From assembly GCA_913058575.1 (NCBI GenBank), contig CAJXRF010000058.1, positions 1 to 35,638 on the forward strand: a DNA stretch of 35,638 bases, written 5' to 3'. A program made the translations under genes and the position numbers. Of the stretch, positions 1-35,638 are shown in pieces. The stretch is from an uncultured Bermanella sp. (lineage in GTDB: Bacteria > Pseudomonadota > Gammaproteobacteria > Pseudomonadales > Oceanobacteraceae). Each line of letters starts with the position of its first letter. Positions within the stretch are counted from its first letter, which is position 1. Below the pieces are notes generated by a model, which searched no databases, was not told the origin of the DNA, and saw only the letters and a list, made by a program, of their open reading frames with translations.

Positions 1-194
1 TTAATTCTGGCCCCAAGTTATTAACTTTCAAATACCGGCATAAAACACGCAATGTAAAATTAAAGGATTATCACATTATTAAACAGGCCAGTTAATTCTG
101 GCCCCAAGTTATTAACTTTCAAATACCGGCATAAAACACGCAATGTGAAATTAAAGGACTATCACATTATTAAACAGGCCAGTTAATTCTGGCC
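1..194. repeat. 91-bp tandem direct repeat, two full copies plus a 12-bp start of a third
   Basis: Copy 1 spans 1-91 and copy 2 spans 92-182. They differ at only two positions in the second half of the unit. The first 12 bases of the unit recur at 183-194. Each junction carries the interrupted palindrome GGCCAG-TTAATT-CTGGCC (86-103 and 177-194). Copy 2 also has AATGTGA (142-148) facing TCACATT (162-168), and both copies contain AAGTT-ATT-AACTT. The array may continue to the left of the window. It lies upstream of the esterase operon, so it could be a regulatory or structured-RNA element or simply a minisatellite. Its function is unknown. Confidence 0.9.
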
Positions 195-249
195 GTGTTA
201 AAAAGTAACCTAGCTTAATAATATAACCACAATAAAAAGGATTAGCGCC

Positions 250-1209
250 TTGAAAGAAGCCAGTAAAATCATGTTTTTTAAAGGGCTAAACCGTCTGTTT
301 CTCAAGCCTATTTTTGGCCCCCCTTGGCCCTACTCTATTCAACGGGCTTGGTTTAAGTTAATGGCTTCTGTGATGCTATTGCCTAAAAATATTAGCATTA
401 CGCCTATTGAAATAGCTTCCATTCCGGCCGAAGTGGTCACCCCAAAACATTTATCAACCAGTGCCAATGACGAAGATAACGGCTTAAAAAAAGTGATATT
501 GTATTTACACGGCGGCGCCTATTGCATTTGCGCCCCTAAAACTCATCGCAGCCTTACCTGTAATTTAGCGAAAAAAACACAAGCAATAGTTTTTGTTCCA
601 GATTATCGCTTAGCGCCAGAGCATCCATTTCCAGCAGGCATTGATGACTGCTTAACAAGCTATCAATGGTTATTAAGCCAGGGTTTTAATTCTCATAATA
701 TCACCCTAGCCGGAGATTCGGCCGGAGGCGGATTAGTCATGGCCACAGCTCTGAAAATTCGTGAGTTAAACCTACCTACCCCCATTGCATTGGTACTGAT
801 CTCCCCGTGGAGTGACTTAACCCTATCTAGCTTGCACAGTGTCAGCGACAAAATAGATCCGCTATTGCGTTGGTCAAATTTGCAAGCTGGGGTAAAGGCT
901 TACTTACAAGGCCAAGACCCTAGCCTGCCACTGGCTTCTTCGTCACTGGCCGATTTAAGTGAATTACCCCCTATGCTTATACAAGTGGGCAGTGAAGAAA
1001 TTATTTTAAACGACTCTAAAAAGTTGCACCAACAAGCCATGAAATATCAAAATGATTGCAGGTTAAGCATTTATGAAAACGGCTGGCATGTTTTTCAATT
1101 ACAGGCAGGCTTACTGGATATGAGCGATAAAGCCATTGAAGAAATTGATCAGTTTATTTCAAAGTGCATACAAAATAGTAATGCGCCCAACCAAATGACT
1201 AAGCAGTAG
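250..1209 (+). CDS. alpha/beta hydrolase, hormone-sensitive-lipase (family IV) esterase
   Basis: A 319-aa esterase or lipase of the HSL type, which hydrolyses carboxylic esters. The oxyanion-hole motif HGGA is at about 87-90 and the nucleophile elbow GDSAG at 155-159 (Ser157). The likely acid is Asp255 and the catalytic His280 lies in GWHVF. The DYRLAPEHPFPAG stretch (about 118-130) is typical of the family. The start is TTG at 250, with AAAGGA about 8 nt upstream; an ATG at 271 is an alternative that would lose seven residues. The stop is 10 bp before an SDR gene, so the two form an operon. Esterase plus SDR next to an AraC regulator resembles lipid or ketone (Baeyer-Villiger type) catabolic clusters, but no monooxygenase is visible here. 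No signal peptide is evident, so it is probably cytoplasmic. Confidence 0.9.
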   Translation: MKEASKIMFFKGLNRLFLKPIFGPPWPYSIQRAWFKLMASVMLLPKNISITPIEIASIPAEVVTPKHLSTSANDEDNGLKKVILYLHGGAYCICAPKTHRSLTCNLAKKTQAIVFVPDYRLAPEHPFPAGIDDCLTSYQWLLSQGFNSHNITLAGDSAGGGLVMATALKIRELNLPTPIALVLISPWSDLTLSSLHSVSDKIDPLLRWSNLQAGVKAYLQGQDPSLPLASSSLADLSELPPMLIQVGSEEIILNDSKKLHQQAMKYQNDCRLSIYENGWHVFQLQAGLLDMSDKAIEEIDQFISKCIQNSNAPNQMTKQ

Positions 1210-1219
1210 AGACACTAAA

Positions 1220-1990
1220 ATGGCTAACCTTAAACCCAGTATGATCATCACCGGTGCCGCCTCAGGCATTGGCCGTTCTGTGGCTGAAACCCTATTAAAA
1301 GATGGCTGGTACATTGGTCTATTCGATTTATCAAAACAGCCATTACAAGAGATTCAAGATACTTGGGGTAATGACAACTGCAGCGTTCATATTGTTAGTG
1401 TGAGCGATGGGAATACTTTGGAAAAAGAGTTTAAATCTTTTGTAAATAATGCAGGTAAGTTAGACGTATTATTTAATTGTGCTGGATTATTACAAGCTGG
1501 GCACTTTGAAGATATTAGCCTTGAGCGCCACTATCAAATATTAGATGTGAATAACAAAGGGGTCATGAACTGCTGTTATCTTGCGCTTCCCTATTTAAAG
1601 CAAAATAAAAAGTCTCGGGTAATTAATATGTCTTCGGCCTCTTCACTGTATGGGGTTCCGGGGCTTGCCTCTTATTCTGCCAGTAAAGCGTGGATTAAGT
1701 CCTTTACCGAATCCCTTAATATTGAATGGGCTAGGCACAATATTCACGTGTTAGCCATTGAACCGCCGTTTGTGAACACCAATATGATCAGTGGTGACAA
1801 TACTCGAGTCATGGAGAAAATGGGGGTGAATTTAACCGCACAAGATGTGGCCAACAGTGTTAAAAGGTCCTTAACATCTCGCCATACCCATGTAAGGGTT
1901 TCACTAAACTATAAAATACAATGCTTTCTTTCGGCCATTAGCATTCGCCCGGTTAAAAGATTAGCCATGCGCTATTTCACGGGGTATTAA
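1220..1990 (+). CDS. short-chain dehydrogenase/reductase (SDR)
   Basis: A 256-aa classical SDR that would oxidise or reduce an alcohol/ketone with NAD(P). The cofactor-binding TGAASGIG is at 11-18 and NCAG at 86-89. The active-site serine lies in NMSSAS (about 136-141), with the YSASK Tyr152/Lys156 pair. The basic residue expected for NADP preference after beta-2 is not obvious (LFDLSKQ), so NAD is possible. The gene starts 10 bp after the esterase stop, so the two are probably cotranscribed and act on the same substrate pool. A strong terminator follows at 2093-2121. The substrate cannot be inferred. Confidence 0.9.
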   Translation: MANLKPSMIITGAASGIGRSVAETLLKDGWYIGLFDLSKQPLQEIQDTWGNDNCSVHIVSVSDGNTLEKEFKSFVNNAGKLDVLFNCAGLLQAGHFEDISLERHYQILDVNNKGVMNCCYLALPYLKQNKKSRVINMSSASSLYGVPGLASYSASKAWIKSFTESLNIEWARHNIHVLAIEPPFVNTNMISGDNTRVMEKMGVNLTAQDVANSVKRSLTSRHTHVRVSLNYKIQCFLSAISIRPVKRLAMRYFTGY

Positions 1991-2092
1991 GGGCAGTTAA
2001 ATATAGAGTGTAGACGGTACCTTATAAAATTAGAACGTCTATTATCGCTTCACGGCGCGCATTGCCACTAAGTTATAGCATTTACACTGAAC

Positions 2093-2121
2093 AAAAAAGG
2101 CATTCAATGAATGCCTTTTTT
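2093..2121. terminator. bidirectional rho-independent terminator
   Basis: An almost perfect palindrome of GGCATTCA and TGAATGCC arms, flanked by A6 on the left and T6 on the right. It works in both directions and sits between the SDR gene (+) and the AraC regulator (-), which converge here. Confidence 0.9.
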
Positions 2122-2150
2122 GTATTCTATTTTTATATTTTGGTAATGGC

Positions 2151-3164
2151 TTAGCTGTTCATTTTTTTACGATAATCGCTTGGGCTATTTCCGGTCCAGC
2201 GTTTAAAGCTTCTTGAGAAACTGCTGGAATCTAAAAATCCTAATTGATAGGTAATGGTGGTAATGGATAAGTCCGATTGCTTAATGTACTGCATGGCCAA
2301 ATGTTTACGAGTATCATCTAAAATAACTTTATAGCTGGTGTCTAGCTCATTTAATTTACGATGCAAACTGCGGCTACTGGTGCCTAAAACAGCCGCTACC
2401 TTTTCACGAGTAGGCTCACCATGGGGCATGAGTTCAATTAATGCATTGTATACCGAGGCCACTATGTCACTTTTATTAAAGCGCAATAAATATTCTGCCA
2501 TGACCTGTTCATTAATGCGCACCAATTCAGCATTACCGGTGGGCACCACCTGATCAACAAATTGCTTGGCTAAACGAATTTCATAAAGGTCACTGTTAAA
2601 ATAAATTGGGCACTTAAAAATTCCTTCATGCCGAGAGGTATCTTTTGGTTTATCACGCTTTAATCTCACACTTAAAATATTTTTATCACTATTGTTTAAT
2701 AAGGCTTGCGTGGCTTCCACCACCAATGCCATAAAAGCATCAATGGCATGATAGTTTGGCTCAAAAATATCTTCTGCCATATGAAACTTCACCACTACCT
2801 CATCTTTCTCATCATGAATATCTAAACCCACCGCAGTACTGATGATGCTAGAAAATTTTTGCAAGCGCTCAAGACTTTCACGCATAGAACTTGAGGCATG
2901 ATGGGCATAAGTGATGGCATGAAAACTGGTAGGACTAATGTATTTAATAGCTTCAAGACCAATGCAATCATCACCGGATACCTGTTCGGCAAATTCCCAA
3001 AGGGTGCGCATTTTGTCAACTGCCACCCGTTGGTTCGAGTCCTGAATACACGGGGCATCTATTCCAGCTTTTTTTAGGGCGGTAGCAGCATCACAAAATG
3101 GTTCGATGGCTGCCAATATAGGCATTACCCAAGTGGCAATGGTGGTGTGGTTGGTTTCAGACAT
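2151..3164 (-). CDS. AraC-family regulator with arabinose-binding-type N-domain (OruR/GadR-like)
   Basis: A 337-aa transcriptional regulator. Residues 1-200 resemble the Arabinose_bd ligand-sensing domain of OruR-type AraC proteins. The last 90 residues hold the AraC DNA-binding domain with two helix-turn-helices: the first around VAAVLGTSSRSLHRKL, the second around ITTITYQLGFLDSSSFSR, ending in FKRWTGNSPSDYRK. The length is normal for this subfamily. It converges on the esterase-SDR operon, a usual arrangement for a regulator of such catabolic genes, so it may control that pair. This is inference from position only. No clear Shine-Dalgarno precedes the ATG. Confidence 0.9.
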   Translation of the reverse strand: MSETNHTTIATWVMPILAAIEPFCDAATALKKAGIDAPCIQDSNQRVAVDKMRTLWEFAEQVSGDDCIGLEAIKYISPTSFHAITYAHHASSSMRESLERLQKFSSIISTAVGLDIHDEKDEVVVKFHMAEDIFEPNYHAIDAFMALVVEATQALLNNSDKNILSVRLKRDKPKDTSRHEGIFKCPIYFNSDLYEIRLAKQFVDQVVPTGNAELVRINEQVMAEYLLRFNKSDIVASVYNALIELMPHGEPTREKVAAVLGTSSRSLHRKLNELDTSYKVILDDTRKHLAMQYIKQSDLSITTITYQLGFLDSSSFSRSFKRWTGNSPSDYRKKMNS

Positions 3165-3316
3165 CGACTACATTGACCATTTTTGTCCCGTTTAGTTTAT
3201 ACCTTGTCCCAATATGTTCTGAAGACAGGCAATAACTTATTTATCATACTATGTAATAACTGCTTATAACCTTGATAACAACAAGCAGATCAATAAAAAC
3301 AATAACTTACTCGCCC

Positions 3317-3720
3317 TCACAGGCGTTTCAATTGGCCTAACCGCTCACGCTGTTTACCCAAATAGCTCATTACCGCTTTTAAAGGCAGTGAGCGCCAATA
3401 ACCCCGCCCATTATTCACTTTAGAAATGGGCTCATCTATGGTGTAAAGCAAGCCAAAGCAGAGCGAATGAGTTAAACAGGCAATGTAGATTCACTGGCGG
3501 CCCAAGGTTTACTGATATCTAAGCAGATAAAATGCGCCACGCCAAGCCGTCTTGGATGGGTTTATGGGAATACACCATTTTACTTTACAAGATAACCCGC
3601 CAATAAAGCGAAACAAAGCAAATGGCAAAGTGATAAAGCTGCTGTCTGTACACCCTTTAATGGCAACATTAAAAAGCTAACAGCAAGTGCGACATTTTGA
3701 ATAGCTTTAATCGAGTCTAA
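3317..3720 (-). pseudogene. possible decayed coding region in a 600-bp gene-free stretch
   Basis: The interval 3165-3768 has no intact gene. On the minus strand a coding-like segment can be followed only by changing frame. A hydrophobic stretch reads around 3575-3720. Then comes a segment reading HFICLDISKPWAASES, and after one frame change a last segment with WRSLPLKAVMSYLGKQRERL ending in a stop at 3317-3319. The amino-acid composition (W, Y, charged/hydrophobic alternation) looks more protein-like than random, with at least two frame changes. I do not recognise the family. It may be a decayed membrane protein gene, or a chance run of open frames. The right end also contains the upstream region of the DUF3604 gene. 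Confidence 0.35.
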
Positions 3721-3768
3721 AAATAAAAAGCGGTTTTAATAAAGAAAGATAGTTAAGGAGATCAAGAC

Positions 3769-5646
3769 ATGAAAATAAAAACAATTCTCTTGCCCATATT
3801 AATCGGCGCTAACAGCATTAGCGTGGCCAGTGAGTCACAAACAAGTGTGTACTGGGGCGATACTCACTTACATACTTCTTATTCATTTGATGCATTTTTA
3901 AATAAAAACCAATCTGCCGATCCTGACACCGCTTATCGCTGGGCCAAAGGCAAGCCTGTTATTCATCCATACACGAATAGTCGCATTCAAATTGAGACAC
4001 CTTTAGATTTCCTTGTGGTGTCTGATCACGCTGAAGGCATGGGAGTGATACGCGCTATCACCAACGAAAAAGAAGAATATGGTGAGGAAGGCTTTTTCAA
4101 AAACATCGTGCGTTGGTTTACTGTGCAATACATTCAATATGTATACGACGATGGTAAGGGCGAGGGCATCACCTTATTTAACGAAGTACTGCCTGAAAAA
4201 GCACAAAACCCGGGAACCGATCCTGTACAAGATCCATCCAATATCATGTATGACAATTTAGGAGACATGAGCCCCACCGAAATTACCGCCTGGGGCGAGA
4301 TTGCCGACGCCGCCGATCGTCATAATGAGCCCGGTAAGTTCACCGCCATACTAGGGTGGGAGTGGAGCTCTATTCCCACTGGCGCCAACTTACACCGTGT
4401 GGTCATGTCTCCTAACGACGCGGCCACCGCCAAGAAATATCTGCCTTATGGTTCCGATCAAAGCCAATACCCTGAAGATTTATGGGCTTGGTTAGATAAA
4501 ACCAGTAAAGAAACGGGCAGTGAATTTATTGCCATTCCCCATAACTCTAATGTTAGTAAGGGTTACATGTTCCCTGAAGTGACCTTAAAAGGTGAACCTA
4601 TCAACGTGGCCTATGCCAAAACGCGCATGGCATGGGAGCCTGTGGTAGAGGTCACTCAAATTAAGGGCGACAGCGAAACCCACCCACAGCTATCACCCGA
4701 CGACGAATTTGCCGACTTTGAGTCTTACGGATTTTATCTGCAAAAAACCCCGCAAGACCCCATTGTTACCAAAGCAGATTATGTACGTGCCGGTTTAAAG
4801 CGTGGCTTAGAAATAGAAAATAAAATTGGCGTAAACCCTTATAAATTTGGTCTTATTGGCAGCACCGACTCTCACACCGGTTTATCCACTGCCGAAGAGA
4901 ATAATTTCTGGGGTAAGTTTGCTCACGATTCAACCCCCGACACCAAACGTAAAGATATTATCGGTGGCACCAAAGCCTCTGGTTGGGATATGTCAGCATC
5001 AGGTTTGGCCGCCGTATGGGCAGATGAAAACACCCGTGATGGTATTTACTCTGCCTTTAAACGCCGCGAAGTGTACGCCACCAGTGGTCCTAGAATTAAA
5101 GTGCGTATGTTTGGCGGTTGGAACTTTAATTCCAAAGCCTTACAGGCTGAAAACATGGCCAAATACGGTTATAAACAAGGGGTGCCCATGGGTGGCGATT
5201 TAACCCGTCCATCTGATGTGAATGCTAAAGCCGAGTTTTTAATTCGCGCCACAAAAGATCCTCTGAATGCCAATCTAGATCGTGTGCAAGTGGTTAAAGG
5301 TTGGTTAGATGATCAAGGCATCAGCCATGAAAAAGTATTTAATGTGGCGTGGAGTGATGATCGTAAACTGAATGCCAACGGCAAACTACCAAGCGTGGGC
5401 AATACCGTAAACCTAGAATACGCAAGCTACGACAACAGCATCGGCAGTGCAGAGCTTTCAACCATTTGGAAAGATGAAAGTTTTGATGCTAGCCAGCGTG
5501 CCTTTTACTATGTACGGGTATTGCAAATTCCAACACCTCGTCATTCATTGTATGACGGCATCGCCTTACAAATTGATGCCCCAATTGAAGGGCCTGCCAC
5601 CATTCAAGAGCGTGCTTATACCTCACCGATTTGGTATACGCCTTAA
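3769..5646 (+). CDS. DUF3604 family secreted protein with PHP-like fold
   Basis: A 625-aa exported protein with a signal peptide (about 1-21, ending in SVASES). It matches the DUF3604 family, which is related to PHP-type metal-dependent phosphoesterases. Probable metal-site motifs are GDTHLHTSYSFD (30-41), SDHAEG (85-90), IPHNSN (about 255-260) and GSTDSHTG (about 364-371). The molecular function of the family is not established. AAGGAG precedes the ATG at good distance. It heads an operon-like trio with a PpiC-like protein and a HupE/UreJ protein, a combination I know as recurrent in marine Gammaproteobacteria. A periplasmic metal-dependent hydrolase is the most that should be inferred. Confidence 0.9.
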   Translation: MKIKTILLPILIGANSISVASESQTSVYWGDTHLHTSYSFDAFLNKNQSADPDTAYRWAKGKPVIHPYTNSRIQIETPLDFLVVSDHAEGMGVIRAITNEKEEYGEEGFFKNIVRWFTVQYIQYVYDDGKGEGITLFNEVLPEKAQNPGTDPVQDPSNIMYDNLGDMSPTEITAWGEIADAADRHNEPGKFTAILGWEWSSIPTGANLHRVVMSPNDAATAKKYLPYGSDQSQYPEDLWAWLDKTSKETGSEFIAIPHNSNVSKGYMFPEVTLKGEPINVAYAKTRMAWEPVVEVTQIKGDSETHPQLSPDDEFADFESYGFYLQKTPQDPIVTKADYVRAGLKRGLEIENKIGVNPYKFGLIGSTDSHTGLSTAEENNFWGKFAHDSTPDTKRKDIIGGTKASGWDMSASGLAAVWADENTRDGIYSAFKRREVYATSGPRIKVRMFGGWNFNSKALQAENMAKYGYKQGVPMGGDLTRPSDVNAKAEFLIRATKDPLNANLDRVQVVKGWLDDQGISHEKVFNVAWSDDRKLNANGKLPSVGNTVNLEYASYDNSIGSAELSTIWKDESFDASQRAFYYVRVLQIPTPRHSLYDGIALQIDAPIEGPATIQERAYTSPIWYTP

Positions 5647-5674
5647 CGCATAAAAAATTATTTCTTACCCTGTG

Positions 5675-5721
5675 CCTTAGCATTATAAATGTGGCTTTTA
5701 AGCTACTTTAAAACACTAAGG
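5675..5721 (+). other. intercistronic inverted repeats
   Basis: CCTTAG (5675-5680) pairs with CTAAGG (5716-5721) and encloses a second stem, GTGGCTT (5691-5697) with AAGCTAC (5700-5706, one G-U pair). It lies in the 155-bp gap between the DUF3604 and PpiC-like genes. There is no T-run, so it is not a classic terminator. It may be a processing or stability element. Confidence 0.4.
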
Positions 5722-5801
5722 AGCGATCACGGGGTGGGAAATATCTCAGTTAAATTTGCATGAATAAATTAATAAGCAATAGATGTAAGGTGACAAAGAC
5801 A

Positions 5802-6752
5802 ATGAATCTATTAAAAAAATACGCTCATGAGCCTTTGCTTCATTTTGTTGTTATCGGCTTAGTGCTGTTTTACCTAGTAGAGATCTTCTATCCAAACTCA
5901 GATAGCTACACGCAATCGCAAAACACCATTGCCTTTGACCAAGACAAAATAATTCAGTTTTTACAGTTTCAAAATAAAGCCTTTAATGTTGCCAATGCCA
6001 AGGCGAAATGGCTAAGCATGAACGACACAGAAAAAAGTCAACTTATGACCGACTACATTCGCGAAGAGGTCATGTATCGCGAGGCCCTATCCTTAGGCTT
6101 AGAAAAAGACGATCAAATTATTCGCCGTCGCCTTATTCAAAAAATTGAGTTTATCAACCGCGGTTTTCAGTCTGACATGGCTAAAATTGATGAAAAAGAA
6201 ATAGAGCAGTTTTTTAACCAACACAAACAAGAATACCAAATTGATCCTTCAATCACTTTCACTCATGTTTTCTTTGACAAAAATTTCTATGACCCAAAAG
6301 GGCACGGCGATAAAACCCTTCATGTAGCCACCCAAACGCTGCAAACACTCAATGCCACTGAAGTACCCTTTGAAAAGGCTTCTCAATTTGGTCAACGATT
6401 TTATTTTCACCGCAATTACGTTGATCGCACCCCGGCTTTTGTGGCCAGTCATTTTGGCGAAGAATTTTCACAAAATACCTTTAAGTTTCCACAAGCGAAT
6501 AAATGGTATGGACCTGTTACTTCAAAATATGGCCAGCATTTAATAATGGTGTCTAAAAACCTACCAAGTCGCGTTCCTAAACTGGGAGAAGTGGCCGGTC
6601 AGGTATTGGATCATTTACAACGCATTAAACAAAGAGAACTAAAACAAAAAGCCCTTAGTAAAATGATGGGTAAATATCAGTTAGAAAATAACACATCCTT
6701 TTCTTTCACTGAACAACCCGTTACCCAAGAGCAACAAGCCAATGCAGAATAA
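5802..6752 (+). CDS. membrane-anchored peptidyl-prolyl cis-trans isomerase (PpiC/parvulin-like)
   Basis: A 316-aa foldase-like protein. One N-terminal membrane segment (about residues 11-30, LLHFVVIGLVLFYLVEIFY) anchors it with the bulk in the periplasm. A SurA/PpiC-like helical region follows (about 60-140). The parvulin-like domain (about 145-270) ends in WYGPVTSKYGQHLIMVSK. The core is divergent, so isomerase activity is uncertain and a chaperone role is possible. I chose ATG 5802, preceded by AAGGTGA. The in-frame ATG at 5760 lacks a ribosome site and would add 14 residues before the anchor. Its end overlaps the next gene by 11 bp, implying coupled translation with the HupE-like protein. 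Confidence 0.88.
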   Translation: MNLLKKYAHEPLLHFVVIGLVLFYLVEIFYPNSDSYTQSQNTIAFDQDKIIQFLQFQNKAFNVANAKAKWLSMNDTEKSQLMTDYIREEVMYREALSLGLEKDDQIIRRRLIQKIEFINRGFQSDMAKIDEKEIEQFFNQHKQEYQIDPSITFTHVFFDKNFYDPKGHGDKTLHVATQTLQTLNATEVPFEKASQFGQRFYFHRNYVDRTPAFVASHFGEEFSQNTFKFPQANKWYGPVTSKYGQHLIMVSKNLPSRVPKLGEVAGQVLDHLQRIKQRELKQKALSKMMGKYQLENNTSFSFTEQPVTQEQQANAE

Positions 6753-7923
6753 TCTCTTTATTCAAGGCTTACAGGGTTTAGGTGTTCGCTCTTCTGTTCG
6801 ATTAGCTTTTCGATTAACAGTCGCCTTATTATTAACTGGGCTGTTTTTTAACAGTAATTGCTATGGCCATGAAGGCCGGCCTGTTTTCATTGACCTAAGC
6901 GAAACACAGTCGGGCCAATATACCCTGCGTTGGAAAATTCCGCCTGTCATGAGCCGTGGCAGTGAACCAACCATCAGCTTACAAGGGGTTGGTTGCCAGC
7001 GGGTAACCACTCAACATAGGGTAAGCTTAACAGGTAGCAGTTTGTTCACTTGCCACAAAGGTCAGCAAGACACCCTAAAGGTTAATATTGACTACCCGAA
7101 TAACAACCCAGTGTTATCCAGCTTAATTCAGTTCACTAAACTGTCGGGGGAATCTTATAGCTTGTTTAATGGCCCAGATATTTTAAATATTTCTCTCCCC
7201 AAAAAGGTAAGCTTTTTACAAGTAAGCCAGCAATATATTGAAGCGGGCTTATTTCATATATTAGAAGGGTTTGATCATTTGTTGTTTGTGTTATGCCTCA
7301 TGCAAATAGCCGGTGGCATTAAACGAATTTTACTTACTATTAGTGGCTTTACCCTTGCCCACTCCATCACCTTGGCCCTAGCCAGTCTAGAACTAATTAA
7401 TGTGAGGATTGATATTGTAGAAGTGTTAATTGCCCTGAGCATCGTTATGTTGGCGGTGGAAATGGTAAAAGGATCAAAGCAACAGGCAAAAAATAGTCTA
7501 ATCTGGCGCCATCCTGTTAGCGTAGCCAGTTTATTTGGTTTACTGCACGGCCTGGGGTTTGCAAGTGCCCTTGGGGAGTTAGGGTTGCCTCAAGAGATGA
7601 AACTATCCGCATTAATCTTTTTTAATGTAGGTGTCGAGCTTGGGCAAATACTCTTTATTATGGTGATGTTTGTGTTACTGGCGGGGCTTAAAAAAATAGG
7701 GATAAAAAAAGTAGCTGACCAGTTGCTTCAGTTTTTTCGCTTTAATCAACCGATACAGGGTAATTCTAAACCGTCAAAATTGACGCAACCTACCGATCAA
7801 AAAATACAGACTAGCCAAGCTAATACTTTAACCACGGCCCAGTTTCCACTGAGTGTTATTTACATCATAGGTAGCGTAAGTGGTTATTGGTTCATAGAGC
7901 GTGTGATCTCGATTTTTATCTAA
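6742..7923 (+). CDS. HupE/UreJ family membrane protein
   Basis: A 393-aa protein with an N-terminal hydrophobic export segment (about 20-40, ending near CYGHEG) and a periplasmic beta-rich domain to about residue 155. A membrane domain of about six helices follows, carrying the HupE/UreJ-like histidine motif HILEGFDH (about 172-179), LAHSITLALASL, LLHGLGFASALGE and FNVGVELGQ. HupE/UreJ proteins are linked to nickel/cobalt transport, but the long periplasmic domain marks the second HupE/UreJ subfamily, whose substrate is not known. A polar loop (about 330-375) precedes the last helix. Its start overlaps the PpiC-like gene by 11 bp. It may act with the DUF3604 protein, for example in metal supply to a periplasmic metalloenzyme; this is inference. 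Confidence 0.88.
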   Translation: MQNNLFIQGLQGLGVRSSVRLAFRLTVALLLTGLFFNSNCYGHEGRPVFIDLSETQSGQYTLRWKIPPVMSRGSEPTISLQGVGCQRVTTQHRVSLTGSSLFTCHKGQQDTLKVNIDYPNNNPVLSSLIQFTKLSGESYSLFNGPDILNISLPKKVSFLQVSQQYIEAGLFHILEGFDHLLFVLCLMQIAGGIKRILLTISGFTLAHSITLALASLELINVRIDIVEVLIALSIVMLAVEMVKGSKQQAKNSLIWRHPVSVASLFGLLHGLGFASALGELGLPQEMKLSALIFFNVGVELGQILFIMVMFVLLAGLKKIGIKKVADQLLQFFRFNQPIQGNSKPSKLTQPTDQKIQTSQANTLTTAQFPLSVIYIIGSVSGYWFIERVISIFI

Positions 7924-8003
7924 CTAACGCTTTAACGTTAATTTAAAAATCTAAAAAAAAGTTAAAAACACCTTTATTAAAATTAAAACACGGAGCATCA
8001 AAC

Positions 8004-9215
8004 GTGTCTCAATTTACATTAATGACATCAGCCTTGTCGCCTTTTTCACTAAAGATTCAAGCCTGCTTGGCTTATACCGGTCATACAGCTAAAAGCTTGC
8101 CCGGCGAGGGGGGAAAACTTGAAAATACCCTACAAGCCATTAAAGTGGAAATCGCTAAGCGCAAAAAAACCATTTATAAATACCCAAAAATGACCGAGTT
8201 AGACGAATACCCTGGGGTGCCCTACTTAATAGAACCAAGCGGGCGAGTACAATATGACTCTTCGGCTATTTCTCGCTGGCTAGATACTCAAAATAGTCCA
8301 ATACAAGGGCGAAAATTATGGCCCGTAAACCCAGAGCTTCAATTTATCGCTCAACTCATTGATGAAGCAGGCGATGATTTTATGATTCATTTAGCCCATC
8401 ACCTGCGTTGGTTTCATTCGGCGAAAAGTAATGATGCCGGTCAACGCTTGTATACAGAATTTTCACGCTTTCCACTGGTGAGCCTTTTAAAAAAATTCCC
8501 CATAGGCTTTAGCCAACGCCAAGTTCGAAGGTTACCTTACTTATTTAGTATGCCACCTCAAAACACACAACAAAATGTGCCCAGATATTTAACGGCACCT
8601 ATTAAGGCTGGCTGGCCTGAAACCCATACATTGCTGGATCAGTTATGGCATGACTGTATTCGCTCACTAGATGATATTGTACGTCACCAGCCTTATTTAC
8701 TGGGCGACAGTTTCACCATAAGCGATGCCAGTATTTACGGTATGTTTGGCATGTTATTGGACGATCCAGCGGCTGAACAAAACATGCTAAAGCACACCCC
8801 AGCATTACATAAATGGCTATGGAAAATTAAAAACAACCAACATAAAGACGATATGAATGAGAGTGAAAGTAATTTAAGAATTTCCGACAAATTGGTCAAT
8901 TTCTTAGACATCATCATGAATACTTTTGTACCGCTAATGAAACAAAACGAAACGGCCTATAGCCTGTATAAATCACAAGGGCAGACACTCTTTAACGAGG
9001 AAGCATGGCGAAAAGATCAAGCTTTGTTTGAAGGCATTCTCATGGGTCACCCTTTTAAAACGGTAACTAAAACATTCACCGTGCAAGTTTGGCGTGATCT
9101 TAAAGAAAATTGGCAATCTCTCACAGTGAATCAACAAGCCAGCCTTATGGAACGCATCAATGGCTTAGATGAATTTACACAAGATAATAAACAAGACATT
9201 AAGTTGTCAGCTTAA
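8004..9215 (+). CDS. long GST-like protein with C-terminal extension
   Basis: A 403-aa protein. Residues 1-95 form a thioredoxin-like GST N-domain, with SPFSLKIQACLAYTG near the glutathione site and VPYLIEPSGR then DSSAISRWLD as the cis-Pro and GSH-binding segments. The helical GST C-domain contains LLGDSFTISDASIYG (about 233-247). About 125 further residues (280-403) exceed a normal GST (about 200-230 aa). A similar extended layout is seen in the protein at 26035-27315, so the two may be paralogues. The start is GTG with GGAG about 8 nt upstream. It is probably cytosolic. The reaction is unknown; conjugation, isomerisation or reductive cleavage are all possible. Confidence 0.85.
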   Translation: MSQFTLMTSALSPFSLKIQACLAYTGHTAKSLPGEGGKLENTLQAIKVEIAKRKKTIYKYPKMTELDEYPGVPYLIEPSGRVQYDSSAISRWLDTQNSPIQGRKLWPVNPELQFIAQLIDEAGDDFMIHLAHHLRWFHSAKSNDAGQRLYTEFSRFPLVSLLKKFPIGFSQRQVRRLPYLFSMPPQNTQQNVPRYLTAPIKAGWPETHTLLDQLWHDCIRSLDDIVRHQPYLLGDSFTISDASIYGMFGMLLDDPAAEQNMLKHTPALHKWLWKIKNNQHKDDMNESESNLRISDKLVNFLDIIMNTFVPLMKQNETAYSLYKSQGQTLFNEEAWRKDQALFEGILMGHPFKTVTKTFTVQVWRDLKENWQSLTVNQQASLMERINGLDEFTQDNKQDIKLSA

Positions 9216-9225
9216 TCATTGTTAA

Positions 9226-9268
9226 AAATTATATTGAGCCCATGGGGTAAATGGGCTCAATATAATTT
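9226..9268. terminator. bidirectional terminator with 18-bp stem, overlapping a stop codon
   Basis: Arms 9226-9243 and 9251-9268 are perfectly complementary over 18 bp around a 7-nt loop (GGGGTAA). The core TTGAGCCCAT/ATGGGCTCAA has AT-rich flanks that supply T-runs for both strands. The right arm contains the last codons and stop of the minus-strand solute-binding protein gene. Confidence 0.85.
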
Positions 9269-10069
9269 CTTGGCTTTATTCATCATTTCAAGAGATTCCC
9301 GAATCGATTGTAATGTGCCGTCTTCATTCATCTCTTTTAACGCCGCTTCAATCACATTAACAAAAGCCACGTGCTTTTTATGCACATAACAATATAAAGA
9401 AAATGTCGCAAACACTCCTACTTCTTTGATATTGGTATTACTAAAATGCCGTCGATATAGCTGTCGGTTAACTATTCTAGGGCCAGCCAAATAAGCATCG
9501 ATACGCCCCATCTTTAATAAATTAAATGCTTGCATGGGATCTCCCAATGCCATTTTGTATTCATTGGGAAATTTAGCCAGTTCATCCTTAGCTTTTTTAC
9601 TGCCATTTAAGTAACCCACTTTATATTGATGACGCTGTGTTATTTGATACAGATTTTCGAAATGAGTAGCACCATTAATGATTTTTTCTTGATGAGAAAA
9701 TACCACGTGCTGCACCTTAAAAATTGCTTGTTTAATGGGCACAAGGTTGGAATACTCATTTTCTAGATTAACCACCCGCATGGCCACCCCATCGTATTCC
9801 CCCATGTTAGCCCCTGACAAAGCGCGTTGCTTGGGTAAATTTTTAATGACAAATTTTATGTTCGTACGTGCTTGAAGTTTATTAAAAACTTGCTTGGAAT
9901 AGTCATTAAGTGGCCCATCATTTTCAGGGGCCGTTAAGTTAAATGTTGATAAATAAGAATTTTGCTGTGCATAGGCAGGCTGCATACTTAGGCTTAATAA
10001 ATCTAAGAGGTAAAGTGTCAGCAAATAGTTCAAGGCATTCATATTAATACCCAATAGTGTTGAAAGCAT
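9257..10069 (-). CDS. periplasmic solute-binding protein, family 3-like
   Basis: A 270-aa exported protein with an N-terminal hydrophobic segment ending near QPAYAQQ (about 31-37). The rest resembles the SBP_bac_3 (amino-acid/polar solute) fold: TAPENDGPLNDYSKQVFNKL near the start of the mature part, GEYDGVAMRV in lobe 1, and KMGRIDAYLAGPRIV in the hinge region. No ABC permease or ATPase is nearby, so it is an orphan binding protein; such proteins are common in marine Gammaproteobacteria and largely uncharacterised. Its ATG directly follows the tpx stop (TGA-A-ATG), suggesting coupled translation. A second ATG ten codons in is an alternative start. The predicted leader lacks clear basic residues, which is unusual. 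Confidence 0.8.
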   Translation of the reverse strand: MLSTLLGINMNALNYLLTLYLLDLLSLSMQPAYAQQNSYLSTFNLTAPENDGPLNDYSKQVFNKLQARTNIKFVIKNLPKQRALSGANMGEYDGVAMRVVNLENEYSNLVPIKQAIFKVQHVVFSHQEKIINGATHFENLYQITQRHQYKVGYLNGSKKAKDELAKFPNEYKMALGDPMQAFNLLKMGRIDAYLAGPRIVNRQLYRRHFSNTNIKEVGVFATFSLYCYVHKKHVAFVNVIEAALKEMNEDGTLQSIRESLEMMNKAKKLY

Positions 10070-10070
10070 T

Positions 10071-10595
10071 TCAAGTCATAAACGACCGGCTAATATTCGA
10101 TAGTACTTTTAAGGTTTGATTATAATTAACCGCTGTGTTTAACAAATCCCGAACATGCTCGGCATACTGTATTATGCCTTTTTCATCTACGACCAATACA
10201 GCCCGTGACATTAAACCGCGCATGGGGCCTTCGGCTATTTCTACCCCCAGCAAACGCCCAAAATCCCCTCTGAAGGTTGAGAGCAACTGAACATTTTCCA
10301 AACTAAAACTGTCACAAAAGCGCTTTTGAGCAAAGGGTAAATCTGCCGATACGCACACCACTTTCACATGAGGTATTTGCGTGGCCATTTCGTTAAACTT
10401 TTTAACCGAGGCCGAGCAAGTGGGTGTATCGATACTGGGAAAAATATTCAGCACCAATGGTTTATTTTGGTACTCGCTTAATAATACATCCCGAAAGTGA
10501 CTGTCCACCGCGCACCCATTTTCAAGTGTATCGCCTACACTTGGAAAGCCCTCTAACGTGGGGTAGGTTCTGCCATTAATTTCCACTAGCGCCAT
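10071..10595 (-). CDS. tpx: thiol peroxidase Tpx
   Basis: A 174-aa atypical 2-Cys peroxiredoxin that reduces H2O2 and alkyl hydroperoxides using thioredoxin. The signature NIFPSIDTPTC places the peroxidatic Cys at residue 60. The resolving Cys is residue 94 in AQKRFC, and LSTFRG follows as in other Tpx proteins. The length is close to the family norm. It lies between two solute-binding protein genes on the same strand: 1 bp before the downstream one and 27 bp after the upstream one. This implies cotranscription, although no functional link between peroxidase and binding proteins is known to me. Confidence 0.93.
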   Translation of the reverse strand: MALVEINGRTYPTLEGFPSVGDTLENGCAVDSHFRDVLLSEYQNKPLVLNIFPSIDTPTCSASVKKFNEMATQIPHVKVVCVSADLPFAQKRFCDSFSLENVQLLSTFRGDFGRLLGVEIAEGPMRGLMSRAVLVVDEKGIIQYAEHVRDLLNTAVNYNQTLKVLSNISRSFMT

Positions 10596-10622
10596 AGAAC
10601 ACGTCCTATTCGTTTATTCACT

Positions 10623-11348
10623 CTAAGGCATCAAGCCATGTTGTATTTTTAATTTTTTAACCCAAGCGCGATTGTCTTTAAGGAATTCATTAAATTGAAG
10701 GATTACTTCGGGTTTAGAAATGCTAGACAAACTAAAATCAGTTTCTTGGTAATCCAAGGTATTATCAAACACCACAAAATTGGCAGCGTATTTCGAGCCT
10801 TTTAAAAAATGTCGTGTTACGAAAATATTGGAATATATGCCATCAATTAAGTCCTCTTTGATAAGCTTAATCAAACCGGCAATGTTTTCATGCTCGTGAC
10901 GGGTAATGGTGCCCTTATTTATTTGCTCAGTAAAAGCACTGCGCGTGAACCCCATAATCGTGCCTAGGCGTTTTAGCTGAAATTTACCACGCTTGTTGGG
11001 CAATACCATTACCCCATCAATAGACGTCAGTGCCGCTGCACTGTAGGTAATATCTAAGCCCTTTTTAAAATCCATGGCCCAATTAGGATTATCAGGAAAT
11101 TTAAAATCCACTTTTGCTGACTTAAATGCACCAAATAGACTTTTAACACTAAAATATTTGAACATTAAAGTGTGATTATATTGCTTAGCAAAGGCGTCTA
11201 ACAGATCACGTGAATACCCCACATAGTGATCATTCTTCACCGCAGAAATAGGAGAGTAGTCAAATTGCTCGACCCCTATTAATAACTCTTTCGCTATAAC
11301 AGTTGGGCTCAATATAATCATTAAACCAATTGCCCATAGAGATTTCAT
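10623..11348 (-). CDS. periplasmic solute-binding protein, family 3-like
   Basis: A 241-aa exported protein. The signal peptide MKSLWAIGLMIILSPTVIAK is followed by a mature SBP_bac_3-like fold: LLIGVEQFDYSPIS, GYSRDLLDAFAKQYN, and a second lobe with KLIKEDLIDGIYSN. I chose the ATG at 11348, because AAAGGTGA lies about 5 nt upstream of it. The in-frame GTG at 11357 falls inside that ribosome site and would add three residues before the signal peptide. It is first in an operon with tpx and a second, only distantly similar binding protein. No transporter partners are present. The ligand is unknown. Confidence 0.82.
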   Translation of the reverse strand: MKSLWAIGLMIILSPTVIAKELLIGVEQFDYSPISAVKNDHYVGYSRDLLDAFAKQYNHTLMFKYFSVKSLFGAFKSAKVDFKFPDNPNWAMDFKKGLDITYSAAALTSIDGVMVLPNKRGKFQLKRLGTIMGFTRSAFTEQINKGTITRHEHENIAGLIKLIKEDLIDGIYSNIFVTRHFLKGSKYAANFVVFDNTLDYQETDFSLSSISKPEVILQFNEFLKDNRAWVKKLKIQHGLMP

Positions 11349-11676
11349 GTTGGTCACCTTTGATTAACCTGCTAACTTTATCCATCCCTCTTTAGTTATA
11401 GTACATATGGCTTTTTACGGTTTTTTACCCCCAAAACGCAGCCGACTTTTCATGTGACTAACAGCCAAAAAACTTAGCTATGACAGACAGAGCCTCTTTA
11501 TAAGTATCCGCACTAACAGTATTCATGCACATAACGATTCACCATTTTGTTTGCATTTTTAAGCATAGCTAAAAACCCTACTGACACTGGTTGTCACTAG
11601 ATGAGCATAAAGTTAAGGGGTCGGGCAATTTGTTGTTTTGAAAAAGCCCAAGGTTCACAAGAAAAGGAAAATCATT
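11349..11676. other. 328-bp divergent intergenic region
   Basis: This region holds the upstream sequences of the solute-binding protein operon (-) and the ABM-fold gene (+). A short inverted repeat, TGACA-N5-TGTCA, lies at 11582-11596, about 80 bp before the ABM gene, and could be an operator. I see no convincing small gene or RNA. Confidence 0.4.
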
Positions 11677-12000
11677 ATGTCAGCCACAATCGAAATGGTG
11701 TCGTTTAAATTAGCTTCAGGCAGCCACGAACAAGCCTTCTTAGAAACAAACACAGCAGTGGAAAACTGGGTCGTTAAACAACCGGGGTTTCAATACCGTG
11801 CATTAACCAAGCAAGCCGATGGCACCTGGATAGATTTGGTATTCTGGGAATCTTTAGAAACCGCTCAACAAGCAGGCAATGCTTTTATGGCCGCTCAAGA
11901 GCCTAAAGCGATGCTGGCGTTTATCGATAAAGAGACTGTAAACATGCAGCATTTACCAGTATTAGCAGCACGCCCATGCGAGCAATTAGAAAGCGCGTAG
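11677..12000 (+). CDS. ABM-like dimeric alpha+beta barrel protein
   Basis: A 107-aa protein resembling antibiotic-biosynthesis-monooxygenase/dimeric alpha-beta barrel proteins: IEMVSFKLASGSHEQAFLE, then QPGFQYRALTKQADGTWIDLVFWESLE, then helical NAFMAAQEP. Some family members are small cofactor-free monooxygenases and others have no known activity. The start is ATG 11677, with AAAAGGA about 9 nt upstream; an in-frame TTG 13 codons earlier lacks a ribosome site and adds a lysine-rich tail foreign to the family. A YafY/WYL-type regulator follows 125 bp downstream, probably its regulator or partner. Confidence 0.85.
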   Translation: MSATIEMVSFKLASGSHEQAFLETNTAVENWVVKQPGFQYRALTKQADGTWIDLVFWESLETAQQAGNAFMAAQEPKAMLAFIDKETVNMQHLPVLAARPCEQLESA

Positions 12001-12125
12001 CCTGCGTTTAATTAGTGGGCGTAACCTTGGGGCGCTGATATGATGTTAAAACATGCCAGTAGCCCTATTTCACACAACCCCCATTTTACCATGGGCCCGT
12101 GAAATCCAATAGATGAATACCCGTT

Positions 12126-12806
12126 ATGCATAAGTCAGAGCGCCTCTTTCAATTGGTCAATTTATTACGGGGGCGGCGCATGGCCATTACCGCCGAGCAA
12201 CTGGCCCAAGTGCTCGAAGTCACCACCCGCACCATTTATCGTGACATTCAAACACTGCAACAAACCGGTATCCCTGTTGATGGCGAAGCTGGCATAGGTT
12301 ACCGCTTGGCGCCAGGCTATCAATTGCCACCCTTGATGTTTGATTTTGAAGAACTGCAAGCCTTATTGCTGGGCAGCTCCATGGTACAAGCCTGGACCGA
12401 CCCCGATTTAGCAAAAGCGGCGGCTAAGGCTGAATCTAAAATTCGCGCCATATTACCCGAACCGCTTTTACAAAAAGCCGACCAACAGCCCTATCAGGTA
12501 CCCAAGTTTGAAAAACACGATAACGTGCGCAACACCCATGGCATATTAAGAAAGGCCTGCGAGCAATATTTAAAAATCACCATGGATTACCAAGATGCTC
12601 AGCAAAGCTCGACCTTACGGACCGTTTGGCCACTAGGGTTAATCTTTTGGGGAGAGCGTTGGACCTTACTGGCATGGTGTGAGTTAAGAGATGACTTCCG
12701 GCATTTTCGCCTAGATAGGATGATTAAAATTCAACCAACGTCAAAGCCTTTCGAGCAAATCCCTGAACGCAGCCTTAAGTACTTCTTAGACAACCGCCTG
12801 TATTAA
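12126..12806 (+). CDS. YafY-family HTH/WYL transcriptional regulator
   Basis: A 226-aa regulator. A DeoR-like HTH is at about 5-60 (ITAEQLAQVLEVTTRTIYRDIQTLQQTGIPV), with the GIGYRLAPGYQLPPLMF linker diagnostic of YafY-like proteins. The C-terminal WYL-type domain contains ERWTLLAWCELRDDFRHFRL, which takes the place of the WYL segment. Such domains bind ligands or nucleic acid. The length is normal. It probably controls its own operon or the preceding ABM-like gene. The Shine-Dalgarno is weak. Gene symbol is left empty, since several paralogues usually exist per genome. Confidence 0.88.
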   Translation: MHKSERLFQLVNLLRGRRMAITAEQLAQVLEVTTRTIYRDIQTLQQTGIPVDGEAGIGYRLAPGYQLPPLMFDFEELQALLLGSSMVQAWTDPDLAKAAAKAESKIRAILPEPLLQKADQQPYQVPKFEKHDNVRNTHGILRKACEQYLKITMDYQDAQQSSTLRTVWPLGLIFWGERWTLLAWCELRDDFRHFRLDRMIKIQPTSKPFEQIPERSLKYFLDNRLY

Positions 12807-13024
12807 CCCCTCTTACAAGCATCAATGTCTTGCCTGACGCTCAGAAGCCGTGATATTAGCCCTCGTTTGCTCTACAATGGCGCTCAAACTTTATCCACCA
12901 TCTAGATTGCGCTTAATTTCAGGTTTTATCTCTATAAAAACACGGCCTAGTGATGCCGGTTCCTGTTCAGTCTTTAGCCAATCCGTTTAACCTACACAAA
13001 TTTATACTTTAAAGGGCTTCAAAC

Positions 13025-13366
13025 ATGTCAAAATTTTTCTACAAAGGCGGCCTAATGAAAAAACCAGAGCACAGCAGTGCTGGTTTTTCAGTGAATAGCG
13101 TCGTGCGTTTAGGCACAGAAAAAGCACCTGCCAAGCTTACTGTGCAAACGGAAGCCCGCAAGCTTGAACTGCAAGCCATACTAGATGAAAGCAACTGGGT
13201 TGCGGTCATTGATGTAGACAGCGATCAAGCTGAAAACATTCAAGACCTTGAGATTTTACAAGGTAAAAAAGCCACCGAAGCAGCCGTAAGCACTAAGCAA
13301 GCTAGCCGTAACGATCCCTGCCCTTGTGGCAGTGGCAAAAAATACAAGAAATGCTGCGCAGCTTAA
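13025..13366 (+). CDS. SEC-C metal-binding motif protein, PBPRA1643-type
   Basis: A 113-aa protein. The C-terminus carries a SecA-type zinc-binding SEC-C motif, [13 protein letters not shown] (about 99-111). The rest matches my memory of the small SWIM/SEC-C PBPRA1643 family, beginning [13 protein letters not shown] motifs bind zinc and contact ribosomes or SecB in other proteins, but the role of this family is unknown. It is monocistronic: 218 bp of empty sequence lies upstream and a terminator sits about 30 bp after the stop. Confidence 0.88.
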
Positions 13367-13396
13367 TCTCTTTAAGCCAAACAGACATACAAGATT

Positions 13397-13419
13397 AGGC
13401 AGCCTCGGCTGCCTTTTTT
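13397..13419 (+). terminator. rho-independent terminator after SEC-C gene
   Basis: AGGCAGCC pairs with GGCTGCCT around a minimal loop, followed by T6. It lies just downstream of the SEC-C protein gene. Confidence 0.88.
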
Positions 13420-13658
13420 GTGCCCGTTAAAAACCTTTCATCAAGCCATGCTATAAATGGCTAGTCACGCTATATCACACAACCCGCTTCATCCATGTAT
13501 TGGCCTTTGTGGAAAAACAAGTTGTGAATAACTCTCTTTTATTTATATTTATGAAAAGCTTTTACTTAACCCTTCAATTTGATTGTTATGGCGTAGCGAT
13601 TGGAATAATTTATCACTTAAATAAGAAAAAGGAGCAGCAAGACCTGCCTTAAACAAAT

Positions 13659-14096
13659 ATGAATACACAATCTCATTTAAATTTTATGAAGCAGGCTTTT
13701 GATGAGTCTAAAAAAGCCCTACCAATTTGCCTTCCTAACCCACCTGTAGGTTGCGTGTTAGTTCAAGATGGCAAGGTAGTCGCTTCAGGTTACACTCAAG
13801 CGCCAGGGCACCATCATGCCGAGGCCAGTGCACTTCAATCTTTGCAAGGGTCACTTTCAGATGTGACTGCCTATGTCACACTGGAGCCTTGTTCATTTAA
13901 AGGACGAACACCGTCTTGTGCGAATACAATTATTGAGCGAGGCATTAAAACTGTATTCGTTGCCATTAAAGATCCCGACCCAAGAAACAATGGCAAAGGA
14001 ATTAAAATGCTGCACGATTCAGGCGTTAACGTTTTAACAGGCCTATTAGCAGATTCAGTACTTGAATTTCTAACGCCATATTTGAATAATAATTAA
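13659..14096 (+). CDS. stand-alone RibD-type cytidine/pyrimidine deaminase domain protein
   Basis: A 145-aa zinc deaminase resembling only the N-terminal half of RibD. The zinc site is HAE (53-55) with PC...C (Cys78 and Cys87 in LEPCSFKGRTPSC). NPPVGCVLV and KDPDPRNNGKG are also typical of RibD. The reductase half (about 200 aa) is absent and the frame ends cleanly, so this is a natural single-domain protein rather than a truncated gene. It could deaminate the riboflavin pathway pyrimidine or a different heterocycle. No riboflavin genes are nearby. AAAAGGAGCAGC lies about 20 nt before the ATG, farther than usual. Confidence 0.87.
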   Translation: MNTQSHLNFMKQAFDESKKALPICLPNPPVGCVLVQDGKVVASGYTQAPGHHHAEASALQSLQGSLSDVTAYVTLEPCSFKGRTPSCANTIIERGIKTVFVAIKDPDPRNNGKGIKMLHDSGVNVLTGLLADSVLEFLTPYLNNN

Positions 14097-14163
14097 CGGT
14101 AGCTTTGATATCATTAGGAGTTATATAAAGCATTCGCCAACACTTAACTTATAGGGAAATGAA

Positions 14164-14379
14164 ATGGCCATCATAGAAGATAGCGACACGCGTTACTTTA
14201 TAGAAATAGAATTAGCCTCATTAAAAATAGTAAGAGTGGCAATTGATGACAAGCAAAACCTAGATAAAGGCCAACAAACCAACCCGCTGATTCATCGGCT
14301 ATTCATAACCCAAGGCCAATATCACAAGTTTGTACAGCGCTGCCATAGTGAACTTCAGCCTGTTTTAAAGGCCCAATAG
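14164..14379 (+). CDS. small conserved-looking hypothetical protein
   Basis: A 71-aa soluble protein of unknown family. There is no signal peptide or membrane segment. The N-terminal half (DSDTRYFIEIELASLKIVRVAI) predicts as beta strands, and the C-terminal half (ITQGQYHKFVQRCHSEL) as a helix. The ATG is preceded by TAGGGAAATGAA, a plausible ribosome site. It sits 67 bp after the deaminase and 27 bp before the His-rich protein, so it may be cotranscribed with either. Confidence 0.65.
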   Translation: MAIIEDSDTRYFIEIELASLKIVRVAIDDKQNLDKGQQTNPLIHRLFITQGQYHKFVQRCHSELQPVLKAQ

Positions 14380-14406
14380 CCATCCACACACCATATTAGG
14401 AAAATC

Positions 14407-14823
14407 ATGAGACAGTTATTAATAGCATTACTAATTTTAAGCGCTACACAACTGGCACACAGTGCAAATAATTCAGCACACGGCAAACATGCTCATGAAC
14501 ACAGTGAAGTTCATGAGCATAGAGAACTCTCTTTAAATCATGGGGAAAAATGGCAAATGGATGCTCACACTAGGGCAATGTTTGTATCCATGAGTGAACG
14601 ACTTCATGCAGGTGGAGACCTTAAAGAAATGGGTAAAAAACTAAATGAAGATGTTCATAAGTTAATAGAAGGTTGCACCATGACAGGATCTGCACATGAT
14701 CAACTGCATTTATTTTTATCCCCCTATATTCCTGCGGTTCATGAGTTATCACACGAAGGGACAGAAAAAGCCCTTGAAAAAGTAAAACATAAACTTCACG
14801 GCTATCAGAGTTACTTTGAATAG
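14407..14823 (+). CDS. secreted histidine-rich protein
   Basis: A 138-aa protein with a signal peptide of about 19-20 residues (MRQLLIALLILSATQLAHS). A histidine cluster, HGKHAHEHSEVHEH (about 25-38), follows, then a mostly helical body with one cysteine (about residue 90, EGCTMTGSAHDQLH). The His-rich segment suggests zinc, copper or nickel binding in the periplasm. I do not recognise the family well enough to name it. The start has AGGAAAATC upstream. A hairpin terminator follows at 14865-14901. Confidence 0.75.
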   Translation: MRQLLIALLILSATQLAHSANNSAHGKHAHEHSEVHEHRELSLNHGEKWQMDAHTRAMFVSMSERLHAGGDLKEMGKKLNEDVHKLIEGCTMTGSAHDQLHLFLSPYIPAVHELSHEGTEKALEKVKHKLHGYQSYFE

Positions 14824-14864
14824 TGCAGGAGTAGGCAAAAATATTTTTCTAGGTTTTAAAGAAG

Positions 14865-14905
14865 CTCCCTTTATCGGTTTTGTTTAAATTGATGAAGGGA
14901 GTTTT
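14865..14905 (+). terminator. probable rho-independent terminator
   Basis: CTCCCTTTATC (14865-14875) pairs with GATGAAGGGAG (14891-14901), 11 bp with one G-U, followed by TTTTGCTTT. The loop is 15 nt. It is placed after the His-rich protein gene. Confidence 0.6.
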
Positions 14906-14998
14906 GCTTTAAGGGTTAATCATTTCTTCTCAAGCTGGCAAGTTTTAACTGGCTAAACACTCTTCAGTATTCAAACGCTTCCCACGATCACATATTCA

Positions 14999-15514
14999 CT
15001 AAGGGGTTTTATCAGAAAATTCTGGTCTTGAGGGGCTTTCGTTAGCGCGGTCCAAAGTACCCACATCTAATACCGGTGCCGCGTCGATATGCTGGGCATC
15101 CATCATTTGTGCAACTCTTTGCAAGGACGAAATTATGGAAGTTTGCTCCCACTCATGTAAATCACTGAATTGGCGAACAAAGGACTCTTGTAAAGGAGTG
15201 GGTGCACTCTTAATAGCCTTAACACCATTCTCAATAAGCTGCACATACACCTTACGCTTATCTGACTGGCTACGTTCACGCTGAACCATGCCTTTTCTTT
15301 CAAGTCGATCAACTATAGATGTAACCGTTGCCTGACTAAGGTTTACTTTCCCCGCTAACTCACCCACCGGCAATTCGCCAAAATCACGCAGGCTTTGCAA
15401 CACCAATAGCTGTGGCGCCGTCAGGCCCACTGTTTTACTAAGATATTTAGAATGAAGGTCGGTGGCACGAATGACACGTCTCAGGGCAATCAGTACATCG
15501 TCGGTTCGATCCAT
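14999..15514 (-). CDS. ectR: MarR-family regulator of ectoine biosynthesis, EctR
   Basis: A 171-aa winged-helix MarR protein. The recognition region is VGELAGKVNLSQATVTSIVDRLERKGMVQRERSQSDKRKVYV (about 49-90). The N-terminal helix ALRRVIRATDLHSKYL matches EctR proteins. It is divergent from ectABC, the arrangement described for EctR1 of methylotrophic halophiles, where it represses ect transcription. The C-terminal 25 residues are polar and probably disordered. Two operator-like pseudopalindromes lie in the ectR-ectA gap, one over each predicted promoter, which supports both repression of ectABC and autoregulation. Confidence 0.9.
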   Translation of the reverse strand: MDRTDDVLIALRRVIRATDLHSKYLSKTVGLTAPQLLVLQSLRDFGELPVGELAGKVNLSQATVTSIVDRLERKGMVQRERSQSDKRKVYVQLIENGVKAIKSAPTPLQESFVRQFSDLHEWEQTSIISSLQRVAQMMDAQHIDAAPVLDVGTLDRANESPSRPEFSDKTP

Positions 15515-15678
15515 GAGAAGTCTCGTCGGTCATGTGAATAGAAGCTGTTGGCTTGGCATCATACCACAGAGCCCCTATCGGGCGCAGATCCGTATTCACT
15601 AAGGGTATGACCATTTTAACTCAAGTAAGCGCCGCCTCAGGCCCTCACCAATACAGCTGGTCATAATACAGCCAAGAT

Positions 15679-15710
15679 TGGCGTTTAAATATTACATAGT
15701 GTACTATGCA
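15679..15710 (+). promoter_or_regulatory. ectA promoter overlapped by EctR operator 1
   Basis: A sigma-70-like pair TTGGCG (15679-15684) and TACTAT (15702-15707) with 17-bp spacing points toward ectA. The -10 lies in the pseudopalindrome TACATAGT-GT-ACTATGCA (15693-15710). As I recall, the site reported for EctR1 of Methylomicrobium alcaliphilum is TATTTAGT-GT-ACTATATA, also over the -10 of ectAp1. The 8-2-8 layout and the AGT-GT-ACTAT core are shared. Confidence 0.7.
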
Positions 15711-15716
15711 AAAATA

Positions 15717-15749
15717 AACATCGTACACTAAGCAATTATCTTTATTCAA
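15717..15749 (-). promoter_or_regulatory. ectR promoter overlapped by EctR operator 2
   Basis: On the minus strand, TTGAAT (15744-15749) and TACGAT (15720-15725) form a -35/-10 pair with 18-bp spacing facing ectR. The -10 overlaps a second 8-2-8 site (15717-15734), which on the minus strand reads TGCTTAGT-GT-ACGATGTT. Its centre is 24 bp from that of operator 1, in opposite orientation. This predicts autorepression. Confidence 0.6.
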
Positions 15750-15856
15750 ATAGCCCTGAAAGCCACATTCTTAGGTTTTATTTACCTAATACGGCATTTT
15801 TGAAACTATTTTTAAGAAATGATACTTAGTAAACATAATAATTTTTTGAGAGTACA

Positions 15857-16402
15857 ATGGAAAGCACCGAAAAATGCATAGATGTCGAATCAATTAATAG
15901 CGTAAACGACATCAGCATTCGTACACCTGAGCTCACAGATGGCATGGCAGTTAACCAATTAATATCTAACTGCCCACCACTGGATACCAACTCTGCCTAT
16001 TGCAACTTTCTGCAGTGCCTTCATTTTTCCGATACCTGTGCCCTTGCCGAAAAAAATGGCCAAGTGATCGCATTTGTTTCTGGTTATCGCGTACCCAGCG
16101 ATAGCGAAACCCTATTTATTTGGCAAGTGGCCGTCGGTGAAAAAACCCGTGGCCATGGCCTTGCGCAACGTCTTTTGCACCATATTGTCTCGCGCCCAGC
16201 CCTATCCGATATTCGTTATATACACACCACCATATCTCCAGGAAATAACGCCTCTTGGGCAGTATTTCAGCGCTTGGCCGAACAACTACAAGCGAAAAGT
16301 GAGCGCACTTTGCTAATGAGCCGCGAACATCATTTTAATGGCGAACATGACGATGAAACGCTACTGGCCATCGGCCCGTTCTCATCTCCAGCAACGCGCT
16401 AA
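15857..16402 (+). CDS. ectA: L-2,4-diaminobutyrate acetyltransferase EctA
   Basis: A 181-aa GNAT acetyltransferase that converts diaminobutyrate to N-gamma-acetyl-diaminobutyrate, the second ectoine step. The acetyl-CoA-binding motif A, VAVGEKTRGHGLAQRLL, is at about 91-107. CPPLDTNSAYCN (39-50) and TISPGNNASW match EctA signatures. The N-terminal 18 residues are variable. GAGAG lies just upstream of the ATG. It is the first gene of ectABC, transcribed away from ectR, with 68 bp to ectB. It is cytoplasmic. Confidence 0.96.
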   Translation: MESTEKCIDVESINSVNDISIRTPELTDGMAVNQLISNCPPLDTNSAYCNFLQCLHFSDTCALAEKNGQVIAFVSGYRVPSDSETLFIWQVAVGEKTRGHGLAQRLLHHIVSRPALSDIRYIHTTISPGNNASWAVFQRLAEQLQAKSERTLLMSREHHFNGEHDDETLLAIGPFSSPATR

Positions 16403-16455
16403 CACACATATTTTTAATGCCACACGGGTTTCCCTGTGGCACTGACCGAAATTGA

Positions 16456-17772
<1,317 letters not shown>

Positions 17773-17879
17773 ACACACATAAATTTATATTGCGGGCGCT
17801 ATTTTGCCCCGCTAATTATGTGTACTAACACGATTATTAAGCTGTATATTTTACGTTATTACGTTTTAGGAAGTCATTC

Positions 17880-18278
17880 ATGATTGTTCGCCAATTACAC
17901 GAAGCTGAAAACTCTGATCGTAAAGTGGTAAGTGAAGGTTGGGATTCAACTCGCTTACTGTTGAAAAACGACAACATGGGCTTTTCGTTTCATATTACTA
18001 CCATTTATAAAGATGCCCAATTACCACTGCATTATCAGAATCACTTAGAGTCTGTATTCTGTGTGTCCGGTGAAGGCAGTGTAGAAGATTTAGCAACCGG
18101 TGTGGTTCACCCGATTACGCCTGGCACCATTTATATCCTTGATAAAAATGATAAACACATTTTACGTGCCACTCAAGAGATGAAAATGGCTTGTGTGTTT
18201 AATCCACCGCTTCATGGTAAAGAGGTTCACAATGCGCAAGGGGCTTATGAGCTTGAAGCTGAAGTCATTACCGATTAA
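17880..18278 (+). CDS. ectC: L-ectoine synthase EctC
   Basis: A 132-aa cupin that cyclises N-gamma-acetyl-diaminobutyrate to ectoine. Glu57, Tyr85 and His93 fall at the positions reported for the iron ligands of characterised Ect[14 protein letters not shown] (58-70) and [13 protein letters not shown] (81-93) are the cupin motifs. The length is typical. TAGGAAG precedes the ATG. A terminator follows at 18308-18336, and no ectD (hydroxylase) or ask_ect gene follows, so the product is ectoine rather than hydroxyectoine, at least from this locus. Confidence 0.97.
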
Positions 18279-18307
18279 CTTTAAAGCTAGCGCTTTAATA
18301 TTAAGAT

Positions 18308-18336
18308 AAAAAAGGCGAGTAACACTCGCCTTTTTT
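18308..18336 (+). terminator. rho-independent terminator after ectC
   Basis: GGCGAGT-AAC-ACTCGCC hairpin preceded by A6 and followed by T6. It ends the ectABC transcript and separates it from the symporter gene. Confidence 0.93.
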
Positions 18337-18416
18337 AGGCACGCTTTTTAGACAATGCAGTTAATTCAGAATTTTTATGTCACTCTTTTCATAAAATAAG
18401 ATAGAGCCCAAAAATA

Positions 18417-19907
18417 ATGATAATAAGCTTTAGTTTGTTTCTTTCGTTGTTTGTAGCAGTGGGCTTAAGCTCATTCTTTTTTAGTAAAAAAAACAAACGA
18501 GACTATTATTTGGCCAGCGGTGAGGTTCAGCCTTTCTTAGTTGGATTGTCGGCTGTGGCCACCAACAACAGTGGCTATATGTTTGTGGGGCTAATAGGGT
18601 ATGTCTACGCCGTGGGCTTGCAATCAATTTGGCTGATGGTGGGCTGGATTGCAGGAGACTTTATTGCTTCAACATTTGTGCATCATAGGTTGAAGGCCGC
18701 CACATTAAGCAGCGGTGAAGTAAGCTACGCAGGTGTATTAAGCAATTGGTATGGCCGCAAAGGCAAGGAAAATAAAACCCACGAAAATACACAGCCAAAC
18801 TTACAAAGAGTCATTGGCATATTGTCTTTGTTGTTTCTACTGGCCTATGCCGCGGCACAATTAGTGGCCGGTGCAAAAGCCTTGCAAGTATTGCTAGATG
18901 CACCCGCCTGGGCAGGTGCGGTTATGGGAGCGGCTCTAGTGGCGCTTTACTGTTTTGTGGGGGGCATTCGCGCCTCAATTTGGACCGATGCTGTTCAGTC
19001 GCTGGTCATGATTTTTGCTATGGCTTTACTGTTTTGGGTAGCACTAAATGGCATGGGAGGGGTTGAGGCTTCCATAGAAAAAATGAATCACATTGAGGGC
19101 TTTCTTGATTGGTTTCCAAGTGAGTTATTATTGCCCGGAACAGCCGGCGCCCTTTTGTTTGTACTGGGCTGGATGTTTGCTGGCTTTTCGGTAATTGGCC
19201 AGCCCCATGTGATGGTGCGCTTTATGACACTTAGTTCAGAGACTGGCGCTAACTCCAATACGAATTCGCAAAGCGGTTTTTCAAATATGGCCCGTGCGCG
19301 ATTTTGGTATTACTTATGGTTTATTTTATTTTGGAGCATTGCCACTGGGGTTGGAATGTTGTCGCGCCTGTATTTAACCGACGCTGCCAGTTTTGACAGC
19401 GAGTTAGCCTTGCCGACCCTTGCCCAACAGTTGTTATCTCCATATTTAGTGGGTTTAATTCTCGCAGGGTTATTCGCGGCGACCTTATCCACAGCCGATT
19501 CATTGGTATTGGGTTGTTCCGCTGCTATTAGTCACGATATTCTGCCCCGCAACATTCAAAATACTCAAAGCACCGTATTTATAAAATTAACCACCGTGGC
19601 TGTGACTGGTTTAGCCTTGTTATGGGCACTGGTCAATAGCACCAGTGTATTTGATTTAGTCATACTGGCTTGGTCGGGTCTTGGCAGCGCATTTGGCCCG
19701 TTATTATTAGTGCTTTGTTTCAATGGACGCCCCACGCAAAGAACTTCAATTATTATGGTGCTCAGCGGCATCGCAGTGGCACTGTTGTGGCGCTACTATG
19801 ATTTACATAATCTAGTCTACGAGGGTGTGCCTGGCATGCTCATGGGCTTCATGATTTATGCTGGGCAAAAAGCCAGTGTAAAGTTGACTGCCCAAGTAAC
19901 TTCCTAA
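18417..19907 (+). CDS. sodium:solute symporter (SSF family, PutP-like)
   Basis: A 496-aa inner-membrane Na+-coupled transporter with about 13 predicted helices. Diagnostic segments are RDYYLASGEVQPFLVGLSAV (about 28-47), AVATNNSGYMFVG, VGGIRASIWTDAVQ (about 181-194) and FAGFSVIGQPHVMVRF (about 257-272). These place it near the proline/osmolyte branch. Its position right after ectABC suggests uptake of a compatible solute such as proline, betaine or ectoine, but a terminator lies between, so it has its own promoter. A polar loop (GRKGKENKTHENTQPN, about 117-132) is an insertion relative to compact PutP proteins. The Shine-Dalgarno is weak. Confidence 0.9.
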   Translation: MIISFSLFLSLFVAVGLSSFFFSKKNKRDYYLASGEVQPFLVGLSAVATNNSGYMFVGLIGYVYAVGLQSIWLMVGWIAGDFIASTFVHHRLKAATLSSGEVSYAGVLSNWYGRKGKENKTHENTQPNLQRVIGILSLLFLLAYAAAQLVAGAKALQVLLDAPAWAGAVMGAALVALYCFVGGIRASIWTDAVQSLVMIFAMALLFWVALNGMGGVEASIEKMNHIEGFLDWFPSELLLPGTAGALLFVLGWMFAGFSVIGQPHVMVRFMTLSSETGANSNTNSQSGFSNMARARFWYYLWFILFWSIATGVGMLSRLYLTDAASFDSELALPTLAQQLLSPYLVGLILAGLFAATLSTADSLVLGCSAAISHDILPRNIQNTQSTVFIKLTTVAVTGLALLWALVNSTSVFDLVILAWSGLGSAFGPLLLVLCFNGRPTQRTSIIMVLSGIAVALLWRYYDLHNLVYEGVPGMLMGFMIYAGQKASVKLTAQVTS

Positions 19908-19941
19908 AACTTATTGTTCATTATGTTTTAACGCGAAGAAT

Positions 19942-19978
19942 GCCATTGCCTAAACCTTAGCTTGGGTTAAGTAATGGC
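19942..19978 (+). terminator. possible terminator hairpin after symporter gene
   Basis: Arms 19942-19956 and 19964-19978 pair at 13 of 15 positions (GCCATTGCC with the matching GTAATGGC side, one mismatch next to a G-U) around a 7-nt loop. No immediate T-run follows; a T5 lies about 25 nt on. It may be a weak terminator or an RNA stability element. Confidence 0.4.
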
Positions 19979-20120
19979 TGAACATAGCGAATTAACGCCT
20001 TTTTAAATAATTAACTAAAAAAATTTCAGCCAAGTGTCTAATTTATTCACTCTCACACGTCTTTAGTATGTCGGCTACATTTAATGAGCGGGCACAACCC
20101 TAATAACGAAGGAGTTCATC

Positions 20121-20462
20121 ATGAATAACAAGACCTATATGTGCATTTTACGCAGTGAATCAGGGGGTTGTGAGAAGCCTTCACCATCAGAAATGGAGCA
20201 AATGTATGCCAAGTACCAAGAATGGCAAAGCCAGTTCGCAGATAACATCCTTGATATGGGCAATAAACTCTCTGAAGCGGGCTGTGTGGTCAGGCACGAT
20301 GGTGTAACAGATGGGCCCTTTATTGAGCTAAAAGAAGTAATTGGTGGCTACATGACCCTTAGTGCTGCCACATTGAGTGAAGCACAAACCGTAATCAAAG
20401 CCAGCCCCATGGTGGTCAATAAAAGTGTCAGCATTGAAATTAGGGAAATCAGTGCCCCTTGA
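20121..20462 (+). CDS. YCII/DGPF-domain protein
   Basis: A 113-aa ferredoxin-like-fold protein with the DGPF signature in HDGVTDGPFIELKEVIGGY (about 59-77). DGPF proteins are the usual genomic partners of ECF42-type sigma factors and are thought to take part in their regulation or target function; their biochemistry is unresolved. AAGGAG lies upstream of the ATG. Its TGA stop overlaps the TTG start of the sigma-factor gene (TTGA), so translation is coupled. Confidence 0.9.
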   Translation: MNNKTYMCILRSESGGCEKPSPSEMEQMYAKYQEWQSQFADNILDMGNKLSEAGCVVRHDGVTDGPFIELKEVIGGYMTLSAATLSEAQTVIKASPMVVNKSVSIEIREISAP

Positions 20463-21724
20463 AGAAGGCCTTGCAAACAGAGCACATTTTTCGCCACGAG
20501 TACGGTCCCCTCGTGGCGTCTTTAGTACGCCGTGTAGGCACACAACACCTTAATTCGGTGGAAGATGCCGTGCAGCATGCCATGATGCAAGCGCTTAATT
20601 TTTGGAGCCGCGATAAGTTACCAGATCATCCCGCAGCTTGGCTATATCAGGTAGCCTATCGTCAGCTTTTATCAGAATTTAGAATAGCTAAGCGCAGAAA
20701 TAATCTGTTAGCAGAACACGCGCTTATCGCAAACGATGAATTAACTGAAGCCATAGAAATTCCACTACCAGGGGAAATGAGCGATGCCTTGCTGCGCATG
20801 TTATTTGTAACCTGTCATGAAGAGTTGCCCCTTGAGTCACAACTGGTGTTCACTCTTAAAAGCTTATGCGGCTTTAGCGTAAAAGAAATTGCGCTACGTA
20901 TTTTTTTAAGCGAAGCCAATGTATATAAACGCTTTAATCGAGCCAAACAGTTTTTAAAAAAACACCCTAGCGCCTTAAATACCCTTAACGAAACCCAAAT
21001 AACCATACGCTTGCCTATGGTACACCGCATTTTATATTTGCTGTTTACCGAAGGTTATTTCTCCTCTCACGCGGCCATGGCCATTCGTCAAGATTTATGT
21101 GAGGAAGCCCTGCGTTTAAGCTTATTACTATCGGACAGTAAACTAGGCAGCAGCCCTACTGGCTACGCTTTAATGGCACTTATGCATTTTCACATGGCCA
21201 GAATGAATGCCCGTCAAGATGATTCTGGCGCGCTTTTATTATTAGAACAACAAGACCGTAGCCTATGGGACCAAGCATGCATCAAAAAGGGCATGGGCTA
21301 TTTGCAGAAATCGGCACAAGGTGATGCCATTTCCCGATATCATATTGAAGCCAGCATTGCCGCAGAACATTGCTTGGCGCCATCTTTTAAAGAAACCAAT
21401 TGGGAAAAAATTGTAACCTCTTACCAGTTATTAGAACACATCGCCCCATCAATCTTGCACCGCTTAAACCACGCCATTGCCATATCACAATGGCAAGACT
21501 CTGAGGCTGGGCTGGCTGTGTTAGAATCCATAGACATTCCTCCATGGTTAGCACGCTCTTATTATTGGCATGCTGTACAAGCTGACTTGCAACATGGTTG
21601 TGGTAAATTAGCTTTAGCTTACGAAAATGCCCAATTGGCCATCGCAGCAGCACCCAACAAAGATATTAAACACTTATTGCATAAACGATTAGCAAAATGC
21701 ATTCTTTCACATGAACAAAATTAG
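20459..21724 (+). CDS. ECF42-type RNA polymerase sigma factor with C-terminal extension
   Basis: A 421-aa sigma factor. Region 2 is at about 8-80 (IFRHEYGPLVASLVRRV, VEDAVQHAMMQAL, PAAWLYQVAYRQLL) and region 4 at about 107-165 (FTLKSLCGFSVKEIALRIFL). A long helical C-terminal extension (170-421) is diagnostic of ECF42: LYLLFTEGY, LCEEALRLSLLL, LLLLEQQDRSLWDQ and YHIEASIAAEHCLAPSF. There is no anti-sigma gene, as expected: activity in this group depends on the extension. The start is TTG, overlapping the DGPF gene stop. Regulated genes may include its own operon. Confidence 0.92.
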   Translation: MKKALQTEHIFRHEYGPLVASLVRRVGTQHLNSVEDAVQHAMMQALNFWSRDKLPDHPAAWLYQVAYRQLLSEFRIAKRRNNLLAEHALIANDELTEAIEIPLPGEMSDALLRMLFVTCHEELPLESQLVFTLKSLCGFSVKEIALRIFLSEANVYKRFNRAKQFLKKHPSALNTLNETQITIRLPMVHRILYLLFTEGYFSSHAAMAIRQDLCEEALRLSLLLSDSKLGSSPTGYALMALMHFHMARMNARQDDSGALLLLEQQDRSLWDQACIKKGMGYLQKSAQGDAISRYHIEASIAAEHCLAPSFKETNWEKIVTSYQLLEHIAPSILHRLNHAIAISQWQDSEAGLAVLESIDIPPWLARSYYWHAVQADLQHGCGKLALAYENAQLAIAAAPNKDIKHLLHKRLAKCILSHEQN

Positions 21725-21733
21725 GTGATTATT

Positions 21734-21937
21734 ATGAAAGTATATTGGCTTCTACCTGCCGCCATATTACTGTCTGCATGCAGTAACAAAGCCGTTTATG
21801 ACAACGTGAAATGGAATAATCAGTTAGAATGTTTAAAACTGCCGCCTGCTCAATATGACGAATGCATGGCGCGATCAAGTAAACCCTACGAAGAGTACGA
21901 AAGCGAACGACAAGAAACCTTGGAGAAAAAACCTTAA
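21734..21937 (+). CDS. small lipoprotein
   Basis: A 67-aa protein with a lipoprotein signal: the hydrophobic leader MKVYWLLPAAILLSAC has the lipobox LSAC, giving a lipidated Cys at residue 16. The mature part is short and polar with a charged, probably helical tail (EEYESERQETLEKKP). The pattern CLKLPPAQYDECMARS suggests a disulfide pair. AGGTGA precedes this ATG; an upstream in-frame GTG lies inside that site. It follows the sigma gene by 9 bp and may be in its operon. Function unknown. Confidence 0.72.
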   Translation: MKVYWLLPAAILLSACSNKAVYDNVKWNNQLECLKLPPAQYDECMARSSKPYEEYESERQETLEKKP

Positions 21938-22039
21938 TAACATAAAGCCCAAGGGTTAACATTCGCTCATGATGGCTGACTTACAAACCTTCAATCTATG
22001 ACATATCTATTTTAAAAAATGGTTTAATCACAATATAAA

Positions 22040-22858
22040 ATGAATGAATTACTCAGTAGTATTACCAAATTAAAAATTGAAGATCGCCAATTACCGTTTT
22101 CAGTTTACTCCTCAATACACGAACAAACCCTGCTAAACGTGCCGATCACTAAACCCTTATTAATGGTGGTTTTGAGTGGCCAAAAAAAACTGGGTAAAAA
22201 CAGCGAAATATCCTGCCCGGCCAACCACTTTATTTTTTTATCCGATAGCCCAGCCATCAACATGCGAAACATCCCTAAAGATAATGCCTACATGGCTTTA
22301 CTTATAGAATTTGATTACCAAGACTTTGATGGCATACCAGTAGGTGATGACACTAAATCAGAATTTATAACGGGCGAAGCCACTCCGGTCATTCAACAAT
22401 GCCTACAACAATTTGTTGAAAGCAGTACATGGGCACCTAAAGAGCTTTTCTCATTAAGAAAAAAAGAAATTCTACTGTTACTTTTCCAGTCAGGCCATAA
22501 AGATGTCGTAGCCATGATGGGCAAACCTAAAGTGAGCCATAAATTGCACGACCTATTCAATCAAGTGGGCTTTCATGAAAAAGAATATGAATTAACCCTT
22601 GATGTAATTTGTGAAAAGCTGGCCATGAGTGAGTCAACTCTGCGTCGTAAACTCAAATCAGAGGGCACCAGCGTACAAGAAATTAAAGATAAAGCCCGAT
22701 TAGGATTAGGCTTACATTTACTGCAAACCACCGAATCGGCCATTGGTTTGATTGCACAAATGTGCGGCTACCATTCACAATCACGCTTTACTGATCGATT
22801 TAAAGGGCACTTTGGTTTAACACCAACCGAACTTAGGAAAACTAAAATGACCGATTAA
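22040..22858 (+). CDS. AraC-family transcriptional regulator
   Basis: A 272-aa regulator. The N-domain (about 1-135) is a cupin-like AraC_N sensor (LLMVVLSGQKKLGKNSEISCPANHFIFLS). The C-terminal AraC DNA-binding domain (about 175-272) has VICEKLAMSESTLRRKLKSEG and IGLIAQMCGYHSQSRFTDRF, closing with FKGHFGLTPTELRK. It lies 85 bp before a periplasmic PEBP gene in the same direction. Its target is unknown. No obvious Shine-Dalgarno precedes the ATG. Confidence 0.88.
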   Translation: MNELLSSITKLKIEDRQLPFSVYSSIHEQTLLNVPITKPLLMVVLSGQKKLGKNSEISCPANHFIFLSDSPAINMRNIPKDNAYMALLIEFDYQDFDGIPVGDDTKSEFITGEATPVIQQCLQQFVESSTWAPKELFSLRKKEILLLLFQSGHKDVVAMMGKPKVSHKLHDLFNQVGFHEKEYELTLDVICEKLAMSESTLRRKLKSEGTSVQEIKDKARLGLGLHLLQTTESAIGLIAQMCGYHSQSRFTDRFKGHFGLTPTELRKTKMTD

Positions 22859-22943
22859 GGCGAGAAGTTGAATGTTTTTCGGGTAACCTATTTATAAACA
22901 AAAGACTAAGCTAAACCCTCATTCAATTTCATAGAGGCCAGTC

Positions 22944-23501
22944 ATGTTGAACCCTTTTAAACTGCTTTTGGCATTAGGCATTATTTTTTCTTTTTCTGTT
23001 TACGCTGAATCTTTCACTCTCTCAAGTAAAGACATTACCCATGGAGCATTTATGGACAAGCAACAGGAATTCAATGGCTTTGGTTGTGAAGGGGCTGATC
23101 TCTCTCCACACCTTAAATGGGCCAACCCGCCACAGGGCACCAAGAGCTTTGCCATTACCGCTTATGACCCTGATGCCCCCACAGGCAGTGGCTGGTGGCA
23201 TTGGCAAGTGATTAACTTACCAGCTAACGTATTAGAGCTGGCTAGCAATGCAGGCAGCGTTAAAGAACAATTACTGCCCACAGGCGCCATGCAAATTCAA
23301 AACGATTACGGCATAAAAGGATTTGGCGGCGCTTGTCCTCCTGCTGGCCATGGAGTGCATCATTACCGTTTCACTATACATGCCCTTTCAGTAGACAAGC
23401 TTGAGCTTCCTAAAAATGCATCCAGCGCGTTAACGGGCTATATGATAAATGCCAATGTCATTGAGACGCGTACTATTGAGTCTTTGTACAAGAGGGACTA
23501 G
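22944..23501 (+). CDS. periplasmic YbhB/YbcL-type PEBP (Raf kinase inhibitor-like) protein
   Basis: A 185-aa exported PEBP-fold protein. The signal peptide covers about residues 1-21 (SFSVYAES). The ligand-pocket motif DPDAPTGSGWWHW is at 75-87 and GGACPPAGHGVHHYRF at about 128-143. NGFGCEGADLSPHLKW supplies the conserved start of the fold. The role of bacterial members is not settled. GAGG precedes the ATG. It could be controlled by the AraC protein just upstream, by position only. Confidence 0.9.
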   Translation: MLNPFKLLLALGIIFSFSVYAESFTLSSKDITHGAFMDKQQEFNGFGCEGADLSPHLKWANPPQGTKSFAITAYDPDAPTGSGWWHWQVINLPANVLELASNAGSVKEQLLPTGAMQIQNDYGIKGFGGACPPAGHGVHHYRFTIHALSVDKLELPKNASSALTGYMINANVIETRTIESLYKRD

Positions 23502-23588
23502 CCTAATCAATAACGTCGCCGGTAAGTGACGTTTACTGGCGAATATCTTAGACGCACGGGAAAAGCTCCCGATAATAAGGGGAAGTAT

Positions 23589-24026
23589 ATGGACATGGCA
23601 TGGCTTACCACTTTACAAAACAGTCAATGGCAAGGCCGCGGAGAGTTGTGGTTAGACCCAGAAGGGAATGAGGCTCAACACTACGACTGCTCTTTGGTTA
23701 TTGAAAAAGATAACATTCAATACAGCTGGCAGTGGGAAGGGAAAACCCAGCAAGGCCGCTACCTATTTGATAATACCCTTAATAAAAAAAGTGCCTCTTG
23801 GTCTGATAGCTGGCATCAACCTGAACCAGTAGATTGCAAGAGTGTTGTGGACACTGGCTGTCTATTTAGCCTATTTAATGCCTACAAGGTGCCATCCAAT
23901 CCTGATTGGGGATGGCGAAGCCAATTATCTCAACGACCAAGCCAAGAGCTTATACTGCAAATGACTAACATCACACCTTGGGGAGAAGAAGGGCGAGCCG
24001 TTAGAATGGTGTTTAATAGAATTTAA
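23589..24026 (+). CDS. hypothetical protein, beta-rich
   Basis: A 145-aa soluble protein rich in Trp and alternating strands (QWQGRGELWLDPEGNEAQHYDCSLVI is split over two predicted strands). It ends in TPWGEEGRAVRMVFNRI. The pattern suggests a calycin or DUF1579-like barrel, but I cannot name the family. I chose ATG 23589 because AAGGGGAAG lies just upstream. The frame is open back to a GTG at 23526 with no ribosome site, which would give 166 aa. It follows the PEBP gene by 87 bp. Confidence 0.68.
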   Translation: MDMAWLTTLQNSQWQGRGELWLDPEGNEAQHYDCSLVIEKDNIQYSWQWEGKTQQGRYLFDNTLNKKSASWSDSWHQPEPVDCKSVVDTGCLFSLFNAYKVPSNPDWGWRSQLSQRPSQELILQMTNITPWGEEGRAVRMVFNRI

Positions 24027-24043
24027 GTCATCTAGCACAGCAT

Positions 24044-24076
24044 CAGTTTTCAGTTTTCAGTTTTCAGTTTTCAGTT
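24044..24076. repeat. heptanucleotide tandem repeat (CAGTTTT)4.7
   Basis: Four exact CAGTTTT units (24044-24071) plus CAGTT. They lie 18 bp after the stop of the preceding gene, between convergent genes. Slippage could vary the copy number, but no reading frame is affected. Confidence 0.95.
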
Positions 24077-24099
24077 AACGAGACCGCCTAAACATCATA

Positions 24100-24128
24100 A
24101 GAGCCAGGAGACTTTTTATTCTGGCTCT
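24100..24128. other. inverted repeat between convergent genes
   Basis: AGAGCCAG (24100-24107) faces CTGGCTCT (24121-24128), an 8-bp perfect stem with a 13-nt T-rich loop. There is no T-run outside the stem, so terminator function is uncertain. It sits just before the 3' end of the DHFR-like gene. Confidence 0.45.
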
Positions 24129-24145
24129 GTGCAACTTATCTACTT

Positions 24146-24727
24146 CTACTTATCTTCAATACCCGACTTATATTTAACCTCAAACGTCTCCTGAATATAA
24201 TCGTTAGCAAATGCAGTAGCACTGCAGTTGTGCAATAAGATATCTTGCTGGGTTTTACCAAACAACGAAATGCCTTCCCCTAGCAAGATAGGTACACGGG
24301 TAATGGTCATTTCGTTAATGAGTTGTATATTTAAAAACCCTTGAATCGTGGTTCCGCCATCTATGTAGGCATGTTGGTGACCTGCTTTTTCTAAGGTATT
24401 GATTAGGGTATTAAGGTCCCCCGAATACATTTCAATCTTGCCTTGTAATCCGGTTGGTACTTCTTTTATGGTGTTACTGAGCACCATTATTTTGATATTG
24501 CCGTAAGGCCACTCTTGTTCGGTTAGATTCATGCTATTGATCATGTCCATGCATTTTCGCCCCATGATCATGCAATCTACCGATTTAATATAATCGCTCC
24601 AGCCCATATCACTGTTAGGACCCATCTGTGCATCTTGCTTACCTGACGTATGCAACCAATCCACATTACCATCTAGCTTAGCAATAAAACCATCAAGACT
24701 AGTGGCAATAAAAACCGAACATTTCAT
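24146..24727 (-). CDS. dihydrofolate reductase/RibD C-terminal-like reductase
   Basis: A 193-aa NADPH-dependent reductase-fold protein (DHFR/RibD_C superfamily). The start MKCSVFIATSLDGFIAKLDG and VDCMIMGRKCMD (about 50-61) are typical, as are the NADPH-loop stretch AYIDGGTTIQGFL (about 120-132) and the closing ITRVPILLGEGISLFG. Related stand-alone proteins reduce unknown small molecules. True folate reduction is unlikely given family distance. It is monocistronic, converging on the hypothetical gene and separated by a small hairpin and a heptamer repeat. AAGAG lies upstream of the ATG. Confidence 0.88.
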   Translation of the reverse strand: MKCSVFIATSLDGFIAKLDGNVDWLHTSGKQDAQMGPNSDMGWSDYIKSVDCMIMGRKCMDMINSMNLTEQEWPYGNIKIMVLSNTIKEVPTGLQGKIEMYSGDLNTLINTLEKAGHQHAYIDGGTTIQGFLNIQLINEMTITRVPILLGEGISLFGKTQQDILLHNCSATAFANDYIQETFEVKYKSGIEDK

Positions 24728-24852
24728 TTTTTACTCTTATTTAATACAGGTACATATTTCTAACCTGCACTTAATTTTCGTAATGCTCAAGTTTTAAAGT
24801 GATATTCACTACAGTTAACGCAAGCCTTGCTCACATTATATTTTGGTCAGCC

Positions 24853-24885
24853 CCAAAAAAAACCGCAGCCTATTGGCTGCGGTTT
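24853..24885 (-). terminator. rho-independent terminator of the seven-gene minus-strand operon
   Basis: AAACCGCAGCC (24860-24870) and GGCTGCGGTTT (24875-24885) form an 11-bp stem with a 4-nt loop. Read on the minus strand it is followed by T8. It lies about 35 bp after the last operon gene. Confidence 0.93.
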
Positions 24886-24920
24886 ATTCCCTTGCTACTC
24901 ACCCATAACAAAGAAACCCG

Positions 24921-26048
24921 TTAAATACCGCCAGTAATTTTTTTAGCCAGTTTTTCTGTGGGAAACCACTTTGAAATCAACAAACGTCCTAACCATCTGG
25001 GCGTAGGGTCAACAGATGCATCTATGTCTGCTAATTTCACTAATTGCTTACCCTGATTTTGGCCAGCCAGCATTCTAAAGAATGCATCTGGCGTTTGCTC
25101 TATGCCATGCATGATATCCTCCTTGCCCTTAACGCTGCCTTCCTTAATCCAACGGGCCAACATAATCATGGCCCCTCTTAAGCGGTCTTGATAATCAAGA
25201 ATTACTAAACCTTGTTTTTTAACACGCTTAGTGAGCATGATATTGTGATCACGACGACCCTTGTCTTGCTTAGTATCAGCTAAGTGGCTTATGCCTAAAC
25301 GACCTACAACTGCCACACGGGCATTTTCATTTAAGGTGTCTAATACCGCTTCAGAAATATCGCCGCTGGTGTTATCAAAATACACATCAACCCCTTGTGG
25401 GCAGACTTTTTTGATGTCTTGTGTGAGTTCCTCAATACTTTTGCCCCGATAACTCACCGCCGCATCAAAACCATAATCTCGAATAATGTCTTTGGTTTTT
25501 TCTTCGGTACTCACTATGCCAACAGTTTTGCAGCCCATATTTTTAGCAATTTGTGCTGCAACGCTGCCCACCGCACTGCCACCAGCCGATACTAAAACGG
25601 TTTCACCGGCTTTAGGCTGACAAATTTCTTTAAGGGCAAAATAGGCAGTGGAGCCATTCACTCCCATGGCTCCCAAATAGGAACAAGCACTGGCCAACCC
25701 AAGATTTATTTCTTTACAAGCTTCTTCATCACTAAAGATAGAATACTGCTGCATATCGATGCGACCCAGTCTTACTGAGCCTACTTTTACGTTAGGGTTA
25801 TTCGATTCAATAACCTGGGCGATGCCATAGGCCTGCATGACTTCGCCTGGGTTTACTTTTTCAACGTAATTATCTTCGTCTCTCATGCGCCCAACTAACG
25901 CTGGGTCCATTGATAAATAGGCATTACGCATCAAATACTCACCCGGCTTTAATTGGCGTATCCGTTCTTTTTCAATTCTAAATACATCTGGTGTGGGTTT
26001 GCCATCTGGGCGCTTTATAAAACGAACCACATTATTAAACTGACTCAT
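24921..26048 (-). CDS. zinc-independent MDR-family NADPH-dependent oxidoreductase (PTGR/double-bond reductase type)
   Basis: A 375-aa medium-chain reductase. LSMDPALVGRM (about 45-55) is the family substrate-loop motif. The nucleotide-binding glycine motif is AGGSAVGSVAAQIAKNMG (155-172), and YFDNTSGDISEAVLD matches the leukotriene/curcumin/2-alkenal reductase branch. These enzymes reduce alpha,beta-unsaturated ketones with NADPH. No structural zinc site is seen. The C-terminus is about 40 residues longer than most members. Its start overlaps the 3' end of the long GST gene by 14 bp. As the last operon gene it probably reduces an enone intermediate. Confidence 0.9.
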   Translation of the reverse strand: MSQFNNVVRFIKRPDGKPTPDVFRIEKERIRQLKPGEYLMRNAYLSMDPALVGRMRDEDNYVEKVNPGEVMQAYGIAQVIESNNPNVKVGSVRLGRIDMQQYSIFSDEEACKEINLGLASACSYLGAMGVNGSTAYFALKEICQPKAGETVLVSAGGSAVGSVAAQIAKNMGCKTVGIVSTEEKTKDIIRDYGFDAAVSYRGKSIEELTQDIKKVCPQGVDVYFDNTSGDISEAVLDTLNENARVAVVGRLGISHLADTKQDKGRRDHNIMLTKRVKKQGLVILDYQDRLRGAMIMLARWIKEGSVKGKEDIMHGIEQTPDAFFRMLAGQNQGKQLVKLADIDASVDPTPRWLGRLLISKWFPTEKLAKKITGGI

Positions 26049-27315
26049 TTTCTACCCCGTTACTTTTTAATACTTTCTTTCGTTTAGTTTCTTCTTTTTT
26101 TAGTTTTTCTTTATTCTTAAGGTAGGCGATACGGGCATCTGCAATACCATTTTTGACAAGTGGCGGTGTAAAACCATCAAATAAAGTACAGTGTAATATT
26201 CCATGCTTCATCATGCTTGGCTGTACTTGGGTTTGCGTTAACAGATCATCAATGAAAACTTTATGCTCTTTATTTAGCTGCACAAAGTGATTTTGTACAT
26301 TTTCAAAACTCCAAGCCCGGTATTGAAAGGTCAAAAACTGGGTATCAACACCATAAACCATGGCATTAAATTCTTTACGTCCTTCATGCGTCGCCAGAGC
26401 GGTGCCAATGGCAAAAGGAATATGGGTTTTTGCAACAAAACTGAGCAGTTCTTTTAACGTGTCTGGTACGGTTTCATCGAGATTTATCCAGTCACCAAAT
26501 TCAGTTTGGCCAATGTAACCACGCTTGTCTCCCAATTCATTAATGGTATCGATCCAGTTGCAGGTACGTGATCCTTTAGCTTCCATGATTTGCGCTGAAA
26601 ATGGGTCTTGCAGCATGTGAGCATACAAATGGCCATAAAGAGCAAAGTCGGCCACAGAAGGTTTATCGCCTAATAGAAATTGATATTGACAAAAGTGCTT
26701 ATCTAAAATATTTAATAAATCGATCAGTTGCGTATCTAAGCTTTCACGATTCTCGGCTTTTCCCAATCCTAAGGGTTTATCAAAGCCCACTTGGCGAGCC
26801 AAAATCATCGGGGCTACCTTTGTAGCATGCATATTGACATCGCCATAGCTCATGGAGCGCCCTAAACGGTGGCTTAGAGTATTGCGAGTAATGTCATTAC
26901 CCCAACGATAATGCATTGAGAAACGGGTTAAATATTCATCACCAAAATCTTCCAGTAGCCACATAATAAAAGCCAAACGTTGATCATCTGGAATACAACT
27001 ATTACGCGTAAACTGTTTTTCAAACGCTTCGATAATGGGCGTAGTGTCTTGCAGCACTTCTTCGTTAGGAGTAATGACCACCGGCATGATGCTCATGCCC
27101 ACTTTTTCTGGAATGATGTTGTAATACGTTTTTAAATTAATGCGCATGCGTTTATAAGGAATTTCCTTATAATTCATGTAGGTGCGTAACTTACAGGAAT
27201 AGGGTGAATTACCATCACACCATAATCGATAACAGTCCTGTTGTTGGTCATTTAGCTGTAAAGCACTTTCAATTTCTAAGGCTTCTCTTTGTAGGTTTTT
27301 ATTTTTCTGTAACAT
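26035..27315 (-). CDS. long GST-like protein with C-terminal extension
   Basis: A 426-aa protein. After about 25 N-terminal residues comes a thioredoxin-like GST domain (YRLWCDGNSPYSCKLRTYMN, then MPVVITPNEEVLQDTTPIIEAFE). The helical GST C-domain contains FLLGDKPSVADFALYGHLYAH (about 215-235). About 150 more residues follow and end in a lysine/glutamate-rich tail (KNKEKLKKEETKRKKV). The layout parallels the 403-aa protein at 8004-9215. I chose ATG 27315, with GGAG 7 nt upstream; an in-frame TTG four codons earlier lies before that site. It starts 14 bp after the SDR stop. Its place in the operon suggests a glutathione-linked step or isomerisation in the same pathway. Confidence 0.83.
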   Translation of the reverse strand: MLQKNKNLQREALEIESALQLNDQQQDCYRLWCDGNSPYSCKLRTYMNYKEIPYKRMRINLKTYYNIIPEKVGMSIMPVVITPNEEVLQDTTPIIEAFEKQFTRNSCIPDDQRLAFIMWLLEDFGDEYLTRFSMHYRWGNDITRNTLSHRLGRSMSYGDVNMHATKVAPMILARQVGFDKPLGLGKAENRESLDTQLIDLLNILDKHFCQYQFLLGDKPSVADFALYGHLYAHMLQDPFSAQIMEAKGSRTCNWIDTINELGDKRGYIGQTEFGDWINLDETVPDTLKELLSFVAKTHIPFAIGTALATHEGRKEFNAMVYGVDTQFLTFQYRAWSFENVQNHFVQLNKEHKVFIDDLLTQTQVQPSMMKHGILHCTLFDGFTPPLVKNGIADARIAYLKNKEKLKKEETKRKKVLKSNGVENESV

Positions 27316-27329
27316 GCAAGACTCCAACT

Positions 27330-28187
27330 CTAAGAACTTAAAGCATTTAATAAATAGGCTTTGCGCATTAATAGCTCACGCAACTTAGTGGGTAATATGC
27401 GCTTGGCAATATTCATTAAAGAACTACCATGCCCTATTCTAATGTCTGATGGTGGATGACGGTCCAACATGGCTGCCATGAGTTTTTTAGAAAAAATGTC
27501 AGGGGTGGTGGGGGAATTTGAAGAAATACGAGCGCGCTTTTCAATGGCTGGTAAGGCTGGCTTATAAAGAGAATTAGCAATGAGTGTGTCTTTGAGTTTT
27601 TTAGCGGCCGTGTCACCAAATTTTGATGCCACACCACCTGGGTACACATTCATCACATGCACATTAAATGGAGCTAACTCCATGCGCAGCACTTCACTTA
27701 TGGCATGAATGGCCGCTTTTGAGGCACCATAAACACCGGAAAAAGGTACGGTAAAAATGCCTGCCGAACTGCCAATATTGACAATTAAGCCATTATTTTT
27801 GGTTAACTTTTCTTTTCCTGCACTCTTTTCTCTTAATAATGGCAGCGCCTTTTGAGCCATTAACAAAGGCGCAAAAACATTAGTAGAGAACTGGGCCTGA
27901 ACCTGACTAGCAGGCACTTCTGCCAAAGGGCCCATGGCTCCGTAGCCAGCATTATTGACTAAGATATCTAGATGGCCACATCTCTTTTTAATAATGGCCA
28001 TCACTTGATCAATGTCTGATTCATTATTCACATCTAATTGAACGGGAATAATATTATCAGCCATGTCTTTTAGATCACTTAGTTTCCTAGCTCCAGCAAA
28101 TACAGTGTGACCTTCATTGGCCATCATTTCAGCCAGACTTTTGCCAATGCCACTTGAACAGCCACTTATGAGCACTATTTTTTTCAT
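27330..28187 (-). CDS. short-chain dehydrogenase/reductase (SDR)
   Basis: A 285-aa classical SDR. The dinucleotide motif is SGCSSGIG (8-15). GARK after beta-2 supplies a basic residue (Arg/Lys, about 34-35) favouring NADP(H). NNAGYG is at about 78-83 and SSAGIF carries the catalytic serine. VYGASKAA holds the Tyr/Lys pair (about 153-157). The extended C-terminus (about 225-285) is like retinol/steroid-type SDRs. AGGTGA precedes the ATG. It lies 87 bp downstream of the FAD monooxygenase and 14 bp before the GST-like gene. The substrate is probably a carbonyl intermediate of the pathway. Confidence 0.9.
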   Translation of the reverse strand: MKKIVLISGCSSGIGKSLAEMMANEGHTVFAGARKLSDLKDMADNIIPVQLDVNNESDIDQVMAIIKKRCGHLDILVNNAGYGAMGPLAEVPASQVQAQFSTNVFAPLLMAQKALPLLREKSAGKEKLTKNNGLIVNIGSSAGIFTVPFSGVYGASKAAIHAISEVLRMELAPFNVHVMNVYPGGVASKFGDTAAKKLKDTLIANSLYKPALPAIEKRARISSNSPTTPDIFSKKLMAAMLDRHPPSDIRIGHGSSLMNIAKRILPTKLRELLMRKAYLLNALSS

Positions 28188-28274
28188 GTTTTCACCTATT
28201 CGTTAGCATGTCCCAGTTACAGCATGCACGACCTATTTACTGTAGAGTTCAAATTAAAAGAATAACCATAATGA

Positions 28275-29858
28275 TCATGATAAGGTGCAACCCACAGCAT
28301 CCATGTATTTATTTAATTTCTTATCTAAATTTTTAATGGTGCAATGCAACACCATCATTTTATCTGGGCGAACCACTACCAAATTTTTACCCGACTTAAA
28401 TAATTTTTTGTATTGGCCTTTTTCATCGAGCAACAACTCTTCTTGTTCAGGTTTATTTTTGTCATCTGTGATAATCGTTTCCTTACCCAACATGGAGCGC
28501 CAGCGACTCAAGGTTTTTTCACTTAAATAATGAGCGGGGTTAATATTCATACCTATAATATGAAAGTCTTCTGATATCAGCTTGTCACTTAATAATTTTT
28601 TATTGTCTTTAACCAATTTATGCTGGGGAAACTCAACCCCTGTATTAAAAATCTTACTAATAATTCGGCACTTTATATAATTACCATTAATATGATTATG
28701 AACTTTATCTAATGGCATGCCCTTGGTTTCCGAGTGCACCCCTAGCAAGCCCAACAGCCTAATAATGCTATTTCTAATTCCCGCAACCAGATTGTTTTGT
28801 GGCAATACAACCCCACCAATATATTGGGCAAATTTAATCACCTGGTAACTTTGCGGTAAGCGCTCTGATTGGTAGGTCTCTAATACTTTTGGTTTCAATT
28901 GATTTTTAAGCACAGCGGATAGTTTCCAGGCTAAATTATGCGCATCTCGCATCCCCGCCATCATGCCCTGCCCCGCAAAAGGTGGCGTAATATGAGCCGC
29001 ATCTCCCAATAGAAAAACATTATTAGCTCTATACTGGCCAGCTGTACGTGCATGAAATGTATATACCGCTTTTCGAGATACCTGAAGATCCTCAATATCT
29101 CCCCAACCCTTAAGCAATTCTTGTAAATTTTCAGGCTTAAACAACATTTCAGGGTCATCATGCTCTTTTACAACAAACTCCCAACGCCTGCGTTTGCCAG
29201 GTCCTGGCAAGGTAATTGAAGGGCGTTCAGGATTAATGGTAAACGCGCCTTCACTGCTTAAAACTGGGCTGTTTTCTATATCAATGATCATCCAGTCTTG
29301 CGGATAAGTATCACCTTCAAAACTAATGTTCAGTTTTTTACGTACTGGGCTAGATGCACCGTCACACGCCAATAAATATTGGCAATGTATCACTGAGGTT
29401 TCATCACCTTGTTTAATGGTTAATTCAACCCCTTCTCCCTTATCATTGAAGTCAATTAACTCGGTGCTCGTTAGTAACTGTACACAGTCATGACCATCCA
29501 TTGCTCGGCGTAAACTTTTCTCTAAATCTGGCTGATGAAATGTTCTAATGATGCTGTAACCATTGTTAGGTTCATACGTATCGGCATGAAACAATGAATC
29601 TTGATTTTTATCTAGGAAGTGTATTTTATTAATAAGCCTGAAATCCATAATAGGGTCATCAAGCACGCCGACTAGATCCATAATGCGTGAGCCTTCTTCA
29701 CACATTCCCACCGCTCTTGGAATATTGACGATATCTGGCTCTTTATCTATCACCAATGTATCAATATTGTACTTGCCTAGTATGTTTGCAGCGGTGGTAC
29801 CACATGGGCCAGCACCAACAATCACCACCTCATAGTTTTTTTTTATAATTTGCGTCAT
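28275..29858 (-). CDS. FAD-dependent aromatic monooxygenase, MhpA-like group A hydroxylase
   Basis: A 527-aa flavoprotein hydroxylase. It has the FAD-binding GAGPCG (15-20) and the NIPRAVGMCEEGSRI segment seen in MhpA-type enzymes. The FAD/NADPH DG motif is CDGASSPVRKKL (165-176) and the second FAD motif is GDAAHITPPFAGQG (285-298). The C-terminal thioredoxin-like domain (about 400-527) ends with LVVVRPDKMMVLHC, as in phenol hydroxylases. Such enzymes ortho-hydroxylate phenols with NAD(P)H and O2, giving the catechol needed by the neighbouring extradiol dioxygenase. It is visibly more AT-rich than genes at the left of the window. A hairpin stands 19 nt before the start. Confidence 0.9.
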   Translation of the reverse strand: MTQIIKKNYEVVIVGAGPCGTTAANILGKYNIDTLVIDKEPDIVNIPRAVGMCEEGSRIMDLVGVLDDPIMDFRLINKIHFLDKNQDSLFHADTYEPNNGYSIIRTFHQPDLEKSLRRAMDGHDCVQLLTSTELIDFNDKGEGVELTIKQGDETSVIHCQYLLACDGASSPVRKKLNISFEGDTYPQDWMIIDIENSPVLSSEGAFTINPERPSITLPGPGKRRRWEFVVKEHDDPEMLFKPENLQELLKGWGDIEDLQVSRKAVYTFHARTAGQYRANNVFLLGDAAHITPPFAGQGMMAGMRDAHNLAWKLSAVLKNQLKPKVLETYQSERLPQSYQVIKFAQYIGGVVLPQNNLVAGIRNSIIRLLGLLGVHSETKGMPLDKVHNHINGNYIKCRIISKIFNTGVEFPQHKLVKDNKKLLSDKLISEDFHIIGMNINPAHYLSEKTLSRWRSMLGKETIITDDKNKPEQEELLLDEKGQYKKLFKSGKNLVVVRPDKMMVLHCTIKNLDKKLNKYMDAVGCTLS

Positions 29859-29876
29859 ACACTACCCAGCCTCACA

Positions 29877-29907
29877 TAGGGACTTTACTGCTTTACTAAA
29901 AGTCCCT
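29877..29907 (-). other. intercistronic hairpin 5' of the monooxygenase gene
   Basis: TAGGGACTTT (29877-29886) and AAAGTCCCTA (29898-29907) form a perfect 10-bp stem with an 11-nt loop in the 78-bp gap between the FAH and monooxygenase genes. No T-run follows on either strand. It ends 19 nt before the monooxygenase start, so it may set mRNA stability or act as a partial attenuator. Confidence 0.6.
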
Positions 29908-29936
29908 ACGACATCGTAAATTTTAGAAATTAATTA

Positions 29937-30911
29937 TTAAGCTTGAACAATCGTATTGGTTTGCCTGCCTAGATCGATTGATCCATCCAAAGACTTTATT
30001 TCTAATTCCAAAACATCCCCAGGCTGAAGAAATGTCGCAATGGATTTTTGAGCAATCCGTAGTTTTTCACGGCGCTTTCTATCATTCTTAAAGTTCAATA
30101 ATACGGCAAGCATAGTTTTTAAACTTTTACCGCCAATCACTCCCCCTGGGGTACCGGTTAGAACGCAATCCCCCACATGAATATCGGTAAATTCTGATAA
30201 GTCTGTTAATGCTTTCGGTGGCTTGTGCATTAACTGTGACGTTACCGAGTCTTGTTTCACTTTACCGTTCATTTTTAACGTCAGCTGTAAATTATAAAGC
30301 TGACTAATATCCCCTTTGTCCAACATATAAAGCACAGGACCTATAGGGCAAAATGTACGGTGACTCTTACCGCGATACCATTGCATCATGGGGGCACCAA
30401 ACATGTTGTCCCGTGAAGACACATCATTAGATAAAAATAAGCCACCGATATAATCACCTAATGTGGCATCGGTTACTTTTGTATGTTTATGCAGTTCTTT
30501 TTTAAGTAATATTCCCAGCTCAATTTCGTAATCGAGTAGCTCGCAATCCTCCGGACGAACAATATCATCGTTAGGCCCACTAATACTCGAAGGTGACTTA
30601 GCAAAAAAAGAAGCCTCTTCGTCACCTTTGGTTTGTAAACCACCTTCTTCTCGGTGCTCAATATAATTCACGCCTTGGGCAAAAAGCTGAATATTACGAG
30701 ATATGGGAGAATGGAATATCACGCTATTTTGAGAAATGTCATTTTTTTCAATGGCTTGGTCAAATTTTTCTCTTTCATTTAAATAACAATCCATAAGCGC
30801 TTTATGATCAATAAATTCAAGATTAATTTTATTAATTACTTCTCCATTCAGAATTCCCCACGAAGTATTTTCGCTATTATTCTTCTGGAACTTTACAATT
30901 GACGTGCCCAT
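29937..30911 (-). CDS. fumarylacetoacetate hydrolase (FAH) family protein
   Basis: A 324-aa FAH-fold enzyme. The metal ligands are visible: LLDYEIELGILL (Glu129/Glu131) and SNDVSSRD (Asp163). KSPSSISGPNDDIVRP (105-120) and LTGTPGGV complete the active-site signature. The family hydrolyses or hydrates C-C bonds of 2-keto-enol acids made by ring cleavage, as in homoprotocatechuate, gentisate and catechol meta pathways. AAAGGTAG lies 8 nt before the ATG. It sits between the extradiol dioxygenase and the hydroxylase, so it should act on the ring-fission product. Acylpyruvase, hydratase or decarboxylase activity cannot be told apart here. Confidence 0.9.
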   Translation of the reverse strand: MGTSIVKFQKNNSENTSWGILNGEVINKINLEFIDHKALMDCYLNEREKFDQAIEKNDISQNSVIFHSPISRNIQLFAQGVNYIEHREEGGLQTKGDEEASFFAKSPSSISGPNDDIVRPEDCELLDYEIELGILLKKELHKHTKVTDATLGDYIGGLFLSNDVSSRDNMFGAPMMQWYRGKSHRTFCPIGPVLYMLDKGDISQLYNLQLTLKMNGKVKQDSVTSQLMHKPPKALTDLSEFTDIHVGDCVLTGTPGGVIGGKSLKTMLAVLLNFKNDRKRREKLRIAQKSIATFLQPGDVLELEIKSLDGSIDLGRQTNTIVQA

Positions 30912-30962
30912 GATTGACTACCTTTATTATATTACTGAGAGGTTAAAATTTAATTATTACGC

Positions 30963-32090
30963 TTATAACCATGGTCGTGCTGGACGCGAAATGGCTTTCT
31001 TGGCTTCTTTAATCCAAGGAATGGTCACATCACCTTTTATCAGTCCTTTTACTATTCCCGTAACCTGAGAGAATGTAAGAGCAAAAAAACCTTTTGGTAA
31101 GTCATCTCCCCACGCATAAACATTGCCAGAATCAAGTGGATGATATTCGGTGGTTTTTTCAGAAGTAAACACATCGCCATCGGCATAATGTTCAAATTCA
31201 AACCCGCTAATATCATGCCAGTAATCAAATAATTGACTGCCCAATATATGACGACCTATGCCCCACACATGTTTGTGTTTCTTCATTTTTAAATATTGTT
31301 GACCTTGAGCTACGGCATCCACATCCACCACTTCATAAGCACTATGCAAATAGCCATCGCCGCCTCCTTTACCTATAACAATAGTATGGTGATCGGCTAA
31401 CTCTGAACCAAGATCTAATCGTAAAAATGCCACTGCAGGAGAGCCATCACCTATACATAAAGCATCAGTGGCAATCATGCCAAGATGGCGCATATACCAA
31501 TTAACCGTTTCTTCAAAATTCAGCGCTCCCATCACACAGTGGCCCATTTTTAAAATAGGAGATGGCATAAGTGGAGTACGTTGACCTTTATTAATCCGTG
31601 GGCGATGGTTTAAAGTATTTGCTGGTAATACCTCCCGTCTAGTTTCGAGCATTTCCATTTTCTTAATACCGAAACACACTTCTATTTCCACGCCGTTAGG
31701 GTCTGTTAAACGCACCACTTCACCGCCACCAGGGCGATTTATTTTTTCAATTTTTTTATGGGTTTTTTTGGCTAGTGTTTCTAAATCCTTGCGTGATTTA
31801 GCGGAAAAACCAATCCCTTTGAATGCGCTTTTTTTAGCCTTACGCCCATAATAAAGATAGGGCTCATCACCGTAACCGCGCATGTATATTTCATTCGTGG
31901 TTTTTTCATGGGTTTTCATACCAAAATCTTGCAGAAAGCTCTCTTGTTTATCTAGATTTTTTACATCCCAAATTAGAAAAATTAGTTTCTCTGCTTTAAT
32001 AAGACCTGCCACCCGTTCGATAGGAATAGAACCCGGTGGTGTTTGCGTATTAATGGTGAGCGCTTCGCTACCGGCATATTCTAAGTTCAT
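30963..32090 (-). CDS. VOC-family type I extradiol ring-cleavage dioxygenase
   Basis: A 375-aa two-domain vicinal-oxygen-chelate protein. Domain 1 (about 35-145) is a degenerate betaalphabetabetabeta repeat. Domain 2 (about 180-305) holds the likely Fe(II) ligands His184 (KMGHCVMG), His249 (GYLHSAYEV) and Glu300 (FEFEHYADG). The HSAYEV and HILGSQLFDYWHD segments are like those of 2,3-dihydroxybiphenyl-type dioxygenases acting on large catechols. It is longer than the usual 290-310 aa at both ends. AGAGGG precedes the ATG. It is the second gene of the operon and the predicted ring-opening step. Confidence 0.87.
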   Translation of the reverse strand: MNLEYAGSEALTINTQTPPGSIPIERVAGLIKAEKLIFLIWDVKNLDKQESFLQDFGMKTHEKTTNEIYMRGYGDEPYLYYGRKAKKSAFKGIGFSAKSRKDLETLAKKTHKKIEKINRPGGGEVVRLTDPNGVEIEVCFGIKKMEMLETRREVLPANTLNHRPRINKGQRTPLMPSPILKMGHCVMGALNFEETVNWYMRHLGMIATDALCIGDGSPAVAFLRLDLGSELADHHTIVIGKGGGDGYLHSAYEVVDVDAVAQGQQYLKMKKHKHVWGIGRHILGSQLFDYWHDISGFEFEHYADGDVFTSEKTTEYHPLDSGNVYAWGDDLPKGFFALTFSQVTGIVKGLIKGDVTIPWIKEAKKAISRPARPWL

Positions 32091-32137
32091 GGTACTGCCC
32101 TCTTGGTTGGTTTTTTATTATTAAATTTTAGAAAAAA

Positions 32138-33787
32138 TCAGTTTTTAAATACTTGGTAACTGTCTTTGGCCATCACTTTCGCCATTGAGGTATACCAGTC
32201 ATATATATTTGAAGACGACTTAATGATGAAGCCAGGAATATTGATAAGCATCTCAAGACGGGTATACCAAGCGATATCGGCATAACGGATGCTCTCTCCA
32301 CACAAAAATTCACTGTTTTCCAAAGCCTTTTCGAGCACCTGAAGTTTCTGCTCGATGCGCTGTAAGGCTGACTGTTCATCCACGGCGCTTAAAGGTGAGT
32401 GCTTTTGGTGCATCATATATTTATTGAAAAGAGGCTTAATTTCTTTATAGGTGCCCGCTTCTAGTGCCAGCCACATTCTATTTTGTGCACCGTGTAAACT
32501 GTCACTTCCCCACCAAAGCTGCTGGTGATCAAAACGTTCTATTAAGTATTCAGCTATGGCGCGAGAATCGTGAATAATCATGTCACCATGTTGAAGTACC
32601 GGAACTTCAGCTAGCGGATTTAGATTTTTAAACGTATTCGTTTTTTGCTCGCCATTTTTTAAATCTATCTCTTGATAGGTATAGGCGAGGCCCAAAAAAC
32701 TCATTAATTTGACGATGCGCGCAGAATGAGGAGAAATCTCACTTCCCCATAAAGTTAATGCTTTAGCATTTTCTACAAACTGCGGTTTACTATTGGAGTG
32801 GAATTTAACAGGCAGCAATGCTTGCTTTGGCATGGGCAGTGTTCTAGGAGTAGCAACAGCCAATAATACTTGGTCTATTTTTTGAATCTTGCGCATGACA
32901 CGCCCTAAGCCCCAAACAAAAAAATTATCCAATACACCGCGTTCACTTTTTTGTTTATTAAGAATGCCCCTTAATTTTGGCATTAATGGTGAGGTGGCCA
33001 TTTTACGAAGCTTTTTGGCCTGCTCTGACATAGACGCTTCAAAGGAAGGTCTCTTTTCTAAGCGCTCGATCCACTTCAAAACATTTGGAAAACGACTTGG
33101 GGTAATTTCTAAGCCTAAATAGCTGAACATCACCACCCGAGGAAATACACTGATATCAGCGAGGGTAAACTGCTCTGCCACCAAATAGTGTTTGTTCATT
33201 AAGCCAGCCTCAACTGAGTCTAACCACTGCATTAATTTACGTTCTTGTTGCACTTCTTGCTGGGCCGTTAAAATTTGCATATTCCAAACACGATCTCCCC
33301 ATGCCATATCCAACGGATCTCGGGTACAACGACCATTAATAAGTCTGGCCTCATCTAAGCTGCGCGTTATGTGCGTAATCGGCCCCATGACCCTTTGATA
33401 TAACAGGGGCCTGAAGTCTTTGGACATGGTTTCTTCAGAACCAATCCACATGCGTACTTGAGCACGATCCTTAGCTGATTCGGGCAGTAACGGTGTTTGT
33501 GGGAATTGCTCGTCTAGGTATTCATTAATGGCACCAGAATCAAAAATGACCTGTGCACCATGGCTGAGGGTCGGTACGTAGCCGTTAGGATTAAGCGAGA
33601 GGTACTCTTCGCGGCGCTGCTCCATATTGGGCAAGTCCATTTCCACCGTATCGTAGTCGAGGCCTTTTTCTAACAAAGCAATGCGGCAGCGGCGAACACA
33701 TGGCGATGCAGCTGAGTTATACAACACTAAGCCCTCCACATTAGTGGCACTTAGGGGGCTTTGATCATCTAAAAGTATTTTAGCCAT
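32138..33787 (-). CDS. tandem-domain glutathione S-transferase-like protein
   Basis: A 549-aa fusion of two complete GST units. Unit 1 (about 20-230) has SPCVRRCRIALLEKG, NPNGYVPTL and DSGAINEYLDEQF, then FTLADISVFPRVV. Unit 2 (about 345-545) has SPHSARIVKLMSFLG, NPLAEVPVL and DSRAIAEYLIERF, then CGESIRYADIAWY. A linker of about 100 residues separates them. Both units keep the cis-Pro and Asp-Ser glutathione-binding residues. I chose ATG 33787 because GGAG lies about 8 nt upstream; the longer frame to 33862 crosses the promoter. It is first in the operon. Roles could be isomerase, glutathione addition or lyase. Confidence 0.88.
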   Translation of the reverse strand: MAKILLDDQSPLSATNVEGLVLYNSAASPCVRRCRIALLEKGLDYDTVEMDLPNMEQRREEYLSLNPNGYVPTLSHGAQVIFDSGAINEYLDEQFPQTPLLPESAKDRAQVRMWIGSEETMSKDFRPLLYQRVMGPITHITRSLDEARLINGRCTRDPLDMAWGDRVWNMQILTAQQEVQQERKLMQWLDSVEAGLMNKHYLVAEQFTLADISVFPRVVMFSYLGLEITPSRFPNVLKWIERLEKRPSFEASMSEQAKKLRKMATSPLMPKLRGILNKQKSERGVLDNFFVWGLGRVMRKIQKIDQVLLAVATPRTLPMPKQALLPVKFHSNSKPQFVENAKALTLWGSEISPHSARIVKLMSFLGLAYTYQEIDLKNGEQKTNTFKNLNPLAEVPVLQHGDMIIHDSRAIAEYLIERFDHQQLWWGSDSLHGAQNRMWLALEAGTYKEIKPLFNKYMMHQKHSPLSAVDEQSALQRIEQKLQVLEKALENSEFLCGESIRYADIAWYTRLEMLINIPGFIIKSSSNIYDWYTSMAKVMAKDSYQVFKN

Positions 33788-33813
33788 GTGGACCGCTCCA
33801 AAATCATTAAATG

Positions 33814-33863
33814 CACTATAGTGTAAAATGTACAGGCAGTGCAATAATAATTTAAAGTGCACT
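33814..33863. promoter_or_regulatory. divergent control region: operon promoter and candidate TetR operators
   Basis: On the minus strand TTGCAC and TATAGT, 18 bp apart, form a promoter for the GST-led operon. The -10 sits in the perfect palindrome CACTATAGTG (33814-33823). The hexamer TGCACT or its complement recurs at 33812-33817, 33838-33843 and in the palindrome AGTGCACT (33856-33863). These are plausible sites for the divergent TetR protein. Confidence 0.55.
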
Positions 33864-33885
33864 CTCGCGTGACATTCTTAAAATA

Positions 33886-33894
33886 TGCTAGAAT
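33886..33894 (+). promoter_or_regulatory. extended -10 promoter of the tetR-type gene
   Basis: TGCTAGAAT matches the extended -10 consensus TGnTATAAT at 8 of 9 positions. It places transcription start near 33901 and therefore argues against translation starts upstream of it. Confidence 0.55.
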
Positions 33895-33949
33895 GCCCGC
33901 TCTCGCTGGGATTGACGTAGGAAATAACATTTTGGGTGATGCAGAAGAA

Positions 33950-34600
33950 ATGATTAAAATTGAGCCTAGTAAGCCCAATCGTATGGCCCGCCGTCGTCAG
34001 GAAACCCGTGCAAAGCTATTGGCCGCCACCCATGAGTTAATCGTGGAAAAGGGCATAGATAAAACCACCATGAGTGATATTACTGAGGCGGCAGACCTTG
34101 GAAGACGCACCTTTTATTATCACTTCACTAGCAAAGATGAGTGCATTTCCGCCACGGCAGTGGAAGTGTACCAACGCCATGCGCTGGCCGTTTTAACCAT
34201 AGTCTCTCCTAATGATGACCCTGCATTGGTCATGGCCACAGCCACTCAATCGGTATTAAGTTCCATGCTGCGCGAACCCATTACCAAACGTTTGGCAGAA
34301 CGCCCAAGGCTTTTGGGTGAAGCTTTAATGGGGGCCATAGGGCAGTTTGTGCACAGGGATTTACAAGCGGGAATTGATATTGGGCGTTTCACACCACCAG
34401 TGAGGCCTAATGTGTTAGACAGCATGATAATGTGGTCTTTGGTGGGGCTTATTGTTGAAGCCATAGAAGTGCAAACTGATTTAACCGCGGTTCTGCAAGA
34501 ATATGCTCAAATGTTTTTAATGATATTGGGCATAGAAAACAGCGAGGCTAAACAAATTTCAATACAAGCCCTTGAGAACTTAAACAAATTACGTGACTAA
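33950..34600 (+). CDS. TetR/AcrR-family repressor
   Basis: A 216-aa TetR protein. The HTH is at about 15-60 (ARRRQETRAKLLAATHELI, then TTMSDITEAADLGRRTFYYHF). The C-terminal ligand domain is about 150 aa of helices. It is divergent from the seven-gene GST/monooxygenase operon, the usual layout for a local repressor released by a pathway metabolite. I chose ATG 33950 (AGAAGAA just upstream). The frame is open to GTG 33857, but an extended -10 element at 33886-33894 lies inside that extra part. TTG 33932, with TAGGA upstream, is another option. Confidence 0.88.
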   Translation: MIKIEPSKPNRMARRRQETRAKLLAATHELIVEKGIDKTTMSDITEAADLGRRTFYYHFTSKDECISATAVEVYQRHALAVLTIVSPNDDPALVMATATQSVLSSMLREPITKRLAERPRLLGEALMGAIGQFVHRDLQAGIDIGRFTPPVRPNVLDSMIMWSLVGLIVEAIEVQTDLTAVLQEYAQMFLMILGIENSEAKQISIQALENLNKLRD

Positions 34601-34609
34601 TTCATACTG

Positions 34610-34641
34610 TAAACGCTCAGCCCTACATGGTTGAGCGTTTA
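34610..34641. terminator. bidirectional hairpin terminator between convergent regulators
   Basis: TAAACGCTCA (34610-34619) pairs with TGAGCGTTTA (34632-34641) over 10 bp with a 12-nt loop. The right arm includes the stop codon of the LysR gene. The flanking T/A runs are short, so efficiency is uncertain. Confidence 0.55.
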
Positions 34642-35541
34642 TAATTTTAGGGCATCGAAATGAGCCTTACAAATTTCTAAAAACTTCTGCGCAGCAGGAG
34701 AGCGAGACCTGCCCACGAGTTCAATCACACTTAAATCATTGGTTAATGACAGTTGATTAATGCCTAACGTCACTAACTGTCCGTCATCAATATTTAATTC
34801 CAAACAAAGGGAACCCGTCCAAGCATCGGTTTTAAGCAGAATACTTTTAAGTATTAGGCTATCGCTGCATATAATTTTTGGCGTTAAGTTCACTTCACTG
34901 TTTAGCCGTTTAGCCAATTCTTTTAAAAAAGGATGGTCACTGGAAAGTTGACTGGCTGCCACTAAAGGATAAGCAAATAGCTTAGATAACGTTAGCTTTT
35001 GGCCCACCAGTGGGTGATCTTTACGCACCAATACCTGAACTGGAATCGGTTTAATTAATTCCATTTTAAGATCGGTATTGCCCGTAAAACTGCCTGCCCC
35101 TGATATTAGAAAATCCGCTTCTCGCTTCATTAATAATTCTTTGGCATCTTCTGGCATGGCTTCGGTAATGCGAATATCAATATTAGGATAGCGCTTAAAA
35201 AATTCAGGCAATGTCTCTCTTAACACTAAACCTTTAGTTCCTGGTCCCACAATGATATGCAGGTGCCCTTCTTCAATATTGCGGGCTAAATCAGCATCTC
35301 TTTCTATGTCTTTTACGGCCAATAAAACTTGCTCACTTTGCAATAATATTTTTTTGCAAAATTCGGTGGGCTCCATGCCAGTCTTGTGGCGTTCAAACAA
35401 GGCAATGCCTAGGGCTTCCTCAAGATTATGCAAGCTACGGGTGAGCGCCGAATGCGTTAAGTGAACCGCCTTAGCCGCGCCATGCAAAGTGCCATACTGG
35501 CAAATGGCTTGTAAGTGATTGAGCTGCTTTAGGGTGATCAT
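34639..35541 (-). CDS. LysR-family transcriptional regulator
   Basis: A 300-aa LysR protein. The N-terminal winged HTH (1-60) reads MITLKQLNHLQAICQYGTL, then GAAKAVHLTHSALTRSLHNLEEALGIALFERH. The effector domain (about 90-295) has the usual two-lobed periplasmic-binding fold (LHIIVGPGTKGLVLRETLPEF, EADFLISGAG). I chose ATG 35541 because AAGGAA lies 6 nt upstream and the HTH begins right after it; the frame continues 13 codons upstream without a ribosome site. It converges with the TetR gene. LysR genes usually control a divergent neighbour, here beyond the right edge, so a link to the GST operon is not supported. Confidence 0.9.
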   Translation of the reverse strand: MITLKQLNHLQAICQYGTLHGAAKAVHLTHSALTRSLHNLEEALGIALFERHKTGMEPTEFCKKILLQSEQVLLAVKDIERDADLARNIEEGHLHIIVGPGTKGLVLRETLPEFFKRYPNIDIRITEAMPEDAKELLMKREADFLISGAGSFTGNTDLKMELIKPIPVQVLVRKDHPLVGQKLTLSKLFAYPLVAASQLSSDHPFLKELAKRLNSEVNLTPKIICSDSLILKSILLKTDAWTGSLCLELNIDDGQLVTLGINQLSLTNDLSVIELVGRSRSPAAQKFLEICKAHFDALKL

Positions 35542-35638
35542 GTGGTTCCTTAAAGTCACCAATAGCCAAGTATTAGTCAATATATATAAAACTAGCCCCT
35601 TGTTACTATGAATGTCAATACAGCACTACAGTGCAAAT

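Follow-up and report, generated by a model that had tools for sequence, protein, structure and literature searches.

A TetR-flanked operon joins a tandem glutathione transferase and two reductases to an aromatic ring-cleavage trio in an uncultured Bermanella

Introduction

Why would three glutathione transferase (GST) units and two reductases be encoded together with a flavin hydroxylase, an extradiol dioxygenase and an FAH-family hydrolase? This question is raised by positions 24921-33787 of a 35,638-nt stretch of DNA from an uncultured Bermanella sp., which is called the window below. A first-pass annotation read the locus as a meta-cleavage-like operon acting on a bulky phenolic or quinone-type compound, perhaps with a glutathione-dependent isomerisation or an ether/thioether step, or as a tailoring pathway. 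Our preferred answer, to which we assign a probability of roughly 60%, is that the operon is under TetR control and encodes a peripheral catabolic route for a compound of the phenol or resorcinol type, in which glutathione would serve either an isomerase or the handling of a quinone.

Results

The operon consists of seven intact minus-strand ORFs (Table 1), each with a family backed by Pfam/NCBIfam matches, and domain matches confirm that three GST units are distributed over two proteins, a tandem GST (GSTtan) and a long GST-like protein (GST430). The strong terminator and the divergent TetR announced by the first-pass annotation are both present, although the regulator probably starts at ATG 33950 rather than at the listed GTG 33857, which places the divergent starts 162 bp apart. 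The description of the junctions as "short or overlapping" is only loosely true, as GST430/MDR and SDR/GST430 overlap by 14 and 2 bp, respectively, whereas the others are gaps of 47-87 bp. From the sequence, a single promoter region serving all seven genes is plausible; the region contains 16 promoter-like sites, fewer than in shuffled sequences (mean 27.4). Since the G+C content of the operon (40.7%) is close to that of the rest of the window (41.9%), composition says nothing about horizontal gain.

Table 1. Features of the operon and its flanks in the window.
Feature	Position	Strand	Description	Basis
Intrinsic terminator	24860..24885	-	11-pair stem (7 G-C) + T tract	3' of MDR stop
MDR	24921..26048	-	NADPH-dependent enone/double-bond reductase family, 375 aa, last gene	ORF + family matches
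GST430	26035..27315	-	Long GST-like protein, 430 aa	ATG 27315 preferred over TTG 27327
SDR	27330..28187	-	SDR oxidoreductase, 285 aa; SGCSSGIG, YGASK	ORF + family matches
Hydroxylase	28275..29858	-	MhpA-like class A flavin hydroxylase, 527 aa; GAGPCG, CDGA, GDAAH	ORF + family matches
FAH	29937..30911	-	FAH-family hydrolase, 324 aa; His86-x-x-Glu dyad	ORF + family matches
VOC	30963..32090	-	Two-domain type I extradiol dioxygenase, 375 aa	ORF + Pfam/NCBIfam
GSTtan	32138..33787	-	Tandem (double) glutathione transferase, 549 aa, first gene	ORF + family matches
Putative promoter/operator region	33788..33949	.	Divergent	Between TetR and GSTtan
Putative element	33814-33823	.	10-bp palindrome CACTATAGTG	Spotted by eye in divergent region
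TetR	33950..34600	+	Divergent TetR-family regulator	ORF + family match

Three of these genes, encoding the hydroxylase, VOC and FAH, form a ring-cleavage trio. In VOC, residues H184, H249 and E300 are invariant in 7/7 aligned proteins (the window's own included), and these residues, which we take from BphC and catechol 2,3-dioxygenase to be iron ligands, would provide a 2-His-1-Glu iron site. The His/acidic dyad of FAH is found in 87/87 matches above 150 bits, as HxxE in 76 and HxxD in 11 (one record is a duplicate). NCBIfam scores fall below the cut-offs for orthology of VOC to HpaD (68.7/321.4), catechol 2,3-dioxygenase (53.6/320.2), BphC (38.1/366.45) or HsaC (26.1/450), and of the hydroxylase to MhpA (397.1 versus 546 and 372.4 versus 390). 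The better of the two solved relatives of the hydroxylase found by sequence search is FlsO1 (7vwp), a polyketide hydroxylase. This function would fit an operon that makes or tailors a secondary metabolite, an alternative raised by the first-pass annotation for which we found nothing else in favour; with no biosynthetic core enzyme recognised by eye among the window ORFs examined or the linked loci, and with a ring-opening dioxygenase plus FAH hydrolase being usually catabolic, we consider it very improbable and treat the operon as catabolic.

VOC is patchily distributed. It has a match in 12/55 relatives at E <= 1e-3, only the genome itself and two others (G020 and G026) fall below 1e-50 in that set, and 4/369 genomes of the class (its own counted) have a match at E <= 1e-40. 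A search of genome contigs with the single VOC as query gave no confirmed match; an alignment-based scan did give loci. Among the matches listed for 80 scan loci, MhpA was matched in 64, FAH in 73, and both in 58, partners being counted by bit thresholds (at least 150 bits for MhpA) within 9 kb of VOC on either strand, with contig ends possibly concealing some. The trio is widespread, and its enzyme classes match those of the characterised HcdABC, all three being found here within one operon. HcdABC of Pseudomonas mandelii 7HK4 is described as a three-gene operon (class A flavin hydroxylase, type I extradiol dioxygenase and FAH) for 7-hydroxycoumarin/3-(2,4-dihydroxyphenyl)propionate. From work with recombinant E. 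coli cells, its authors report that HcdC, the FAH-family member, acts as a hydrolase on the ring-cleavage product, and their scheme, with one arrow marked hypothetical, yields 2-hydroxy-4-oxopentenoate and succinate (PMC6222606). The likeness is one of enzyme class, and the three-gene operon differs in having no GST, MDR or SDR (PMC6222606). Neither an aldolase nor an acetaldehyde dehydrogenase is required by an HcdABC-type trio. The absence of both from the operon ORFs, which sets it apart from classical meta operons (dmp/xyl/mhp) and which the first-pass annotation had correctly pointed out, is therefore not odd. The unusual part of the operon is the accessory set, i.e., the double GST and the reductases, not the trio.

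Other known systems resemble the operon in part. The gentisate route of the NagL/NagK type likewise combines a hydroxylase, a ring dioxygenase, a GST-family enzyme (maleylpyruvate isomerase) and an FAH enzyme (fumarylpyruvate hydrolase), but its dioxygenase is a cupin rather than a VOC protein and its GST has a single unit. The orcinol pathway follows the same three-step logic as the trio, with a hydroxylase, a trihydroxytoluene dioxygenase and a trioxoheptanoate hydrolase, the last of which hydrolyses a 2,4-dioxo acid; we know of no GST set in it. The available part of a study of orcinol in oil microcosms names orcinol hydroxylase alone and adds nothing here (PMC4656828). The ipp cluster of Rhodococcus sp. 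D-6, for 2-isopropylphenol, shares an extradiol dioxygenase and a gene annotated as an FAH-domain protein; it differs by its two-component monooxygenase, and the word "glutathione" is absent from the main text of the source. In the results listed by our literature search, which covered few subscription papers, none of the characterised operons carries this GST set. Closer to home, a paralogous cluster on another contig (C68) of the same genome shares TetR, FAH, MhpA-like hydroxylase and VOC (38% identical to the operon VOC), but an NmrA-like protein and an acyl-CoA synthetase, both named by eye, replace the GSTs, SDR and MDR.

The tandem GST is rare, and the accessory genes are recurrently associated with the trio. 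We searched 390 genomes of the order for GSTtan (E <= 1e-35) and MDR blind to their neighbours, scoring the best three and five candidates per genome, respectively, so that weaker copies may be missed. GSTtan was found in seven places in 6/390 genomes, and 7/7 adjoin the trio; two (L131 and L134) are single-unit GSTs, one (L132) is split by a stop and one (L133) is cut by a contig end. MDR was found in five places in 5/390 genomes, all five among the six with GSTtan. Four of these places are no more than 4 kb from the trio; the fifth, on a contig of 6.6 kb, adjoins SDR and a piece of GSTtan. Because 4/6 of the GSTtan genomes belong to one genus and one genome (G1013) supplies 2/7 places, these counts are not independent. 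MDR relatives in this sample are 53-63% identical, and SDR relatives (43-51% identical) are encoded at trio loci L114, L129, L132 and L134 and, at L141, beside a GSTtan piece. FadL-like outer-membrane proteins, named by eye, adjoin L129, L130, L132 and L133, all from one genus. Elsewhere GSTtan was matched only in its own genome, both among the 55 relatives (E <= 1e-40) and among 398 genomes of the phylum (E <= 1e-50); it had no match on plasmids (E <= 1e-40), and neither it nor MDR was matched in eight other genomes of the genus sampled, at the thresholds used.

The trio is also flanked by parts of the accessory set in Hyphomonas and Salinisphaerales MAGs, and such recurrence in unrelated bacteria suggests a real degradation route. 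The composition varies: L114 has SDR and MDR without a GSTtan match, L140 has MDR alone, and L134 has no MDR within the 12 kb covered. Co-occurrence of the seven families therefore holds in part, as GSTtan, MDR and SDR relatives do lie beside the trio elsewhere, but not always together, and all seven form one run only here among the loci examined. Moreover, the set is missing, among the matches listed, at 85/95 trio or VOC loci, so the trio must be able to do without a GST step. In phylogenetic analyses, the linked group was set by neighbour genes before the tree was built and comprises ten loci in the count of 95 (L131 in, window out) or ten tree rows (window included; L131, a copy of L115, was omitted). 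The approximately unbiased (AU) test, on 44 rows that we picked from the 95, rejects a single clade of linked VOCs (p 7.1e-10, or 8.2e-6 without g546, a variant chosen after seeing the tree). In the VOC tree, the window's own sequence sits on a long branch and is not firmly placed. The C halves of the tandem GST cluster together in the GST tree (support 93/92), where support for most inner branches is weak and the branch of L071_C is long.

What the GSTs might do was approached through their motifs and families. GSTtan carries Ser-Pro-Cys in its N half and Ser-Pro-His in its C half. It scores below the NCBIfam cut-off for maleylacetoacetate isomerase (zeta GST; 163.1 versus 171.05, summed over the two halves), its best stretch covering profile positions 2-118 of 211. 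Structure models of GSTtan (mean pLDDT 42.8, 3-row alignment) and GST430 (50.8, 4-row alignment) are too poor for a fold search. GST430 has seven relatives in the parts of its own genome examined, and since none is in a recognised ring-cleavage cluster, evidence that it has a dedicated pathway role is weak. MDR scores below the cut-off for the curcumin reductase CurA (287.9 versus 440), and family comparison supports its placement in the wider double-bond reductase (enone/alkenal reductase) group.

The presence of an SDR and several GST units in one operon recalls the LigD/LigF/LigG logic, in which alcohol oxidation is followed by GST-dependent ether cleavage and GST-dependent thioether removal. 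In such a front end, SDR would oxidise a benzylic alcohol and the GSTs would cleave the ether and remove the thioether, the freed phenol entering the trio. A weak similarity to LigF (4xt0, 51.6 bits) points the same way. However, the NCBIfam beta-etherase (LigE/LigF type) score is 40.8 bits for a cut-off of 440, SDR has no solved relative at E <= 1e-35, and the partial sets at L114 and L140 do not fit this division of labour. We thus regard ether cleavage as unlikely and have dropped the beta-etherase assignment. Of the original interpretation, the peripheral pathway of ring cleavage is supported, together with a GST component, which recurs.

A stronger competitor is suggested by the neighbours of trio relatives. 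Both subunits of a pyrogallol-hydroxytransferase-like enzyme are encoded beside VOC/FAH at 8/80 scan loci (among the matches listed) and at L030, L034 and L038, the small subunit at L034 matching 4v4c with E 1.1e-61; an MhpA match was not seen in five of these eight scan loci, nor in L030, L034 and L038. These genes are an indirect pointer to trihydroxybenzene-type rings. They also agree, as do the Ser-Pro motifs in both GSTtan halves and the group into which MDR falls, with a shunt that protects the cell and lies outside the pathway proper, in which GSTs would add or remove glutathione on an autoxidised hydroxyquinone and MDR would act as a quinone/enone reductase. However, the many VOC loci without the GST/MDR/SDR set argue that protection is not generally needed, and the matches listed at E <= 0.001 include none to a glutathionyl-hydroquinone reductase family. 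A purely protective role is a serious but minority option in our judgment, and we continue with the peripheral catabolic operon.

Discussion

The scheme below covers the substrate and its ring type, the sequence of the reactions, the task of the GSTs and the direction in which SDR works, all of which we infer. The flavin hydroxylase would hydroxylate a hydrophobic ring of the phenol or resorcinol type; a trihydroxybenzene is the more likely product, a catechol the alternative. VOC would open this product beside a hydroxyl to a 2,4-dioxo (acylpyruvate-like) or dienone acid. FAH would then hydrolyse a C-C bond, which would set free a small 2-oxo acid plus another fragment and remove the need for an aldolase. 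For the tandem GST, the most probable task is to isomerise the ring-cleavage product, with glutathione, ahead of the hydrolysis, like maleylpyruvate isomerase in the gentisate route; its next most likely task would be to trap or recycle a quinone from the trihydroxylated intermediate. Glutathione-dependent isomerisation is a leading idea, although a 2,4-dioxo product, being able to tautomerise, would require no isomerase. Finally, MDR and SDR may reduce an enone and a ketone of the released fragment or of a side chain.

A broader proposal, which we put forward tentatively and at somewhat less than even odds, is that the locus represents a separate pathway of ring cleavage that depends on glutathione. 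At its centre, a double GST of a new, fused kind would act on the cleavage product or its quinone precursor, and GST, MDR and SDR would have been joined repeatedly to different trio lineages in Alpha- and Gammaproteobacteria. What blind co-occurrence provides is a compact and testable gene set, i.e., double GST, enone reductase, SDR and trio, for which the GST-free paralogous cluster in the same genome is a natural comparison. If true, this would extend glutathione chemistry in a recurring aromatic ring-cleavage route beyond the gentisate, homogentisate, lignin-ether and pentachlorophenol cases, which are the glutathione-linked aromatic routes known to us.

Operon anatomy and core enzymes

The positions that the first-pass annotation gave for all seven ORFs, the TetR gene divergent from them and the terminator are borne out. 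Neighbouring genes are at most 87 bp apart, and the largest overlap is 14 bp. The window spans the whole of C58, one of the 186 contigs that make up a 5.72-Mb draft genome. GST430, the long GST-like protein, has seven relatives elsewhere in this genome (L031, L032 and L033; G000:C21, C9 and C16), which are 338–417 aa long—one being cut by the edge of its stretch—with the weakest at 22% identity. Some adjoin genes named by eye as acyl-CoA dehydrogenase, enoyl-CoA hydratase or Baeyer-Villiger-like.

Features and their coordinates
Feature	Sequence	Position	Remark
Operon (minus strand)	window	24921-33787	
First gene (tandem GST), start	window	33787-33785	ATG
GST430, start	window	27315	ATG, better placed
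TetR gene, start	window	33950	better placed
Perfect 10-bp palindrome CACTATAGTG	window	33814-33823	between divergent TetR and tandem GST genes; candidate operator
403-aa protein	window	8004-9215	resembles another long GST by eye; unmatched in GST430 search at E 1e-5
GST-free trio cluster	L028 (G000:C68)	5059-12642	window's own genome
Split double GST	L132 (G1013)	8660-10347	in-frame stop, two ORFs
Transposase-like genes	L134 (G919)	852-4567; 10895-11764	flank the cluster; named by eye

At the core of the operon is a trio—an MhpA-like flavin hydroxylase, a type I extradiol dioxygenase (VOC) and an FAH-family hydrolase—none of which reaches the curated orthologue cut-offs. The hydroxylase retains its GAGPCG, CDGA and GDAAH motifs, and VOC residues H184, H249 and E300 are kept in 7/7 aligned proteins. 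The FAH dyad, which has a role in acylpyruvases such as FAHD1, one of the hydrolase's solved relatives, is present in all 87 matches above 150 bits (His-x-x-Glu in 76 and His-x-x-Asp in 11, one match being a duplicate record). An alignment-based scan of genome contigs for VOC gave at least 538 confirmed relatives, the best 80 of which, 39–46% identical to the window's VOC, were retained; within 9 kb of the VOC, 64 of these best 80 have an MhpA match, 73 an FAH match and 58 both. Together with 15 loci from other searches they form a 95-locus sample, in which 47/85 loci without the accessory GST/MDR/SDR set, but 0/10 with it, have a strong match to acyl-CoA synthetase no more than 9 kb away (Fisher p 0.001 assuming independent loci, which these are not). 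In L071, which bears the set, an AMP-ligase is present but farther off. The GST-free cluster in the window's own genome encodes TetR, FAH, hydroxylase, VOC and acyl-CoA synthetase; there, an NmrA-like protein and the acyl-CoA synthetase replace the GST set.

A recurrent accessory set

A neighbour-blind search with the tandem GST (GSTtan; E up to 1e-35) gave matches in seven places, in six of the order's 390 sampled genomes. In all seven, the GST gene directly adjoins a trio gene, with VOC, FAH and hydroxylase all present, and a TetR-like gene lies within a few kb, although in L134 a transposase-like gene intervenes. The double GST is full in three places (window, L129, L130), split in L132 and cut off at the contig end in L133, while L131 and L134 have single-unit GSTs related to the N half of GSTtan. 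The MDR enone reductase (E up to 1e-85) was found in five places in five of the 390 genomes, all among the six GSTtan genomes; it lies within 4 kb of the trio in four (window, L129, L132, L140), and on the 6.6-kb contig of the fifth (L141) it adjoins an SDR and a GSTtan piece. L115 and G1013:C30 were taken as one contig on the basis of length and gene content. Four of the six GSTtan genomes belong to genus g546 (a match in 4/5 of its genomes versus 0/10 others of its family), so that the order sample contributes three distinct lineages: the window's genus, g546 and G919. The transposase-like genes flanking the G919 cluster hint at mobility.

Further lineages are contributed by two loci of the VOC scan. 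L071, from a Hyphomonas MAG, has MDR (53%), a GST430-like protein, a double GST (41%), hydroxylase and VOC, with FAH farther off. L114, from a Salinisphaerales MAG, has hydroxylase, VOC, FAH, MDR (58%), a GST430-like protein and SDR (43%), and no GSTtan match.

In a 95-protein VOC tree, the ten linked rows, whose loci carry set members nearby, require four changes, at least three forced by strongly supported branches, although the tree has long branches, the window's included, and three changes could equal one gain and two losses. When tested on 44 of the rows, a single clade of linked VOCs was rejected at p 7.1e-10, and it was rejected again, at p 8.2e-6, once g546 was removed. The double-GST N halves gave no resolution; the C halves form one group (93/92, slightly below the tool's firm-support mark), in which window and Hyphomonas are sisters (97/97). 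Since the C halves group while the linked VOCs split, one GST family stands beside different trio lineages, an association hard to explain unless GST and trio functions belong together.

Proposed substrate type and route

Eleven loci, 8/80 from the scan plus L030, L034 and L038, encode both subunits of a molybdoenzyme within the VOC/FAH stretch; the small subunit in L034 matches pyrogallol hydroxytransferase (4v4c, E 1.1e-61). Pyrogallol-hydroxytransferase-like genes lie near VOC/FAH in L030, L034, L038, L055, L065, L070, L074, L077, L080, L089 and L091. The stretches examined of L055, L065, L074, L077 and L089 (5/8), and of L030, L034 and L038, showed no MhpA match; in L070, L080 and L091 one occurs alongside the molybdoenzyme. 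These loci suggest that either of two unrelated enzymes, hydroxylase or molybdoenzyme, can add the further hydroxyl to the ring, and that trihydroxybenzene-type rings are what the VOC acts on. For the window's own VOC, at 39–46% identity to the 80 scan relatives, such a ring is suggested by analogy. In HcdABC of Pseudomonas mandelii 7HK4, a trio of the same enzyme classes opens a trihydroxylated ring (PMC6222606); HcdC was assayed in recombinant E. coli cells, and one reaction in the product scheme is marked as hypothetical.

Onto the observed families, motifs, gene order and association we would place the following route. Ring hydroxylation would be followed by ring opening, and hydrolysis would then release a 2-oxo acid together with another fragment. 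The MDR, which has alkenal, double-bond, zingerone and prostaglandin reductases among its solved relatives, would reduce an enone, and one step would depend on glutathione. We rate isomerization of the ring-cleavage product first for this step, ahead of quinone handling, with ether cleavage third. FadL-like proteins (named by eye) adjoin four clusters of one genus, which would fit a hydrophobic substrate.

No characterized operon combining the trio with GST, MDR and SDR was found in the literature searched. The trio is of a known kind; it is the recurrent GST/MDR/SDR set that sets this operon apart.
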